A stretch of 64,000 nt of DNA from Janibacter indicus (GTDB taxonomy: Bacteria > Actinomycetota > Actinomycetes > Actinomycetales > Dermatophilaceae), in contig NZ_FWXN01000008.1 of assembly GCF_900176385.1 (NCBI RefSeq), positions 124,001 through 188,000 of the forward strand, written 5' to 3'. The notes under the pieces are model-generated. The model was given only the letters and a program-made list of their open reading frames with translations, had not been told where the DNA came from and searched no databases. This document shows, piece by piece, positions 1-64,000 of this stretch. Positions within the stretch are counted from its first letter, which is position 1, and every line of letters begins with the position of its first letter. The position numbers and the translations under genes are program-made.

Positions 1-922
1 TCTCGATGGTGCCGTCGTGCAGCCGCGCCCCGACGCCGACCGCGGTGCCCGGGTCGGAGTAGGAGATGGCATTGCCGACGAGGTTGCGCACAGCCGTGAC
101 GAGCATGTCCTGGTCGCCCCGGACGTAGAGCTCCTCGGCGACCTTGTCGGTCAGGGTGATGTCCTTGGCCCCGGCCTCGAGCCGCAGGTGCTCCAAGGCG
201 AGGGCGACGACGTCCTCGACGTCAACGAGCGCGGGGTCCTGCAGCACGGGCGTGCCCTGGAGCCGGGAGAGCTCGACGATCTCGCGGATCAGGCTCGACA
301 GACGGGTGGCCTCGCCCTGCATGCGCCGCGCGAAGCGGTCGACGGCCTCCGGGTCGTCCTTGGCGTCCATGACCGCCTCGGCGAGCAGGGAGATGCCGCC
401 GACGGGGGTCTTCAGCTCGTGGCTGACGTTGGCCACGAAGTCACGGCGGGTCTCCTCGACCCGGCGCCCCTGGGACTGGTCGTCGACGAGCAGCAGGAGG
501 TGGCGCACGCCGAGCGGCGCCACGCGGGCGGCGACGTAGGAGGTGGTCGTCATGCCCGGCCGGTCGATGTCGAGGTCCCGCTCACGGATCACGCCGTCGC
601 GGGCGACCTGCTCGACCATCGTCTGGATCGCCGGGTGGACGAGCCGTCCGTGGCGCACCAGACCGTAGGTCACGGCCGCCGGGGAGCTGGTGACGACCCG
701 CCCGTCGTGGTCGAGGACGACCCCCGACGAGCGGAGCACGGCGAGGACGTCACCGACGCCTCGGGGCACCTCGGGCTCGGGCTCCGGCGCGATGGCCCGC
801 TCCCGGTCGCTCATCGTGATCGCAGCCCACACGAGGAAGGCGATGAGCAGCCCGGCAGCACCCCCGAGAATTGCCGCGGTCGTTGGCTCCACGTCACCGA
901 GAGTACTTCTCCGGTCGGGCAT
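1..922 (-). CDS. senX3: Sensor histidine kinase SenX3 (PhoR type), C-terminus cut by window edge
   Basis: Membrane sensor kinase of the phosphate-starvation two-component system, expected to phosphorylate RegX3/PhoP. From ATG at 922 (M-P-D-R-R) there is one membrane segment at about residues 16-36, a small PAS-like region (about 55-150) and a clear H-box, FVANVSHELKTP, with the phospho-acceptor His near residue 168. The start of the ATPase N-box (RNLVGNAISYSDPG) is visible before the window ends, so the catalytic core and regX3 should lie to the left. An in-frame GTG at 892 is an alternative start; neither has a strong ribosome binding site. It is divergent from phoU, the usual actinobacterial arrangement, with a PHO box in the gap. 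Family call is firm; the paralogue name rests on context. Confidence 0.9.
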   Translation of the reverse strand, partial: MPDRRSTLGDVEPTTAAILGGAAGLLIAFLVWAAITMSDRERAIAPEPEPEVPRGVGDVLAVLRSSGVVLDHDGRVVTSSPAAVTYGLVRHGRLVHPAIQTMVEQVARDGVIRERDLDIDRPGMTTTSYVAARVAPLGVRHLLLLVDDQSQGRRVEETRRDFVANVSHELKTPVGGISLLAEAVMDAKDDPEAVDRFARRMQGEATRLSSLIREIVELSRLQGTPVLQDPALVDVEDVVALALEHLRLEAGAKDITLTDKVAEELYVRGDQDMLVTAVRNLVGNAISYSDPGTAVGVGARLHDGTIE

Positions 923-963
923 GCTGGGACCGGGCCGTGACCGCCGAGACGCGCACCCGCGAT

Positions 964-996
964 GTTCACCTGCGCGCTTGCAGGCGTTCACCCGTT
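964..996 (+). promoter_or_regulatory. PHO box between senX3 and phoU
   Basis: GTTCACCTGCG at 964 and GTTCACCCGTT at 986 are exactly 22 bases apart, that is two 11-nt units with one degenerate unit (975-985) between. This matches the Streptomyces PhoP-binding direct-repeat unit (G-G/T-TCAYYYR-G/C-G). It sits 42 bases upstream of senX3 and 50 bases upstream of phoU, so it could control both. The assignment is by motif and context. Confidence 0.75.
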
Positions 997-1045
997 CGGC
1001 GTACACAGTCCGTTGGATCTCTGCCACACCAGCGAAGGGGACGCC

Positions 1046-1720
1046 ATGCGTCAGCTGTTCCACGACGAGCTCGAGCAGATCGCCAGCGATCTCGTCGCAC
1101 TCTCCGAGCTGGTCGCCGCGGCCATCAGCGACTCGACCCGGGCCCTGCTCGACGCCGACGTCCAGCGCGCCGACCGCGTCATCGAGGGCGACAAGGCTGT
1201 CGACGCCCGGCGCAACGACCTCGACGCCCGCTCGGTCGACCTCCTCGCCCGTCAGGCGCCGGTCGCCAGCGACCTGCGCACCGTCGTCGCGTCGATGCGC
1301 ATGTCGGGCGACCTCGAGCGGATGGGGGACCTCGCCCGGCACGTCGCCCAGGTCGCGCGCATGCGCTACCCCGAGCACGCACTCCCGGACGAGCTGCGCG
1401 AGACCTTCGCCGACATGGGCCGGATCGCCGAGGACCTCGTCCGTCGCGTCGGCGAGGTCATCCGCTCCCAGGACCTCACCCAAGCGCGCGACATCGAAAA
1501 CGTCGACGACGCGCTCGACGCCCACCACCGCGAGATGTTCACCCGTCTGGCGGAGGGTGCCTGGCAGCACGGCACGACGAGCGCCGTCGACGTCGCCCTG
1601 CTCAGCCGCTACTACGAGCGCTTCGGCGACCACGCCGTCACCGTCGCCCGCCGCGTCGGCTTCCTCGTCACCGGCGACGCCGGGTCGATCGAGCTGCCGG
1701 AGGAGTCCGAGCGGGCGTGA
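1046..1720 (+). CDS. phoU: Phosphate transport system regulator PhoU
   Basis: 224-residue PhoU, the cytoplasmic helical-bundle protein that connects Pst transport with the SenX3/PhoR kinase and lowers Pho regulon activity when phosphate is plentiful. The sequence begins MRQLFHDELEQIASDL and carries the two PhoU repeats, including the ERMGDLARHVAQVARM helix and the RYYERFGDHAVTVARR signature near the C-terminus. The ATG at 1046 is chosen because a GAAGGGGA purine run precedes it and it matches the family N-terminus; an upstream in-frame ATG at 962 would overlap the PHO box. Its stop is only 3 bases from the end of convergent gpmA. Confidence 0.95.
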   Translation: MRQLFHDELEQIASDLVALSELVAAAISDSTRALLDADVQRADRVIEGDKAVDARRNDLDARSVDLLARQAPVASDLRTVVASMRMSGDLERMGDLARHVAQVARMRYPEHALPDELRETFADMGRIAEDLVRRVGEVIRSQDLTQARDIENVDDALDAHHREMFTRLAEGAWQHGTTSAVDVALLSRYYERFGDHAVTVARRVGFLVTGDAGSIELPEESERA

Positions 1721-1723
1721 CCG

Positions 1724-2458
1724 TCAGCGGCCCTGGTTGGCCACCGCGGCCGCCTCGGCGGCCGCGGCCTCGGGGTCGAGGTACTCGGCCGGCCGGGTCG
1801 GCATGAAGTCCTCGCCGAGGTCGTAGACGAGCGGCATGCCCGTCGGGATGTTCAGGCCGGCGATGTCCTCGTCGCTGATGCCGTCGAGGTGCTTGACCAG
1901 GGCGCGCAGCGAGTTGCCGTGCGCGGTGACCAGGACGGTCCGACCGGCGGCCAGGTCCTCGCGGATCGGGCCCTCCCAGTAGGGCATGAGCCGCGCGATG
2001 ACGTCCTTGAGGCACTCGGTGCGCGGGACCTCCGGCAGGTCGGCGTAGCGCGGGTCGTCGGTCTGGGCGTACTCGTCGTCGGGCTCGATGGCCGGGGGCG
2101 GGGTGTCGAAGCTGCGCCGCCAGAGCATGAACTGCTCGTCGCCGTACTTGTCGCGGGTCGCGGCCTTGTCCAGGCCCTGCAGGGCGCCGTAGTGGCGCTC
2201 GTTGAGACGCCAGTCGCGACGCACCGGGATCCAGTGACGGTCGGCCGCGTCGAGCGCGAGGTTGGCGGTGGTGATCGCCCGGCGCAGTACCGAGGTGTGC
2301 ACGACGTCCGGGAGCAGACCGGACTCCTTGATGAGGCGGCCGCCGCGGACGGCCTCCTCGCGGCCCTTGTCGATGAGGTCGACATCGACCCATCCGGTGA
2401 AGAGGTTCTTCTCGTTCCAGTCGGAACGGCCGTGGCGCAGCAGGATCAGAGTCGACAT
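1724..2458 (-). CDS. gpmA: 2,3-bisphosphoglycerate-dependent phosphoglycerate mutase
   Basis: Interconverts 3- and 2-phosphoglycerate in glycolysis and gluconeogenesis through a phosphohistidine. The 244-residue protein starts [20 protein letters not shown], with the catalytic RHG at residues 8-10, and has the family blocks [12 protein letters not shown] and [12 protein letters not shown] with the second active-site His. Length is normal for dPGM. The reading frame is open further upstream, but ATG at 2458 gives the exact family N-terminus. Convergent with phoU. Confidence 0.95.
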
Positions 2459-2480
2459 GGGGCCAGCGTATCGACGCCGC

Positions 2481-3005
2481 TCACTCCGGCGTTGACCCGT
2501 CCGTGTGCTCCAGGACGGACCGGAAGGCCTCGAGGTTGCGCAGGGACTCACCGCGCGAGACCCGCCAGTCCCACTCCTTCTGCATGGAGCTGCGGAAGCC
2601 GAGCAGCAGCAGCTCGTTGAAGGGCGCGTCGGCGGCGTCGAGGACCACGCCGAGCACCTGGTCGACGAGCTCCTCCGTCACCGCGCGAAGGGGGATCCGC
2701 CCGCCGACGTAGACGTCGCCCGAGGCGTCGATCGAGTAGGCGAGCAGCGGCATCCGCAGGTTGCGCCGCAGCAGGTGTCGGTAGAACTCCTCGTGGTTTT
2801 CGTCCGCATTGCGGATGACGAAGGCCGAGACCGACAGGGCCTGCTCGCCGACGAGGAGAGAGACGACGGTCTTGAGCTTCTTCTCCCCCGGCAGGGTGAC
2901 GACGAGCTCACCGTCGCGGGCACCCCCTTCGTGCTCGAGGTCGGCGTCCTCGACGGTGCGCCGCACGACGGCCAGGGCCTGCTCTCGGTCGGTCTGCTCG
3001 GTCAT
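2481..3005 (-). CDS. YbjN domain-containing protein
   Basis: 174-residue soluble protein with a YbjN-type fold (type III secretion chaperone-like): the conserved middle reads through [29 protein letters not shown]. In actinobacteria a YbjN-like gene commonly sits beside mshA and gpmA; its function is unknown. The ATG at 3005 overlaps the mshA stop in an ATGA, so it is probably translationally coupled to mshA and in the same transcript. Only 22 bases separate its stop from gpmA, so gpmA may also be read through. Confidence 0.8.
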
Positions 3006-4300
3006 CGGGCCACCTCCAGGGGGTCGGGTGTCAGGGTCGCGGCGCGCTCGGCGACCGCGCCGGCGTAGACGTCGAGGAGCCGGTCGACGGTGCTCGCCCA
3101 GCCGAAGCCCTCGGCGTGCGCGCGCGCCCGGCGACGCAGGTCGGCCGCCCGGTCGGGGTCGTCGAGGACGGCCAGGAGCTCGTCGGCCCACGTGCTCGGG
3201 TCGTGGCCCGGCACGAGGACCCCGGCATCACCGACCGCCGTGGGCAGACCACCGACGTCGGCGGCGAGGACGACCGCGCCGGAGGCCTGCGCCTCGACGG
3301 CGACGAGGCCGAAGGACTCGGTGTAGGAGGGCACGGTGACGAGGTCGGCCGCGCGGTACCAGTCGGCCAGGCGGGTGCGGCTCACCGGCGCGGCGAGGTG
3401 CAGCACGTCGGCCACCCCGAGCTCCTCGCCGAGACGCTCGAGCCGGTCGGGGGCGGTCAGGCCGCGCCCGGAGGCCCCGCCGAGGACCGCGACGACGAGC
3501 CGCTCGCGCAGCTCGGGCCGGCGCTCGAGCAGCTCGGCCGCCGCCCGCACGAGCACGTCGGGCGCCTTGAGCGGCTGGATCCGGCCGACGAAGAGCAGCA
3601 CGACGGCGTCGTCGGCGAGCCCGAGCCGGGCCCGGGCCGCGCGCTGCTCCCCCGGCACGAAGAGGTCGAGGTCGACGCCTGGGGGCACGACGACCACCCG
3701 GTCGGGGTCGGCGTCGTAGTAGCCGACGAGCTCGCTCGCCTCGCGCTCGGTGTTGGCGACGAGCCGGTCGGCGATCTCGACGACCTGGGCCTCGCCGATC
3801 TCCCGGCCCGGGGGCTCGGGGACGTCGTCGGCGGCCAACTGGCGGTTCTTGACCCGGGCCATCGTGTGCATCGTGTGGACGAGGGGCACCTGCCAGCGCT
3901 CGGCGACGAGCCAGCCGACCTGGCCGGAGAGCCAGTAGTGCGAGTGCGCGACGTCGTAGTGCCCCGGGGGGACGCGGGCGATCTCGCGCATCATCCCGGC
4001 GGCGAAGGCGCACAGCTGCCCCGGCAGGTCCTCCTTGACCAAGCCCTCGTAGGGGCCGGCGTCGACGTGCCGCACCGTCACCCCGGGCAGCATCTCGACG
4101 ACGTCGGGCAGGCCGACGGCCGTGCGCCGGGTGAAGATCTCGACCTCGACGCCGCGCGCCGCCAGCTCGCGCGCGGACTCGACGACGTAGACGTTGAGAC
4201 CGCCGGCGTCGCCGGTGCCGGGCTGGGCCAGCGGCGAGGTGTGGACGCTGACCATCGCCACCCGCCGGATCCCGCGCGTGCCTGCGCTGTGCTCGCTCAC
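3002..4300 (-). CDS. mshA: D-inositol-3-phosphate glycosyltransferase MshA
   Basis: First committed enzyme of mycothiol synthesis: joins GlcNAc from UDP-GlcNAc to 1L-inositol-1-phosphate. The 432-residue protein is a GT4-type retaining glycosyltransferase. MshA landmarks are the N-terminal [14 protein letters not shown] loop, the AHSHYWLSG block and the C-terminal donor-binding E-x7-E region, [18 protein letters not shown]. The GTG at 4300 is used because GGAGGA lies just before it and the start overlaps the upstream gene's stop in a GTGA. With mshD at 13.6 kb it shows the organism makes mycothiol. Confidence 0.93.
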
Positions 4301-5070
4301 TCCTCCACCATCCTCCGATAGCTCGTCACCGTCACTGTCGCCGATGACGACCAGACGTGCAGGTCCGTGTGACCCATCCGACGCAGGTCGACACCGCGTG
4401 CGCTGCCCCGCGGCCCGACCCCGACGAGGGTCCCGAGACTCGTCGAGTAGGCCTCGGTGACCGGGCCGGGGCCGCTGCCGACCCACCACGCCCGCTGCCG
4501 CAGCAGCCGCTCGGGCAGCCCGGACCCGAGTCCACGGGTGGCCAGCTCCTGGTGGGAGTGCACGACGAGGGCGTCGGCTCCCCTCGCCTCGGCCGTGAGG
4601 GTGACGTGCAGGCCCTCGAGACGCACGGTGAGGGTGATCGGGAGCTCGCGGTCGTCGCCGGTGAGCCGGCCCGACCACGTGGCCTCGCCGGGACGGATCG
4701 CCAGCCGGTCGATCTCGAGGTCGGCCAGCGTGTGGGTGACCTCCTCGCGGCGCTGCTCCCCTCGGCCCTCGACGCGGCCGAGGAGCGCAGAGACGGGCGA
4801 GCCCATGCGCACGGTGCGCAGGAGCCGGTCACCGCGGTGAGTGACCCGCAGGCCACTGTCGTCGAGCTGGACCGCCCGGCCCCTGCCGAGGGTCACCACG
4901 CCCGCGGCTTCGGGCGCGACGACGAGCAGTCCGGGCTGGACCGGCCGCAGCCCCGAGTCACGGCCGAGCGCCGGCGGCACCCAGGTGACGGCGGCCAGGG
5001 CGAGCGCCCCGCACAGCGACACGACGAGCGCCACCATGCTCCGGCTCACGCGTCGGTCGGGGTGCCACAC
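4297..5070 (-). CDS. Hypothetical membrane-anchored or secreted protein
   Basis: 257 residues from a GTG start. A basic N-terminus followed by a single hydrophobic stretch at about residues 12-34 looks like a signal anchor; the remainder is a beta-rich extracytoplasmic domain without a family I recognise (blocks such as [22 protein letters not shown] and [18 protein letters not shown]). It overlaps mshA in GTGA, so it heads the transcript running through mshA and the YbjN-like gene. Its role in that operon is unknown. Divergent from the methyltransferase-like gene at 5110 with 39 bases between starts. Confidence 0.7.
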
Positions 5071-5109
5071 GCCGTCAGCCTAGTGACGGGGACCGCCTAC
5101 GCTGCCGGG

Positions 5110-5931
5110 GTGGTCAGCCAGCGCCCCCTGGGCAACATCACCCGCGGGACGACCAACCCCAACCGGTTGCGTCGGTGCGACCGCTGGCTGCTCGCGACCC
5201 ACCGCCACCGCCTGACGAAGGGGGACCCGCCGCACCTCGTCGACCTCGGCCACGGCGCGAGCGGGGTGACGACCCTCGAGTGGGCCGACCGAGTGCGCAC
5301 CGTGCGGCCCGACGTGCAGGTGACCGGCCTCGAGATCGACCCGGAGCGGGTCGCGACCGCGCAGGCCTGGGCGCGGCCCGGGCTCGACTTCGCCCTCGGG
5401 GGCTTCGAGGTGTCCCTCCCCGGCGACCGGCCGGTGCGGGTGCTGCGGGCCTTCAACGTGCTGCGGCAGTACGACGAGACCCAGGTCGAGGGTCCGTGGC
5501 GCACGATGCTCGACCGGCTCGACCCGCTCGGGATCCTCGTCGAGGGCACCTGCGACGAGCTGGGCCGGCTCGGCAGCTGGGTCACGCTCGACGGCGACGG
5601 GCCCCGCACGCTCACCCTCTCGTGGCGGCTGCGTGACCTGGGCCCAGACCGGCCGCCCTCGGTCGTCGCCGAGCGGCTGCCCAAGGCGCTGATCCACCGC
5701 AACGTCCCCGGCGAGCCGGTCCACGAGCTGCTCCTGCGGCTCGACGACGCGTGGCGGCGGGCCTCCCCCTTCGCGCCGTACGGGGCTCGGCAGCAGGCGG
5801 TGGCCGCCTGGGGTGACGTCGCCCGGCAGGTGGCGGTCGTCGGCGGGGCCGACCGGTGGCGCCTCGGCGAGCTGACCGTGCCGTGGTCGGAGGTCGCGCC
5901 GCGCGGCGGACCGCTCGCTCAGCGCTGGTAG
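5110..5931 (+). CDS. SAM-dependent methyltransferase-like protein
   Basis: 273 residues. The first third has a Rossmann methyltransferase pattern: the motif-I-like HLVDLGHGASGVTTLEWA followed about 30 residues later by the acidic VTGLEIDPERV that would contact the SAM ribose. The glycine motif is weak (DLGHGASG), and the substrate is not predictable. The GTG at 5110 is the most likely start. The 3' end overlaps the convergent cupin gene by 13 bases. Could be a non-catalytic class I methyltransferase homologue. Confidence 0.65.
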   Translation: MVSQRPLGNITRGTTNPNRLRRCDRWLLATHRHRLTKGDPPHLVDLGHGASGVTTLEWADRVRTVRPDVQVTGLEIDPERVATAQAWARPGLDFALGGFEVSLPGDRPVRVLRAFNVLRQYDETQVEGPWRTMLDRLDPLGILVEGTCDELGRLGSWVTLDGDGPRTLTLSWRLRDLGPDRPPSVVAERLPKALIHRNVPGEPVHELLLRLDDAWRRASPFAPYGARQQAVAAWGDVARQVAVVGGADRWRLGELTVPWSEVAPRGGPLAQRW

Positions 5932-6284
5932 TCGTCCTCGAGCCGCACGATGTCGGCCTCGTCGAACTCGCCGTAGCCGACCTCGAGGACCCGCCCGGGG
6001 ACCTCGGCGCTGTTGCCCATGCGGTGCCGGGTCCCGACGGGGATCCAGACCTGCTCACCAGGCTGCGCGCTCCACGTGCGCTCGCCGACGGTGACGTCGA
6101 TCGGGCCGTCGAGGACCTGCCAGAACTCCGCCCGCAGGGCGTGGGTCTGCAGCGACAGCCGCTGCCCCGGCTCGACGGTGATGACCTTGACCGTCGTCGG
6201 CTCGTTGAAGGTGAACTGCTGGAAGCTGCCCCACGGACGCTCGGACACGAACATGTCCTCGCGCGGGTCCGGCAGGTCGGTCAC
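5919..6284 (-). CDS. Cupin, phosphomannose isomerase type II-like
   Basis: 121-residue single cupin. It resembles the C-terminal domain of bifunctional mannose-1-phosphate guanylyltransferase/mannose-6-phosphate isomerase: RPWGSFQQFTF, then a metal-site-like LSLQTHALRAEFWQVLDG and a second motif QVWIPVGTRHRMGN. Standalone copies of this domain are common; the sugar substrate is unknown. The GTG at 6284 follows a good AGGGGGA ribosome binding site; upstream codons in the same frame do not look like protein. Confidence 0.75.
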   Translation of the reverse strand: MTDLPDPREDMFVSERPWGSFQQFTFNEPTTVKVITVEPGQRLSLQTHALRAEFWQVLDGPIDVTVGERTWSAQPGEQVWIPVGTRHRMGNSAEVPGRVLEVGYGEFDEADIVRLEDDYQR

Positions 6285-6330
6285 GGGTCCCCCTGGCTGG
6301 TGGTGCGGTGCGTGGCCATTGTGCCCGAGA

Positions 6331-6624
6331 TCAGCGCCGCCGACCGAGGACCTCGTCGATGGCCGGGCGGACGTCGGCGAGGTAGACGCCCGCCACGACG
6401 ATGCCGATGATGCCGAGCAGCCCCACGCCCCCGACCGAGGCCACACCCATGAGCGTGGCGATCGCCAGGGCGGCGACCCAGAAGGTCTTGCTCTGCTTGC
6501 TCGTCGCGGTGAAGGCATCGGCGCGCTGGCGCACGGCGTGGAGCAGCGCGAAGACCTCGGCTCCGAGAGCCAGGAGGCTGAGCACGAGGACGATCGTCGC
6601 CTGGACGCTGGTGAAGAGCTGCAC
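6331..6624 (-). CDS. DUF2516 family membrane protein
   Basis: 97 residues with about three membrane helices (residues 8-30, 45-62 and 65-85) and a short basic tail, matching the small actinobacterial DUF2516 family. It has a GTG start. No function is known. It lies between the cupin and dtd, all on the same strand, but the 9-base gap to dtd and the 46-base gap to the cupin give no functional clue. Confidence 0.75.
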   Translation of the reverse strand: MQLFTSVQATIVLVLSLLALGAEVFALLHAVRQRADAFTATSKQSKTFWVAALAIATLMGVASVGGVGLLGIIGIVVAGVYLADVRPAIDEVLGRRR

Positions 6625-6633
6625 GACCTCAGC

Positions 6634-7062
6634 CTAGGCGGGCACGTCGACGACGATCGTCACCGGACCGTCGGCGTGGATGTCGATGGCCATGTCGGCA
6701 CCGAAGCGACCGGTCGCCACCTCGATGCCGCGCTCACGCAGGCCCGCGGCCACCGCGTCGACGAGCGGCTCGGCGACGGCGCCAGGAGCGGCGGCGTTCC
6801 ACGAGGGCCGGCGCCCCTTGCGCACGTCGGCGTGGAGGGTGAACTGGCTGATGACGAGCACGCCGCCACCGCTGTCGCTCACCGAGGTCTCGTCGGCCAT
6901 GATCCGCAGCTCGGCGATCTTGCGCACGGTCGTCGCGACCTCGTCGGCGCCGTCGTCGTGCGTCACGCCGACGAGCGCGACCAGCCCGGACCCGATCTCG
7001 CCGACGACCTCGCCCTCGACACGCACCCGGGCCGCGGTGACCCGCTGCAGGACGGTCCTCAC
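6634..7062 (-). CDS. dtd: D-aminoacyl-tRNA deacylase
   Basis: Cytoplasmic proofreading enzyme that hydrolyses D-amino acids (and glycine mischarged on tRNA-Ala) from tRNAs. The 142-residue protein begins VRTVLQRVTAARV and has both active-site signatures: the SQFTLHADVRKGRRPS block (SQFTL) and the cross-subunit Gly-cisPro motif in DGPVTIVVD at the C-terminus. The GTG at 7062 overlaps the asparaginase stop in GTGA, so the pair is coupled. Length is standard. Confidence 0.93.
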   Translation of the reverse strand: MRTVLQRVTAARVRVEGEVVGEIGSGLVALVGVTHDDGADEVATTVRKIAELRIMADETSVSDSGGGVLVISQFTLHADVRKGRRPSWNAAAPGAVAEPLVDAVAAGLRERGIEVATGRFGADMAIDIHADGPVTIVVDVPA

Positions 7063-8048
7063 GGGGCGGTCAGGTCGAGGACCTCGACGGCGCCGACGGG
7101 GCGACCGTGACCGAGGACCGGCTGGTCGGCCAGCTCGCGCAGACCCGGGGTGTCGGCGCCCAGCGCGAGGAGGGCGTGGGCGAGCAGCCCCTGGCGGGCA
7201 CGGGCGACGGGGGCGCCGTCGGCGACCTTGACCGCGACACCGCGGCCGTCGGGCAGCCCGGCGGCGTAGACCGACTCGGCGCCGTCCTTGGCGATGAGCC
7301 CGGGCACGGCCTCCATGAAGGTGGTGACGTCGCGGCCGGTGCCGCCGACCATGTGCGGCGCGGTGCGCATGGCCTCGGCGACCCTCCCCTCGTCGGTCGT
7401 GGGGCCGGCCGCGGCGAGCCGACCGAAGGCCGCCGCCAGACCCGACAGCGGGACGGCGAAGAGCGGTGCGCCGCACCCGTCGACGGTCGTATGGGTCACC
7501 TCGCCCACGATCTCGGCGACGGTGTCGCGGATCGCGACCTGGAGCGGGTGCTCGGGGTCGAGGTAGGTCTCTGTCGGCCACCCGTGGAGCGTGCAGGTGA
7601 CGAGCATGCCGGCGTGCTTGCCGGAGCAGTCCATGGCGACCGGGGTCGGCGCCTCCCCGGCCGCCAGCCAGCGGGCGTGCTCGAGCTCGCCGAGCGGCAG
7701 CGAGGGGGTCGTGCGCAGGGCGTCGAGCTCGAGGCCCGCGGTCGCCAGGATCTCGGCGACGGCGTCGCGGTGGACCGCCTCGCCGGAGTGGCTGGAGCAG
7801 ACGAGCGCAAGCAGGTGGGGCGGCAGGTCGAGCCCCAGGCGCACCATGGCGAGCGCCTGGATCGGCTTGAGCGAGGAGCGCGGGAGCACGGGGTCGTCGA
7901 CCCGGCCGTGACGAAGGGGGGTCCCCCCGGCGGCGTCGGTCGCGACAAGCGTCGCGCGGTGGGCGGACTCGACGCAGCCCCCGCGGGTCACGTGGACCAG
8001 CACGGGGGCTGCGTCGAGGGCTGCGGTGTCGGAGGCCTGTGCGGTCAC
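7059..8048 (-). CDS. L-asparaginase II family protein
   Basis: 329-residue member of the asparaginase_II (AnsA-unlike, Rhizobium-type) family, expected to hydrolyse asparagine to aspartate and ammonia. Family blocks: VTRGGCVESAHRATLVA near the N-terminus, FRSSLKPIQALAMV-like PRSSLKPIQAL, CSSHSGEAVHRDAV, and MDCSGKHAGMLVTC. The start is a GTG. It is coupled to dtd, which is a frequent pairing in related genomes. Catalytic activity is inferred from family only. Confidence 0.85.
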   Translation of the reverse strand: MTAQASDTAALDAAPVLVHVTRGGCVESAHRATLVATDAAGGTPLRHGRVDDPVLPRSSLKPIQALAMVRLGLDLPPHLLALVCSSHSGEAVHRDAVAEILATAGLELDALRTTPSLPLGELEHARWLAAGEAPTPVAMDCSGKHAGMLVTCTLHGWPTETYLDPEHPLQVAIRDTVAEIVGEVTHTTVDGCGAPLFAVPLSGLAAAFGRLAAAGPTTDEGRVAEAMRTAPHMVGGTGRDVTTFMEAVPGLIAKDGAESVYAAGLPDGRGVAVKVADGAPVARARQGLLAHALLALGADTPGLRELADQPVLGHGRPVGAVEVLDLTAP

Positions 8049-8105
8049 CTGCCGGAGGTTACGTCACCACAGCATCGGCTGCTCTGCAGCCGGGGGGCCA
8101 CCCCT

Positions 8106-8732
8106 TCAGTCGCCGACCTTCTCGGTCGCCTTGGCGGCGGCCGTGGTGGTCTTGGCGGCCGTCTTCTTGGCGGCGGTCGCGGTCGACTTGGTCGCGGTGC
8201 GGGTGCGGGTCGCGGCCTTCTTGGCGGTGGTGTTGGTGCGCTTGGCCGCGGTGGTGGTCCGCTTGGCGGAGCCGGAGACGGCCTTCTTCGCCTTGGCGGT
8301 GTCGACCTTGACGTCGACGTCCACGGAGTCGGCGACGGCCTCGGCGGCCTTGACGGCCTCCTTGCGACCGATGGTCAGGGTGGCCTTGGCGGAGCGCTCG
8401 ACGTCGGCGACGGCCTTCTTGACGGTCGTGACGACGCCCTTGCCGAGGGCGACGGTCGCCTCGGCCTGGCCCACGAGGTCCTTGGTGGCCTTCTGGTTCT
8501 TGATCCGGGTCACGAGGGCCTCGCCGCGCTTGGTGAGGTCGACGTAGTACGCCTGGGCGTCCGACGGGGCGGCCTTGACGCGGGCCTGGACCTTCTTGGG
8601 CTCCAGCTCGGCGCGCAGGGCGGCGATCTGGGCGGTGTAGCCGCGGAAGGTCTCGACGGTGAGGTCGGTGGCGCCGATGGTGGCGTAGGTCTGGTCGGTG
8701 ACGGCCTTCTTGACGGTGGTGGTGACGCTCAT
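8106..8732 (-). CDS. Heparin-binding hemagglutinin-like lysine-rich protein
   Basis: 208 residues. The first 130 or so are predicted helical/coiled coil; the last 75 are a low-complexity Lys/Ala/Thr tail (repeated KKA, TTAAK, TATAAKKTAAKT units) like the PAKKA tail of mycobacterial HBHA or histone-like HupB. Such tails bind heparan sulfate, polyphosphate or DNA, so the protein may be surface-associated or nucleoid-associated; no signal peptide is seen. The ATG at 8732 overlaps the upstream regulator's stop in ATGA. The adhesin name should be read as similarity only. Confidence 0.65.
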   Translation of the reverse strand: MSVTTTVKKAVTDQTYATIGATDLTVETFRGYTAQIAALRAELEPKKVQARVKAAPSDAQAYYVDLTKRGEALVTRIKNQKATKDLVGQAEATVALGKGVVTTVKKAVADVERSAKATLTIGRKEAVKAAEAVADSVDVDVKVDTAKAKKAVSGSAKRTTTAAKRTNTTAKKAATRTRTATKSTATAAKKTAAKTTTAAAKATEKVGD

Positions 8733-9355
8733 GAGGTTCTCCTTGTGGTGGTCGTGCGAGACGAGGACTGCGACCCGCGCTTGGCGGCCGGGGCCGCGGC
8801 CTTCGAGCCCGACGACGACGTCGAGCCCTTCTGTCGGGACGTCGCCTTCTTGGCGGCGGCCGTGGTGGTGACCTTCTTCCCCGAGGCCGCAGGGGCCTTC
8901 TTCGCCTGCTTGGCCGCCTTGTGCGTCGCCCGGGACCGCGGGGTGGGCCTGGCGGGCTCGGCAGCCGGCTGCGTCGGGGCGGGCTCCGCACCGACGAAGG
9001 ACTCGTAGATCTCGAGCAGGGTCTGGCGCTGACGCGGGGTCAGCGCGGGGTCGGTGCGGATGGCGGCCCGGGTGGTCGCCCCGGCCTCCGCGACCGCGTC
9101 CTTGGGGTCGAGCAGACCCGCCTGGACGTAGAGGGTCTCGGCAGAGATCGACAGCCCCTTGGCGATCTGCTGGAGGATCTCGGCGCTCGGCCGCTTGACC
9201 CCCCGCTCGATCTGGGAGAGATAGGGGTTGGAGATCCCGGCCAGCGCCGAGAGCTGCCGCACGGAGAGCTTGGCGAGGACACGCTGCTCGCGCAGGTAGT
9301 CGCCCAGCGAGTTGCCGAGCGTGCTCGGCAGCCCCTCCAGCGGATTCTTCGACAT
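8729..9355 (-). CDS. XRE-family HTH regulator with lysine-rich C-terminal tail
   Basis: 208 residues. Residues about 18-75 are a classical Cro/CI helix-turn-helix (LSVRQLSALAGISNPYLSQ then IERGVKRPSAEILQQIAKGL), similar to regulators found beside HBHA-like genes in actinobacteria. Residues 75-120 are a helical linker; from about 125 the sequence becomes Ala/Lys/Ser/Thr-rich and ends in an Arg/Thr tail. The combination of a specific HTH and a histone-like tail could add non-specific DNA binding. It is translationally coupled to the lysine-rich protein downstream, which it may regulate. Confidence 0.75.
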   Translation of the reverse strand: MSKNPLEGLPSTLGNSLGDYLREQRVLAKLSVRQLSALAGISNPYLSQIERGVKRPSAEILQQIAKGLSISAETLYVQAGLLDPKDAVAEAGATTRAAIRTDPALTPRQRQTLLEIYESFVGAEPAPTQPAAEPARPTPRSRATHKAAKQAKKAPAASGKKVTTTAAAKKATSRQKGSTSSSGSKAAAPAAKRGSQSSSRTTTTRRTS

Positions 9356-9429
9356 GCCCCCATTGTGCTTGCCGTAGTTAGCACGTGCAAGCCAAAGACA
9401 GCAGTGGTGACCGGAGTCACCACGGACCG

Positions 9430-10449
9430 TCAGCGGGGGACGATGACCGTCTGGGCTGCCGCGACGTCGGGGGTGACGAGCAGGTCGGCCGCGTCGTCGG
9501 TGTTGCGCTTGAGCACGGCGAGGGCGATCGGGCCGTCCTCGTGGTGCCGGGCACGTGAGGTCACCCGGCCGACGACCTTGTCGCCGAGGAGCACGTCGGC
9601 GCCGATGTCGGGGAGGGTGTGGCCCGACCCGTCGAGGTGGAGGAAGGCCAGCCGGCGAGGCGGTCGGCCGAGGTTGTGGACCCGGGCGATCGTCTCCTGC
9701 CCGCGGTAGCAGCCCTTGTGCAGGTGGACGGCGGTGCGCAGCCAGTCCAGCTCGTGGGCGATCGTGCGGTGGTCGGTCTCGGCGCCGAGACGGGGCCGCC
9801 AGGCGGCAATGCGCAGGGCCTCGGCGGCCCAGGTGCCGACGAGCTCGCGGTCACCGACGACCGAAGGGAGGTCCGCCACCGGGACGATCACCTCGCGCCA
9901 GCGACGCTCCCGACCGGGGTGCGCCTCGGGTGCGGGTCCGTAGAGGGCGGAGTCACCCGCGAGCCGCGGCCAGGGGTCGAGCCAGGTCGGCGGCTCGCCC
10001 TCGGCCCCCTCGCGGGCGATGCCCTCGCCGAGGACGGCGTAGTCGTCGCTGACGTCGGCGACCTCGACGCGCAGCATGAAGCGCATCGAGTCCAGCCACG
10101 CCGCGAGCGCCGGCGCGGTGCCCGGCTCGACGGTGAGCCAGGTCGTCTCGCCGTCGTCGACGACGTGCAGGGCGTGCTCGACGTGCCCCTTGGGGGTGAG
10201 CACGAGCGTCTCGGTCGACGTGCGCGGCGGCAGGTCGACCAGCTGCTGGGAGGTGAGCGAGTGCAACCACGACAGGCGGTCGGGGCCGGTCACGGTGACC
10301 ACCCCGCGGTGCGAGAGGTCGACGACCCCGAGCCCCTCGGTGAGCAGTCGCTGCTCACGCAGCGGGTCGCCGTAGTGGGCGGCCACGCCGGCGTCGGGCC
10401 CGTCGCCGGGGACGGCGCCGGAGGTCTGGAGCAGCGGTGACGCGGTCAT
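9430..10449 (-). CDS. ygfZ: Folate-binding YgfZ/GcvT-like protein
   Basis: 339-residue tetrahydrofolate-binding protein that assists iron-sulfur cluster enzymes. N-terminal GcvT-like part has VVDLSHRGVVTVTGPDRLSWL; the diagnostic YgfZ motif KGCYRGQE is present as HKGCYRGQETIARVHN (about residue 245). Length and motif fit the family. Monocistronic here; divergent from the LCP gene 54 bases away. Confidence 0.92.
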   Translation of the reverse strand: MTASPLLQTSGAVPGDGPDAGVAAHYGDPLREQRLLTEGLGVVDLSHRGVVTVTGPDRLSWLHSLTSQQLVDLPPRTSTETLVLTPKGHVEHALHVVDDGETTWLTVEPGTAPALAAWLDSMRFMLRVEVADVSDDYAVLGEGIAREGAEGEPPTWLDPWPRLAGDSALYGPAPEAHPGRERRWREVIVPVADLPSVVGDRELVGTWAAEALRIAAWRPRLGAETDHRTIAHELDWLRTAVHLHKGCYRGQETIARVHNLGRPPRRLAFLHLDGSGHTLPDIGADVLLGDKVVGRVTSRARHHEDGPIALAVLKRNTDDAADLLVTPDVAAAQTVIVPR

Positions 10450-10503
10450 GGCACCAATCTACGACCCGACCGATCCGGCCCCCCGCCCCCGTACCATGGC
10501 GGC

Positions 10504-11502
10504 ATGCTCGAGGAGTTCGACGACGACACCACCGATGAGTCCACCCGCCGACGTCCCCGCCGCCGCATGGGGTGGGGGCGCCGGCTCACCGTGTCCGTGC
10601 TCGCCTTCCTCCTGCTCGTGGTCATCGGCATCGGTGGCTACGCGTGGTTCCTCAGCAGCAAGGTCGACCGCAACCTCGCCCGCGAAAACCTCCTGGGCGA
10701 TGCCCGCAGCCAGACGGAGACGACCACCGGCAAGAAGCTCGTCGACGACGCCGGCACCAACTACCTGCTCATCGGCTCCGACGCCCGCCCGGGCGAGACC
10801 GCCAGCCGCGCCGACGTCATCCAGCTCGTCCACGTCGACGCCGACCACGACAACGTCTGGATCATCCACTTCCCGCGCGACCTCTACGTGCCGGTCCCGG
10901 GCCACGGCGAGGACAAGATCAACGCCGCCTACGCCTACGGCCAGTCCCCGCTGCTCGTCCAGACGATCCAGGACCTCGTCGGCGTCAAGATCAACCACGT
11001 CGCCAAGACCGACTTCGAGGGCTTCAAGCAGCTGACCGACTCGCTCGGCGGCGTCCGGGTCAACAACGCCCAGGCCAGCCCCAAGTACGCCGAGGGCCCC
11101 CTGGACCTCGACGGCGACCAGGCCCTCGAGTACGTCCGCGAGCGCAAGACGCTCGCCGAGGGCGACATCTCCCGCGGTCAGCGCCAGCAGGCCTGGCTCA
11201 AGGGGATCATGTCGGAGACGCTCACGCCCGGCGTGCTGCTCAACCCGAGCAAGCTCAGCGGGGTCATCGACGCCGGCACCCAGCACACGATCGTCGACGA
11301 GGACCTGACGACCGGGACGATCCGCAGCGAGGCGATCAAGCTGCGCGGGGTCCGCGGCAGCGACATCCACTTCGTCACCGCACCCTTCAGCGGCTACGGG
11401 ACCGCCCCCAACGGCGGCTCGATCGACATCCTCGACGAGGCCGGCATGGCCGACCTGAGCGATGCCCTGCGCACCGACCAGATGGAGAGCTACCAGGAGT
11501 AG
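10504..11502 (+). CDS. LytR-CpsA-Psr (LCP) family cell-wall ligase
   Basis: 332 residues. A short acidic/basic cytoplasmic N-terminus is followed by one membrane helix (about 27-50) and an extracytoplasmic LCP domain with its conserved arginines: GTNYLLIGSDARPGE, RADVIQLVHV, IHFPRDLYVPVPG, and DQALEYVRERKT. LCP proteins transfer polyprenyl-phosphate-linked wall polymers (teichoic acid, arabinogalactan or capsule) to peptidoglycan; the polymer here is unknown. Its stop TAG abuts the convergent nitrobindin stop with zero bases between. Confidence 0.9.
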   Translation: MLEEFDDDTTDESTRRRPRRRMGWGRRLTVSVLAFLLLVVIGIGGYAWFLSSKVDRNLARENLLGDARSQTETTTGKKLVDDAGTNYLLIGSDARPGETASRADVIQLVHVDADHDNVWIIHFPRDLYVPVPGHGEDKINAAYAYGQSPLLVQTIQDLVGVKINHVAKTDFEGFKQLTDSLGGVRVNNAQASPKYAEGPLDLDGDQALEYVRERKTLAEGDISRGQRQQAWLKGIMSETLTPGVLLNPSKLSGVIDAGTQHTIVDEDLTTGTIRSEAIKLRGVRGSDIHFVTAPFSGYGTAPNGGSIDILDEAGMADLSDALRTDQMESYQE

Positions 11503-12000
11503 CTAGCCGTCGACGCGCTTGAGCTCGGCGGACAGGTGGCTGGTCAGCGGCTGGCCCATCGCGCCCATGTCCATGACCCACATGAGGTTGGACTTGACCA
11601 GGCCGTACATCCGCTTGGCGGCGGCGTACTCCTTGGCGTGGGGGCTGCGGATGACGCCATCGGTCTGCAGCTCGATCCGCCCCGGCTCGACGGTGCCGTA
11701 GTACATCTCCACGATGCCGGTGGGGTGCACGAGGAGCAGCTCGGCCTCCCCTTCGCCGCCGGGACGCCAGAAGCCGAGCTCGGTGCCGGACGGACGCACC
11801 TTGTTGCCCTGCTCGTCGAGGATCCACGAGCGGCTCTCCCACCGCAGGAAGGGGCGCTCGTCGTGGGTGACGACGATCTCCTGGCCGAAGTTGGCCGACT
11901 CGATCGTCGGGTAGCCGAGGACGCCGGCGCCCTCCCAGCGGCCGACGAGCCAGGCCAGGGGTGCGATGTCGGGATGGATCGTGGGGTCGAGGGTGAACAC
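11503..12000 (-). CDS. Nitrobindin-type heme-binding beta-barrel protein
   Basis: 165 residues, FABP-like/DUF1794 (nitrobindin) fold. The hallmark GRWEGAG (G-x-W-x-G-x-G) lies near residue 20, and a late His in PLTSHLSAELKR is a candidate axial heme ligand. Actinobacterial nitrobindins bind ferric heme and isomerise peroxynitrite to nitrate. The GTG at 12000 (V-F-T-L-D) begins just before the family-conserved start; upstream in-frame sequence overlaps the next gene's 3' region and is not protein-like. Confidence 0.85.
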   Translation of the reverse strand: MFTLDPTIHPDIAPLAWLVGRWEGAGVLGYPTIESANFGQEIVVTHDERPFLRWESRSWILDEQGNKVRPSGTELGFWRPGGEGEAELLLVHPTGIVEMYYGTVEPGRIELQTDGVIRSPHAKEYAAAKRMYGLVKSNLMWVMDMGAMGQPLTSHLSAELKRVDG

Positions 12001-12034
12001 CCGCCCATCGTAGAGCGGACCCGCCCGCGACCGG

Positions 12035-12877
12035 TCAGGCGAGCGGCAGCCTGGCGACGAGGTGGACGAGCGGGCCGGCGATGAGCACGGACGCCGCCCC
12101 CGCGGCGATGGCACCGGGCAGCGACTCGATCGCGCGCTGCTGCGACAGGGCCCGGCGCAGGGCCGCGGCCGAGCCCGCGGCGATGACGCCGAGCAGGGCC
12201 GACCACGCGGACACCGAGCCGGAGAGCAGCAGGTGGGCCAGCAGGCCGGCGAGGCCACCGGCGAGCATCGCCGCCGGGATCATCCAGGCGCTCGTGCCGG
12301 GACGCTCCAGCACGAGATCGGTCAGGGCCGCGACGGCCAGGCTGACGCCGACGATGACGACGGGGCCGTGGTTGTCGGCGTAGACGGTGCTCGTGAGCAG
12401 TCCTCCACCACCGATGAGCAGGATGCCCAGGGAGGTGCCGGCCAGCGCACGGGCCAGCTGCACGCGAGCCGGTGCCTGCAGCAGCGGGTGCAGGCACATG
12501 GCGATGATGCCGACCGCGAGCGCGGCGGGCACGTGCTCGAGGTAGGGCTCCTCGTCCTGGAGCGCGAGCGCCCCGCCCAGCGAGACGGCGGTGAGGCCGA
12601 GGACGACCGTGGTGCCCAGCGGGGTGCGTGAGTCGACGAGCGCCGGCCAACCCACGGCGAGGAGCAGCCCCGCGACGGTGACGGCGACGACCTCGACGAA
12701 GCGGTCGCCGGTCGCGGCCGCGGCGGCGAGGAGCAGTGCGGTGACGACGGTCGCGGCCGCGACGACGACGCGCGGGCGGGCCGCCGGAGCCTGGGGATCC
12801 GCGGCGGCCCGGCCGCCGGCGCGCAGGGCACGTCGGGCGGCTCGGGTCTCGGGTTCGGCAGGTACGGGCGTGGTCAC
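12035..12877 (-). CDS. Multi-pass membrane protein, function unknown
   Basis: 280 residues from a GTG (V-T-T-P-V-P). After an Ala/Arg-rich cytoplasmic head there are about eight hydrophobic segments, with short loops such as ADNHGPVV. No transport or enzyme motif recognised. The frame stays open to 12940, but that would overlap the divergent glnR start, so 12877 is preferred. Starts of this gene and glnR are 37 bases apart. Confidence 0.7.
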   Translation of the reverse strand: MTTPVPAEPETRAARRALRAGGRAAADPQAPAARPRVVVAAATVVTALLLAAAAATGDRFVEVVAVTVAGLLLAVGWPALVDSRTPLGTTVVLGLTAVSLGGALALQDEEPYLEHVPAALAVGIIAMCLHPLLQAPARVQLARALAGTSLGILLIGGGGLLTSTVYADNHGPVVIVGVSLAVAALTDLVLERPGTSAWMIPAAMLAGGLAGLLAHLLLSGSVSAWSALLGVIAAGSAAALRRALSQQRAIESLPGAIAAGAASVLIAGPLVHLVARLPLA

Positions 12878-12914
12878 CCGGCGAGGGTAGCGGGCTCGCC
12901 ACATATTCTGTCCC

Positions 12915-13622
12915 GTGATGGCCCGACTCCTGCTCCTCACAGACGACCTGGCGCCGAGCGCCGAGGTCCTTCCAGCCTTGGGGCTGCTCGGTCATCAGGT
13001 GCGCACCCTCCCGGCCGAGGCCTCGGCCATCGTCGACGCCCCTGCCGTCGACGTCGTCCTCGTCGACGCGCGCACCGAGCTGGTCCAGGCCCGCTCGCTG
13101 TGCCGGGTCATCCGCACCGCCGGCACCACGGTCCCCGTGATCGCGATCCTCACCGAGGGCGGCCTCACCGCGGTCAACGCCGAGTGGGCGGTCGAGGACA
13201 TCCTCCTCGAGGGCGCGGGCCCGGCCGAGGTCGAGGCGCGGCTGCGCCTGGTGATGACCCGGTCCGATGCCGACGACGAGGACACCGACGAGCGGATCGT
13301 CGCCGGGGACCTGACGATCGACGAGGGCACCTACTCCGCCCGGCTGGGGGACCGACTCCTCGACCTGACCTACAAGGAGTTCGAGCTGCTCAAGCACCTC
13401 GCGCAGCACCCCGGCCGGGTCTTCACCCGGGCCCAGCTGCTCCAGGAGGTCTGGGGCTACGACTACTACGGCGGCACCCGCACCGTCGACGTGCACGTGC
13501 GGCGCCTGCGGGCCAAGCTCGGCAGCGAGCACGAGCAGCTCATCGGCACGATCCGCAACGTCGGCTACCGGTTCGTGCCGGCACACGACGACCAGACCGA
13601 CCACGAGGCGGTGTCCCTGTGA
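12915..13622 (+). CDS. glnR: Nitrogen regulator GlnR (OmpR-type orphan response regulator)
   Basis: 235 residues (GTG at 12915; the ATG three bases later is equally possible). GlnR is the master activator/repressor of nitrogen assimilation in many actinobacteria. The receiver-like N-terminus ([20 protein letters not shown]) and the near-invariant winged-helix DNA-binding domain ([20 protein letters not shown], then [26 protein letters not shown] split over two blocks) are close to Streptomyces GlnR as I remember it. The GlnR receiver is atypical and does not need phosphorylation. Overlaps mshD in GTGA, the same neighbour as in Streptomyces. Confidence 0.88.
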
Positions 13623-14512
13623 CCGTGACCATCACCCCCTTCGATGTCCTCGAGCCGAGCATGCTCGAGCAGGTGCGCACCGCGGCCGCGGCCGCCGCCG
13701 AAGTCGACGGCGTCGAGCCGCTCAGCGAGGCCTTCGTCCTCGCCCTGCCCCGGGCGGGTGACCACGTCGTCGCCACCGACGGCGACCGGCTCCTCGGCTA
13801 CGCGGCGTGCGCCGACGACGGGTCCGTCGAGGCCTTCGTCGACCCCCGTGATCGGGCGAAGGGGGTCGGCGCGGCTCTGCTGACGAGCGTCCTGGAGCGC
13901 CGACCCGACGCCCGGCCGTGGGCGCACGGGGACCTGCCGGCCTCCCGCGCGCTGGCCGAGAGCCTCGGCCTGCACGTCGTGCGCCGGCTGCTCGTGCTCT
14001 CCCGCGCGGTGCGCCCGGGCGACGAGGTCGACCCGAGGCTGCCGGAGGGGCTGCGGCACCGCACCTTCCGACCGGGGCAGGACGAGGCGGCGCTGCTCGC
14101 CGTCAACGCTGCGGCCTTCGCCGACCACCCCGAGCAGGGGGCCCTCGACGAGGCAGGTCTGGCCGAGCGCGCGGCCCAGCCGTGGTTCGACCCCGAGGGC
14201 GTGATCCTCCTCGAGGACGGCGACCCGAGCCGGCTCGCCGGCTTCCACTGGACCAAGATCGACCCGCCGGGCGGCGACCTCGGCGAGGTCTACGTCGTCG
14301 GGGTGCACCCCGACTGCCAGGGGCACGGCATCGCCGGGCCGCTCACCGGCCTGGGGCTGGCCCACCTCGCCCGCCGCGGGGTGCGCGAGGTCGAGCTCTA
14401 CGTCGAGGGCGACAATGCACCGGCGCTGGCCACCTACGGCCGGGCGGGCTTCGAGCGCAAGGCGCTCCACGTGATGTATTCACGCGAGGTTCACCCCCCG
14501 ATGGCAGGATGA
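13619..14512 (+). CDS. mshD: Mycothiol synthase MshD
   Basis: Last step of mycothiol synthesis: acetylates Cys-GlcN-Ins with acetyl-CoA. The 297-residue protein has two GNAT domains; the C-terminal one keeps the acetyl-CoA pyrophosphate loop [15 protein letters not shown] and the GEVYVVGV beta strand, plus the family-specific HWTKI and [20 protein letters not shown] block. GTG start at 13619 overlaps glnR. Its end overlaps ppk1 in ATGA, so glnR-mshD-ppk1 form one coupled unit. Confidence 0.92.
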
Positions 14513-16797
14513 GCGACATGTCGGATGCCTCCGCCCCAGCCCCACGGCCGGCCGTGCGCACCCCGCGGCCCGGCGCGGCCACCGGGGACGTCTCGATCAG
14601 CTCCTCGGCGCCCGACGCGACGCCCGAGCTGCGCCCCCGCGCGGCCAACGGCCGCTTCACCCGGGCCGGCTCCCACGAGGACGTCGCGGCACCCGACCTG
14701 CCGGTCGACCGCTTCCTCGACCGCGAGATCAGCTGGCTGCAGTTCAACGAGCGGGTCCTGCAGCTGGCCGCCGACGAGAGCGTCCCGCTGCTCGAGCGCG
14801 CCCGGTTCCTCGCGATCTTCACGAGCAACCTCGACGAGTTCTTCATGGTGCGGGTCGCCGGCCTCAAACGCCGCATCGCCACCGGCATCGCGGTGCGCAG
14901 CCCCTCCGGGCTGGAGCCGCGCGAGGTGCTCGAGCAGATCGCCCGCATCGCCCACGACCTGACCCTCATGCAGACCCGCATCTTCGACGAGAGCGTGCGC
15001 CCCGCCCTCGCCGAGGAGGGCATCAACATCGTGCGCTGGAGCGAGATCGAGCAGGCCGAGCAGGACCGCCTGGGTGAGCTCTTCCGCGACCAGATCTACC
15101 CGGTACTCACCCCGCTCGCCGTCGACCCGGCCCACCCCTTCCCCTACATCTCCGGCCTCTCGCTCAACCTCGCGGTGATCCTCATCAACCCCAAGACGGG
15201 CAAGGAGCACTTCGCGCGGATCAAGATGCCGCCTTCGCTCCCGCGCTTCCTCAAGGTGCGCCGCGCCCAGGCGTCGGTGACCTCCGACCTCTTCGAGGCG
15301 CGCTTCGTGCCGCTCGAGGACGTCATCGCCGCGCACCTGCACCACCTCTTCCCCGGCATGGAGGTCCACGAGCACTACTCCTTCCGGGTCACCCGCAACG
15401 AGGACCTCGAGGTCGAGGAGGACGACGCCGAAAATCTCCTCGCCGCGCTGGAGAAGGAGCTGACCCGACGACGCTTCGGCCCGCCGGTGCGCCTGGAGGT
15501 CGAGGAGGACCTCGACGACCACGTCATGGAGCTGCTGAGCCGCGAGCTCGGGGTCTCCGCCGACGAGGTCTACCGGCTGCCCGCCCCGCTCGACCTGCGG
15601 GGTCTCAACGAGATCGCCGACCTCGACCGCACCGACCTGCACTTCCCTCCCTTCGTCGCCCGGACCAATGCCGACCTGGCGCCGGCGGAGTCCGCCAAGG
15701 CCGCCAACCTCATCGGACGGATCGCCCGTCAGGACGTGCTACTGCAGCACCCCTACGACTCCTTCTCGACGTCGGTGCAGGCCTTCATCGAGCAAGCGGC
15801 CGCCGACCCGCACGTCCTGGCGATCAAGCAGACGCTCTACCGCACCAGCGGCGACAGCCCGATCGTCGACGCGCTCATCGACGCCGCGGAGGCGGGCAAG
15901 CAGGTGCTCGCCGTCGTCGAGATCAAGGCGCGCTTCGACGAGCAGGCCAACATCGAGTGGGCCCGCAAGCTCGAGCACGCGGGCGTCCACGTCGTCTACG
16001 GCATCGTCGGGCTCAAGACCCACTGCAAGCTCGCCCTCGTCGTGCGGCAGGAGCCCGACGGGGTCAAGCGCTACTGCCACGTCGGCACGGGCAACTACAA
16101 CCCCAAGACGGCCCGGCTCTACGAGGACATGGGCATCCTCACCTCCGACCCCGAGGTCGGCGAGGACCTCACCCGGCTGTTCAACCAGCTGTCCGGCGTC
16201 GCGCCGCGCAGCAAGTTCAAGCGGCTGCTCGTCGCGCCCCGGCACATCCGCGACGGTCTCGTCGAGCGGGTCGAGCGCCAGGTCGAGCGCCAGCAACGCA
16301 CGGGCGACGGCTACGTCGCGGTCAAGGTCAACTCCCTCGTCGACGAGGGGACGATCGACGCGCTCTACCGGGCGAGCCAGGCGGGGGTGCGGGTCGACGT
16401 CTGGGTCCGCGGCATCTGCGCGATCCGGCCGGGTGTCCCCGGCCTGAGCGAGACGATCCGCGTCCACTCCGTCCTCGGCCGCTTCCTCGAGCACTCCCGG
16501 ATCTTCCTCTTCGGCACCGGCGCCGACCGCGAGGCCTGGATCGGCTCCGCCGACCTCATGCACCGCAACCTCGACCGGCGGGTCGAGGCTCTCGTGCGGA
16601 TCAAGGAACCCCGCCACATCGACCAGGTCTTCGACCTCGTCGAGCGGGGCATGTCCGGCGACTACGCCCACTGGAGCCTCGACGGCGACGGCCGCTGGAC
16701 GCGAGTGCACCAGGGTGCCGACGGCGCCCCGCTGCCCGACATCCAGGCCGCCCTGATCGCCATGCACGCCAAGCGTCGCCGCAAGGCACGGCGCTGA
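14509..16797 (+). CDS. ppk1: RNA-degradosome-type polyphosphate kinase PPK1
   Basis: Reversibly makes polyphosphate from ATP. 762 residues, somewhat longer than usual because of a Pro/Ala-rich N-terminal extension of about 60 residues before [17 protein letters not shown]. Both phospholipase-D-like catalytic halves are intact: the autophosphorylated His region [20 protein letters not shown] and the second [17 protein letters not shown]. Start ATG 14509 overlaps the mshD stop; ATG 14518 is an alternative. Its position between nitrogen regulator, mycothiol and phosphate uptake genes joins phosphate storage to the Pho block. Confidence 0.95.
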
Positions 16798-16799
16798 CG

Positions 16800-17756
16800 A
16801 TGGCCACCGTCCTGGCCGCGGGGACCCTGCCATGGCGTCGTCGCCGAGGACGCCTGCAGATCGCCCTCGTCCACCGGCCCCGCTACGACGACTGGTCATG
16901 GGCCAAGGGCAAGCTCGACCCCGGCGAGACCTTCCCCGTCGCCGCAGCGCGGGAGACCCTCGAGGAGACCGGGCTCCGCGTGCGGCTCGGGCACCCGCTG
17001 CCGACGACGACCTACACCGTCGCCTCGAAGTCGGGCCCGGCGGTCAAGGAGGTGCGCTACTGGGCCGCCGAGGTGACCGGCGGTGACGGCGGCCTCGTCC
17101 ACGAGGTCGACGAGGTGGCCTGGCTCGAGGCCGGCGAGGCCCTCTCGCGGCTGACCTACCCCCACGACGTCGCCCAGGTCGAGGCGCTCATGGCCGCCGA
17201 CGCCCGGGGCACCCTCTCGACCTGGCCCCTGGCCGTCGTGCGCCACGCCAGGGCCCACCCCCGGTCCTCGTGGACCGACGACGACTGGCTGCGCCCCCTC
17301 GACGACCGGGGCCGTGAGCAGGCGGCCGACCTCGTGCCCCTGCTCGCCGGCTACGGCATCGAGCGCCTCGTGAGCAGCCCCTCGACGCGCGCCACCGACA
17401 CCCTCGCCCCCTACGCCACCGCGAGCGGCGAGCGGCTGCGGCTCAAGCCCGGCCTGTCGGAGGAGGGCCATGCCGCCGACCCGGCGAAGGCCCGCCACCA
17501 CCTCGGCCGCCTGCTCGAGCGCGGCGTGCCCGCTGCCCTGTGCAGCCACGGACCGGTCCTGCCGGACCTCGTCGCCCTGCTCCTCGAGCGCAGCGACCCC
17601 TCCCTCGCCCCGGGCCTCGTCGGCCGGTCGGTCATCGAGGACGCCCTGATGACCGGTCTGGCGAAGGGGGAGGTGCTGCTCGTGCACGTCGTCGGCACGG
17701 GCGACGAGGCCCGGATCATCGCGGCCGAGCGACACCACCCGCGCGACCGCGGCTGA
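16800..17756 (+). CDS. mutT1: MutT1-like Nudix hydrolase fused to histidine phosphatase domain
   Basis: 318 residues. Residues 1-135 are a Nudix domain with the complete box GKLDPGETFPVAAARETLEETG; residues about 140-318 are a histidine-phosphatase-superfamily domain starting with WPLAVVRHARAHPRSSW, with a late LCSHGPVLPDLV catalytic His. This matches mycobacterial MutT1, which hydrolyses 8-oxo-(d)GTP and diadenosine polyphosphates and also lies next to ppk. In the RHG motif Gly is replaced by Ala (RHA). The ATG at 16800 lies 2 bases after the ppk1 stop. Confidence 0.9.
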   Translation: MATVLAAGTLPWRRRRGRLQIALVHRPRYDDWSWAKGKLDPGETFPVAAARETLEETGLRVRLGHPLPTTTYTVASKSGPAVKEVRYWAAEVTGGDGGLVHEVDEVAWLEAGEALSRLTYPHDVAQVEALMAADARGTLSTWPLAVVRHARAHPRSSWTDDDWLRPLDDRGREQAADLVPLLAGYGIERLVSSPSTRATDTLAPYATASGERLRLKPGLSEEGHAADPAKARHHLGRLLERGVPAALCSHGPVLPDLVALLLERSDPSLAPGLVGRSVIEDALMTGLAKGEVLLVHVVGTGDEARIIAAERHHPRDRG

Positions 17757-17815
17757 CGCGCGCGTTACCCCGCCCAGCCGCACTTCGCGACCCGACCACG
17801 CACTGTGCAGCCGTC

Positions 17816-17859
17816 ATTCACCGACTGTTCACCGATCGCGACCCGTCCGGTCACCAGGC
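17816..17859 (+). promoter_or_regulatory. Four-unit PHO box upstream of pstS
   Basis: Four 11-nt units in exact phase: ATTCACCGACT (17816), GTTCACCGATC (17827), a degenerate GCGACCCGTCC (17838) and GGTCACCAGGC (17849). They match the PhoP direct-repeat consensus. A plausible -10, TACCTT, lies at 17865-17870, so the last unit would overlap the -35 position, as expected for PhoP/RegX3 activation. The pstS GTG is 90 bases downstream of the array. Confidence 0.85.
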
Positions 17860-17949
17860 GTCCCTACCTTCGATGCGTACGACCACGGCGGTCGCGGCGG
17901 GCTGCCCTCGTCGTGCCACGTGTCCCCATCCTTGTATGAGAGGCCTGAC

Positions 17950-19059
17950 GTGATCCGTTCCACCCGCAGCCGCAAGCTCCTGACCGCGACCGCTGCCCTT
18001 GCCCTGACCTTCTCGATGGCCGCCTGCGGCGCCGGCAACGAGGGCGGCTCCTCGTCCGGCGAGGGCGGCGACGCCTCGTCCGCTGCCGGCACGATCAAGG
18101 GTGCTGGCGCCAGCTCGATGGAGAAGGCCCAGAACGAGTGGATTGCCAAGTTCACCGAGGAGGCCCCTGACGCCACCGTCGAGTACGCCCCCGACGGCTC
18201 GGGCACCGGCCGCGAGAAGTTCATCAACGGCGCCGTGAACTTCGCCGGCACCGACTCCGCGATGGACGACGAGGAGATCGCCTCGGCCAAGGAGAAGGGC
18301 TGCACCGGCGAGACGATCCAGTTCCCGGTCTACGTCTCCCCGATCGCCGTCGCCTACAACCTCAAGGACGTCGAGGACCTCAACCTCAGCGCCCCGGTCA
18401 TCGCCGACATCTTCTCCGGCAAGATCAAGAAGTGGAACGACCCGAAGATCGCCGCTGACAACGAGGGCGTCGACCTGCCCGACACCAAGATCACGCCGGT
18501 CAACCGCTCCGACGAGTCGGGCACCTCCAAGAACTTCTCCGCCTACCTCTCCGAGGCGGCTGCGGACAACTGGAAGCACGAGCCCGAGGACGTCTGGCCG
18601 ATCAAGGGTGGCGAGGCCGCCAAGGGCACCTCCGGTGTCGTCGACACCATCGGCGCCGGCGAGGGCAACATCGGCTACGCCGACGCCTCGCAGATCGGTG
18701 ACCTCAAGGCCGCCAAGATCAAGGCCGGCGACGAGTTCATCGAGTACAGCCCCGACGCCGCCGCCAAGATCCTCGAGAGCGCCAAGCGCGTCGACGAGAG
18801 CAGCAAGACCAACTACGCCGTCGAGCTCGACCGCGGCAACGCGGGCGAGGGCGTCTACCCGGTCGTCCTGGTCTCCTACGCCGTCGCCTGCAGCGACTAC
18901 GAGGACAAGGAGGTCGCCAACACGGTGAAGTCCTACCTCGAGTACGCGGTGTCCGAGGACGGCCAGAAGGCCTCCGCCGAGGCGGCCGGCTCGGCCCCGC
19001 TCAGCGAGGCCGCGACCAAGAACGCGACCGACGCCCTGGGCCAGATCAAGACCGACTGA
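17950..19059 (+). CDS. pstS: Phosphate ABC transporter substrate-binding lipoprotein PstS
   Basis: 369-residue high-affinity phosphate receptor anchored to the outer face of the membrane. The N-terminus has a basic head, hydrophobic stretch and lipobox FSMAACGAG, then a Gly/Ser linker. Phosphate-binding loops are visible: GAGASSMEKAQ, PDGSGTGREKF, NFAGTDSAMDD and NRSDESGTSKNF. The GTG at 17950 follows a GAGAGG site. It is the first gene of pstSCAB, behind the PHO box, and is followed by a strong hairpin before pstC. Confidence 0.96.
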   Translation: MIRSTRSRKLLTATAALALTFSMAACGAGNEGGSSSGEGGDASSAAGTIKGAGASSMEKAQNEWIAKFTEEAPDATVEYAPDGSGTGREKFINGAVNFAGTDSAMDDEEIASAKEKGCTGETIQFPVYVSPIAVAYNLKDVEDLNLSAPVIADIFSGKIKKWNDPKIAADNEGVDLPDTKITPVNRSDESGTSKNFSAYLSEAAADNWKHEPEDVWPIKGGEAAKGTSGVVDTIGAGEGNIGYADASQIGDLKAAKIKAGDEFIEYSPDAAAKILESAKRVDESSKTNYAVELDRGNAGEGVYPVVLVSYAVACSDYEDKEVANTVKSYLEYAVSEDGQKASAEAAGSAPLSEAATKNATDALGQIKTD

Positions 19060-19084
19060 CCTCAGTGACCCTCAGGGTCGATCT

Positions 19085-19123
19085 GATCGGCCCTGTGGCT
19101 GCAGTGCAGTCGCAGGGCCGATC
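19085..19123 (+). terminator. Intercistronic hairpin between pstS and pstC
   Basis: A perfect 11-bp inverted repeat, GATCGGCCCTG (19085-19095) with CAGGGCCGATC (19113-19123), with a 17-base loop and no T-tract. It lies 26 bases after the pstS stop. It may act as a partial terminator or 3' stabiliser that gives more pstS than pstCAB mRNA. Confidence 0.6.
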
Positions 19124-19178
19124 GGCCTGTCGGCCCTCACTCAACTTCCCCACCCCCTGAAGGAAGCAGCAGGACACC

Positions 19179-20138
19179 GTGAGCAGCACCCCAGCAGTGG
19201 ACTCCCCCGGACGGAGCGAGCTGAAGTCCGGACGCCGGTTCGGCGACGCGATCTTCAGCGGTCTGTCCGTCTCGGCCGGAGCCGTCATCCTCCTCGTCCT
19301 CGTGGGGGTGACCTTCTTCCTCTTCTTCGGGGCCAAGGACGCCCTCGTGGCCGATCCCTCCGAGGTCCGTGGACAGGAGGGCCTGCTCGCCTACGTCGGG
19401 CCGCTGATCTTCGGCACCCTGCTCTCCTCGATCATCGCGCTGATCATCGCGGTGCCCCTGTCGATCGGCATCGCGCTCTTCATCAGCCACTACGCACCGC
19501 GTCGCCTCGCGGCGGGCCTGGGCTACGTCGTCGACCTGCTCGCGGCCGTGCCCTCGATCATCTTCGGCCTGTGGGGCTTCCAGATCGCGCAGAGCGCGGT
19601 CCCGTCCTTCGAGTTCCTCCACGAGCACCTGGGCTTCATCCCGCTCTTCGGTGGCGAGTCGGTCACGACGACCGGACGCACGATGCTGATGATCGGCATC
19701 GTCCTGGCGATCATGATCCTGCCGATCATGACGGCCGTGAACCGCGAGGTCTTCCTGCAGACCCCGCGCCTGCACGAGGAGGCCTCGCTGGCCCTCGGCG
19801 CCACCCGCTGGGAGATGATCCGCCAGACGGTCATCCCCTTCGGCAAGTCCGGTGTCGTCTCCGGGTCCATGCTCGGCCTGGGCCGCGCCCTCGGCGAGAC
19901 GATGGCCGTCGCGATCATTCTCTCCTCGAGCGGCGGCGGCTACTCCTGGGAGCTGCTGACGCCCAACACCCCCGGCACCATCGCCGGTGACATCGCGCTG
20001 AACTTCCCCGAGTCCTTCGGTGTCGAGCGCAGCACCCTCTTCGTCTCGGGTCTGGCGCTGTTCATCGTCACCTTCCTCGTCAACATGTTCGCCCGGTGGA
20101 TCATCTCCCGCCGATCCGAGTTCTCTGGAGCCAACTGA
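19179..20138 (+). CDS. pstC: Phosphate ABC transporter permease PstC
   Basis: 319-residue inner-membrane permease with about six transmembrane helices and the ABC-contacting EAA loop LHEEASLALGATRWEMIRQT, followed by GSMLGLGRALGETMAVAI, both PstC/PstA signatures. GTG start, with GAAGGAAGC upstream. Its stop shares one base with pstA's ATG (TGATG). Forms the Pst channel with PstA. Confidence 0.95.
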   Translation: MSSTPAVDSPGRSELKSGRRFGDAIFSGLSVSAGAVILLVLVGVTFFLFFGAKDALVADPSEVRGQEGLLAYVGPLIFGTLLSSIIALIIAVPLSIGIALFISHYAPRRLAAGLGYVVDLLAAVPSIIFGLWGFQIAQSAVPSFEFLHEHLGFIPLFGGESVTTTGRTMLMIGIVLAIMILPIMTAVNREVFLQTPRLHEEASLALGATRWEMIRQTVIPFGKSGVVSGSMLGLGRALGETMAVAIILSSSGGGYSWELLTPNTPGTIAGDIALNFPESFGVERSTLFVSGLALFIVTFLVNMFARWIISRRSEFSGAN

Positions 20139-21202
20139 TGACCGCCACCACCCACGACGACGTCCAGGCGGAGGGCCGCCTGGACCAGCCCGCCCGGCTG
20201 GCGATCCTCGCCGGTGCGGCCGTCGCCGCCATCGCCCTGCTGGCCGTGGTCGGCGGCCTGAGCCCGCTCACCGTCATCCTCGTCGGCGCCCTCTTCTACT
20301 GCATCGCCATCTACCTCGTCTCGCGCAGCATCGAGGGCTCCCGGCACGCCATGGACCGTCTGGTCACGGGCGTCGTCACGACGACCTTCCTGCTCGCCAT
20401 GGTGCCGCTCGTCTCGGTGCTGTGGACGATCCTGTCCAAGGGCTTCGCCCGCTTCGACGTCGAGTTCTTCACCTACTCGATGCGCGGCGTGGCCGCCGGC
20501 GACACCGGCGGCGCCTACCACGCGATCATGGGCACGCTCATCACGACCGGGATCGCGACGCTGATCTCCGTACCGATCGGCCTCTTCGCCGCGATCTACC
20601 TCGTCGAGTACGGCAACAAGGGTCCGATGGCCCGGGGCCTGACCTTCTTCGTCGACGTCATGACCGGCATCCCGTCGATCGTCGCCGGCCTCTTCGCCAT
20701 CGGCTTCTTCACGATGATCCTCGACGACGAGGCCTACCAGGCCGGCATCATCGGCGCCGTCGCCCTGTCGGTGCTGATGATCCCGACCGTGGTGCGCTCC
20801 AGCGAGGAGATGCTGCGTCTGGTGCCCAACGAGCTGCGCGAGGCCAGCTTCGCCCTCGGCGTCTCCAAGTGGCTGACGATCGTCAAGGTCGTCCTGCCCA
20901 CCGCCATCGCCGGGCTCGCGACGGGCATCACCCTGGCCATCGCCCGCGTCATGGGTGAGACCGCTCCCCTGCTCATCACGATGGGCGCGGCCAAGGCCGT
21001 GAACCTCAACCCCTTCGACGGCTCGATGTCCGCCCTGCCGCTCTTCGCGTACAGCTCCTACGCCAACAACGGCAGCGACCCGACCGGTGGCCTGCTCGAC
21101 GCCGCCTGGACCGCAGCGCTGGTCCTCATGGTGATCGTCATGGTCCTCAACATCGTCGCCCGTCTCATCTCCAAGTTCTTCGCCCCCAAGACCGGTCGCT
21201 GA
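20138..21202 (+). CDS. pstA: Phosphate ABC transporter permease PstA
   Basis: 354 residues. About 50 extra residues including two helices precede the canonical permease domain, and there are six core helices, with the EAA loop [20 protein letters not shown] and [17 protein letters not shown]. The ATG at 20138 is coupled to pstC. Pairs with PstC and PstB in phosphate import. Confidence 0.95.
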
Positions 21203-21225
21203 CGCGACAGACAAGGAACCACGAC

Positions 21226-22005
21226 GTGTCCAAGCGCATCGACGTCAAGAACCTCGACATCTACTACGGCGACTTCCTCGCCGTGAAGGACGTCTCCGTC
21301 ACCATCGAGCCCCGGTCGGTCACCGCCCTCATCGGCCCCTCGGGCTGCGGCAAGTCGACCTTCCTCCGGTCGCTCAACCGCATGCACGAGGTCATCCCGG
21401 GCGCCCACGTCCAGGGCGAGGTCGTCATCGACGGGGAGAACCTCTACGGCAAGGGTGTCGACCCGGTCATGGTCCGCCGCAAGGTCGGCATGGTCTTCCA
21501 GAAGCCCAACCCCTTCCCCACCATGTCCATCCGCGAGAACGTCCTCGCCGGCGTCAAGCTCAACAACAAGCGGATCAAGAAGTCCGACGCCGACGAGCTG
21601 GTCGAGACCAGCCTGCGCGGCGCCAACCTGTGGAACGAGGTCAAGGACCGCCTCGACAAGCCCGGCTCGGGCCTCTCCGGTGGTCAGCAGCAGCGCCTGT
21701 GCATCGCCCGCACCATCGCGGTCCGGCCCGAGGTCGTCCTCATGGACGAGCCGTGCTCGGCCCTCGACCCGATCTCCACGCTCGCCGTCGAGGACCTCAT
21801 CGCCGAGCTCAAGGAGAACTACACGATCGTCATCGTGACCCACAACATGCAGCAGGCGGCCCGGTGCTCGGACCGGACCGGCTTCTTCAACATCGAGGGC
21901 ACCGGCAAGCCCGGCCAGCTCGTGGAGTTCGACGACACCCAGAAGATCTTCAACAACCCGAGCGAGAAGGCGACCGAGGACTACATCTCCGGCCGCTTCG
22001 GGTGA
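21226..22005 (+). CDS. pstB: Phosphate ABC transporter ATP-binding protein PstB
   Basis: 259-residue cytoplasmic ATPase with all ABC motifs: Walker [11 protein letters not shown]-loop [10 protein letters not shown], signature [14 protein letters not shown] and Walker [15 protein letters not shown]-loop [14 protein letters not shown]. The GTG at 21226 has AAGGAA eight bases ahead. Last gene of pstSCAB; a strong hairpin follows. Confidence 0.97.
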
Positions 22006-22046
22006 GAGACCTCCCCTTCGCCGGGGAGCGAAGGGGGAAACGGCGA

Positions 22047-22080
22047 GGCCGGCGGATCCGACAGGGGGGATCCGCCGGCC
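22047..22080. terminator. Bidirectional terminator between pstB and pit
   Basis: A perfect 13-bp inverted repeat, GGCCGGCGGATCC (22047-22059) and GGATCCGCCGGCC (22068-22080), with an 8-base loop, followed by TTCGTCGT. It sits between convergent pstB and pit and can serve both. Confidence 0.8.
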
Positions 22081-22105
22081 TTCGTCGTACCGGCTGGGTG
22101 GGGCG

Positions 22106-23107
22106 TCAGACCCCGGTGAGGGGCCGCAGGATCCACATGAAGAGGACGGCCGTCAGGCCCGCACCGGGGAAGGTGAAGATCCACGCGCCGACGATGTTCT
22201 TGGCCACGCCCCAGCGGACCGCCTTGAGCGAGCGGGTCGAGCCGACGCCCATGATGGCGGCGGTGATCGCGTGCGTCGTCGAGATCGGGGCCTTGAGCAT
22301 CGTCGCGACGTAGAGGATCGAGGCGGCGGTCAGCTCGGCGGCGAAGCCCTGCGGCGGGTCCAGGTGGATGATGCCGCGCCCGAGGGTGCGCATGATCCGC
22401 CAGCCGCCGGAGTAGGTGCCCATCGAGATGACGACGGCCGACATGACGAGGACCCACATCGGGATGTGGTGGTCGGCGGAGGACTGGTAGCCGGAGACGG
22501 TGAGGGCCAGGACGACGACGCCCGCGGTCTTGGCGGCGTCCTGCATGCCGTGCCCGAAGGCCATGGCGGCCGCCGAGGCGGTCTGCGCCATGCGGAAGCC
22601 GCGCTTGGTCCGGCCGGGGTTGGAGTCACGGAAGATCCGCAGGATGAGCTTCATGACGAGGTAGCCGACGAAGATGCCGACGATCGGCGAGACGACCATC
22701 GGCACGACGACCTTCTCGAGGATGCCCGTCCACTTCACCGCCGCGCCGGCCGCCAGCGCCGCCCCGCCCAGACCGCCGATCAGGGCGTGCGAGGACGAGG
22801 ACGGCAGACCGAACCACCAGGTGAGCAGGTTCCACCCGATGGCGCCGAGCAGGGCCGCGGCGCACAGGACGAGGCCGAGGTGGCCGTCGGGCGCCTCGAT
22901 GATGCCCTTGCCGACCGTCTCGGCGACCTTGGCGCCGAAGAAGGCACCGACGAGGTTGGCCACGGCCGCCATGAGGAGCGCCGCCCGCGGCGTGAGGGCG
23001 CGGGTCGAGACCGACGTGGCGATCGCATTGGCCGCGTCGTGGAAGCCGTTGGTGTAGTTGAAGCCCATCGCCAGGAGGGTGACGACGGCCACGGGGAGCC
23101 ACTCCAC
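22106..23107 (-). CDS. pit: PiT-family inorganic phosphate transporter
   Basis: 333-residue low-affinity, proton-coupled phosphate (metal-phosphate) carrier. The two PiT signatures are present as NYTNGFHDAANAIATSVSTRAL near the N-terminus (first 20 residues count: N18 onward) and AFGHGMQDAAKTAG in the second half, with about ten membrane helices. The DUF47 gene upstream ends 5 bases before its ATG, the standard accessory-transporter pairing. It is convergent with the high-affinity Pst operon, so both phosphate uptake routes lie together. Confidence 0.93.
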   Translation of the reverse strand: MEWLPVAVVTLLAMGFNYTNGFHDAANAIATSVSTRALTPRAALLMAAVANLVGAFFGAKVAETVGKGIIEAPDGHLGLVLCAAALLGAIGWNLLTWWFGLPSSSSHALIGGLGGAALAAGAAVKWTGILEKVVVPMVVSPIVGIFVGYLVMKLILRIFRDSNPGRTKRGFRMAQTASAAAMAFGHGMQDAAKTAGVVVLALTVSGYQSSADHHIPMWVLVMSAVVISMGTYSGGWRIMRTLGRGIIHLDPPQGFAAELTAASILYVATMLKAPISTTHAITAAIMGVGSTRSLKAVRWGVAKNIVGAWIFTFPGAGLTAVLFMWILRPLTGV

Positions 23108-23112
23108 GAGGG

Positions 23113-23742
23113 TCAGGACTCCTTGATGGCGATGCTCTCGACGCGGTGCGCGACACCCTCGAAGGCGTCGGCCCCCTGCTCGAGGCGCTCGATGATGTCC
23201 TTGTGCTTGATGACCTCGATCGGGTCGGTCACCGCCCCGTCGAAGAGGTCACCGAGGAGGGTGCGGTAGATGACGTCGCCCTCGTTCTCGAGCCGGTTGA
23301 TCTCGACCCAGTACTCGGGCAGGGACTTCATGCCGGCCAGCCGGGGCATCGCGTCGGCGGTCAGCTCGGCCATGCGCACGATGACGCCCATCTGCCGGGA
23401 GACGTCGGGCATCAGCCCCTCCATCCGGTAGAGGACGATGTGCTGCCCGACCGACTCGAGGATGTCGGTGCAGTCGTCGAGGGCTGCCGCCAGCTCGAGG
23501 ATGTCGACGTGGTCGAAGGGGGTGACGAAGCTCGAGTTGACCTTGTGGATGATCGCGTGGGTCGCCTCGTCGGCCTCGTGCTCGATGTCCTTGAGCCGCG
23601 GGAGCATCTCGGCACGATCGGCCGGCGGTGCAGCGATGAGCTGGGTGAGCAGCTCGGCAGCGGTCACCGCATGGCGGGCGCTGTCGGCGAGGAGCTGGAA
23701 GAAGGCATCGTCCCGGGCAGAAGCCGGTCTGAAGAAGGCCAC
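23113..23742 (-). CDS. DUF47 PhoU-like protein, Pit accessory factor
   Basis: 209 residues, all-helical, PhoU-like: HEADEATHAIIHKVNSSFVT, PFDHVDILELAAALDDCTD, then RLENEGDVIYRTLLGDLF. Such proteins are encoded directly upstream of Pit carriers and are thought to control their activity. The GTG at 23742 (V-A-F-F-R-P) is preferred; the frame is open to 23787. Cotranscribed with pit. Confidence 0.85.
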   Translation of the reverse strand: MAFFRPASARDDAFFQLLADSARHAVTAAELLTQLIAAPPADRAEMLPRLKDIEHEADEATHAIIHKVNSSFVTPFDHVDILELAAALDDCTDILESVGQHIVLYRMEGLMPDVSRQMGVIVRMAELTADAMPRLAGMKSLPEYWVEINRLENEGDVIYRTLLGDLFDGAVTDPIEVIKHKDIIERLEQGADAFEGVAHRVESIAIKES

Positions 23743-23973
23743 GGTGCGGGTCTCCGGATCAGGGGGTGGAGTCAGTGGTCGGTGCACAGCCTAGAACCGA
23801 CTCGCCACCTGTGCGCCATCGGGAGTTCACACGCCACCGTGGGGAGTGCGCCGGGTCGGGAGCGCCTCACGGCGCACGGCCGCTCGTAGCGGCGAATTTT
23901 GGGACCCGGGGCTACCGCGACCCGGCGCACCGACACAGCGTAACGGCGATGAGGGTCACGATGTTCCCGCGGC

Positions 23974-24576
23974 TCAGTCCAGGCTGCCGGCGCGCCACAG
24001 CCGGGCGCTCGCCTCGAGGTCCTCGGCCGTGCCCACCATGGCCGCCGCGGCGGTGACGTCACCGTCGTCGAGGCTCGCCCGACCAGTGGCCACGACGCGG
24101 CAGAAGGCCGCGGCGCGCTCGAGCGCCACGGCGAGGTCGCCGTCGAAGATGCCTCCGAGGATCCGGTCGGACAGGTCACGCACCTCGTCGGCACCCGGTG
24201 GGTCGACGACGCCGGCGATCGCGTGGTTGACCTGCGCCACGGCCATGCCGGCCGCGTACTCGCGCGCCGCCACCTCGGGCGCGCGCTGGATCCAGGCGCG
24301 CAGCACGTAGACCCGCCACAGTGCGCCGGGCAGCGAGCGGGCCGGGCGGTCGGCCCACAGCTGGGCCAGGGTGTCGATGCCGATGTCCTCGACGAGGCGC
24401 ACGAGGCGCGCGGTCGTCTCCGGCGAGGCACCGCCGCGGCCGGCCTCGACGACCGTCTGCGCCGCGGCGTGGGCCGCGGCGGGCGTCTCGGCGGGGTCGG
24501 GCAAGGTCCCGCCGTGCGCCTCCATGGCGTCGGGACCGAAGTGGAGCGGCCGGCGGGGACGGCCCGGATCGCCCAC
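23974..24576 (-). CDS. Hypothetical helical protein
   Basis: 200 residues from a GTG at 24576, two bases after the enoyl-CoA hydratase-like stop, so probably cotranscribed. The sequence is largely alpha-helical, with no signal peptide or membrane helix: WRVYVLRAWIQRAPEVAARE and ILGGIFDGDLAVALERAAAF are typical blocks. I do not recognise a family. An upstream start is open but would run into the preceding gene. Confidence 0.6.
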   Translation of the reverse strand: MGDPGRPRRPLHFGPDAMEAHGGTLPDPAETPAAAHAAAQTVVEAGRGGASPETTARLVRLVEDIGIDTLAQLWADRPARSLPGALWRVYVLRAWIQRAPEVAAREYAAGMAVAQVNHAIAGVVDPPGADEVRDLSDRILGGIFDGDLAVALERAAAFCRVVATGRASLDDGDVTAAAAMVGTAEDLEASARLWRAGSLD

Positions 24577-24578
24577 GG

Positions 24579-25322
24579 TCAGGCCCGGTTGCGGTTGAGC
24601 AGGGCGCGCACGAGGGTCACGGCCTCGGACTGCGAGAGCTCGGTGCGGGAGGTCTCCCAGGACGCGTGCAGCAGGCGACGCATCTCGGAGTTGGCCCACA
24701 GGTGCTTGCCGCCGAGGTTGTCGGCGGCGTCCTCGAGCGCGGCCGGCACGTCGCCCTCGGGCGCGAGCTCGGCGATGCCCCAGTCGTCGGCGGTCGCCGC
24801 GTCGAGGGTGCGTCCACCGAGGCCGAAACTCAGAGCGCGCTGCTGCCCGATGGCCCGGGGCAGCAGCCAGGCCAGGCCCGGGTCGGGCGCACCGGTGCCG
24901 CCCTTGGGGGCGACGCAGAAGGTCGCGTCGTCGGCGCAGAAGGCGAGGTCACCGGCGAGGACGAGGCCCAGACCGGACCCCATGGCGCGGCCGTGGACAC
25001 CCACGAGGACGAGCTTGCTCGAGGAGTTGAGCAGGGCGAAGAGCTCCTCGAGGGCGGCCGCGAGCTCGAAGACCGCGGTCGTCGGGTCGTCCGCCGACTC
25101 GGCATCGATCGTGTCGGACCCCAGGCAGAAGTCCGCGCCGTTGGCCGTGAGCGTCATGATGTCGACATAGGGGTCCCCGAGCGCCCGCTCGACGGCCTCG
25201 CGCAGGGCGCGGGCCATCTCGAGGTCGAGCGCGTTGCCGGCCTCGGGCCGGTCGAGGACGATGCGGGCAAGGCGGTCGGATGCTTCGTACGTGACTCCCA
25301 CACCACGCACCTTAGTCACCAC
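24579..25322 (-). CDS. Enoyl-CoA hydratase/isomerase family protein
   Basis: 247 residues with a crotonase fold: RIVLDRPEAGNALDLEMARA, the oxyanion-hole blocks GADFCLGSDT and GRAMGSGLGLVLAGDLAFC. The catalytic Glu pair of true hydratases is not clear: after the oxyanion hole the sequence reads APKGGTGAPDPGLAWLLPR, so the reaction cannot be assigned. GTG at 25322 lies 3 bases after the upstream lipoprotein stop; an in-frame GTG about 18 bases later, behind AAGG, is possible. It may be read from the cobalamin-transport transcript. Confidence 0.75.
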   Translation of the reverse strand: MVTKVRGVGVTYEASDRLARIVLDRPEAGNALDLEMARALREAVERALGDPYVDIMTLTANGADFCLGSDTIDAESADDPTTAVFELAAALEELFALLNSSSKLVLVGVHGRAMGSGLGLVLAGDLAFCADDATFCVAPKGGTGAPDPGLAWLLPRAIGQQRALSFGLGGRTLDAATADDWGIAELAPEGDVPAALEDAADNLGGKHLWANSEMRRLLHASWETSRTELSQSEAVTLVRALLNRNRA

Positions 25323-25325
25323 GGC

Positions 25326-26384
25326 TCAGTTCTTCGATGCCCTCGGCACGAGGTCGTGCTCGGGCTCGATGTCGCTGGCGGGCACGAGGCCATGCTCCTC
25401 GAGGGCCTTGCGCAGCTGCTCGGCGGAGTTGATGTTGAGCGGGCTGCTCGTCCACGCCGGGATCGGCAGGTTGAGGAAGCGCTCCTCCGTGACCGCCGGC
25501 AGGTCCTTGGTCGCCGGGTTGCTCTTGAGCACCTCGACCTTGTCCTCGAAGCTCTGCCCGTCGTAGTCGACGAAGGCGAAGAAGTCCGGGTCGGAGGAGA
25601 CGAGCTGCTCCCACGAGACCTCGGTCCAGGTGTCCTCGACCTCGGCCGTGGCATTGCGCGCTCCCGCGGCCTCGATGATCGCCTGCGGGCCGCCGAAGGA
25701 GCCGGAGGTGAAGATCTGCTTGGTGCCGGAGTCGAAGAGGAAGACCGTCGGGGCCTTCGTGGGCTGCGGCGCGGCCTCGAGGGCCTTGAGCCGCGCATCG
25801 ATGTCGGCGTTGACCTCCTCGGCCTCCTCCTCGTGGCCGGTGATCTTGCCGAGGTTGTCGATGTCGGCCGACAGCGCCTCCCACGGCGCCATCGTCCCCC
25901 GCTTGCCGTCGGCCTGGCGGCAGCTCTCGGACAGGACGTACGGGGCGATGCCGCGCTGCTCGAGCAGGTCGGGGGTGAGGTTCTTCTCCTCGGAGTAGCC
26001 ATAGTTCCAGCCGGCGAGCATGACGTCCGGCTTCTGCGCGATGACGTTCTCCATCGTCGGGTAGTCCTTCGTCGCCACGGGGAGTGCGTCGACGACGTCC
26101 GCGCCGTAGGCGGTGGAGAGCGCGGCCTTGGTGTCGCTCAGCCCGCTGACGCCGGCTACCTGGTCCTGTGCGCCGAGCGAGAGCACCATGGCGAGCAGGT
26201 TGCCGTCACCGCCGACGTACATCCGCTCCGCAGGCGAAGGGAGGGTCACGTCGGTGTCGCAGTTGGAGATCGTCACCTCGCCGTCGGCGGCGGTGGTGCC
26301 GGTGTCGCTGTCACCGCCGCAGGCGGCGAGCAGGCCCGCCGCGAGGACCGCGACGGTGGCGTGGGCAGGGCGAAGGGGGATCAT
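25326..26384 (-). CDS. btuF: Cobalamin-type ABC transporter substrate-binding lipoprotein
   Basis: 352 residues. Signal peptide with lipobox LLAACGG (Cys about residue 22), then a class III helical-hinge binding protein: RMYVGGDGNLLAMVLSLGAQ, DVVDALPVATKDYPTMENVI and KPDVMLAGWNYGY. The fold alone fits iron-siderophore or cobalamin uptake; the cobalamin riboswitch ahead of the operon favours cobalamin or a related corrinoid. ATG overlaps the ATPase stop (ATGA). Confidence 0.82.
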   Translation of the reverse strand: MIPLRPAHATVAVLAAGLLAACGGDSDTGTTAADGEVTISNCDTDVTLPSPAERMYVGGDGNLLAMVLSLGAQDQVAGVSGLSDTKAALSTAYGADVVDALPVATKDYPTMENVIAQKPDVMLAGWNYGYSEEKNLTPDLLEQRGIAPYVLSESCRQADGKRGTMAPWEALSADIDNLGKITGHEEEAEEVNADIDARLKALEAAPQPTKAPTVFLFDSGTKQIFTSGSFGGPQAIIEAAGARNATAEVEDTWTEVSWEQLVSSDPDFFAFVDYDGQSFEDKVEVLKSNPATKDLPAVTEERFLNLPIPAWTSSPLNINSAEQLRKALEEHGLVPASDIEPEHDLVPRASKN

Positions 26385-27181
26385 GCGTGGGCCTTCCGGT
26401 GGGCGGGTACGGGCGCTCCCGCGCCCACGACGAGGTGGACCCGACCGGTGGCCGGGTCGGTGAGGTGCCGCGCCTCGACGTCGAAGACCTCGCGCAGGAC
26501 CTCTGGGGTGAGCACGTCGGCCGGGTGACCGACGCCGTGCAGGCGGCCGTCGTGCAGGACCGCGACGGCGTCGAAGTGGGCGGCCGCGAGCTGCAGGTCG
26601 TGCACGGCGGCGATCACCGTGCACCCGAGCGAGCGCACCGTCTCGAGCAGCTGGATCTGGTGGTGCACGTCGAGGTGGTTGGTCGGCTCGTCGAGGACGA
26701 GCAGGTCGCTGCCCTGCGCGATGCCGCGGGCGAGCATCGCCCGGCGGCGCTCGCCACCGGACAGGTGCTGGCAGGGGTGGTCGACCTTGTCCGCGAGGTC
26801 GACGTGCTCGAGGGCGGCGAGGACGAGGTGACGCTCCCCCTTCGCGTCGAGGGCCCACGGCGGCCGGTGCGGGATGCGGCCCATGGCGACCATCTCGCCG
26901 ACGAGGAGGTCCTCGGGCGGTCCGTCCTCCTGCGCGACGTGGGCCAGGCGGGTCGCCCGCTGCCGCGGGGTCAGGCCGGCCAGGTCGACACCGTCGACCT
27001 GCACGGTCCCGGCGACGGGGCGGCGCAGGCCGGTGAGGGCCCGCAGGAGCGTCGACTTGCCGCTGCCGTTGCGGCCGACGACCGCGAGCATCGAGCCGCG
27101 CGGCACGTCGAGATCGACGCCGGAGACGATGGTGCGCCCGCCGATCGCGGCGGCGAGCCCGTGGCAGGTCAGGTGGCTCAT
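26381..27181 (-). CDS. btuD: Cobalamin-type ABC transporter ATP-binding protein
   Basis: 266 residues with Walker A VGRNGSGKST, Q-loop HVAQEDGPPEDLLV, signature HLSGGERRRAMLARGIAQ and Walker B LLVLDEPTNHLD, H-loop AVHDLQLAAAHFD: a FecE/BtuD-type ATPase. ATG at 27181 overlaps the permease stop and its stop overlaps the binding protein, so the three genes are coupled. Confidence 0.88.
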   Translation of the reverse strand: MSHLTCHGLAAAIGGRTIVSGVDLDVPRGSMLAVVGRNGSGKSTLLRALTGLRRPVAGTVQVDGVDLAGLTPRQRATRLAHVAQEDGPPEDLLVGEMVAMGRIPHRPPWALDAKGERHLVLAALEHVDLADKVDHPCQHLSGGERRRAMLARGIAQGSDLLVLDEPTNHLDVHHQIQLLETVRSLGCTVIAAVHDLQLAAAHFDAVAVLHDGRLHGVGHPADVLTPEVLREVFDVEARHLTDPATGRVHLVVGAGAPVPAHRKAHA

Positions 27182-28236
27182 TCGCCGCCTCCCGAGTAGG
27201 TGTAGTGACGGCGGCCGAGCAGCAGGAGGAAGACGGGTGCCCCGACCAGACCGGTGACCACGCTGAGCGGGATCTCCTGGGGCGCGACGACGGTCCGGGC
27301 AGCGACGTCGACCCAGAGCATGAAGAGGGCGCCACCGACCGCGGCGACCGGCAGGACGACGCGGTGCCGTGCCCCGACGACGATCCGGGCCAGGTGCGGG
27401 ACGACGAGACCGACGAAGCCGATCCCCCCGGACACCGCGACGAGCACGCCGACGAGCACGGAGACGAGGACGAAGAGGGCGATGCGCAGGGCCTTGACCG
27501 GCACGCCGAGCGCCGAGGCCACATCGGCGCCGGCCGCGAGCGCGTCGAGCCACGAGTGCAGCGCGACGAGCAGGAGCGTCGCCAGCACGACGACGATGAC
27601 CGACGGCAGGATCTGCTCCCACACCGAGCCGGAGAGGCTGCCGAGCAGCCAGAAGAGCACCGACTGGGTCGCGCGCGGGTCGGCGCTGAAGAAGACGAGG
27701 AAGCTCGAGACGGACGAGAAGGCGGCCGACATGACCACGCCCGTGAGCACGAGCCGAAGGGGGGTGATCCCGCCCTGGGCCATGGAGATCCCGAAGACGA
27801 GGGCGGTCGCGAGCAGGGCGCCGCCGAGGGCGCCGGCGGACAGCGCCCAGATGCCCAGACCGCTGAAGACCCCGAGGACGATGACGAGTGTGGCGCCGAC
27901 GCCGGCGCCCGAGGAGACCCCGAGCAGGTAGGGGTCGGCGAGCGGGTTTCGCACGAGCGTCTGCATGCACGCACCGGCGATGGACAGCCCCGCGCCGACG
28001 ACGACGGCCATGATGACGCGCGGCGCGCGCAACTCCCAGACGATCGTGTCGTAGGTCGGGTCGCTGCCCCGGCCGCCGGCGAGCCGCGCGCGCAGCACGT
28101 CGACGACGCCGGAGACGCTGAGCGGCTCGGAGCCGAAGGCGAGCGAGACCACCGCGCTCACCGCCGTCGCCACGACGAGCGCGACGAGGAGCGGGACGGC
28201 GGGGACACGTCGTCCGCCGGGACGGTCGTGGGACAC
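27178..28236 (-). CDS. btuC: Cobalamin-type ABC transporter permease
   Basis: 352-residue FecCD/BtuC permease with about nine or ten helices; typical blocks are LRAPRVIMAVVVGAGLSIAG, RNPLADPYLLGVSSGAGVGA, and GGIGFVGLVVPHLARIVVG. The GTG at 28236 has TGGAG eleven bases upstream; an in-frame ATG at 28254 lacks a ribosome site. First gene after the cobalamin riboswitch. Confidence 0.88.
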   Translation of the reverse strand: MSHDRPGGRRVPAVPLLVALVVATAVSAVVSLAFGSEPLSVSGVVDVLRARLAGGRGSDPTYDTIVWELRAPRVIMAVVVGAGLSIAGACMQTLVRNPLADPYLLGVSSGAGVGATLVIVLGVFSGLGIWALSAGALGGALLATALVFGISMAQGGITPLRLVLTGVVMSAAFSSVSSFLVFFSADPRATQSVLFWLLGSLSGSVWEQILPSVIVVVLATLLLVALHSWLDALAAGADVASALGVPVKALRIALFVLVSVLVGVLVAVSGGIGFVGLVVPHLARIVVGARHRVVLPVAAVGGALFMLWVDVAARTVVAPQEIPLSVVTGLVGAPVFLLLLGRRHYTYSGGGE

Positions 28237-28269
28237 CGGGGTCTCCAGGTGCATCGGGGGCCTGATCGC

Positions 28270-28450
28270 GAGGCCCGGTCGGATGTGACGAGCCAGCAGG
28301 TCTTCGGACTCGGGGTCATCCCGGCGGGGTGCCTTCCCGGGCTGGTTGCCCAGTGGCGTCGTACCCCGCCAGTCACCCTCACCGCTGCGCGACAGTCCCG
28401 GACTTGCACCGGGTTCCCTCTGCACTGGTGTGCGTCTGGCTCGCCCCCGA
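28270..28450 (-). ncRNA. Cobalamin riboswitch (AdoCbl-type leader)
   Basis: On the minus strand the leader has the conserved core in order: GGAACCCGGTGCAAGTCCGG (about 28398-28415), ACTGTCGCGCAGCGGT (28380-28397), GCCACTGG and GGGAAGGC (28330-28360), and the B12-box-like AGTCCGAAGACCTGCTGG (28293-28310). It lies 34 bases upstream of the permease start, so B12 should shut off translation or transcription of the importer. Exact limits are approximate. Confidence 0.92.
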
Positions 28451-28526
28451 CCCTACGACACCGCCAGCCGCGACCTCCCTTCGCCTCCTAGACTCGGGGC
28501 ACACCGCACGCACAGAGGGGACCACC

Positions 28527-30221
28527 ATGCGCGGACGCAGGACCTGGGGTGCGCTCGTCGCGCTGACGCTGACGGTGGGCGGCTGCTCGCTCATCGAGGG
28601 CAACGACGACGCGACCTCGTCGCCCACCTCGAGCAGCACCACGAGCCGGCCGAGCTCGACGCCGGCGCAGTCGAGCTTCGAGCTCTTCGACCCGCCGCGG
28701 GAGGGCCGCGACTGGGTGGTCCTCGTCGAGGACCCGGGCGACACCGACCAGGTCGCCGACGAGCTCGAGGCCGAGGGCCTCTCGCTCACCTCCGTCAACA
28801 CCGCGGTGGGCATGGTGACCCTGCGCAGCGAGGATGACGACGTGGCCGAGCGGGCGAAGGGGGTCGACGGCGTCACCGACGCGGTGACCGACCGCAGCGC
28901 CTCCTGGACCCCCGAGCCGCCTGCCGAGCCCGACCCGGGCGACACGACTCCCGCAGCGGACCTCCCTTCGCCCCCGGACGTGCCGGAGGGTGGCGACCCC
29001 CTCGACGGCTGGCTCTGGGGCATGGAGGCGGTCAATGCCCGCGGCGCCCACGAGGTGACTCCCGGGCGCCCCGAGGTGCGCGTCGGGGTCATGGACACCG
29101 GCATCGACGCCAGCCACCCCGACCTGGCGCCGGTGCTCGACAGGGGCCTGTCCAAGAGCTTCGTCAGCGACATCCCCGACATCGACGGCGAGTGCGAGCA
29201 CGAGAGCTGCATCGACCCCGTCGGCGAGGACGACGGCGGGCACGGCACCCACGTGGCCGGCACGATCGCCGCCGCGGCCAACGACCTCGGCGTCACCGGC
29301 GTGGCCCCGGGCGTGACGCTCGTCGACCTGCGGGCCGGGCAGGACGCCGGGCTCTTCTTCCTCGGCCCCACGGTCAACGCCCTGACCCACGCCGCCGACC
29401 AGCGGCTCGACGTGGTCAACATGAGCTTCTACGTCGACCCGTGGCTCTACGCCTGCGAGGGCGGGGCGCCGGGCGACAGCCCGGAGCAGGCCGCCTTCCA
29501 GGACGTCATGCTCGAGCTCGTCCACCGGTCGCTCGACCTCACCCATGAGGCCGGCGTGACCCTCGTGACCTCCGCTGGCAACGACGGCGCCGACATGGGC
29601 GACCCGAGCCGCGACAGCTCGAGCCCCAACTACGGCGGCGACCCGCGCAACCGGACCATCGACCCAAAGACCTGCGAGCGACTGCCGCTGGCCGGCGAGC
29701 ACGTCATCTCGGTCGCCTCGGTGGACGAGGGCAATGTGCGCTCGACCTTCAGCAACTGGACCTCGACGCCCGACGACGGCCTCGTCGACGTCGCCGCCCC
29801 CGGCGGCGAGGAGACCTCGGGCCGCGGCGGCATCCTCTCCGCGGCCTCGCGCTCCGTGGTCACGGCCGAGGGCCTCGTCGACGCCGAGGGCCGGGTCACC
29901 GAGACCGGCGCCGACATCGTCGTGCGCAGCTGCCCCGAGTCGATCAGCGGCAACGACCCCGACCCCGACGGCCGGTGCGGCCTCTACGTCTGGAACCAGG
30001 GCACCTCGATGGCCTCGCCCCACGCCTCGGGCGTCGCCGCGCTGATCATCAGCGCCCACGGCGACCGGATGGCCCCGGACGACGTGGCCGAGCGGCTCGG
30101 CGAGAGCGCCACCGAGATCCCCTGCCCCGATGACGAAGGGAGCGTGCGTTGCGTCGGCGACGACCAGCGCAACGGCATCTTCGGCGAGGGCGTCGTCAAC
30201 GCCGACCGGGCGGTGCGCTGA
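28527..30221 (+). CDS. S8 subtilisin-like serine protease lipoprotein
   Basis: 564 residues. Lipobox VGGCS with Cys20, a Ser/Thr linker, a propeptide-like inhibitor region (about 50-125), a Pro-rich linker and then the peptidase domain. The catalytic triad is complete: Asp190 in GVMDTGIDASHP, His239 in GGHGTHVAGT and Ser494 in GTSMASPHASG. Several cysteines (for example ECEHESC) suggest disulfides. Expected to be tethered to the outer membrane face; substrate unknown. The ATG follows GAGGGG. No mycosin-type C-terminal membrane helix is present, so it is not a type VII mycosin. Confidence 0.9.
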   Translation: MRGRRTWGALVALTLTVGGCSLIEGNDDATSSPTSSSTTSRPSSTPAQSSFELFDPPREGRDWVVLVEDPGDTDQVADELEAEGLSLTSVNTAVGMVTLRSEDDDVAERAKGVDGVTDAVTDRSASWTPEPPAEPDPGDTTPAADLPSPPDVPEGGDPLDGWLWGMEAVNARGAHEVTPGRPEVRVGVMDTGIDASHPDLAPVLDRGLSKSFVSDIPDIDGECEHESCIDPVGEDDGGHGTHVAGTIAAAANDLGVTGVAPGVTLVDLRAGQDAGLFFLGPTVNALTHAADQRLDVVNMSFYVDPWLYACEGGAPGDSPEQAAFQDVMLELVHRSLDLTHEAGVTLVTSAGNDGADMGDPSRDSSSPNYGGDPRNRTIDPKTCERLPLAGEHVISVASVDEGNVRSTFSNWTSTPDDGLVDVAAPGGEETSGRGGILSAASRSVVTAEGLVDAEGRVTETGADIVVRSCPESISGNDPDPDGRCGLYVWNQGTSMASPHASGVAALIISAHGDRMAPDDVAERLGESATEIPCPDDEGSVRCVGDDQRNGIFGEGVVNADRAVR

Positions 30222-30228
30222 CCCCTCC

Positions 30229-30266
30229 CGGTCGCTGAGGAGGTCGCGCAGCGACCGTCTCGAAGC
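30229..30266. repeat. Intergenic hairpin repeat between convergent protease genes
   Basis: GGTCGCTG (30230-30237) pairs with CAGCGACC (30249-30256) around an 11-base loop, and GTCTCGAAG follows. From memory, units of the form GGTCGCTGAGGAG...CTCGAAG recur between genes in many actinobacterial genomes. Only one copy is visible in this window, so its repeat nature is recalled, not shown. It may serve as a bidirectional terminator for the S8 protease and marP. Confidence 0.5.
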
Positions 30267-30272
30267 GCTGCC

Positions 30273-31466
30273 TCAGCGCACGCACTCCCCCGTGTCGACG
30301 GCCGCCCCGGCCCGCAGGCCGGCCTCGACCACCGGGCGGGTCTCCTCGAGGGTGAGCACGTAGCCGGTGCGCTCGTCGGTGGGTGACTTCGCGAAGACCG
30401 TGCCCACGACCTGGCCCGTCGGGGACAGGAGCGGGCCACCCGAGTTGCCCTGCTGGACCCGCGCGTGGATCGAGTAGATGTCGCGGGTGACGCCAAGGGA
30501 GCCGTCGATGCCGGCTCCGCGGGCTTGCAGGACGTCGCGGACCCGGCCGGCCTCGCGATCGTAGGGGCCGCCGAGCGGGAACCCGGCGACGACGACGTCG
30601 TCGCCGTGGGCCTGCCGCTCGCCGGTGGGCAGTGCCGGCGCCTCGAGGTCTGGCACGGCGAGGACCGCGACATCGCGCCTGGGGTCGAAGGCGACGGTCG
30701 TCGCGGCATAGGAGCGACCGGTGCCGCCGACCTGGACCCGGGGCCGGTCGACGCCGGCGACGACGTGCGCATTGGTCACCACCCGCTGGTCGGCGGCCAC
30801 CCACCCGCTGCCGGTCTGGGTGCGACCGCAGGCGCCGCCCGCGACCCGGACGACCGACTGGCCGGCCGCCTCGATGCCGCGCCCCTGCGTCACCCCCTCG
30901 GCCGGGGCCTCGACGGGCCGGATCTCCTCGGGGGCCACGCCCGCGAAGACCCGCGGCAGCCCGCTGTCGAGCGAGCGGTAGGCGCCCGCGACGGCCCGGT
31001 CCGCCGACGCCGGCATCACGCGGTCGATGCCCTGCAGGACCCGGGAGTCGGAGACGGCCTGTGGCGTCGACGAGAGCCCGCCGACGACCGCGGACGCGGC
31101 CAGCCACACGAGCCCCGCGCCGACGACGAGGGCGCCGGCCGCACCGAGGAGGGAGTCGGTCACGCGCGCCGAGCGGCTCTCGAGACGGGATCGCCAGCGT
31201 GCCCCGATCGCGGCCCCGAACTGCTGGCCGAGCACCGCCGCGACGGCGGCACCGCCGACGAGGAGGGCGATTCGGGCGGCCGGGTCACCGTCGGCCGGCG
31301 ACCACCGGTCGAGCAGGGGCGGCAGGCCCCAGAGGGCGAGCAGCCCACCGCCGAGCAGCCCCACCAGCGCCAGCGCTCCGGCGACCAGCCCGGCGCGGTA
31401 CATGCCCGCGGCGTAGAGGGCGAGCGCGAGCACGAGGACCAGGTCGAGGGCGAGGGCTGAGGTCAC
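30273..31466 (-). CDS. marP: MarP-like acid-resistance membrane serine protease
   Basis: 397 residues, the same length as mycobacterial MarP. Four hydrophobic segments form an N-terminal CvpA-like membrane domain (about 1-130); the rest is an extracytoplasmic trypsin-like protease. The triad is His234 (VVTNAHVVAG), Asp265 (RRDVAVL) and Ser342 (QQGNSGGPLL); Cys213 and the C-terminal Cys may form the redox disulfide known from MarP. In mycobacteria it cleaves the peptidoglycan hydrolase RipA and is needed at low pH. GTG start after AGGAGCG. Confidence 0.9.
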   Translation of the reverse strand: MTSALALDLVLVLALALYAAGMYRAGLVAGALALVGLLGGGLLALWGLPPLLDRWSPADGDPAARIALLVGGAAVAAVLGQQFGAAIGARWRSRLESRSARVTDSLLGAAGALVVGAGLVWLAASAVVGGLSSTPQAVSDSRVLQGIDRVMPASADRAVAGAYRSLDSGLPRVFAGVAPEEIRPVEAPAEGVTQGRGIEAAGQSVVRVAGGACGRTQTGSGWVAADQRVVTNAHVVAGVDRPRVQVGGTGRSYAATTVAFDPRRDVAVLAVPDLEAPALPTGERQAHGDDVVVAGFPLGGPYDREAGRVRDVLQARGAGIDGSLGVTRDIYSIHARVQQGNSGGPLLSPTGQVVGTVFAKSPTDERTGYVLTLEETRPVVEAGLRAGAAVDTGECVR

Positions 31467-31490
31467 AGTGCGCTCCTGGGTGCAGGTGGG

Positions 31491-31563
31491 TGGGCCCCGT
31501 GGGACTCGAACCCACAACCTACGGATTAAAAGTCCGCAGCTCTGCCAATTGAGCTAGAGGCCC
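31491..31563 (-). tRNA. tRNA-Lys (anticodon TTT)
   Basis: Minus-strand cloverleaf: acceptor GGGCCTC/GGGGCCC, D-arm GCTC...GAGC, anticodon loop CTTTTAA in a GCGGA/TCCGT stem, T-arm GTGGG-TTCGAGT-CCCAC, discriminator A. CCA is not encoded. 25 bases upstream of marP on the same strand. Confidence 0.97.
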
Positions 31564-31713
31564 GGCGCGCACAGCGTAGTAGCCCGGACGAGGGCCGGCG
31601 GCGGCGCTCGCTTCGCTCCGTCCTCAGGTGTCTCTTTGCCCAGCCGACGTGATCTGCGGCACAGTGGCCTGATGCCCCGCGGAGACCCTGCGGGCCGAGC
31701 CCGAGAGGACGCG

Positions 31714-32970
31714 ATGAGCACCCTGGATCCCGCGCCGAAGAAGGTCGCCGTCATCGGCGCCGGCATGGTCGGACTGTCCACCGCCTGGTTCCTGCAGGAG
31801 CACGGTGTCGAGGTCGAGGTCCTCGACCGGGACGGCGTCGCCGCCGGCTCCTCGTGGGGCAATGCCGGCTGGATCACCCCCGGCATCTCCACGCCGCTGC
31901 CGGACCCGGCCGTCCTCTCCTACGGGATCAAGGCGGTCATCTCCCCCGCGTCCCCGGTCTACGTGCCGGTGACGGCCGACCCGCGGCTGCTGCGCTTCCT
32001 CGCGACCTTCACCCGCAACAGCACGATGCGGCGGTGGAGCCGCTCGATGCGTGCCCTCGTGCCGATCAACGGTCACGCGATCAGTGCCTTCGAGGACCTC
32101 GCCGCTGGCGGCGTGGACTCCCCTGCGCGAGAGGCGCGCTCGTTCATCGCGGGCTACGAGACCAAGGAGCAGACCGAGTTCCTGCTCACCGAGCTCGAGC
32201 ACATCGCCGACTCCGGTCAGGACGTCGGCTTCGAGGAGCTCACCGGCGACGAGGTCCGCGCCGCCGAGCCGACCTTCTCCGACCGGATCGGCGCCGGCAT
32301 CCGACTGCTCGGCCAGCGTTACCTCAACCCCGGCGAGTACGTCGCGGCCCTCGCCGACTCGGTGCGGGCGCGTGGCGGCACGATCCGCGAGGGCGCCGAG
32401 GTCACCGGCATCACCGACGAGACGAAGGGGGTGCGCCTGGCCGTCCGCGGCGGCGGCGACGAGCGCTTCGACCGGGTCGTCGTCGCCACCGGCACCTGGC
32501 TCGACCACCTCGCCCGCCCCTTCGGCGTGCGCATGCACGTCCAGGCCGGCCGCGGCTACAGCTTCAGCGTGCCGATCGACCACACCCCGCAGGGCCCGGT
32601 CTACCTGCCCGCCCAGCGCGTCGCCTGCACGCCCCTGGGCGACCGGCTCCGGGTCGCCGGGTTGATGGAGTTCCGCAAGCCCGACGCGGCGCTCGACCCG
32701 CGCCGGATCACCGCGATCGTCGACGCGGCCCGCCCCTACCTCACCGGCGTCGACCTCGACGACCGGCAGGACGAGTGGGTCGGCTCGCGCCCGTGCACCT
32801 CCGACGGGCTGCCGCTCATCGGCGTGACGAGCTCCCCGCGGGTGTGCGTCGCCGGCGGCCACGGCATGTGGGGCATCACGCTCGGCCCGGCCACCGGCCG
32901 CCTGCTCGCCGAGGCGATGGTCACCGGTCGTCCGGCGGCGGAGCTGACCCCCTTCGACCCCCTGCGCTGA
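31714..32970 (+). CDS. FAD-dependent amino-acid oxidoreductase (DadA-like)
   Basis: 418 residues, DAO superfamily. N-terminal dinucleotide-binding motif VAVIGAGMVGLSTAWFLQEH, DadA-typical GSSWGNAGWITPG, and C-terminal FAD contacts RPCTSDGLPLIG and GHGMWGITLGPATGRLLAE. Most like D-amino-acid dehydrogenase subunits that oxidise D-amino acids to 2-oxo acids at the membrane face, but substrate cannot be read from sequence. The ATG at 31714 follows GAGAGGA. Monocistronic. Confidence 0.87.
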   Translation: MSTLDPAPKKVAVIGAGMVGLSTAWFLQEHGVEVEVLDRDGVAAGSSWGNAGWITPGISTPLPDPAVLSYGIKAVISPASPVYVPVTADPRLLRFLATFTRNSTMRRWSRSMRALVPINGHAISAFEDLAAGGVDSPAREARSFIAGYETKEQTEFLLTELEHIADSGQDVGFEELTGDEVRAAEPTFSDRIGAGIRLLGQRYLNPGEYVAALADSVRARGGTIREGAEVTGITDETKGVRLAVRGGGDERFDRVVVATGTWLDHLARPFGVRMHVQAGRGYSFSVPIDHTPQGPVYLPAQRVACTPLGDRLRVAGLMEFRKPDAALDPRRITAIVDAARPYLTGVDLDDRQDEWVGSRPCTSDGLPLIGVTSSPRVCVAGGHGMWGITLGPATGRLLAEAMVTGRPAAELTPFDPLR

Positions 32971-33035
32971 GCGACGGGTCGGTGTACGAGGGTGAGCCCC
33001 GGCGCACCGCGATACATCAACTCGGCTGCGAGAGG

Positions 33036-35770
<2,735 letters not shown>

Positions 35771-35774
35771 CGTC

Positions 35775-36824
35775 GTGAGGTCCCTCGAGCCGCTGCAGGC
35801 GCCCGTCGACCCGGTCGAGGCGCTGCGCCGGGTCGGCTTCCTCCTCGAGCGCTCCCGGCAGCACAGCCGGCGGGTCGAGGCCTTCCGCGGGGCCGTGGCC
35901 GTCCTGCGCGACCTCGACGAAGGGGAGGTCCGCCAGCGGGTCGAGGACGGCACCGTCACCGAGCTCGCCGGCATCGGTACGTCCACCGCCGGCGTCATCG
36001 AGCAGGCCGTGCGCGGCGAGCTGCCCGACTACCTCGTCCGGCAGCAGGAGGAGCACGGCGGGCCGCTCGTCGAAGGCGGCGAGGACTACGCCGCGGCGAT
36101 CATCGGCGACTGCCACCTGCACTCCGACTGGTCCGACGGCGGCAGCCCGATCGACGAGATGGTCCTCACCGCCGTCGAGCTGGGCCAGGAGTGGATGGTG
36201 CTCACCGACCACTCGCCGCGGCTGCGGATCGCGGGCGGCCTGTCGGCGCAGCGCCTCGGTCAGCAGCTGCAGCTCCTCGCGGCGATCGACGACTCGCTCG
36301 GCGACGCCTTCACCGTCATGTCCGGCATCGAGGTCGACATCCTCGACGACGGCGACCTCGACCAGACGCCCGAGATGCTCGACCGGCTCGACCTCGTCAC
36401 CGCCTCGGTCCACTCGAAGCTCAAGATGTCCAGGGCCCCGATGACCCGGCGCATGGTCGCCGCCGTGAGCAACCCGCGGGTCAACGTCCTCGGCCACTGC
36501 ACCGGCCGCCTCGTCACCGGTTCCCGGGGGACGCGGCCGCAGAGCGACTTCGACGCCCGCGCGGTCTTCGAGGCGTGCGCCGAGCACGACGTCGCCGTCG
36601 AGATCAACTCCCGGCCCGAGCGCTGCGACCCGCCGGACGAGCTCGTCGCCCTGGCCCTCGAGATCGGCTGCCTCTTCGCCGTCGACTCCGACGCGCACGC
36701 CCCCGGGCAGCTGGAGATGAAGGCCTACGGGGCCGAGCGCGCCGAGCGCCTCGGGGTGCCCCTGGACCGCATCGTCACGACGTGGGACGCCGACCGTCTG
36801 CGGGCCTGGGCACGGCCCGGATGA
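35775..36824 (+). CDS. PHP-domain phosphoesterase with PolX-like helix-hairpin region
   Basis: 349 residues from GTG. Residues 1-95 resemble the HhH segment of PolX-type polymerases (VGFLLERSRQHSRRVEAFRG and LAGIGTSTAGVIEQAV). From about 110 there is a PHP domain with metal ligands in GDCHLHSDWSDG, LTDHSPRLRIAGG, SGIEVDI, ASVHSKL, LGHCTGR and VDSDAHAP. There is no polymerase nucleotidyl-transferase core, so it may be a DNA 3'-phosphatase/exonuclease or other phosphoesterase. It follows guaB1 by 4 bases, so probably cotranscribed. Confidence 0.8.
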   Translation: MRSLEPLQAPVDPVEALRRVGFLLERSRQHSRRVEAFRGAVAVLRDLDEGEVRQRVEDGTVTELAGIGTSTAGVIEQAVRGELPDYLVRQQEEHGGPLVEGGEDYAAAIIGDCHLHSDWSDGGSPIDEMVLTAVELGQEWMVLTDHSPRLRIAGGLSAQRLGQQLQLLAAIDDSLGDAFTVMSGIEVDILDDGDLDQTPEMLDRLDLVTASVHSKLKMSRAPMTRRMVAAVSNPRVNVLGHCTGRLVTGSRGTRPQSDFDARAVFEACAEHDVAVEINSRPERCDPPDELVALALEIGCLFAVDSDAHAPGQLEMKAYGAERAERLGVPLDRIVTTWDADRLRAWARPG

Positions 36825-36921
36825 CTCGTTTTGGCGATCCGGCTCGAGTCTGCGTATGCTTTCCGAGTCCTCGACGGATTCGGGTGCTGCCTGCTGCGTA
36901 GCGAGGGGTTCTCGGAGACGG

Positions 36922-36994
36922 GTCCCCATCGTCTAGCGGCCTAGGACCCCGCCCTTTCACGGCGGTAGCACGGGTTCGAATCCCGTTGGGGATA
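36922..36994 (+). tRNA. tRNA-Glu (anticodon TTC)
   Basis: Acceptor GTCCCCA/TGGGGAT with a G-U end pair, anticodon loop CTTTCAC, T-arm CGGG-TTCGAAT-CCCG, discriminator A. First of a Glu-Asp-Phe cluster. Confidence 0.96.
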
Positions 36995-37030
36995 CGCACA
37001 GCAGTATCGTGCACATGCCTTGCACACCAA

Positions 37031-37104
37031 GGCCCTGTAGCGCAGTTGGTTAGCGCGCCGCCCTGTCACGGCGGAGGTCGCGGGTTCGAGTCCCGTCAGG
37101 GTCG
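37031..37104 (+). tRNA. tRNA-Asp (anticodon GTC)
   Basis: Acceptor GGCCCTG/CAGGGTC, anticodon loop CTGTCAC, T-arm CGGG-TTCGAGT-CCCG, discriminator G. The serine recombinase reading frame of the element ends inside its antisense strand. Confidence 0.97.
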
Positions 37105-38933
37105 CTCGCTGGTCCGGTTCGGACCGGCTCGGCCAGGTAGCTCAGTTGGTACGAGCGTCCGACTGAAAATCGGAAGGTCGGCGGTTCGACCCCGCCCCTG
37201 GCCACCAGAGCGTCGTTGTTCAAACCACCGACGTTTCCGGTTTTACCCGCCTCGTTTCCGCCCTCGCCCTGTCGGGCGAGGGCGGTTGCTTGTACGCCGG
37301 GGTCGAAGAAGATGTTGAACGGCACTCCGGGTTCCCCTTCAACGACGTCGCCGTCGGTGACGACGAGCCGGTTGAAGAAGGCCTGGTTCGCGATCCGGCG
37401 CAGCGAGTCGTCCAGGCTCATGTAGATCGTGTGCGCGTCACCGGCTAGCGCCAGGCAGTCATCGAGGTGGGCTCGTGCTTGGTCGTACTCGACCTCGCTG
37501 GCCTCGATCCGTGAGTCGAGGAACGCGACCTGACGGCCGATGCGGTCCTGCTCGGACTTCAAGAGGTCAAGGGGTACGGCTCCGGCGTAGTGGGCCTGGA
37601 GCAGTTTGTGGCGTTCGTCGTAGAGCCGGTCGCGTTCGGCGATCTGGGCCTTGCGCTCGGTCTTGGCCGTGGCGTGGAGCCGGTCGAACTCGGCATGGAT
37701 CAGTTCGCGCAGAGGCCCGATGATGTGTGCGGGGATCTGCACGGTGCGGTAGTAGTCCTCCACGGCGGCCTCGACATCGGGCACGAACATGGCCTTGCGG
37801 TTGCAGTTGGTGCGCTTCTTGTGCCGGCCCGAGCAGATGAAGTACGGGTAGATCACCCCGCGGCGGCTCTTGGCGTTGGTCAGGATCAGCCGGGACCCGC
37901 AGATGCCGCAGAACACCGACCCTTTCAAGTAGTGGTCGTGGGCCTGGGTCTTCTCCCCGGAGACCTGGTGCGCGGCGAGCACGGTCTGGACTCGATACCA
38001 GATTTCCGGGGCGACGAGGGGCTCGTGCAGGCCGTCGTAGGTGGCGCCTTTGAACAGCACGTTGCCCTTGTAGTACGGGCTGGACAGCATCCGCTGGATC
38101 GAGGACAGCGCCGGTGGCCGTGCGGGGCGTTTCGGCGTTGCCACCGTGGTCAGCCCGCGGTCGATGAGTTCTTCGCGCAGGGTGGCGGTGGAGTAGTTGC
38201 CGGTGGCGTAGGCCTCGAATGCCCAGCGGATGAGCGGGCCGCGGTGCGGGTCGACCTCAATGGTGCGCAGCTCGCGGCCGAGCTCGTCACGGCGGGTGAC
38301 GTTGAGGTAGCCCATCGGGGCCTTGCCGTTGGTGCCGCCCGTGATGGCTTTCTGCGTCATGCCCTTAGAGACCTCGTTGGCGAGGTTGCGGGAGTAGAAC
38401 TCCGCGATCGTGGACATGATGCCGTGCAGGAGCATCCCGGAGGGGGTCTCGTCGATGTTCTCCGTGGCCGAGACCAACAACACCCCGGCCTCTTTGAGAG
38501 CGAGGTGGATGGCCACGTCGTCAGCGCGGTTGCGAGCCAGCCGGTCGACCTTGTGGACGATGCAGTAGGCGACCGGGTGGGTCTTGACGTACTCGATCAG
38601 CTCCATCAGCGCGGGACGGTCGGCCTTGCGGGCGGACTCGCCCGCGTCGACGAACTCCTCGATGATGATCGCGTTCAGGCCCTGGGCTTTGCGCAGGTTC
38701 GCCTCGCGCTGGGCGGGGATCGAGAAGCCTTCGTCCCGGCCGCCCTTGGATGCCTGCTCCTTGGTCGAGACGCGCAGGTAGGAGACCGCCAGCGTGGTGG
38801 TCTCCCCGATCTGGTCCAGCCCGAACGCCGATCCTGATGAGGGCTCGGGTGCCTGATCGAGCTCGGTGCAGCCGGCCGTGCGGGTCTGGGTGGCGCTGCG
38901 GTGCAGCGAAGCGGGCGCGTTGGTGGTTGTCAT
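37050..38933 (-). CDS. Large serine recombinase (site-specific integrase), frame runs into tRNA antisense
   Basis: 627 residues as read. Resolvase catalytic domain with nucleophile Ser56 in SYLRVSTKEQ and VHKVDRLARNRADD; recombinase domain; zinc ribbon (FCGICGSRLILTN ... FICSGRHKKRTNCN) and a coiled coil (about 440-530), so the full large serine integrase layout. It catalyses element integration/excision. It has no stop before the element edge: from residue about 577 it is translated from the antisense of tRNA-Phe and from about 610 of tRNA-Asp, ending in frame at 37050. The native C-terminus is probably near residue 570. ATG 38933 is the chosen start. Confidence 0.88.
   Translation of the reverse strand: MTTTNAPASLHRSATQTRTAGCTELDQAPEPSSGSAFGLDQIGETTTLAVSYLRVSTKEQASKGGRDEGFSIPAQREANLRKAQGLNAIIIEEFVDAGESARKADRPALMELIEYVKTHPVAYCIVHKVDRLARNRADDVAIHLALKEAGVLLVSATENIDETPSGMLLHGIMSTIAEFYSRNLANEVSKGMTQKAITGGTNGKAPMGYLNVTRRDELGRELRTIEVDPHRGPLIRWAFEAYATGNYSTATLREELIDRGLTTVATPKRPARPPALSSIQRMLSSPYYKGNVLFKGATYDGLHEPLVAPEIWYRVQTVLAAHQVSGEKTQAHDHYLKGSVFCGICGSRLILTNAKSRRGVIYPYFICSGRHKKRTNCNRKAMFVPDVEAAVEDYYRTVQIPAHIIGPLRELIHAEFDRLHATAKTERKAQIAERDRLYDERHKLLQAHYAGAVPLDLLKSEQDRIGRQVAFLDSRIEASEVEYDQARAHLDDCLALAGDAHTIYMSLDDSLRRIANQAFFNRLVVTDGDVVEGEPGVPFNIFFDPGVQATALARQGEGGNEAGKTGNVGGLNNDALVARGGVEPPTFRFSVGRSYQLSYLAEPVRTGPASDPDGTRTRDLRRDRAAR
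37131..37207 (+). tRNA. tRNA-Phe (anticodon GAA), element junction
   Basis: Acceptor GGCCAGG/CCTGGCC, anticodon loop CTGAAAA, discriminator A at 37204 and an encoded CCA at 37205-37207 (the Lys and Glu genes here lack it). The mobile element begins at or just after its 3' end. The gene looks complete, so integration did not destroy it. Confidence 0.96.
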
Positions 38934-39085
38934 GGGTCGCGTTCCTTCCCCAACAGAGGTGGGGCCAACACGAGACAGCACGGGCGGCTGCTCGTGCGGT
39001 GCGAGGTAGGAAAGGAACACGACCCGTGCCGTCCGCGAGGGGCGGGCTGGGTAGGCCACGAAGGGCTAGTAGATAAGACAACGCA

Positions 39086-39112
39086 CCACGGTCGCCGTTG
39101 CGGGCGACCACT
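39086..39112 (-). terminator. Hairpin after the conjugation operon
   Basis: GGTCGCC (39090-39096) and GGCGACC (39103-39109) form a 7-bp stem with a GTTGCG loop, extended by CCA/TGG with one mismatch. It lies 16 bases past the last operon gene (stop at 39125) and before the recombinase, so it could end the operon transcript. The rest of 38934-39124 holds no gene; the recombinase promoter should be here. Confidence 0.45.
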
Positions 39113-39124
39113 GGCTTGGTACGT

Positions 39125-39331
39125 CTACGATTCTACGTCGTGATCAGCGTCGTCGACAGCGGGCGGGTTCTGCGGTGCGGTGTGGGCGCGGTGCTCGTTG
39201 GCGGCGCGGGCCTGGGCCATGCCGATGAAGACCTGGGCGAGCTTGTGCAGATCGGGGCTGTCTCGCAGCTCGGCCTCGATGCGGTAGTCGCGCATCCGCT
39301 GCGGTGGCAGGTTGTTGGTGTTGCTGGTCAT
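39125..39331 (-). CDS. Small hypothetical element protein
   Basis: 68 residues, acidic, helical middle (DLHKLAQVFIGMAQARAANE). No recognised domain. Kept as a gene because its ATG overlaps the stop of the upstream DUF4913-type gene in ATGA and it is the last gene of the long minus-strand operon. Confidence 0.6.
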   Translation of the reverse strand: MTSNTNNLPPQRMRDYRIEAELRDSPDLHKLAQVFIGMAQARAANEHRAHTAPQNPPAVDDADHDVES

Positions 39332-39897
39332 CGCAGTTCTCCAGTGTCCAGATCGATGCCGGCGAAGAACGCTTCCTCGGCTTCACGCCGGGTCGCGACC
39401 TCGTCGAGGACGTACTGCACGAAGTCCGCGTCGCGGTCGGTGATGATGGTGTCCTCGACCGGGGCGGCTGGCTCCTCGCCGGGCCAGGTCGTCTGCCGGG
39501 TCGGCCGGTCGCGATCCAGGCGGGTGCCGCTGGTGGAGACCCACTCGCGCAGCCGCTGGCGGGCATCGGCGAAGTCTCGATGCCAGCCCAGCGGCGCTGA
39601 TGCGTCCTGCTCGGGGTCGTAGGCGCCCAGCCAGTGCAGATGCAACCCGCTGAGCTCCCAGATCAGCTCCTCGTGGCGGTGCCAGTACGGCGGGATGATC
39701 GAGGCGGGCAACCCGTAGGTCCGCCGTAGCCAGGTGACCCACTCGTTCAGTGCGAGCAGTTCGGCTTCCAGATCATCGGAGCTCAGCAGGTTCCAGTTGA
39801 TCGGTCGCGGCACGGCGTGCATATCGGCCTCATCAAACGCGGGCGCCTCCTCGCCATCGGGGTCGGGGGCCTGCTCGCCGGGCGTGAACTCGTCCAT
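39328..39897 (-). CDS. DUF4913-type protein of actinobacterial mobile elements
   Basis: 189 residues. An acidic head is followed by a region rich in Trp and His (EWVTWLRRTYGLPASIIPPY, WHRHEELIWELSGLHLHWLG) and a conserved-looking WHRDFADARQRLREWV block, the style of the DUF4913 family found in actinobacterial plasmids and conjugative elements. Function unknown. It lies between ssb-like and the small last gene. Confidence 0.65.
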   Translation of the reverse strand: MDEFTPGEQAPDPDGEEAPAFDEADMHAVPRPINWNLLSSDDLEAELLALNEWVTWLRRTYGLPASIIPPYWHRHEELIWELSGLHLHWLGAYDPEQDASAPLGWHRDFADARQRLREWVSTSGTRLDRDRPTRQTTWPGEEPAAPVEDTIITDRDADFVQYVLDEVATRREAEEAFFAGIDLDTGELR

Positions 39898-39917
39898 GGT
39901 GGTCTCCTCCTCGTCTC

Positions 39918-40451
39918 TTACAGGCCCATCGAGTGGCCGCTGGCCTGCTGCTGTCGCGGGCCGCTGTTGTCGAACTGCGGCAGACCTCGTCTGGCCGGCT
40001 GGGCCGGTTCGGCGCGTTTGGGGCCGGCGGCCGCGCGGCCGGTGGCGTCCTGGGCTTGGGCGTCGTGGCCGAGGTTCCTGGCCGGGGCCCGGCCCGTGGT
40101 GGTGTTCGGTGTTGCCCTGGCGATGAGGAAGCGGCTGGCCTCGAACTGTTCCTCGGCTTCTCCGGTCCGCTTGTTGACGTAGGGCGCGACGGTGCCCTGG
40201 GCCATGAAGCGGTCCTTCTCGCGCAGGTTCTCGATCCCGAACTTGGCAGCGCCCTTGTAGGCCACGACGTCGTGGAACGTCGTCGGCGAGTTCGTCCACC
40301 CGTTGTCCGGGTCGTAGTGGCGGTGGCGCTGCCCGGCCTTGAAGTACAGGCGCGGGTCGCCGTTCTCGGTGTAGGTCAGGCGCGGCTTGGAGGCCACGAA
40401 GGCGTACATGCTGTCCTTGACCTCTAAGCCGGTCGGGGTTTCGGTGCTCAT
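39918..40451 (-). CDS. Single-stranded DNA-binding-like protein
   Basis: 177 residues. First 110 resemble an OB-fold SSB (FVASKPRLTYTENGDPRLYF, then WTNSPTTFHDVVAYKGAAKF and ENLREKDRFMAQGTVAPYVN), with an extended Gln/Pro-rich tail ending in SGHSMGL. Expected to coat transferred or replicating element DNA. Divergence from chromosomal SSB is high, so it is element-specific. Confidence 0.75.
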   Translation of the reverse strand: MSTETPTGLEVKDSMYAFVASKPRLTYTENGDPRLYFKAGQRHRHYDPDNGWTNSPTTFHDVVAYKGAAKFGIENLREKDRFMAQGTVAPYVNKRTGEAEEQFEASRFLIARATPNTTTGRAPARNLGHDAQAQDATGRAAAGPKRAEPAQPARRGLPQFDNSGPRQQQASGHSMGL

Positions 40452-40520
40452 CGACGTGCTCCTGCTCGCGCGACCACCCCGGTGATGGCCGCTGGTGCAG
40501 TCAGGTGCGCGGGCGCGGCA

Positions 40521-42305
40521 TCACGGCGTATCGCGCCGGCGCAGCAGCGCCTCGACCTCGGTCCGGTCGGCCCGTAGCCGATCGCCGTCGGGCCGATCGG
40601 GCCAGGCGGCCAGATCGGTGATGATCGGTGGTGCCGACCGCAGCAGGGTCACGGCGGTGCCAAACGGCAGCGTCCTGATCCGGTCCGGGGGCAGGACAGC
40701 GATTCGGCGCACCGAGCGCTGGTTCGAGCGGGTGCCGTGGTCTCCGAGGGTGACGCTGTCGGTGTACTCGTCGCGCTCCCCGATGAGACTGCTGAGGTCT
40801 TGGAGATCCTTGCTGTTGGAGGCGCCACCGAGGATGAGCTTGACGATCGCGGCATCCCACAGCGCGTTCGCCTGGTTCTCGTTCCACTTGTCGCGGGCCT
40901 GCGCCAACGATTGCAAGACCGGCAGGGTGGTGATCCCGGTGCCGCCTCCCTCAGCCATGAGCACCGGCAATGACGGCAGTGGACTGAGATTGGCGATCTC
41001 ATCCAGCGCGAGCAGCATGGGCGGGTCGAGCCTCGCGCCCGGTGAACGGGCGGCCATCTGGCGGGCGGTCTCGATCAGGTCCTCCACCAGCGCGGCCACC
41101 AGCGCCGCCGATGCGCCTGCTCCGGCGCCGGTCGCGAGCAGGTAGAGGGTGCCGCGGTCGCGGATGAACGTTTCGGGGTCGAAGTCCTCACCCTGGTCCG
41201 GTGAGACGGCATCGAGGACGCGAGGGTCGGCCAGTGCGGCCAGCGACAGGCTCACGCCCTGCCAGATCGAGTCGCGGGTGCGCGGGTCGGCGTCGATCAT
41301 CGACTCCAGCGACTCGGCCCACCCGGCGGCCGCGTCCGGACTGTTGGTCAGGATCGCCACCGCGTCGCTGGCGGCGGTGGGGTCCAGTGTCCAGCGGAAC
41401 AGCTCAGAAGGCGGACGAGAGTCGAGCGCGGCAGCGTGTAAGAGCGCTTGAAGCGCGGCACGGGTCTTGCCTTCCCAGAATCCTCCGGACTCCACACCTC
41501 CAGCGCTCAGGCCCGTCGCCGAGGCCAGGCCGGTGGCGCGGATCATCGCCGTCAGGGGCGACTGGCATCCTCGGATCGGTGACCAGCGCATACCCGCCGG
41601 CACGCCCTCTGCCAGGTGCTGCGGATCGAAGACCGCGACGGGGCCGACCCGTTCGCGAGCCCGCAGGGTCGCGGTCAGGTTGTCCGGGCGAGTGCTGGTG
41701 GTCACGACCGCGCCCGGTGCGTCCACGATGAACGGGATGACCACATGCAGGCCCTTGCCGCTGCGAGGAGGGCCGAGCAACAGCATCGAGTCCTCGACGC
41801 TGGCCCAGACCTGCTGGCCGCGTGAGCGGCCCAGCCGGTAGCCGATGTCGGCGGGCTTCGGGTGTTCCAGCGACGGGCGCAGGTTGCCGCCGCGGCGCAT
41901 CAGTGCCGTCTCCGAGGCGGCCTGGGCGACCTCGTGCCGGGTCGCGACACCGGCCAGGCGGCGCGGATCGGTCTCGGTCTTGCGGGTGTGGCGGCGCATC
42001 CGCGTCCACACCCAGGCGATCGCGGCGGTCAGCGCCGCCAGGAGAACGACCGTGACGATCCAGTACACGACCGGGTTCAACCCCTCGGCCTCCAGGACTC
42101 GGCCGGGATCGTTCGGGGCGAACAGCACCAGCGCTCCGGCTGCTGGCCCGGCCGCCGGTTGCGCGGCACCGGTCACGAACGCCGTCACCGACCCGGCCGC
42201 CCGCAAGATCAGCGCGAGGGCGAATACCCCGACCAGTCCGATCATCAGCGCGTTGGTCAGCTCGTCACCGAATCCGCCGGTCTGACGTCCTTGCGAGGTG
42301 CTCAT
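40521..42305 (-). CDS. Type IV secretion coupling protein (VirD4/TraG-like)
   Basis: 594 residues. Two N-terminal membrane segments (about 18-38 and 80-100), then a P-loop domain with Walker A LGPPRSGKGLH (178-186) and Walker B region PPMLLALDEIANLSPLPSLP, followed by GTGITTLPVLQSLAQARDKW, as in TraG/VirD4-like coupling ATPases. It hands the relaxosome to the channel. Its ATG overlaps the upstream gene stop in ATGA. 70 bases separate it from the SSB-like gene. Confidence 0.9.
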   Translation of the reverse strand: MSTSQGRQTGGFGDELTNALMIGLVGVFALALILRAAGSVTAFVTGAAQPAAGPAAGALVLFAPNDPGRVLEAEGLNPVVYWIVTVVLLAALTAAIAWVWTRMRRHTRKTETDPRRLAGVATRHEVAQAASETALMRRGGNLRPSLEHPKPADIGYRLGRSRGQQVWASVEDSMLLLGPPRSGKGLHVVIPFIVDAPGAVVTTSTRPDNLTATLRARERVGPVAVFDPQHLAEGVPAGMRWSPIRGCQSPLTAMIRATGLASATGLSAGGVESGGFWEGKTRAALQALLHAAALDSRPPSELFRWTLDPTAASDAVAILTNSPDAAAGWAESLESMIDADPRTRDSIWQGVSLSLAALADPRVLDAVSPDQGEDFDPETFIRDRGTLYLLATGAGAGASAALVAALVEDLIETARQMAARSPGARLDPPMLLALDEIANLSPLPSLPVLMAEGGGTGITTLPVLQSLAQARDKWNENQANALWDAAIVKLILGGASNSKDLQDLSSLIGERDEYTDSVTLGDHGTRSNQRSVRRIAVLPPDRIRTLPFGTAVTLLRSAPPIITDLAAWPDRPDGDRLRADRTEVEALLRRRDTP

Positions 42306-42889
42306 GACAGGCCTCTTGCCGCGATGGTGCCCGAGACCCGCCCGACCAGCAGGACCTCGCCGGCACCGGTCTGGGACGGGTCGACCTGGGCACGGGCGCG
42401 ACCATCGGCAGTAGCGGCGGTGGTGGCGATGGCCAGGGCGACGGTGATCTCTTCTCCGGCGGTGAAACCGTCGGCCGTGACCTCCACCGGTCCTTCGGGC
42501 GTGGCCGGTTCCATCGGTGTCTCGCCTGGTGCCGGCGCCTCAGTCGCCAGTTCGACGAGGGGGTCGGGTGCCGGACGGCGGATGGCGTGGATGAGGTCGG
42601 TGAAGGTGCTGCCGTCGCTCTCGTGGACCTCGACGCGCACGGCGACACGGCGGTCGTCGGTGACCAGATCGAGCATGTCGGCGAACCGGGCACGGGTCCA
42701 CGACTGCTCGTCCTCGGGTGCCGGGAGGTCGATGCCATCGACAGTGACCCTCAGCGTGCCAGGTTCGTCGACGGTGACCACGACGTGCGGCAGACGCACC
42801 GGCGGCGCGTCCTCACGGTCCTGGCGGTGAGGTTTCGGGCTGGTGGTCTGGCGCCGATGGTGGCGGCGGTTCTCATGGCTGCTCGTCAT
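42302..42889 (-). CDS. Hypothetical conjugation-operon protein
   Basis: 195 residues: a basic His-rich N-terminus (ENRRHHRRQ), a region of two or three beta/alpha elements (PHVVVTVDEPGTLRVTVDG) and a C-terminal repeat-like part. No family recognised. Coupled to the coupling-protein gene by ATGA and 40 bases after the VirB4-like gene's 3' end; the frame is open further upstream but would overlap that gene. Confidence 0.6.
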   Translation of the reverse strand: MTSSHENRRHHRRQTTSPKPHRQDREDAPPVRLPHVVVTVDEPGTLRVTVDGIDLPAPEDEQSWTRARFADMLDLVTDDRRVAVRVEVHESDGSTFTDLIHAIRRPAPDPLVELATEAPAPGETPMEPATPEGPVEVTADGFTAGEEITVALAIATTAATADGRARAQVDPSQTGAGEVLLVGRVSGTIAARGLS

Positions 42890-42929
42890 GAGCCGAAGGT
42901 GCGCCCAGCCTGCCATCACGGCTCGTGGG

Positions 42930-44408
42930 TCAGTCGCGTGCTGCTGCCCGAGAGCTCGTATCGAACAGCTCAAGCTCGGCAGGATGGAGTTGGTGCTGAG
43001 AAAGGAAGGCTCTTTCCTTGATCCGCCACAGCCCCTGCCCGACCGAGAGCGTGGGCAGCAGTTGACGCTCAGTGCCCGTCAGCCCCAACGTCTTGGCGGT
43101 GCTGCCGAGCTGGTCGGATTCCTGGCGGTAGATGATGCGGCACTCGGCGTTGGCGAGCAGGCTGGTCGCCAGGGCTCGGGCCGCTGAGCCTGCATCGCCA
43201 ACGGTCTCCAAGTCGGAGAGCTTGTGGAAGATCAACATGTTGGCCAGGCCGTAATGGCGGGCGAGCCTCCAATGGGAGTCCATGCGTTTGAGCAGGGCGG
43301 GATGGCTCATCAGACGCCAGGCCTCGTCGTAGATGACCCACCGCTGCCCGCCGGCCGGGTCCTGCAAGGCCGCTTCCATCCACGCGCTCGTGCAGGTCAT
43401 CAGCACGCTGATCAAGGTGCTGTTCTCGGTGACCCGGCTCAGGTCGAGACTGATCATCGGCAACGTGGGGTCGAAGGTCTCGGTGCTCGGCCCGTCGAAT
43501 AACCCGGAGAGGTCGCCGCCGACGAGTCTGCGCAGCCCGTGGCCGACCATGCGGCCGTCCTCGGCCAGCCGCCCGTCCGGGTCGTCGGACGGGGCGAGGA
43601 TGCGATCGACCACCTGCGGCAGGATCGGCGTGGAGTTCTCGCGCACCGCCGCGGCCAGGGCGGTGTCGACGCAGGTGTGTTCCAGCGGCGTCAGCGCCCG
43701 CTCCAGCACGGTCGCGGCCAGCGCCCCGATCAAGTCACGGCGGCGTGAGGCGACCTGCACGGCCCATTCCTCATCGGAGATGGTCGATGCCCGGTAGCCC
43801 TCGTCGAGCGGATTGAGCCGGCTGGGCATCCCGTGGCCGAGCTCGATGGCCTTGCCGCCAACCGCGCGGGCGACTCGCGTGTGCTCCCCTTTGGGGTCAC
43901 ACGGGATGTAGACGCGGCGCCCGAACGGCAGACTGCGCGTATACAAGCTCTTGGCCAAGGAGGACTTTCCCGATCCGACGATGCCGGCGACGATGACGTT
44001 GGGGGCGGTGATGATCCCGCGGGCGTAGAGCACCCACGGGTCGAACACGAATGATCCTCCGCTGTAGAGGTCTTGGCCCACGAACACTCCCTGTGGCCCC
44101 AGACCGCCTTCGGCGAGGAAGGGATAGCTCGCCGCGAGGGTGGCGCTGGTGTCCTGGTGGCGCGGCAACCGGAACCGACCCGGCGTGCGCAGGGCCGCCG
44201 GGCCGGGCTGCCCGGCCGTGGGCAAGGTGATGGTGGCCTTCTGCTCGGCCCGCTGCTGGCGGGCCTCCTGCCGGGCAGTCTCGCGGTCGGCTTCTCGTTG
44301 CTCGGCGGCGATCCGGGCCGCGGCGGCCCGGCGCTGCTTGCGGGTCTTGCGTCGCTCGCTGGCCGGGGCGACCAGGACCGCGGTGTGCAGACGCTCCTCG
44401 CGGTTCAC
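42930..44408 (-). CDS. VirB4-like conjugation ATPase
   Basis: 492 residues. A charged coiled N-terminus (Arg/Glu/Gln-rich, 15-60) is followed by the P-loop domain: Walker A VAGIVGSGKSSLAKSL (about 141-156), IPCDPKGEHTR, Walker B QRWVIYDEAWRLM and a late Gln/Arg motif FHKLSDLETVGDAGS. It powers assembly of the conjugation channel. It lacks the N-terminal VirB4 domain, which could be supplied by the separate SCO6880-like protein. GTG start coupled to the next gene upstream (GTGA). Confidence 0.87.
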   Translation of the reverse strand: MNREERLHTAVLVAPASERRKTRKQRRAAAARIAAEQREADRETARQEARQQRAEQKATITLPTAGQPGPAALRTPGRFRLPRHQDTSATLAASYPFLAEGGLGPQGVFVGQDLYSGGSFVFDPWVLYARGIITAPNVIVAGIVGSGKSSLAKSLYTRSLPFGRRVYIPCDPKGEHTRVARAVGGKAIELGHGMPSRLNPLDEGYRASTISDEEWAVQVASRRRDLIGALAATVLERALTPLEHTCVDTALAAAVRENSTPILPQVVDRILAPSDDPDGRLAEDGRMVGHGLRRLVGGDLSGLFDGPSTETFDPTLPMISLDLSRVTENSTLISVLMTCTSAWMEAALQDPAGGQRWVIYDEAWRLMSHPALLKRMDSHWRLARHYGLANMLIFHKLSDLETVGDAGSAARALATSLLANAECRIIYRQESDQLGSTAKTLGLTGTERQLLPTLSVGQGLWRIKERAFLSQHQLHPAELELFDTSSRAAARD

Positions 44409-45334
44409 AGTCCCAGCCCTCGATCGCGCTTGACCGCGGCGACACCGCGATGGGCGAACCATGAGCCGTCCCGTCCACTGGCTCCGCGATCGGTCGTGGT
44501 CTTGTGCGTGCTCTCACGGGCGAACGCCGAGGCAGCCGCCCCACGGCCCAGTCCAGCCTGCCCGACTGCCGGGCCGCCAGCAGAACCTGCTGGCCTGCTC
44601 AGCAGCTCGCGGGTCCCGAGCCCCGGTTCGGGCGGGAGCTGGTCGGCCGGGTCGATGGTGTGCTGGCGGTAGAGGGCGACGTGCCCGGCCTGCGGGTTGT
44701 AGACCATCCGGTAGTCGCCGCGGTCGGCCTCACGATCGAGCATCCCGCTGGGCGGATCGTCGTAGACGTGCCCGTTCTCCAACGCGGCGTCGGTGGTCTC
44801 GGTGCCGTAGTCGAAGCCGGTCATGTGGTCCAGACCTGCCTCGACACCGTCGCGGTCGATCACGTCGAGCACCGTGTCGGCGTCCTCGCCCTGGAGGAAC
44901 GCGACGCTGACCCACCGGTGAGCAGGCCCCTGGTGGGTGGGATCTTCGCGCACCGGCGGCAGCGTCTGGGCTGCTTCGTGGCCGAGGGGATCGTGCCAGG
45001 CGATGCGGCTGGTGGCCTGGGAGCCGGCGTCCAGTCGCTCGGTGACGTCGTCGAGCAGGGTGCCGGCCTGGTGCAGCTCATCGGCGGCGGCCAGCGCGTC
45101 GTGAGCGCCGGTGAGGTGATCACCGGCGTCGTCGTGGGCGCGGGAGCGGTGGTCGATGTGCGCGGCGGCGAGCTGGTCGAGGGTCTGGCGCAGTGAGCGT
45201 GTGCTGGCCAGCAGGTCGCCGATCACCGGGTGCAGGTCGCGGGGGTAGTCGAAGTGGCGGGAGGCGTGCGCCAGCCCCCGTAGGGCCTCGGCGGCCTCGG
45301 TGGAGTCGGCGGCGGGATCATAGAACGTCGGCAT
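44405..45334 (-). CDS. Hypothetical conjugation-operon protein
   Basis: 309 residues. N-terminal helical region (LASTRSLRQTLDQLAAAHID) followed by a mixed domain with tyrosine- and aspartate-rich blocks (DDPPSGMLDREADRGDYRMV) and a low-complexity C-terminus. A clear GAAAGG site precedes ATG 45334. I recognise no domain; not a relaxase by motif (no HUH or Tyr-pair that I could find). Confidence 0.65.
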   Translation of the reverse strand: MPTFYDPAADSTEAAEALRGLAHASRHFDYPRDLHPVIGDLLASTRSLRQTLDQLAAAHIDHRSRAHDDAGDHLTGAHDALAAADELHQAGTLLDDVTERLDAGSQATSRIAWHDPLGHEAAQTLPPVREDPTHQGPAHRWVSVAFLQGEDADTVLDVIDRDGVEAGLDHMTGFDYGTETTDAALENGHVYDDPPSGMLDREADRGDYRMVYNPQAGHVALYRQHTIDPADQLPPEPGLGTRELLSRPAGSAGGPAVGQAGLGRGAAASAFARESTHKTTTDRGASGRDGSWFAHRGVAAVKRDRGLGL

Positions 45335-45405
45335 GATGGGCCCTTTCTGGGATCGGTGGTGGGGACGGTCACGGCCCGGTGCCGCGACCACGAACGAGTG
45401 GGGTG

Positions 45406-46878
45406 TCATACGCGCCGGCACAGCGGCAGCGCGGCGGCGGTGAACGCCACGGCCTGCTGACCGACCAGGCGGCGGGTCTCGCAGGAGGACTGGATCGCGG
45501 CCTGCTCGATCGCGGAGACGGCGGCTTCGAGCTCGTCGACGGTCTCGGCGGAGACCGAGACCAGGCCCGTGTAGCGCAGCACGCCGTGTCCTGCGGTCAG
45601 GTCGCTTTCCTGGCGCAGCACGTCCTGGTATTCGGCGGTTTGCCCGGCGTCCTCGATCTGTCCGATCCGGGCTCGCTGGGAGGCGTCGGAGACGTATTCG
45701 ACCTTCTTCTTGCGGATGTCGCGGACGGCCTGGTCGGTGCGCATCGGCGTGCAGATCAGCGAGAACGAGCGTTGGATGCCCGTCGTCAGCAGCAGCGGCG
45801 CCAGGAACGTGCCCGGATACACCTGCGAGCGTGGCCATTCGCTGATCCACAGCACGGCGTGGTGGGCCGAGTCGGTCCGCAGCCGCGTCCAGGTCTCGGT
45901 GACCGCGACCGGCCCGGCCGTGGCCAGGTCGTGGCCGAGCTCGCCGTGGCGTTCCAGGGTCGCTGCGATCGCCGGATCGTAGGCCGAGCGCAGGACGACG
46001 GCGATCTGCCCGGTGCCGAGCCAGTCGCCGGGGTTCAGGTCCGCCGCCCGCAGTGCCGCGGTCACGGTGGTCATCTCTTGGCGCAGCACGGCAGCGGCCC
46101 CGCGGATACCGCCGCCGGCGGTGCGTATCTGGCGGGCGGCGGCCTTCATGTCCAGGCTCAGGCTGATCGTCGAGGCGTGCCGCTCACCGGCGGGTCCGGC
46201 CCGGTCGATGAGCTCGGCGTAGGTCCTCGCCGGCCAGGACCCGTCATCGGTGCCGTGTTCGGACCACCATTCGGCCAGCCCCTGCCCGGCGTCGGGCAGG
46301 GTGCGCTCCAGCACCTGCACCGTCGCCACCCGTCCGGAGCGGCAGACCGTGGCCAGCGCCCGCCCCCAGCTGGTGACCCGGCGCTGTTGCTCGGCCGGGT
46401 CGAGGAGCACGAACGCTGGATGGGTGACCTCGACGATCGCGGTCAACGTGGACTGGTGCGGGTCATGGATCATGCCCGCCCCGGTCTCGGGGTCGACGTA
46501 CTCGCGCAGTCGGGCCATGTCACCGGGCAGGGCGAGCGTGCCCTCCGGGCGCGGCACGACGATCCGGCGACGGTAGGCCAGCTGCCCGATGGTCGTGCGC
46601 CAGGCCCACCAGATGACGACGGGCAGCCACTCCACCAGGGGCCGGCCGGCCACGGGCACCCAGGTGATGGCCGCGGCGACCAGCCAGATCGGCGCGGTCA
46701 TCGCGATCAGCAGGCCACCACCGGCGTAGAACGCCCACACCAGCGAGGCTCCGCCGATGCCCAGGGCGACGAGCTGGGAGACCGACAGGCCCAGCAGGAC
46801 ACCCCTGCGCGTCAACCGGGAGAACTTCACCGGGACCAGCTCGGTGCCCGGCGTCGAGCTGTCATCACTCGCGGACAT
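45406..46878 (-). CDS. SCO6880-family conjugation protein
   Basis: 490 residues. Two N-terminal membrane helices (about 28-46 and 50-72) resemble a PrgI/VirB3-like segment (RLTRRGVLLGLSVSQLVALG), followed by a soluble region like the N-terminal part of VirB4 (STLTAIVEVTHPAFVLLDPAEQ, SWGRALATVCRSGRVATVQV). Actinobacterial elements place such SCO6880-type proteins upstream of the VirB4 ATPase; the two may work as a split VirB3-VirB4. 71-base gap to the gene downstream. Confidence 0.8.
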   Translation of the reverse strand: MSASDDSSTPGTELVPVKFSRLTRRGVLLGLSVSQLVALGIGGASLVWAFYAGGGLLIAMTAPIWLVAAAITWVPVAGRPLVEWLPVVIWWAWRTTIGQLAYRRRIVVPRPEGTLALPGDMARLREYVDPETGAGMIHDPHQSTLTAIVEVTHPAFVLLDPAEQQRRVTSWGRALATVCRSGRVATVQVLERTLPDAGQGLAEWWSEHGTDDGSWPARTYAELIDRAGPAGERHASTISLSLDMKAAARQIRTAGGGIRGAAAVLRQEMTTVTAALRAADLNPGDWLGTGQIAVVLRSAYDPAIAATLERHGELGHDLATAGPVAVTETWTRLRTDSAHHAVLWISEWPRSQVYPGTFLAPLLLTTGIQRSFSLICTPMRTDQAVRDIRKKKVEYVSDASQRARIGQIEDAGQTAEYQDVLRQESDLTAGHGVLRYTGLVSVSAETVDELEAAVSAIEQAAIQSSCETRRLVGQQAVAFTAAALPLCRRV

Positions 46879-46881
46879 GGC

Positions 46882-48288
46882 CTACTCCTTCCCCGAGGGC
46901 GTCTGAGCCGATCCGCCGCCAGCCGGCGGAGTCGGATTGGTCGGCAGCGGCGGCTGGGGCGCTGGAGGCTGCGAGGACGGCGGCTGGGAGGCCGGGGGCT
47001 GGCCGCCCTGGTTGTTCTGGCCGTTCTGGTCGGCGCCATCGGAGGCGCTCTCGGCCTGCCCGGCCACGGCCTGGCCGGCCTTCGGTCCCGCGGTGGCGGC
47101 CTTCTTGGCGACCTCCGCGCCGATGACCACCGCCGCGGCGGGGCCCGCTGCTGCCGCGGTGCCACCCGTGGCGCCTCCGCTGGTGCCGGCGGTCGCGGTG
47201 CTCGATCCGGTGGGAGTACCCGCGGGTGGTTTCGCCGGGGTCGGGCTCTGCTTGGGCCCACCACCACCCCCACCACCACCGCCTCCGCCGTCGCCGGGGC
47301 CGCCGCCGTCCTTGCCGCCGTCGAGGACCTTCTTGGGCTGATCGCCGCCGGGCTTGCCGGGCGTCGGGACGGGCCGGTTGAGTGCCTGCTTGGCCTCCTG
47401 CTCGGCGCCCATCGCGTGATACAGGTCGAAGCCCATGAAGGAGAGGAACTTATAGGTCATGTAGGGCGCGAACCCGGCGATCGCCATCAGCACGATCCCA
47501 GCCAGCGGATCGCTCACCGAGGCCAGATCACCGTCGATAGGGGCGGCAACCTGGGTGACCGCAACCAACAGGATCACGACCAACACGAGCTTGGACAGCA
47601 CCAGGGCGATGACGAACATCGCCCACTTGCTGATCCATCCGCGACTGGCATCCCAGGACGCGCCGGAGAACGCCAACGGGGCCAAGGCGATCGTCACCAG
47701 CAGCAAGGCTTTGCGCACCAACAGGCTCAGCCACACGATCGCGGCCGCCGCGATCGCCAGGCCGGCCAGGAAGATGGTCAGGATCGCGGCGACTCCCGGA
47801 GCGCCCATGTTCAGCGCGGTCAGGCCGACGACGAGCGCGGCGATCTTGTCGCCCAGGGACTCGGTGGTCTCTCCGGCGGCCTGGATGATCCCGACACAGA
47901 GCTGGTCGACAATCTCCAGGGCCAACGCGGTCACCGTGATCACCACGAACGACCCGAGCACCGATTTCGCCAGCCCAAGGGCCGCGCGGGACAGGCCACC
48001 AGGTTCTCGGCGGATCATGGCGGTGATGAGCTGGAAGCAGAAGAACAGCAGCATCAAAAAGGCGGCGATCCCGAACACGAGGTTGTAGACCTCGACGTAC
48101 TCCGGGCGCTGGACGTCGACCAGAGTCGTGGTGTCGAACACCGTCCAGACCGACTCGAACAGCCACGCCGCCGCTTCGCCCATCGCCTGGGCGAGCCAGT
48201 CGAACGGTGCCGAGATGAGGCTGGCAGCGGCTTCGCCCGCGGTATCGCAGACGGTTGAGATGACGGGAACATCGCACACACCCATCAC
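46882..48288 (-). CDS. TrbL/VirB6-like channel membrane protein
   Basis: 468 residues. Start GTG 48288 (ATG three bases later possible). About seven membrane helices between residues 65 and 285, then a long Gly/Pro/Ala-rich cytoplasmic or extracellular tail including a poly-Gly run (near 335-345) and Gln/Pro repeats (PPASQPPSSQPPAPQPPLP). The hydrophobic core fits TrbL/VirB6 inner-membrane channel parts. The 3' end lies 3 bases before the SCO6880-type gene. Confidence 0.8.
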   Translation of the reverse strand: MMGVCDVPVISTVCDTAGEAAASLISAPFDWLAQAMGEAAAWLFESVWTVFDTTTLVDVQRPEYVEVYNLVFGIAAFLMLLFFCFQLITAMIRREPGGLSRAALGLAKSVLGSFVVITVTALALEIVDQLCVGIIQAAGETTESLGDKIAALVVGLTALNMGAPGVAAILTIFLAGLAIAAAAIVWLSLLVRKALLLVTIALAPLAFSGASWDASRGWISKWAMFVIALVLSKLVLVVILLVAVTQVAAPIDGDLASVSDPLAGIVLMAIAGFAPYMTYKFLSFMGFDLYHAMGAEQEAKQALNRPVPTPGKPGGDQPKKVLDGGKDGGGPGDGGGGGGGGGGGPKQSPTPAKPPAGTPTGSSTATAGTSGGATGGTAAAAGPAAAVVIGAEVAKKAATAGPKAGQAVAGQAESASDGADQNGQNNQGGQPPASQPPSSQPPAPQPPLPTNPTPPAGGGSAQTPSGKE

Positions 48289-48313
48289 GGACCTCCAAAG
48301 ATGATGGGTGAGC

Positions 48314-48583
48314 TCAGACGCCCTGGCCGACGTTCCAGAAGAAATTGATCAGCGTGACCGACGCGCCACACACGATCGCCGCGCCGCAGGAGACCAGAAC
48401 GCCGATCTTTCCCCTCCCGCTCAGATGCGGATTGCTGGAATTGGAGCCGTAAGCCCAGATAATCGCCGAGACGATCAGGGCGAGGACGCTGAGGATGAGA
48501 CCGATGGTCATAGTCGCGCCCACGATCGTGCGCAGCGCCTCGATGCCCGGCAGGCCTTCGCTATTGGGGTCGATGTCAATCAC
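48314..48583 (-). CDS. Small two-helix membrane protein, DUF6112-like (copy 1)
   Basis: 89 residues from GTG (V-I-D-I-D-P-N-S). Two membrane helices (about 25-45 and 62-85), similar to its neighbour copy 2 in layout (xPNSEGLPGIEALRTIVGAT versus DFEGLGGIGDLQEVVGAAL). VirB2-pilin-sized; may be the pilin/channel subunit. 25 bases before the TrbL-like gene. Confidence 0.7.
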   Translation of the reverse strand: MIDIDPNSEGLPGIEALRTIVGATMTIGLILSVLALIVSAIIWAYGSNSSNPHLSGRGKIGVLVSCGAAIVCGASVTLINFFWNVGQGV

Positions 48584-48662
48584 GGCAGAACTCCCTTGGT
48601 CGAGAAATGGGTCGGTTCTGCTGCGAGGTGAGCGCGGCTGCCCTCGGCACAAGGACATGACA

Positions 48663-48689
48663 ACGCCCGCCCCGGTCCGGGGCGGGCGT
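48663..48689 (-). terminator. Near-perfect hairpin between the two DUF6112-like genes
   Basis: ACGCCCGCCCCGG (48663-48675) and CCGGGGCGGGCGT (48677-48689) form a 13-bp palindrome around one base. It follows the stop of copy 2 (minus strand) by 25 bases and precedes copy 1, so it could attenuate or stabilise the pilin-like mRNA. Confidence 0.65.
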
Positions 48690-48713
48690 CACGGGTGCGC
48701 AACGGTGCTGGGT

Positions 48714-48980
48714 CTAGAGGGTGCCGCCGAGGTCGATGAGCCAGTTCAGCCAGGTCACCGCGGCACCGGCCAGGATCGCGCCGCCGAGGGCAACGAGGGT
48801 TCCGGCGCGTGCCTTCGCGGCCGCCTGGTAGTTGCCGGTCGCAGTGGCGATCGCCCAGATGATGCCCGAGACGATCAGCATCAGCACCGCGACGATCAGC
48901 GCGATCATCAACGCCGCACCGACGACCTCTTGGAGGTCGCCGATGCCACCCAAGCCCTCGAAATCGGGAAAGACATCCAT
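48714..48980 (-). CDS. Small two-helix membrane protein, DUF6112-like (copy 2)
   Basis: 88 residues. Begins MDVFPDFEGLGGIGDLQEVV, two membrane helices, ends ... NWLIDLGGTL. A paralogue of copy 1 and of the DUF6112 family seen in actinobacterial conjugation operons. No signal peptidase site evident. Most likely a structural subunit. Confidence 0.75.
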   Translation of the reverse strand: MDVFPDFEGLGGIGDLQEVVGAALMIALIVAVLMLIVSGIIWAIATATGNYQAAAKARAGTLVALGGAILAGAAVTWLNWLIDLGGTL

Positions 48981-49220
48981 CGCTCATCCACCCCCGCAGG
49001 GCGTGGTCCGGCACCAGCAGTAGACAGCATCCATGCCCCTCAGGTGCGCCGGCCGCCCGTCATCACCCCCACGGCCCCTCGCAGGCGCAGTATGCTCAGG
49101 GGGCACGCCGCCCGGATCGGGCACGACAGGGTGGGGCAACGCCGCCGCACCAGCCGAAACAGCGGCGCGACGGCACCGGCCTCCGACGCATGATTCGTGC
49201 ATCAGATGCAACTTCGGAGA

Positions 49221-50876
49221 TTATTCGGCGACAGTGACGTGCAGGTGGTCGAAGTGACCGCCGGTAACATTGTCCGGGTCGTGCATGCCACCGCCGCCGT
49301 AGTCACGCCACCCCTCATCGTCGCGGCTGAGACTCCAGATCTGTCCTTGCCAGATCAGGTACTCCACGCCCAAGGCCTCGGCGTTGTCCTTCATCCAGTT
49401 CGTGACCTCCCAGCCGGCCTCCAGTTGCGAGGGCGTCGGGTACTGGCCGATGGCATTGCCGAAAGCGATGTCGCACGCGCGGCCGAGCGGATGCTCCGAG
49501 GACTGTCCGGGCCGCGGCGACCAGCACGCCCAGGAGGTCTGGGGGTACCGACCGAGCGTCTGGTCGTGGAGGTGGAGCAGCCGGGCGGTGATCTGCCCGT
49601 CGCTGGTGGGGTCATCGACCATCCGGCTCGGGTCGCCCTCGATGGGGTCGGGCTCGCCGCCCGGTGTGGCCCCGTCCTCGGTGACGCAGCCCTCATCCCC
49701 GTCCGGTGCGCCGGTCTCGGCCTCGGGCAGGCCCGCGGCATCATGCGAGTTCAGCCAGGCGGCAGGATCGACATGGTCCCCGTCGGCGCCGCCCTCGCGG
49801 ACCTCGAAATGCAGATGGGGTCCCGTGCTCATGCCCGAGCTGCCGACATCGGCGATGTGCTGGCCCGCGCTGACCTGATCGCCGACGGTGACGTGGATGC
49901 CATCGGCCCAGGAGTGGATGTAGGCGGTCGCGACGGTGGAGCCATCGATGGTGTGCTCGATGACGACGATCCCGCCGCTCGCGTCGCTGTACTCGGCGAC
50001 GGTCACGCTGCCATCGGCGGCGGCCAAGATCGGGGTTCCGTCCGGGGCGGCGAAGTCGCTGCCGGTGTGCATCGTCTGCTCGCCGGTGATCGGATGCGTC
50101 CGCGGACCAAAGGGCGAGGTCGCCACCCAGGTGTCCTCCGGCAGCGGGAACACCACGCCCGAGGAGCCACGCTCCGCAGGGGCCGCCGCAGTCACGGCGC
50201 GACCAGCAGGCTCGACGGTGGGGCCGCCGCTGGCCGAGAGCGCGTCGAGGATCGTCTCGGCGACCGGATCGTAGTCGCGGTAGCGGTCCGGGTAGGCACT
50301 GACCTCGACCGCCTGGGCCGCCTCGGCGGGGTCCATCTGCTCCCAGCCGGGAATGTCCACCAAGCCGCGCGGTGACCCATGGTTGGGCCCGTCGGGTCCG
50401 CCGTAGAACGCGGACGCCTGATAGGTGGGGTCCATGAGGTCTTCGACCGATCCCCACCCCGATTGCGGGCGCATCTGGAACAGTCCGAGGCTGTCGTTGT
50501 CGCTGCCGTCCCCGTCGTTCGGGTAGTCCGCGCTTTCGGGGTAGGCCGAGGTGTTGGCAAGCTGGCGCAGGGTGGATTCGGTCAGGGCCGCCATGAGGGC
50601 GACCTTGATGCCAGGCCGGCCCACGCCCTCGATCCCCGAGCCGGTCTCGATGATCGTGGCGGCGTGCGTGAGCTGGTCGTGGTTCAGGGTGAAGCGCTCA
50701 CCGGAGCGGGTCTCCACGTCGAGCTCGTCGGGCACCTCGCCGACCTCGACCGAGCCGCCGGGCACGGTGCAGTCGGCAGTGGCGGCGGGGTTCATCAGCA
50801 GCCCGACGCCGACGAGTGCGAACATCGGGCCGAGCAGCAGCACGGCGATGACAACCAGGGCGAGCTTCTTGGTCAC
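49221..50876 (-). CDS. Peptidoglycan hydrolase: transglycosylase-like plus M23 endopeptidase
   Basis: 551 residues. One N-terminal signal anchor (6-28). Residues about 55-200 resemble a lytic-transglycosylase/lysozyme-like domain (ALMAALTESTLRQLANTSAY, then SDNDSLGLFQMRPQSGWGSV); about 255-370 is an M23/LytM zinc peptidase (MHTGSDFAAPDGTPILA, HLHFEVREGG); the C-terminal region (430-551) has an ARB_07466-like block (SSEHPLGRACDIAFGNAI). Two lytic activities would open peptidoglycan for the conjugation channel (VirB1 role). Confidence 0.88.
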   Translation of the reverse strand: MTKKLALVVIAVLLLGPMFALVGVGLLMNPAATADCTVPGGSVEVGEVPDELDVETRSGERFTLNHDQLTHAATIIETGSGIEGVGRPGIKVALMAALTESTLRQLANTSAYPESADYPNDGDGSDNDSLGLFQMRPQSGWGSVEDLMDPTYQASAFYGGPDGPNHGSPRGLVDIPGWEQMDPAEAAQAVEVSAYPDRYRDYDPVAETILDALSASGGPTVEPAGRAVTAAAPAERGSSGVVFPLPEDTWVATSPFGPRTHPITGEQTMHTGSDFAAPDGTPILAAADGSVTVAEYSDASGGIVVIEHTIDGSTVATAYIHSWADGIHVTVGDQVSAGQHIADVGSSGMSTGPHLHFEVREGGADGDHVDPAAWLNSHDAAGLPEAETGAPDGDEGCVTEDGATPGGEPDPIEGDPSRMVDDPTSDGQITARLLHLHDQTLGRYPQTSWACWSPRPGQSSEHPLGRACDIAFGNAIGQYPTPSQLEAGWEVTNWMKDNAEALGVEYLIWQGQIWSLSRDDEGWRDYGGGGMHDPDNVTGGHFDHLHVTVAE

Positions 50877-50895
50877 AGCAGGGCCTCTCGTGCTC

Positions 50896-51573
50896 TCAGC
50901 GCAGGGGGTTGTCGAGTTCGGACAGGCGCAGCAGATGACAGGAGTCGGCGTCCTCGGGGCAGGCGAGGAAGATGGTGAACGCCACCGAGTGCTCGGATGA
51001 GACCGGATCGTCCTGCCAGATGCCTTCTCGGTGCCGGGTTCCCTCGATCGTGATCGCGGTGGCGCCCTCGGGGAGCTGGCCGGGCTGGGCTTGATCGACG
51101 GCCTCGGCCCAGGCTTCGGGGACGGCGGCGGTCTCGATGCTCAGGTACTGGCTGGTGGAGTGCTTGCGCAGCTCGATCCACGCTTCCCGCGAGGGCAGGT
51201 AGGTCGAGATGTCGGAGGCCAGCCCGGCCTGCTCGTACCCGGTCGGGTCGCCGACCTCGACGATCACTGAGCTGTAGTCCGCTGGCATCAGGCCATCGCC
51301 GGTATCCCAGGTGAACAGGGCTTCGGCCACCGACCGGGCGAAGCCTTCGGGGTCGTCGGTGGCGATGATGACCGGCAGTCGTGGCGTGAGCTTCTCGCTC
51401 GGCGGCGGGCCCACCGTTCGCTCCGACGGTGCCGGTGCCGGCGGGGTGTCGGTGTCGGGTGGGCCGATGAGCAGGCCGTAGACGCCGACGGCGATCAGCA
51501 CGAGCAGGGCGATCCCGGCGATGATCCAGGCGACCAGCCGGCGGCGGGCGTGGGAGTCGTCAGTGGTGTTCAT
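50896..51573 (-). CDS. Hypothetical single-pass membrane protein
   Basis: 225 residues. One N-terminal helix (about 14-34), Pro-rich linker, then a soluble domain with a WAEAVDQAQPGQLPEGATA block and two cysteines (ACPEDADSC). Topology resembles VirB8/TcpC-type conjugation proteins, but no family motif is clear. 19 bases upstream of the hydrolase gene. Confidence 0.6.
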   Translation of the reverse strand: MNTTDDSHARRRLVAWIIAGIALLVLIAVGVYGLLIGPPDTDTPPAPAPSERTVGPPPSEKLTPRLPVIIATDDPEGFARSVAEALFTWDTGDGLMPADYSSVIVEVGDPTGYEQAGLASDISTYLPSREAWIELRKHSTSQYLSIETAAVPEAWAEAVDQAQPGQLPEGATAITIEGTRHREGIWQDDPVSSEHSVAFTIFLACPEDADSCHLLRLSELDNPLR

Positions 51574-51613
51574 GACGCCCAGGTACGTGCGTGGCTCCCT
51601 GGGCCGGCCGGGC

Positions 51614-52651
51614 TCAGATGGCGTGCAGGTGCCCGCGTGCGGTGCGGGCCTGCTCGTCGCCGAGTGCCTCTCGTGCGGCACGCAGTTGCTCGGCGAAGTC
51701 GGCGGTGCCAGTGGCCACGCCCAGGAACATCTCGGCCTGCTCGTCGGTGAGCTCTGCGGCCAAGGTGGCTGGGTCGTAGTGGGTCCACCAGTCGGTCAGT
51801 TCCTCGAACGTCGTCAGGAAGGCCCGCACCGGCCAGCGGCCCGGCACGCTCTGCCGGGGCCGGCTGGGCTGCCCGCTACGGGGCCGCTTGGTCGCTTCGG
51901 CGGCTCGCACGCGGGCCAGGGCCTGCTTCGCCATCTCGTCCAGGTCGTCCTGGCGGCGCTCGGTGGCCTGACCGGCCAGGGAGCGCAGGCGCTCGTAGAT
52001 CGGGTGGACGGGTGCGCCGGCCTCGATCTGTTCGAGCCCGGTCGCGGCCTCGGCCCGGACATGCTCGGCTGTGGCCGGGTCTTCGAGGAGCTGCTGGAGG
52101 AATCCGGTGCGCTCCAGTGTCGTGTAGGAGGCGCGGCCGGTGATCAGCCGGGCGGCCTGTTCGCGGGCGGTGCCCATCGCCCCGGCTGGAGCCTCCGCGG
52201 CGTCAGCCGGTGACGGTCCTGCCAAATTGGCAGGACCGCCGTTTCCGGGCTGGTTGTCGCTGCTGAACTGTGTGGCCTTCTTCCGCCGGGCAGCGTCCTC
52301 GGCCATCAGCGTCTTGGTCTCGCGGTACAGCGCGGCGGCCTCGGTCTGGGTCAGCGCCTTGTGATGGTTGTTGTCGTCCTGCTCGGCCAGCAGGTGCCCG
52401 AGGCGGTCCGAGACGCCCGAGCGAATCCATACCCCGGTCGTGCGCCAGTTGAGCTTCTTGATCGCCGTGAGCCGGCGGTAGCCGCAGACCAGCACGCCCT
52501 GGGAGGTCAACGTCAGGGGCTGGAGCAGCCCGTGCCGGTCGATCGAGGAGGCCAGCGCGTCGATGTCGCCCAGGTCGGTGCGATGCCGGGTGCCCACGAC
52601 AATCGCGTCGACGGCCCAGTCGAGCTCGATGTGTCCGTCACGCGAGCCCAT
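51614..52651 (-). CDS. ParB-like N-terminal domain protein
   Basis: 345 residues. ParB/Srx-type nucleotide-binding motif at the N-terminus: IDALASSIDRHGLLQPLTLT, then VLVCGYRRLTAIKKL. A helical domain follows, with an alanine-rich tail. ParB-fold proteins of mobile elements serve partition or regulation. No parA is visible nearby, so stabilisation by partition is uncertain. Overlaps the gene upstream by 14 bases. Confidence 0.8.
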   Translation of the reverse strand: MGSRDGHIELDWAVDAIVVGTRHRTDLGDIDALASSIDRHGLLQPLTLTSQGVLVCGYRRLTAIKKLNWRTTGVWIRSGVSDRLGHLLAEQDDNNHHKALTQTEAAALYRETKTLMAEDAARRKKATQFSSDNQPGNGGPANLAGPSPADAAEAPAGAMGTAREQAARLITGRASYTTLERTGFLQQLLEDPATAEHVRAEAATGLEQIEAGAPVHPIYERLRSLAGQATERRQDDLDEMAKQALARVRAAEATKRPRSGQPSRPRQSVPGRWPVRAFLTTFEELTDWWTHYDPATLAAELTDEQAEMFLGVATGTADFAEQLRAAREALGDEQARTARGHLHAI

Positions 52652-53513
52652 CGCGCCACCTCAGACTCGGTGCGGCCACGCTGATCGTGAGCACCAGGTC
52701 GTCATCGAGCAGCAGCATCGACAGGTTCTCGCCGATCACCAGCCGCAGCAGAAGGCCCTTGCCCTGGCTGGTGGCCGCATAGGCCGGGTTCGGGTGTCCC
52801 AGCAGCGTCTTGATCACCGACAGCCAGGACCACGCCGACAAGTCCAGAAGAGCACGGGAGTACTTGTCACGGCGCAGCGCCTCGAACGCGCTCTTGCGCG
52901 ATCCGATTCGTGCCAGCTCGGAGCTGACGTGCTCCACGGCAGCACGCGCCGTGTCCGGCGGCCAGCCCAACATGGCGAACAGCGCGATCGCGTCTTCGAC
53001 GGCGCTGGTCGCCGAGGTGTACGCCCGAATCGTGGCCTCGCCGCCGTAGTGCAGCGTCACCGGATCGGTGGGATAGGGGTCGGTGACCTGGAACTCGGGA
53101 CGATAGTCCGTCAGCGGGTTCTCCCGGTCCGAGATGCGTTCGGCGTCGTGGAAGCGCGAGAACGTCGGGCGGCGAGCCTGATGCACCGAGCACAGCAGCC
53201 CGGCGGCGCGTTCCTCGGCGATGCAGGTGATCCGCACCGCGTGCGTGATCACGCCCCACGGATCGCACGCGGTGCGGGCGGCCTTGCTGCGCATCACGTC
53301 GAACGCCGCCGATGCGGCCTCCCACTTGTCCAGCCCGTGCTTGTGGGCCAGGGCCGCGTACTTCTCGGCGGCGTACTCCATCAGCTCGGCAGCGACAGGG
53401 TCCGATTGCCAAGCGCCGGCCTCGCCCTCGTGCAGCCGGATGAGCAGGCGACGGAGCCCTTCGCTGGTGGTGTAGTCCTCCGGCTCGCCGGTTCGTGTGG
53501 TGTGTGTGGTCAT
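52638..53513 (-). CDS. Hypothetical mobile-element protein next to ParB-like gene
   Basis: 291 residues, soluble, mostly helical (KWEAASAAFDVMRSKAARTA, ALFAMLGWPPDTARAAVEHV). No known family. ATG 53513 has the strongest ribosome site of the region (AGGAGG). It overlaps the ParB-like gene, so the two may act together in element maintenance. Confidence 0.6.
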   Translation of the reverse strand: MTTHTTRTGEPEDYTTSEGLRRLLIRLHEGEAGAWQSDPVAAELMEYAAEKYAALAHKHGLDKWEAASAAFDVMRSKAARTACDPWGVITHAVRITCIAEERAAGLLCSVHQARRPTFSRFHDAERISDRENPLTDYRPEFQVTDPYPTDPVTLHYGGEATIRAYTSATSAVEDAIALFAMLGWPPDTARAAVEHVSSELARIGSRKSAFEALRRDKYSRALLDLSAWSWLSVIKTLLGHPNPAYAATSQGKGLLLRLVIGENLSMLLLDDDLVLTISVAAPSLRWRDGLA

Positions 53514-53601
53514 GATCGCGGCACCTCCTGGGAGGCAGGTGCGCACGAGGGCCCTCAGCGGGCGCTCGGGGATGGTTAGTCTTCGCATGGCCGGTCACCG
53601 C

Positions 53602-54027
53602 CTACGACCTTCCGACCGCGTCGCGCGTGGCCGCCCGGTGGGCGTGGCCGCGTCCGAACGCCTGGATCGGTGGCAGCTGCTTGGCTCGCTCGCCCACCCG
53701 GTGAAGTCCCCGGATCATCGGTGCGCGGGCCTTACGGGCCAGCTCGGTCTGGAAGTCGATCCCGCGTCCGGCCATTGTGGCCGAGCCGCGAGCGATCAGA
53801 TCGGTGGGACGGACCCACTCCAGTCCGCGCCGTGCGTTCCGTGGCGACCCGCCCACGGCGGCGGTTCGGTTCTGGTCGACGTCGGCGGCCTGCACCGCCT
53901 CGGGTGTGCCGGGAGCAGGCGAGGAGTCCGGCTGCTTCGGACTCGGATCGACCCGATGACGAGTGCTCGGGCCCTGGCGAAGCGCATGCCGTGGGCTCAG
54001 GTGCTGGGGATGGGTGTCGGGGTTCAT
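53602..54027 (-). CDS. Hypothetical basic element protein
   Basis: 141 residues, basic and Pro/Arg-rich, with low predicted structure. Its ATG overlaps the upstream DUF2637 gene stop in ATGA, which is the main support. No domain recognised. Confidence 0.5.
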   Translation of the reverse strand: MNPDTHPQHLSPRHALRQGPSTRHRVDPSPKQPDSSPAPGTPEAVQAADVDQNRTAAVGGSPRNARRGLEWVRPTDLIARGSATMAGRGIDFQTELARKARAPMIRGLHRVGERAKQLPPIQAFGRGHAHRAATRDAVGRS

Positions 54028-54785
54028 GATGGGTCCTCCTGGGTGTTCTCGTCGGTTTCCGGATGGTCTGCGTCGGCGGCGGTGAACCAGCGGCCGATGG
54101 TGCTGGGGTGGACGGCGAGCTCGGCGGCGATCTGTTTGTTCGACCAGCCCTTCTCCCGCAGTCGTGCCGCTCGGAGACGACGAGGCGCAGGCTCGCCCTG
54201 CGCCGAGGGCTCGTCCACCACGAGAGCAAGGCCCGCCGGTGCGGGGTCAACAGGCCTCGTCGGCGGCTCCGGCGGCGACTCGCGCTCGGCCCGCGGTGGT
54301 CGGGTTATCAGGGCGTGCGCGTCCTGAGCTGGGTTCAGAGCTTCGGCATCGGTGCCGGGCTCTCGTTGGCCGGTGGCGCGGGAGAAGCGCATGAGCACGA
54401 CCAGCAGGTGTGTGGTGGCGACCTCGACCAGGGGTGGGACGGCCGAGACCAGCGCCGCGAGGAGACCGGGCACGCTCGTGTCGGCGGCGAGGATCGCGTG
54501 CGTGGCGTTGGCTGCGACCGACACCAGGGCTCCGGCGATCAGCAGTGCCCAGGCGTACCAGGCCGTCGTGTGCCCGTCGAGGGCGACGACGGCGACCGTG
54601 GCCACCACGATCAGACCATCGACGAGCATGGGCCACAGCCACGCCTGGCCGGCCGCGATGCCCGAGCGCTGCGCCAGATCGGCCAATGCGGTGTAGGACA
54701 ACCAGAACGCGCCGGTCGCGATGACGACGTTGCCGACCGCGGCGGCTGCCACGGCGGATCGCCGGCCCTTCACGCCCTCGGCCAT
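54024..54785 (-). CDS. DUF2637 membrane protein with C-terminal HTH
   Basis: 253 residues. Four membrane helices (about 15-130) of the DUF2637 type common in actinobacterial plasmids and conjugative elements, a linker, and a C-terminal helix-turn-helix RAARLREKGWSNKQIAAELA then VHPSTIGRWF. A membrane-tethered DNA-binding protein is plausible. ATG shares one base with the primase stop (TGATG). Confidence 0.75.
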   Translation of the reverse strand: MAEGVKGRRSAVAAAAVGNVVIATGAFWLSYTALADLAQRSGIAAGQAWLWPMLVDGLIVVATVAVVALDGHTTAWYAWALLIAGALVSVAANATHAILAADTSVPGLLAALVSAVPPLVEVATTHLLVVLMRFSRATGQREPGTDAEALNPAQDAHALITRPPRAERESPPEPPTRPVDPAPAGLALVVDEPSAQGEPAPRRLRAARLREKGWSNKQIAAELAVHPSTIGRWFTAADADHPETDENTQEDPS

Positions 54786-55723
54786 CACAGACCCCGTGGC
54801 GATGTCGGAGCCCGCGAGGCCGCCACACGGCAACGATCCACGGTCGGTGGGCCTGTCGACTGCTCGGTCCGAGTCGTCGGGGTGGTGGCGTGGACGCGGT
54901 GGTAGGCGTTGACGACGATGCGGCCGATCTCGCGGGCATCGAAATCTGGTTGCTCGGTGGCCTCGGTCAACGTGCCGGCCGCAACAGAGGGGTCCACGCC
55001 GTTCTCGGCCATCTTGCACGCGGCCCAGAACACACCTGAGTTGCGTTGCCCCTCGGGTACCCGAGCAGCCCAGCCGGCCAGCCGTCCCGCTGCCTCGCTC
55101 GGATTGGCCGCAAGCCCTGCGGGACGGGGCCGCGGCGGTGGCTTCGGATCGAGGAAGTCACGCAGGGCTTGGGCATCCACCGTCGAGACCCGGCCGGGAT
55201 TGATCCTCTCGACCCGATAGACCGCCTCGGTGCCACCGACGGCACGTCGCGAGGGCGGGACGATGATGTAGCCGCCATCACCGCGAAAGTCGATCGCTGC
55301 CCGCCCCGCCTGCCACGAGCGCTGCTCCACGCCCTCGGTGGCCGGGAAGTACAGATGCAGGCCGCCCGAGGCAGAACGTGCGGCCAGCCCCCACCCCGAC
55401 ACCAGTCCGGCCCGGTCGGCGCGGTTGAGCGCGTCGTAGCCGTTGACAGGGCCATGGACATCAACGTCCACGACCACCGCCCCCGAGGCGGCACCCGTGG
55501 GCATCCCGATGTTCGCGGCCGGGAAACGGTGCCACCAGGCCTGCACCTGGGCCAGATCCGTGGTCGCGTTCTTGAACCCCTGCCCGGTGACGGGCTGCTT
55601 GCCGCCCGGTGCGCACGGGAACACCGGCACCCCGGCGCGAGCGAAGATGACGGCTGCCTCCGGTAGCGGCGTCGTCGCATCGATCTGCTGCACCGCCCAG
55701 ATGAATCCTCGCCGGCTGGCCAT
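54785..55723 (-). CDS. Bifunctional DNA primase/polymerase-type protein
   Basis: 312 residues. N-terminal prim-pol blocks: AVIFARAGVPVFPCAPGGKQ, QVQAWWHRFPAANIGMPTG, VVVDVDVHG (metal-binding acidic pair), and GGLHLYFP and FRGDGGYIIVPPS. This fold appears in element replication genes. ATG at 55723 shares one base with the ArdC-like stop. No helicase domain is fused, so it needs a partner. Confidence 0.83.
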   Translation of the reverse strand: MASRRGFIWAVQQIDATTPLPEAAVIFARAGVPVFPCAPGGKQPVTGQGFKNATTDLAQVQAWWHRFPAANIGMPTGAASGAVVVDVDVHGPVNGYDALNRADRAGLVSGWGLAARSASGGLHLYFPATEGVEQRSWQAGRAAIDFRGDGGYIIVPPSRRAVGGTEAVYRVERINPGRVSTVDAQALRDFLDPKPPPRPRPAGLAANPSEAAGRLAGWAARVPEGQRNSGVFWAACKMAENGVDPSVAAGTLTEATEQPDFDAREIGRIVVNAYHRVHATTPTTRTEQSTGPPTVDRCRVAASRAPTSPRGL

Positions 55724-56811
55724 CACAGCCTCCGCTCCGGCCGGGCTGTCGAGGCCGGGCGTCTCGCCGTATCGGGCCCTGCACTCTGCTGGGGTGTCCG
55801 CTCGCGGCCCGCGCTGGTGCGAGCTGGGCCGTCCTTGGCCAGACCGGGTGGGGTGCCGTCGGGCAGTCGAACAGTGTCGAGACCATCGAGGATGTCGATC
55901 GCTACCCGACGTACCCGCTCCCCGGTGGCCTTGACGACTTCGACCGGCTCTGTGCCATCGACCGTTGCCGCCCACCCCGACACGTACGGGATCGTGTAGT
56001 CGCTGGTGTCCATTCCATGAGCGGCGCCGACCATGAGCGCGACGGACTCGGCTTCGACCTCCGCGATCCCACGATGCTGGCGAGCCTCCTCCTGGTCGGG
56101 GCTGTGCATCAGCACATGCCCGAGCTCATGAGCCAGCGTCTTGACCTGGGAGGCGGCGTCCATGTTCTCCCGCACCGCAACCGATCGGTCGGTGAAGTTG
56201 GTCCGTCCGTTCGCGCCGTCGATCATGCCCTCATGCGGCACACGCATCAGCTCATACCCGGCGGCCTGCACCTGCCCGGCCAGTCCCTCCCACAACCCCT
56301 CGGGCGCTTCGCCTTGCAGCAGCGTCGGTTCCGGTGCCTTGGGTATCGGGTCGCCGCCGGTCTGGGCGACATCGAAGACCCGCGCGGGGACCACACCGAC
56401 CATGCGTGTGCGGACGGCCTCGCCGGGCTTGGGCTTCTCATACCGGCCCAGGCGCCGCCAGGAGTCAGGGTCCTTCGGTGTCGCCGTGGCGAACCGTGCC
56501 TTGAACGGAGCGAGGATACCGTAGTGCTTCTGGCCTTTGAGGATGTGCCGACCCATCTTCTGCCACTGCCCGGCGCCGGCCACATAGGTCGGGAACGGCG
56601 AGGCCACTTTCCCGGCCGCATAGTTCGCCTCGTGCTGTTTCCAGATGAGAAGCGTGTTGTTGAACGACCGTGACCGGAACCGGGCGGCGAACCTCAGCGC
56701 GTCGGCCCAGTCCTCGCCCGTGATGAGCTGCTCGACCGCGCCGGTCAGCGTCTCGTGGAGCTCATCGAGCCTCGCTTCCCGCTTCTGGCGGGCCTCTTCC
56801 CTCGTCGCCAT
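55723..56811 (-). CDS. ArdC-like antirestriction/ssDNA-binding metalloprotease
   Basis: 362 residues. N-terminal ArdC-type ssDNA-binding region (ARFRSRSFNNTLLIWKQH) and a zinc metalloprotease motif HELGH at 228-232 with a downstream Glu-rich helix (IAEVEAESVALMVGAAHGMD). Such proteins protect incoming single-stranded DNA from host restriction in the recipient. First gene of the operon. The ATG at 56811 follows GAGAGGAGG. Confidence 0.85.
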   Translation of the reverse strand: MATREEARQKREARLDELHETLTGAVEQLITGEDWADALRFAARFRSRSFNNTLLIWKQHEANYAAGKVASPFPTYVAGAGQWQKMGRHILKGQKHYGILAPFKARFATATPKDPDSWRRLGRYEKPKPGEAVRTRMVGVVPARVFDVAQTGGDPIPKAPEPTLLQGEAPEGLWEGLAGQVQAAGYELMRVPHEGMIDGANGRTNFTDRSVAVRENMDAASQVKTLAHELGHVLMHSPDQEEARQHRGIAEVEAESVALMVGAAHGMDTSDYTIPYVSGWAATVDGTEPVEVVKATGERVRRVAIDILDGLDTVRLPDGTPPGLAKDGPARTSAGRERTPQQSAGPDTARRPASTARPERRL

Positions 56812-57057
56812 CGTCCGGCCTCCTCTCGGCAGGCCACCGCGTAGAAGCGGCAGACCCTGCACCAGCGAGGTGCGCCAGGCGCATCCGGCGAGTCAGACGG
56901 TCAGCGAACGACAGGATCGGTATGTTGGCCATCAGGAACGCGGCGGCACCTGACGTGGACTCACTGGACTACCAGCGACGGCTCTCCTACTGGGCGAGCG
57001 GAGGTCAAGTACGGTCGGACGCCGGACGAAGTGATGATTTCCCGGACGCGACTGCCC
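56812..57057. other. Intergenic gap between conjugation operon and AraC gene
   Basis: A 246-base gap. A 56-codon open frame (ATG at 56932, minus strand, beginning MANIPILSFADRLTRRMRLA) runs into the ArdC gene; nothing else supports it as a gene. The operon promoter should be here; I could not pick one with confidence. Confidence 0.4.
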
Positions 57058-58038
57058 CTACAGCGGGCGTTCTTCACCAACGGGGCGCATGGCCCGATAG
57101 CGGCTCGGGCTGAGCCCGATGTGCTCGATGAACGCCTCCGTCGCCCGCGACCGGCTCGACCACCCGACCCGCCGGCCGACGCGGGCAACGGGGAGATCGG
57201 TTTCGCGCAGCAGCCGGGCCATCTCCTGAACACGCAGCATCGTCAGATAGGCGATCGGGGTCTTCCCGAACGCCTCAGCGAACACGCGAGTCAGCTGCTG
57301 CGGGGACAACCGCACAGTCTCGGCCAGCTCACCAAGCGTCCATGGATGTGCGATGTTCTCGTGGAGAGCTTCACGAGCGAGCAGCGATTCACGACGCAGT
57401 GGAGCAAACCGACGACTGCGCGGCAGCACCGGACGCGAGCGCGCCCGCTGCAACGGTGTCAGCCTCACAGGCGAGACGCGGATGAATGGTCCGAGCACAT
57501 CCATGACGGCGAACCAGAGTGCCTGGAGTCGATTGAATCTCTCTCGGAATTGCTCCTCAACGCTGAGGGCCACCATCTCGTCCAGCCACGGCACAACCAT
57601 CCCGGCCCGATCTCTGCCGAGCCGCAGGATCTGCGCAGGTTCAGAGTAGACCTTCTCCGCGAAGCTGGGCGCTTCAAGCCGGTCATGCAGCACCGCAGAG
57701 TGCTGCCAGAAGAACTGATCGAGAGCGAAATCGGTATCGACGTAGATCGAGGTGAACGTGACGAGTTCTTCGGGCTCGCTGCTGAACAGCACGTTCGGGC
57801 CAAGGAGAATTGCGTCACCGACGTTGACTGCCTGACGACCGAACTCGCTGAACATGATCGCCGATCCCGATCGGATGAACACGATCTTGAGGCAGTCGTA
57901 GACCATCGGACCGACAGGCCTATGCATCGTGCGTGTGTCCGCGACCAGAGGGATATGCCAATGCGCAGCACAGGAGCCGCTAACTGTCTCCGGCGTAACT
58001 GCGCACTCCAGCTGGGATTCGTCTGATCCACTCACCAA
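57058..58038 (-). CDS. AraC-family transcriptional regulator
   Basis: 326 residues. N-terminal sensor (AraC-binding-like: RPVGPMVYDCLKIVFIRSGS), C-terminal double HTH with HPWTLGELAETVRLSPQQLT and AEAFGKTPIAYLTMLRVQEM, and the second helix RVGRRVGWSSRSRATEAFIE. GC is lower than in the chromosomal genes. Divergent to copZ but 369 bases away; regulation of the copper genes is unproven, since CsoR is present. Confidence 0.85.
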   Translation of the reverse strand: MVSGSDESQLECAVTPETVSGSCAAHWHIPLVADTRTMHRPVGPMVYDCLKIVFIRSGSAIMFSEFGRQAVNVGDAILLGPNVLFSSEPEELVTFTSIYVDTDFALDQFFWQHSAVLHDRLEAPSFAEKVYSEPAQILRLGRDRAGMVVPWLDEMVALSVEEQFRERFNRLQALWFAVMDVLGPFIRVSPVRLTPLQRARSRPVLPRSRRFAPLRRESLLAREALHENIAHPWTLGELAETVRLSPQQLTRVFAEAFGKTPIAYLTMLRVQEMARLLRETDLPVARVGRRVGWSSRSRATEAFIEHIGLSPSRYRAMRPVGEERPL

Positions 58039-58333
58039 TCTCGAACGCCTGCGAATCGAGTTGGCACGGCCGGCTTCGTACCATGAGCACCAGCGACTGA
58101 TCGGCGTTTGGTGGGTGTCCGGCCCGTACCGGTCGTCACTGCCTTCGCCGACGCGGCAAGGCAGTCCACGGTTCTCATAAGGCCGGGGCTCACTACTCTC
58201 CGACGCGCAGCGACACCGCCCAGCGGGTCGCCCCGCAGCATCGTTGCGCCACGAGGCTCACCTCGGACGCTCCAACCATTGCCCGCAGCACATCTGCGAT
58301 GCGGCTCACACGATCGCCTCCCTTCTTGCGGAA
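58039..58333. other. Region between AraC gene and copper promoter, no gene supported
   Basis: Nearly 300 bases before the copper operators. Short open frames on both strands show no protein-like features. It may hold the AraC promoter and element filler sequence; I see no repeat or IS end. Confidence 0.4.
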
Positions 58334-58350
58334 TACCTGCCAGGGGTATA
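58334..58350 (+). promoter_or_regulatory. CsoR-like copper operator 1
   Basis: ATACCTGCCAGGGGTAT, an imperfect palindrome of the ATACC...GGGTAT type bound by CsoR repressors. It lies immediately upstream of candidate -35 sequences (TTGACT 58355-58360; TTGTAC 58360-58365). Confidence 0.65.
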
Positions 58351-58367
58351 CCGTTGACTTGTACACG

Positions 58368-58384
58368 TACCCGGTAGGGGTACT
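58368..58384 (+). promoter_or_regulatory. CsoR-like copper operator 2
   Basis: GTACCCGGTAGGGGTAC, GTACCC/GGGTAC palindrome, 34 bases after operator 1, overlapping a candidate -10 (TACTAC at 58382-58387, 16-17 bases after TTGTAC). A strong AAGGAGG ribosome site at 58394-58400 leads into copZ. CsoR encoded at 62.2 kb is the expected repressor, released by Cu(I). Confidence 0.72.
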
Positions 58385-58407
58385 ACTGCATAGAAGGAGG
58401 ATACCTG

Positions 58408-58617
58408 ATGGCTTCGAACGATTACCAGGTGACGGGCATGACCTGCGGGCACTGCGAGATGTCGATCCGCGAGGAGGTCGGCGAGATCCCCGGCGTCCAG
58501 GACATCCAGGTCAGCGCGCAGACCGGCAAGCTCAACGTCACCTCCGAGGGCGAGATCGACGATGCCAAGGTCCTCGCGGCGGTCGAGGAGGCCGGCTACT
58601 CGGCGGTGCGCGTCTGA
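58408..58617 (+). CDS. copZ: Copper chaperone CopZ
   Basis: 69-residue heavy-metal-associated domain: MTCGHC with Cys13 and Cys16 binding Cu(I), then the classic beta-alpha-beta layout (GKLNVTSEGEIDDAKVLAAV). Delivers cytoplasmic Cu(I) to CopA. Start codon right after a strong AAGGAGG site; stop shares one base with the next gene (TGATG). Confidence 0.95.
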   Translation: MASNDYQVTGMTCGHCEMSIREEVGEIPGVQDIQVSAQTGKLNVTSEGEIDDAKVLAAVEEAGYSAVRV

Positions 58618-59558
58618 TGAAGGCCGGAGGACGGCTCGCGCTCTACGGGGCCGGGTTGGTGGTGGCGTTCGGCGGGGCCTTCGGCCTCGCCGGCGCCGTC
58701 ATTCCCGACAGCTTCGTAGCAGCATGGGCAGAAGGAAGTGACGTGAACACACACGGTGAAGGGCACGGCGGCGCTGCGCAGGAAACTGCGGAGCCCGCTC
58801 TGAACGGGGTCTCCGCAAGCGCGGACGGCTTCGTGCTCTCCCCGGTCCAGGCTCCCACGGCTGCAGGCGAGGATGGAAAGCTGAGCTTCCAGATCCTCGA
58901 CGAGTCTGGCGAAGCGGTGACCGAGTACACCACCGCACACGAGAAGGACCTGCATCTGATCGCCGTTCGCACCGATGGTACCGGTTTCCAGCACGTGCAC
59001 CCCGAACTCGACACGAGCACAGGCACTTGGTCGGTGCCGTGGACCTGGGACGAAGCCGGCACCTACCGCGTGTACGCCGACTTCACACCCGCGGGCGAGG
59101 GAGCCGAAGGCATCACCCTGACTCGCGCCGTCGAGGTGGCGGGCGACTTCACCCCCGTCGAGACCGAGGCTCAGATCACCGACGAGGTCGACGGATACAC
59201 CGTCTCCCTGAACGGCGACCTCACTGCGGGCACCTCAAGCGAGCTCACCATCTCGGTCGAGCGCGACGGGGAGCCGGTGACCACGCTGGAGCCCTACCTG
59301 GGCGCGTTCGGTCACCTGGTGGCGCTGCGCGAAGGCGACCTCGCCTACCTGCACGTCCACGCCGAGGGCGACGAGCCCCAGGCCGGGGACACGGCCGGAC
59401 CCGAGATCGGATTCGCAGCGGAGGCCCCGACCGCCGACCGCTACCTGCTCTACCTGGACTTCCAGGTCGACGGGCAGGTGCACACCGCCGAGTTCGTGAT
59501 CGACGCCAAGCATGGTGACGGCTCGCAGACAGACGATTCGCATACCGACGGCCACTGA
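58617..59558 (+). CDS. Secreted His-rich heavy-metal resistance protein
   Basis: 313 residues. Signal-peptide-like N-terminus (helix 5-29), a His-rich stretch (NTHGEGHGG) and two beta-rich domains with internal histidines ([16 protein letters not shown] and [10 protein letters not shown]) plus a His-rich C-terminus (SHTDGH). Homologues accompany copper operons and probably bind Cu outside the cytoplasm. ATG is coupled to copZ. Confidence 0.75.
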
Positions 59559-59605
59559 CCCGCAGGGACTGGCGTCGCACGAGAGCTGAAGAGAGAAGGA
59601 AGAGG

Positions 59606-61876
59606 ATGAGCACATCAGCGCCCCCCACCGGTGGGCCGGACATCGAGCTGGAGATCGGCGGGATGACCTGCGCCTCCTGTGCGAACCGGATCGAGAAGAA
59701 GCTGAACAAGCTCGACGGCGTCGCGGCCACGGTCAACTACGCCACGGAGAAGGCCAAGGTCACCGTGCCTGCCGGCTACGATCCGGCACTGCTGGTCGCC
59801 GAGGTCGAGAAGACCGGCTACACGGCTGCGCTGCCCAAGCCCAAGGACACCACGGCGAACACGTCGGAGACCGAGGCCGGGGAGGAGGAAGACACTGAGC
59901 TCACCTCGCTGCGCCATCGGCTAGTCGGCGCCATTGTGCTCACGGTTCCCGTGATCGCCATGGCCATGATCCCCGCACTGCAGTTCGTATATTGGCAGTG
60001 GGCCTCGCTCGCGCTTGCCGCCCCGGTGATCATCTGGGCAGCCTGGCCGTTCCACAAGGCCGCATGGACGAACCTCAAGCACGGCACCGCGACGATGGAC
60101 ACACTCATCTCGATGGGCACCTCGGTCGCACTGCTGTGGTCCGTCTACGCACTATTCTTCGGAACCGCTGGCACACCCGGGATGACGCACCCGTTCGAGT
60201 TCACGATCGCTCCCTCGGATGGCGCGGCGAACATCTATCTCGAAGTTGGCGCGGGCGTGACGATGTTTATCCTCGCCGGCCGCTACTTCGAGAAGCGCTC
60301 CAAGCGCCAGGCCGGGGCCGCGCTGCGCGCCCTCCTGGAGCTCGGCGCGAAGGAAGTCGCCGTGCTCCGCGACGGCGTTGAGGTGAAGATCCCCACCTCT
60401 GACCTCCAGGTCGGCGACGAGTTCATCGTTCGTCCGGGCGAGAAGATCGCCACCGACGGCATCGTGACCTCCGGCTCCTCCGCGGTGGACGCCTCCATGC
60501 TCACCGGCGAGTCCGTACCGGTCGAGGTCCGCGAGGGCGACTCGGTCACCGGTGCCACCGTCAACGCGGGCGGCCGCCTTGTCGTGCGGGCGACCCGTGT
60601 CGGCTCGGACACGCAGCTTGCGCAGATGGCGAAGCTCGTCGAGGACGCGCAGACTGGCAAGGCCGAGGTGCAGCGTCTGGCCGACAAGATCTCCGGCGTG
60701 TTCGTGCCGATCGTCATCGTCGTCGCGTTCATCACCCTCGGCGCCTGGCTGGGAGGCGGATTCCCCGTCGCCGCCGCGTTCACCGCAGCGGTCGCCGTGC
60801 TCGTCATCGCGTGCCCCTGCGCGCTCGGGCTCGCGACTCCGACCGCGCTGCTCGTCGGCACCGGCCGCGGGGCGCAGATGGGCATCCTCATCAAGGGCCC
60901 GGAGGTGCTGGAGTCCACCCGCAAGGTCGATACCGTCGTGCTCGACAAGACCGGTACCGTCACCAGCGGCAAGATGACCCTTACCGATGTGATCACCGAA
61001 GCCGGTGTGGACCGTGCCGAGCTGCTGCGCCTCGCGGGTGCGCTGGAGGACTCCTCGGAGCACCCGATCGCTCAGGCGATCGCCAAGGGCGCCACCCAGG
61101 AAGTCGGCCAGCTGCCCACGCCAGAAGACTTCGCCAATGTCGAGGGCAAGGGCGTGCAGGGCATCGTCGAGGGCACCCCGGTCGTCGTCGGACGCGAATC
61201 GCTGCTGGCCGATTGGTCGCAGAAGCTCTCTCCGGAGGTCGCACAGGCGAAGGCTCAGGCCGAGGGTGAAGGCAAGACGGTCGTCGCGATCGGCTGGGAC
61301 GGTGCTGCGCGCGGCATCCTCGTCGTCGCCGACACCGTCAAGCCCACGAGCGCAGAGGCGATCCGCGGGCTCAAGGAGATCGGCCTGACCCCGGTGCTGC
61401 TCACCGGTGACAATGAGGCCGTGGCCCGCCAGATCGCCGCCGAGGTCGGCATCGAGGAGGTTATCGCCGAGGTGCTGCCCAAGGACAAGGTCGACGTCGT
61501 CACCCGTCTTCAATCCGAGGGCAAGATCGTCGCGATGGTCGGCGACGGCGTCAACGACGCCCCCGCGCTCGCGCAGGCCGACCTGGGCCTGGCGATGGGC
61601 ACCGGCACCGACGTCGCGATCGAGGCCTCCGACATCACCCTGGTCCGCGGTGATCTGCGGGCCGCGGTCGACGCGATCCGTCTGTCCCGTAAGACCCTGT
61701 CGACGATCAAGACCAACCTGTTCTGGGCATTCGCCTACAACACCGCCGCGATCCCGGTCGCAGCGCTGGGCATGCTCAACCCCATGCTCGCAGGCGCGGC
61801 GATGGCGTTCTCCAGCGTCTTCGTCGTCGGCAACAGCCTCCGCCTGCGCGGGTTCAAGAGCGTCGCCACGAAGTGA
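59606..61876 (+). CDS. copA: Copper-exporting P1B-type ATPase CopA
   Basis: 756 residues. One N-terminal HMA domain with Cys22 and Cys25 (GGMTCASC), eight membrane helices, actuator TGES, the transmembrane metal site Cys403-Pro-Cys405 ([10 protein letters not shown]), phosphorylation site Asp447 (DKTGTVTSG), HP locus EHPIAQA and hinge [10 protein letters not shown]. Pumps Cu(I) out of the cell. Start ATG after AGAAGGAAG. Confidence 0.97.
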
Positions 61877-61929
61877 CGAACGAGAACCCACCCATCCACA
61901 CGAATCCAACAACGAAGGAACACCAGAGA

Positions 61930-62181
61930 ATGAGCAGCTGCTGCAGCACGAACGAGACTAACCCCGCCGCCGAGAACGGTGGACGCGAGAACCTGCTCGG
62001 CGGGGGAGCCGATGACATGACCACCTGCCCGGTCATGGTCGGAACCCCGGTCAGCAAGAAGACCGCCGAAGCCGCCGGACTCTACCGCGACTTCGACGGC
62101 GAGCGCTACTACTTCTGCTGCGCCGGCTGCGGCCCCGCGTTCGATTCGGATCCGGCCAAGTACGCCGCCAACATGGCGTAA
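61930..62181 (+). CDS. Small Cys-rich YHS-domain protein
   Basis: 83 residues. CC at 4-5, a TCPV motif (Cys33) and a C-terminal FCCAGC (63, 64, 67) followed by PAFDSDPAKYA, as in YHS domains. Likely metal-binding. ATG 61930 with AAGGAACACC upstream; an in-frame GTG at 61873 overlapping the copA stop is an alternative. Confidence 0.8.
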   Translation: MSSCCSTNETNPAAENGGRENLLGGGADDMTTCPVMVGTPVSKKTAEAAGLYRDFDGERYYFCCAGCGPAFDSDPAKYAANMA

Positions 62182-62192
62182 TCCACCAGCGT

Positions 62193-62225
62193 GCGGGGTG
62201 CCGCGGCACCGCTGCGGCACCCCGC
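62193..62225 (+). terminator. Hairpin between YHS gene and csoR
   Basis: GCGGGGTGCCGC (62193-62204) and GCGGCACCCCGC (62214-62225): perfect 12-bp stem, 9-base loop, no T-tract. It may lower read-through from copA into csoR and downstream genes. Confidence 0.65.
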
Positions 62226-62247
62226 CACCTGATCGGAGCGAACCGAC

Positions 62248-62601
62248 ATGACCACTACGACCCCCACCACCGAAACCCACCTCGACACCTACCCCGCAGG
62301 AGGCGACGGCGACGCGTCCGACCACGGATACATCAGCGACAAGACGAAGTACCGCAATCGCCTGCGACGCCTCGAAGGCCAGATCCGCGGCATTGATCGG
62401 ATGGTCGACGAGGACCGCTACTGCATAGACATCCTCACCCAGATCTCCGCAGCCACCAGGGCACTCGAGAACGTCGCCCTCGGCCTGCTCGACGATCACC
62501 TCAAGCATTGCGTCCTCGACGCCGCAGTCGCCGGCGGACCAGTCAGCGAGCAGAGGCTCGGCGAGGCATCCGAGGCCATCGCCCGCCTCGTTCGCTCCTG
62601 A
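62248..62601 (+). CDS. csoR: Copper-sensing repressor CsoR
   Basis: 117 residues, all-helical. The Cu(I) ligand set is present as Cys59 (DRYCIDIL), His84 and Cys88 (DDHLKHC). An N-terminal extension of about 25 residues precedes the core RLEGQIRGIDRMVDE. Represses the copper operon through the two palindromes upstream of copZ. ATG 62248 preceded by GGAGCG. Confidence 0.92.
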   Translation: MTTTTPTTETHLDTYPAGGDGDASDHGYISDKTKYRNRLRRLEGQIRGIDRMVDEDRYCIDILTQISAATRALENVALGLLDDHLKHCVLDAAVAGGPVSEQRLGEASEAIARLVRS

Positions 62602-62648
62602 CGCCGACGCACCAGTTCGACCACGACCAGCAGCCCAGGAGTTCCTCT

Positions 62649-63791
62649 ATGACCACCCAGCACGTCCTCATCCTCGGCTCGGGAGCAGCCGGGGCCGCAG
62701 CCACCCGCACTCTCGCCTCACGCGACGATGTCCGGGTGACGCTGGTGACCCGCACCGGGGAGACGCCCTATACGCGGATGCTCATCAAGGGAATCGCGTT
62801 CGGTCCGACACCGCCGGAGATGATCAAGCTCCCGCTGCCTCAGATCGAGGTCATCGCCGACACCGTGCTCGAAGTCGACACCTCGGCGAAGCAGGTCCGG
62901 CTGACCTCCGGCGCACAGGTCTCCTACGACGCGCTCATCGTCGCGACCGGGAGCATGCCCCGTTCCCTGCCCGCTGACGTGTTCGGCGACGACGCCGGAC
63001 AAGGGAGGGTCACCGCTCTTCACTCCGTGGAGGATGCCCTCGGCATCCGAAAGTTGCTGACCGGCCTGGGACGGCCGGCGCGCGTGGCGATCTACGGCGG
63101 CGGAATCATCGCAGCCGAGACCGCCTCGTCGCTGCAAGCCGACGGACACATGGTCACGCTGGTCTCTCGCAGTTCCGTTCCCGGCATCGGAGCGTTTGGG
63201 GCGCCCGTGGCTGAACGCCTCGCCGCCGACCATGCCGCCAAGGTGCAGACTCGATTCGGTCGCACTCTCCAGCATGTCGACGAAACAGAATCCGGTGTCG
63301 CCATCACCCTCGACGACGGCGATCCTATTGTGGCCGACTTCCTCCTCGTTGCGCTCGGCACGACGCCCGCAGCCCCGTCACCGTGGACGAACGGCATCGA
63401 CGTCGACGATCACCTCCGCGCCGCAGCAGACCACGTCTACGCCGCTGGAGGTGTGGCCACGCATCACGACGAAGCACTGGGCGCCTGGCGCATCGACCAT
63501 TGGGAAGACGCCGCCGCGCAGGGTGCGCACGCCGCACAGGCCGCATTGCACGACCTCGGCATCAGCGACGATCCGAGCACCTACCTGCCACGCAGCCCCT
63601 ACATGGCGATGGTCTACGGTCAGATGATCTCCGGAGTCGGGTACACGGCCGGCACAAACACCTACCTGGAAGCCGGCGAGGAGTTCATCGTCCGCCACGA
63701 GACCGACGGTATGGTCGTCGGCGTCACCGGCATCGACGCGGTCGGCACCGTCTACCAGTGGGGACAGCAGCTCCACGGCGTGCAGGCCTAG
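62649..63791 (+). CDS. FAD/NAD(P)-dependent oxidoreductase
   Basis: 380 residues. N-terminal FAD Rossmann motif ILGSGAAGAAATRTL (10-15 GxGxxG), second NAD(P) motif VAIYGGGIIAAETAS, and a C-terminal dimer-like region. The active-site CxxxxC of disulfide reductases is missing, so it is closer to ferredoxin-reductase/nitrite-reductase-like or rubredoxin-type reductases. Its place after csoR suggests a role in copper or redox stress. ATG after CAGGAG. Confidence 0.8.
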   Translation: MTTQHVLILGSGAAGAAATRTLASRDDVRVTLVTRTGETPYTRMLIKGIAFGPTPPEMIKLPLPQIEVIADTVLEVDTSAKQVRLTSGAQVSYDALIVATGSMPRSLPADVFGDDAGQGRVTALHSVEDALGIRKLLTGLGRPARVAIYGGGIIAAETASSLQADGHMVTLVSRSSVPGIGAFGAPVAERLAADHAAKVQTRFGRTLQHVDETESGVAITLDDGDPIVADFLLVALGTTPAAPSPWTNGIDVDDHLRAAADHVYAAGGVATHHDEALGAWRIDHWEDAAAQGAHAAQAALHDLGISDDPSTYLPRSPYMAMVYGQMISGVGYTAGTNTYLEAGEEFIVRHETDGMVVGVTGIDAVGTVYQWGQQLHGVQA

Positions 63792-63794
63792 GCG

Positions 63795-64000
63795 ATGGCG
63801 GGAGACTGTACCAGGCAGATCCCACGGCGGGGCTTCCTGCTCTCGCTGGCAGCGACCATTCTCATGATGGCGGCTGCCAGCGCGCCGTCGTTGTTCTACC
63901 CCCAGATCGCCGAACGGCTCGAGCTCGTTCCCGTCGCCACCACATTCGTATTCGCGGTCTACACCTTCACCCTCCTGGCCGCGCTGCTCTACCTCGGACC
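63795..64000 (+). CDS. MFS-type transporter, N-terminal part (cut by window end)
   Basis: First 68 codons: a short basic head (MAGDCTRQIPRRGF) and two hydrophobic segments (LLSLAATILMMAAASAP, FAVYTFTLLAALLYLG) with the PQIAERLELVP loop between, as in MFS efflux carriers. Continues beyond the window. ATG is 3 bases after the oxidoreductase stop, so cotranscribed. Confidence 0.7.
   Translation, partial: MAGDCTRQIPRRGFLLSLAATILMMAAASAPSLFYPQIAERLELVPVATTFVFAVYTFTLLAALLYLG

Follow-up and report, generated by a model that had tools for sequence, protein, structure and literature searches.

An integrase frame that has no stop codon within its own element raises the question of how the gene ends when the element is circular, and of how far its product depends on where the element has landed. 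Such a frame lies in the window analysed here (64,000 nucleotides, G000:C15:124001-188000, G000 being the window's own genome). It runs on the − strand from the ATG at 38933 to a stop codon at 37050-37052 (627 aa), contains no stop within the element and is convergent with a + strand cluster of tRNA-Glu, tRNA-Asp and tRNA-Phe at 36922-37207. The first-pass annotation had the frame read through antisense tRNA-Phe, the spacer and part of tRNA-Asp as far as 37050, and its coordinates were right. The junction that it put at about 37204 was likewise correct, as the shared core CCACC spans 37202-37206. Moreover, the last 50 or so residues are indeed host-supplied: residues 1-577 are element-coded, residue 577 being the GTG at 37205-37203, and the final 50 aa (578-627) are read from the host side of the core. 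The features around the junction are as follows.

37031..37105, + strand: tRNA-Asp(GTC), overlapped antisense by the integrase frame (ARAGORN)
37050..37202, − strand: host-supplied C-terminus, residues 578-627 plus stop, an antisense reading of tRNA-Phe, the spacer and part of tRNA-Asp
37131..37207, + strand: tRNA-Phe(GAA), the target, its 3′ end being attB (ARAGORN)
37183..37189, + strand: T-arm GGTTCGA of tRNA-Phe, which would serve as the zinc-ribbon motif of attB; its outer base is 19 bp away from the core centre (37202)
37202..37206, no strand: attL core CCACC (GGTGG on the integrase strand, containing the GTG of residue 577); the attR core, at G000:C15:209958-209962, has the same sequence
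37203..38933, − strand: integrase body, residues 1-577, a large serine integrase (Resolvase, Recombinase and zinc ribbon); the closest relatives' homology stops at residue 577
37220..37226, − strand: attP left-arm motif GGTTTGA, which also codes for integrase residues G-L-N and has its outer base 24 bp away from the core centre (37202)
39125..39331, − strand: 68-aa ORF directly upstream of the integrase gene, no Pfam match

Pfam identified PF00239 (Resolvase), PF07508 (Recombinase) and PF13408 (Zn_ribbon_recom), each above cut-off and in the order of a large serine integrase. All three lie within residues 49-396, with the junction falling later, at 577. No Pfam match to the tyrosine integrase family was found in the window form or in the full-length forms described below; serine recombinase domains were found instead.

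Element ends and the circular form

The tRNA cluster was searched for in 58 genomes (57 relatives and the window's own; E ≤ 0.001) and was matched, whole or in part, in all 58. In the closest same-genus genome (G004, L003) the empty site reads CCTGGCCACCGGAGC, and the sequence after tRNA-Phe reads CCTGGCCACCGGAGCCAAGACGAAGGGCGCC. In G016, G022, G027, G030, G031 and G051 tRNA-Phe and tRNA-Asp are 1.6 to 40 kb apart, and some of these genomes contain partial copies of tRNA-Phe; these split clusters are perhaps other insertions at the same cluster. A first candidate for the far end, at host flank C15:214629, was rejected as it shared words of chance length and lay beyond host-like genes. The true far end was located through the hairpin that comes after the tRNA: the host sequence CCACCGGAGCTTCGTCTCGAAGGGCGCC, closely similar to the empty site of G004, begins at C15:209958, 48.76 kb away, and beyond the element the host reads CCACCGGAGC, followed by a hairpin similar to that of the empty site. 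The element is therefore 48.76 kb long, and its attR, at C15:209958-209962, lies outside the window. AttL and attR have only 5 bp, CCACC, in common, and because this core is so short a 15-base pattern from the tRNA-Phe 3′ end, searched against the whole genome, gave one exact match and no further copy to mark attR. The core forms the 3′ end of tRNA-Phe, where the first-pass annotation had placed the attachment site. The final A of the encoded CCA of tRNA-Phe comes from the element; a G stands there in the G004 empty site and on the far host side.

The part of the element that lies in the window contains the following.

37207..64000, no strand: left part (26.8 kb) of the conjugative element, which measures 48.76 kb in all and continues to C15:209962
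40521-42305: TraG/VirD4-type coupling protein (TraG/T4SS-DNA_transf)
42930-44462: weak AAA_10/TraG P-loop match, below cut-off
49221-50876: M23 peptidase
54785-55975: Prim-Pol
55723-56862: ArdC/M78 (ArdC-like protein)
59606-61876: P-type metal ATPase (metal-transport cargo)

A TrwC relaxase is also present in the element. With integrase, relaxase and type IV coupling protein between a defined attL and attR, the element is, on gene content, an integrative conjugative element. The 68-aa ORF upstream of the integrase gene was matched at 47 of 78 integrase loci (a few of them counted twice), and its product may be a partner of the integrase or a directionality factor.

When the ends were joined in silico, the integrase frame stayed open and gained 153 codons from the far element end, giving a total of 730 aa. 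The suggestion that a circle would carry a different C-terminus is thus borne out in the reconstructed junction, which places attP inside the integrase gene; integration, as reconstructed, replaces the tail by host residues. The tail matched HTH_23, HTH_7 and HTH_38 in Pfam and was modelled (mean pLDDT 71) as two three-helix units at residues 56-92 and 104-140. Compared with known structures, this double-HTH model gave weak matches to a CRISPR repeat-binding protein (2lvs, E 2.9e-3) and to Tc3/Pax paired domains.

A natural gene in which integrase and HTH tail are fused had been predicted, and two were found among 48 named loci with close integrase relatives, both continuing into the tail at exactly the predicted codon. 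In Nesterenkonia ebinurensis MD2 (L224) the product, 708 aa from its ATG, reads ...GLNNDLLV before and DLRREFENP... after the junction; in Gulosibacter chungangensis KCTC 13959 (L235), at about 705 aa, GLPRRFSN... follows the same ...GLNNDLLV. Both contain the three integrase domains. HTH_23 scores 23.6 in L224, just under the Pfam cut-off of 24.6, and passes in L235. No tRNA was found in either 7.6-kb locus. The tail of L224 is nearest to the tail of another subfamily (83%), and the locus suggests a tandem pair of elements. Three partial natural fusions were also recovered (L202, L203 and L097), with L203 and L097 at contig ends. The L202 fusion lacks its N-terminal part and has a neighbour that, by eye, resembles an insertion-sequence transposase; its junction reads ...RHQAGRVSVLSSSV followed by DLAEGL..., and that of its relative L209, located in tRNA-Ala, reads ...RHQAGQVSIFSSYV followed by ELRGFEPLT.... 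A phylum-wide search gave two matches that crossed the junction, in G515 and G624, and both were rejected as fusions on inspection.

Integrated relatives and recognition of tRNA genes

The C-terminus was expected to vary with the insertion site, and a nearly identical element bears this out. Brachybacterium equifaecis JHP9 (G164, L211), from another family, carries the element at 99.957% identity over 48,826 bp (18 mismatches, 3 gap openings), but in tRNA-Lys, where the integrase ends after 19 host residues versus 50 in the window. A 99% identical integrase in a Microbacteriaceae genome (L210) likewise sits in tRNA-Lys. Judged by this near-identity, the element has recently been transferred between families. 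Such copies are hardly to be expected of an element killed by its own integration, and an element 99.957% identical in two hosts and two tRNA genes points to an integrase that still recombines, although rescue by another integrase is an alternative.

We extended the comparison to an order-level sample, in which 54 of 396 genomes contained an integrase relative (E ≤ 1e-60). The 3′ ends surveyed, 62 distinct ones, come from fetched loci (best matches and chosen pairs) rather than from all matches. An antisense tRNA follows in 57 of the 62, covering 11 isotypes, an arrangement that is more than chance. The integrase frame is open into the tRNA in 48 of these 57, through the common T-loop frame in 44 and another frame in four, and it remains open for 11 to 155 codons beyond the tRNA 3′ end. 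In the other nine it is not open; some are decayed, and several tRNA-His cases have TGA immediately after the core. Of the five ends without a tRNA, two are close to or at the end of a contig, one belongs to a natural fusion, one adjoins the tail of another element, and one fits none of these. By locus, 38 of the 48 named loci show an antisense tRNA; at the remaining 10, two genes are full-length, four are partial and four end where ARAGORN called no tRNA. Integrase ends follow whichever tRNA has been hit, and therefore no conserved stop exists near residue 570, which would have spoken against the first-pass reading; most homologues read into their own tRNA, and in two natural genes the frame runs on into the HTH tail.

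With the joined C-terminus as query, a search across the phylum recovered integrase relatives in 47 of 396 genomes but few tails; of 29 loci examined, 27 had an integrase match and 22 of these an antisense tRNA within 600 nt. The divergent integrases of this sample (L117-L145) also end at antisense tRNAs, including tRNA-Ser, which is missing from the closer set, and the habit is therefore older than this integrase subfamily. No tail relative was found in phages and one weak match in plasmids, integrase matches in phages and plasmids were all under 60% identity, and the viral contigs searched gave no close integrase relative. Some loci depart from the simple arrangement. In L178, L196, L054 and L102 the integrase frame is lost with the tRNA still adjoining, and these are apparently remnants. 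In Ornithinimicrobium murale (L213) the integrase reads into a tRNA-Arg/Pro/Val/Ile cluster, just past which lies the HTH tail of a second element, and two elements seem to flank one tRNA block. In L103 (G271:C1:2410500-2416500) the integrase match stops about 175 bp short of another element's tail, which is in a different frame; the short segment between the two also adjoins a tail in G415.

The use of so many tRNA genes can be related to the positions of short motifs near the core. As reconstructed, attP forms an imperfect palindrome about the core, with GGTTTGA arms ending 24 bp off centre on both sides. At the L224 and L235 junctions the right-arm motif occupies the same position but is somewhat altered, including a different outermost base in L235. 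The arm motif on the integrase side stands at −24 in 67 of 85 distinct attL sites, a count anchored on the tRNA T-arm taken to end at +19 (in the window, the 19 was measured directly from core and T-arm); it is elsewhere in three, and 15 lack the strict motif, several of them having AGTTC there. Judged by position, the motif is about 5 bp nearer the core in attB than in attP, as in large serine integrases. The LI/A118 enzyme has its attP outside the integrase gene and is not known to target a tRNA gene or to have an HTH tail. Its zinc-ribbon motif is described at attP positions 16-24 and attB positions 11-19, the same 5-bp shift, and our positions agree with these within about 1 bp, our core-centre count being possibly off by 1 bp relative to that numbering (Rutherford et al., PMC3783163). 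The tRNA T-arm would therefore be located where the attB zinc-ribbon motif belongs.

The T-arm stands at a fixed distance from the CCA end, a feature common to tRNA genes. This would be why one integrase can use both Phe and Lys genes and its family eleven isotypes.

Phase and selection of the tail

If integration parts the tail from the integrase, relatives should carry it at the far end of their elements. We found a tail relative (E ≤ 0.01) in 23 of 30 integrase-bearing genomes, two of the 23 being weak (E > 0.001), and no tail homologue at that threshold in the other seven. Same-contig pairs of integrase and tail were picked by eye. In 26 of them the two parts share a strand and the tail comes upstream, as required (two of these pairs have one integrase in common); in one pair, on a single contig of G382, the strands are opposite. 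These 26 and a further six matched across contigs by guess make 32 pairs; when these were read at codon level, the two ends proved to agree in phase at the core in 21. Four others have lost the integrase frame and seven have no placeable far core. Phases were read from printed codons, as an automatic search for shared words often chose other words, and for one in-phase pair (G415) the attL side was read from another comparison.

Fifteen tails align without internal gaps, whilst those of G329 and G120 break near residue 110. Over 12 pairs, dN/dS was 0.10-0.39 in the HTH part and 0.22-0.83, a weaker constraint, in tail residues 13-49, dS being near saturation in some pairs. Five pairs have an integrase counterpart; their HTH values of 0.21, 0.39, 0.22, 0.16 and 0.27 compare with 0.23, 0.30, 0.32, 0.14 and 0.19, in the same order, for the integrase core. 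Constraint on the HTH part is similar to that on the enzyme core, and the tail is therefore kept by selection, though it is cut off at every integration.

We consider it highly probable that this is a serine integrase with attP in its own ORF, in which integration swaps an HTH tail for a host peptide. On the circular element the integrase, of about 730 aa, would consist of catalytic, recombinase and zinc-ribbon domains, then attP, then the 153-aa double-HTH tail. A tRNA gene would be recognised through its likeness to an attB half-site, which the T-arm provides together with the CC of CCA; the outer end of GGTTYGA is 19 bp away from the core centre in the tRNA, as against 24 bp in attP. By exchange of strands at this core the tail-coding DNA would pass to the far element end and the integrase frame would be joined to the antisense tRNA. 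The integrated enzyme keeps its catalytic, recombinase and zinc-ribbon domains, has lost the HTH tail and carries a host-dependent peptide. The positions of the sites, the open frame, the swap, the natural full-length genes and the selection on the tail are all seen in the sequences, whereas the role of the tail is inferred. The tail may have its role on the circle, where it might promote attP x attB or repress the integrase gene, to give two examples; integration would end this mode, and the core enzyme that is left could still excise the element later with the help of a partner. Loss of the tail may thereby switch integrase activity or direction, and the meaningful event is probably the loss of a conserved double-HTH domain rather than the gain of a host peptide.

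Four other explanations of the locus were weighed against this one. That the long ORF is a sequencing error, or a pseudogene with a lost stop codon, is practically excluded: the stop is also absent from two 99-100% identical integrases in other genomes and from dozens of homologues, which already refutes it, and we found nothing in its favour. It is very improbable that the host-supplied peptide is what matters, adjusting the integrase to each site, a reading that the wording of the first-pass annotation allows. The peptide does differ between targets, but the tRNA that happens to be hit determines how long it is and what it reads, and several tRNA-His targets yield none. The peptide is unlikely to have a role.

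The other two alternatives concern the tail and carry more weight. The far-end ORF might be a small HTH gene in its own right that starts near residue 43 and codes for a regulator or a directionality factor, with the read-through of the integrase incidental. Twelve of the 15 tails do have ATG or GTG at residue 43, and both HTH units are located after it, so separate translation from there is possible. The tail of the window element has no such codon, though, and residues 13-49 are constrained too, if more weakly (0.22-0.83, 12 pairs); moreover, phase with the integrase is kept in the 21 pairs intact at both ends and the natural genes L224 and L235 have the tail contiguous with the integrase, and we regard this origin as improbable. 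It is also unlikely, though a little less so, that attP merely happens to fall in the 3′ part of the gene, the swap having no effect on recombination and the tail being unrelated to the choice between integration and excision. Host tails of 11 to 155 codons suggest an enzyme tolerant of any C-terminus; against this, purifying selection acts on the tail much as it does on the enzyme, even though every integration splits the gene into its two halves.

Known systems and meaning

A literature search, mainly of open-access papers, found among the entries listed no report of a serine integrase with attP inside its own gene. Mycobacteriophages such as BPs show integration-dependent immunity, in which attP lies inside the repressor gene and integration changes its product; attP is within a gene there as here, but that gene is a repressor and not an integrase. 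IntP of the Myxococcus phage Mx8 is a tyrosine recombinase, unlike the serine integrase described here, and to our knowledge it has neither a promiscuous tRNA-targeting clade nor an HTH domain swap. As here, its gene is described as spanning attP, with integration altering the C-terminus (Tojo et al. 1996), and Mx8 and SSV are listed as cases of integrases extending across attP (PMC4383910). The archaeal 'suicidal' integrases of SSV1, pTN3 and pT26-2 similarly have attP in the integrase gene, which integration splits, but these are tyrosine recombinases whose catalytic part is parted from the rest, whereas here the three domains stay together (PMC8371274). The present element thus shares with the SSV type an attP within the integrase gene and the disruption of that gene, and has neither a tyrosine fold nor a separated catalytic domain. 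Where it treats self-disrupting recombinases, the same 2021 review calls them exclusively archaeal (PMC8371274).

Serine recombinases at tRNA genes are themselves called rare, with actinobacterial AICEs in tRNA-Leu and phage phiRSM1 in tRNA-Ser as examples; these resemble ours in type and target, and the passages on them mention neither attP within the integrase gene nor a C-terminal swap (PMC3218068). One source gives serine recombinases in tRNA genes, at the point where it touches on them, as not known (PMC4383910). Engineered fusions of integrase and RDF offer a likeness to the proposed role of the tail, as the fused domain changes the preferred reaction, but they are artificial and permanent, whereas here recombination itself removes the domain (PMC5737554). 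By this analogy, a natural C-terminal domain could be doing much the same.

In summary, these data add a bacterial serine-recombinase counterpart to the integrases that alter their own gene. We tentatively entertain, at somewhat short of even confidence, the broader hypothesis that a wide actinobacterial clade of tRNA-targeting serine integrases self-edits, loss of the paired HTH turning an integration form of the integrase into an excision or maintenance form, with the position of the element as the directionality signal. Two natural forms of one enzyme make the control of directionality testable by comparison, and the tRNA targets suggest integrases that are usable on many conserved tRNA genes. 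Moreover, odd recombinase C-termini of the 'GFEPxT' type may be antisense tRNA.
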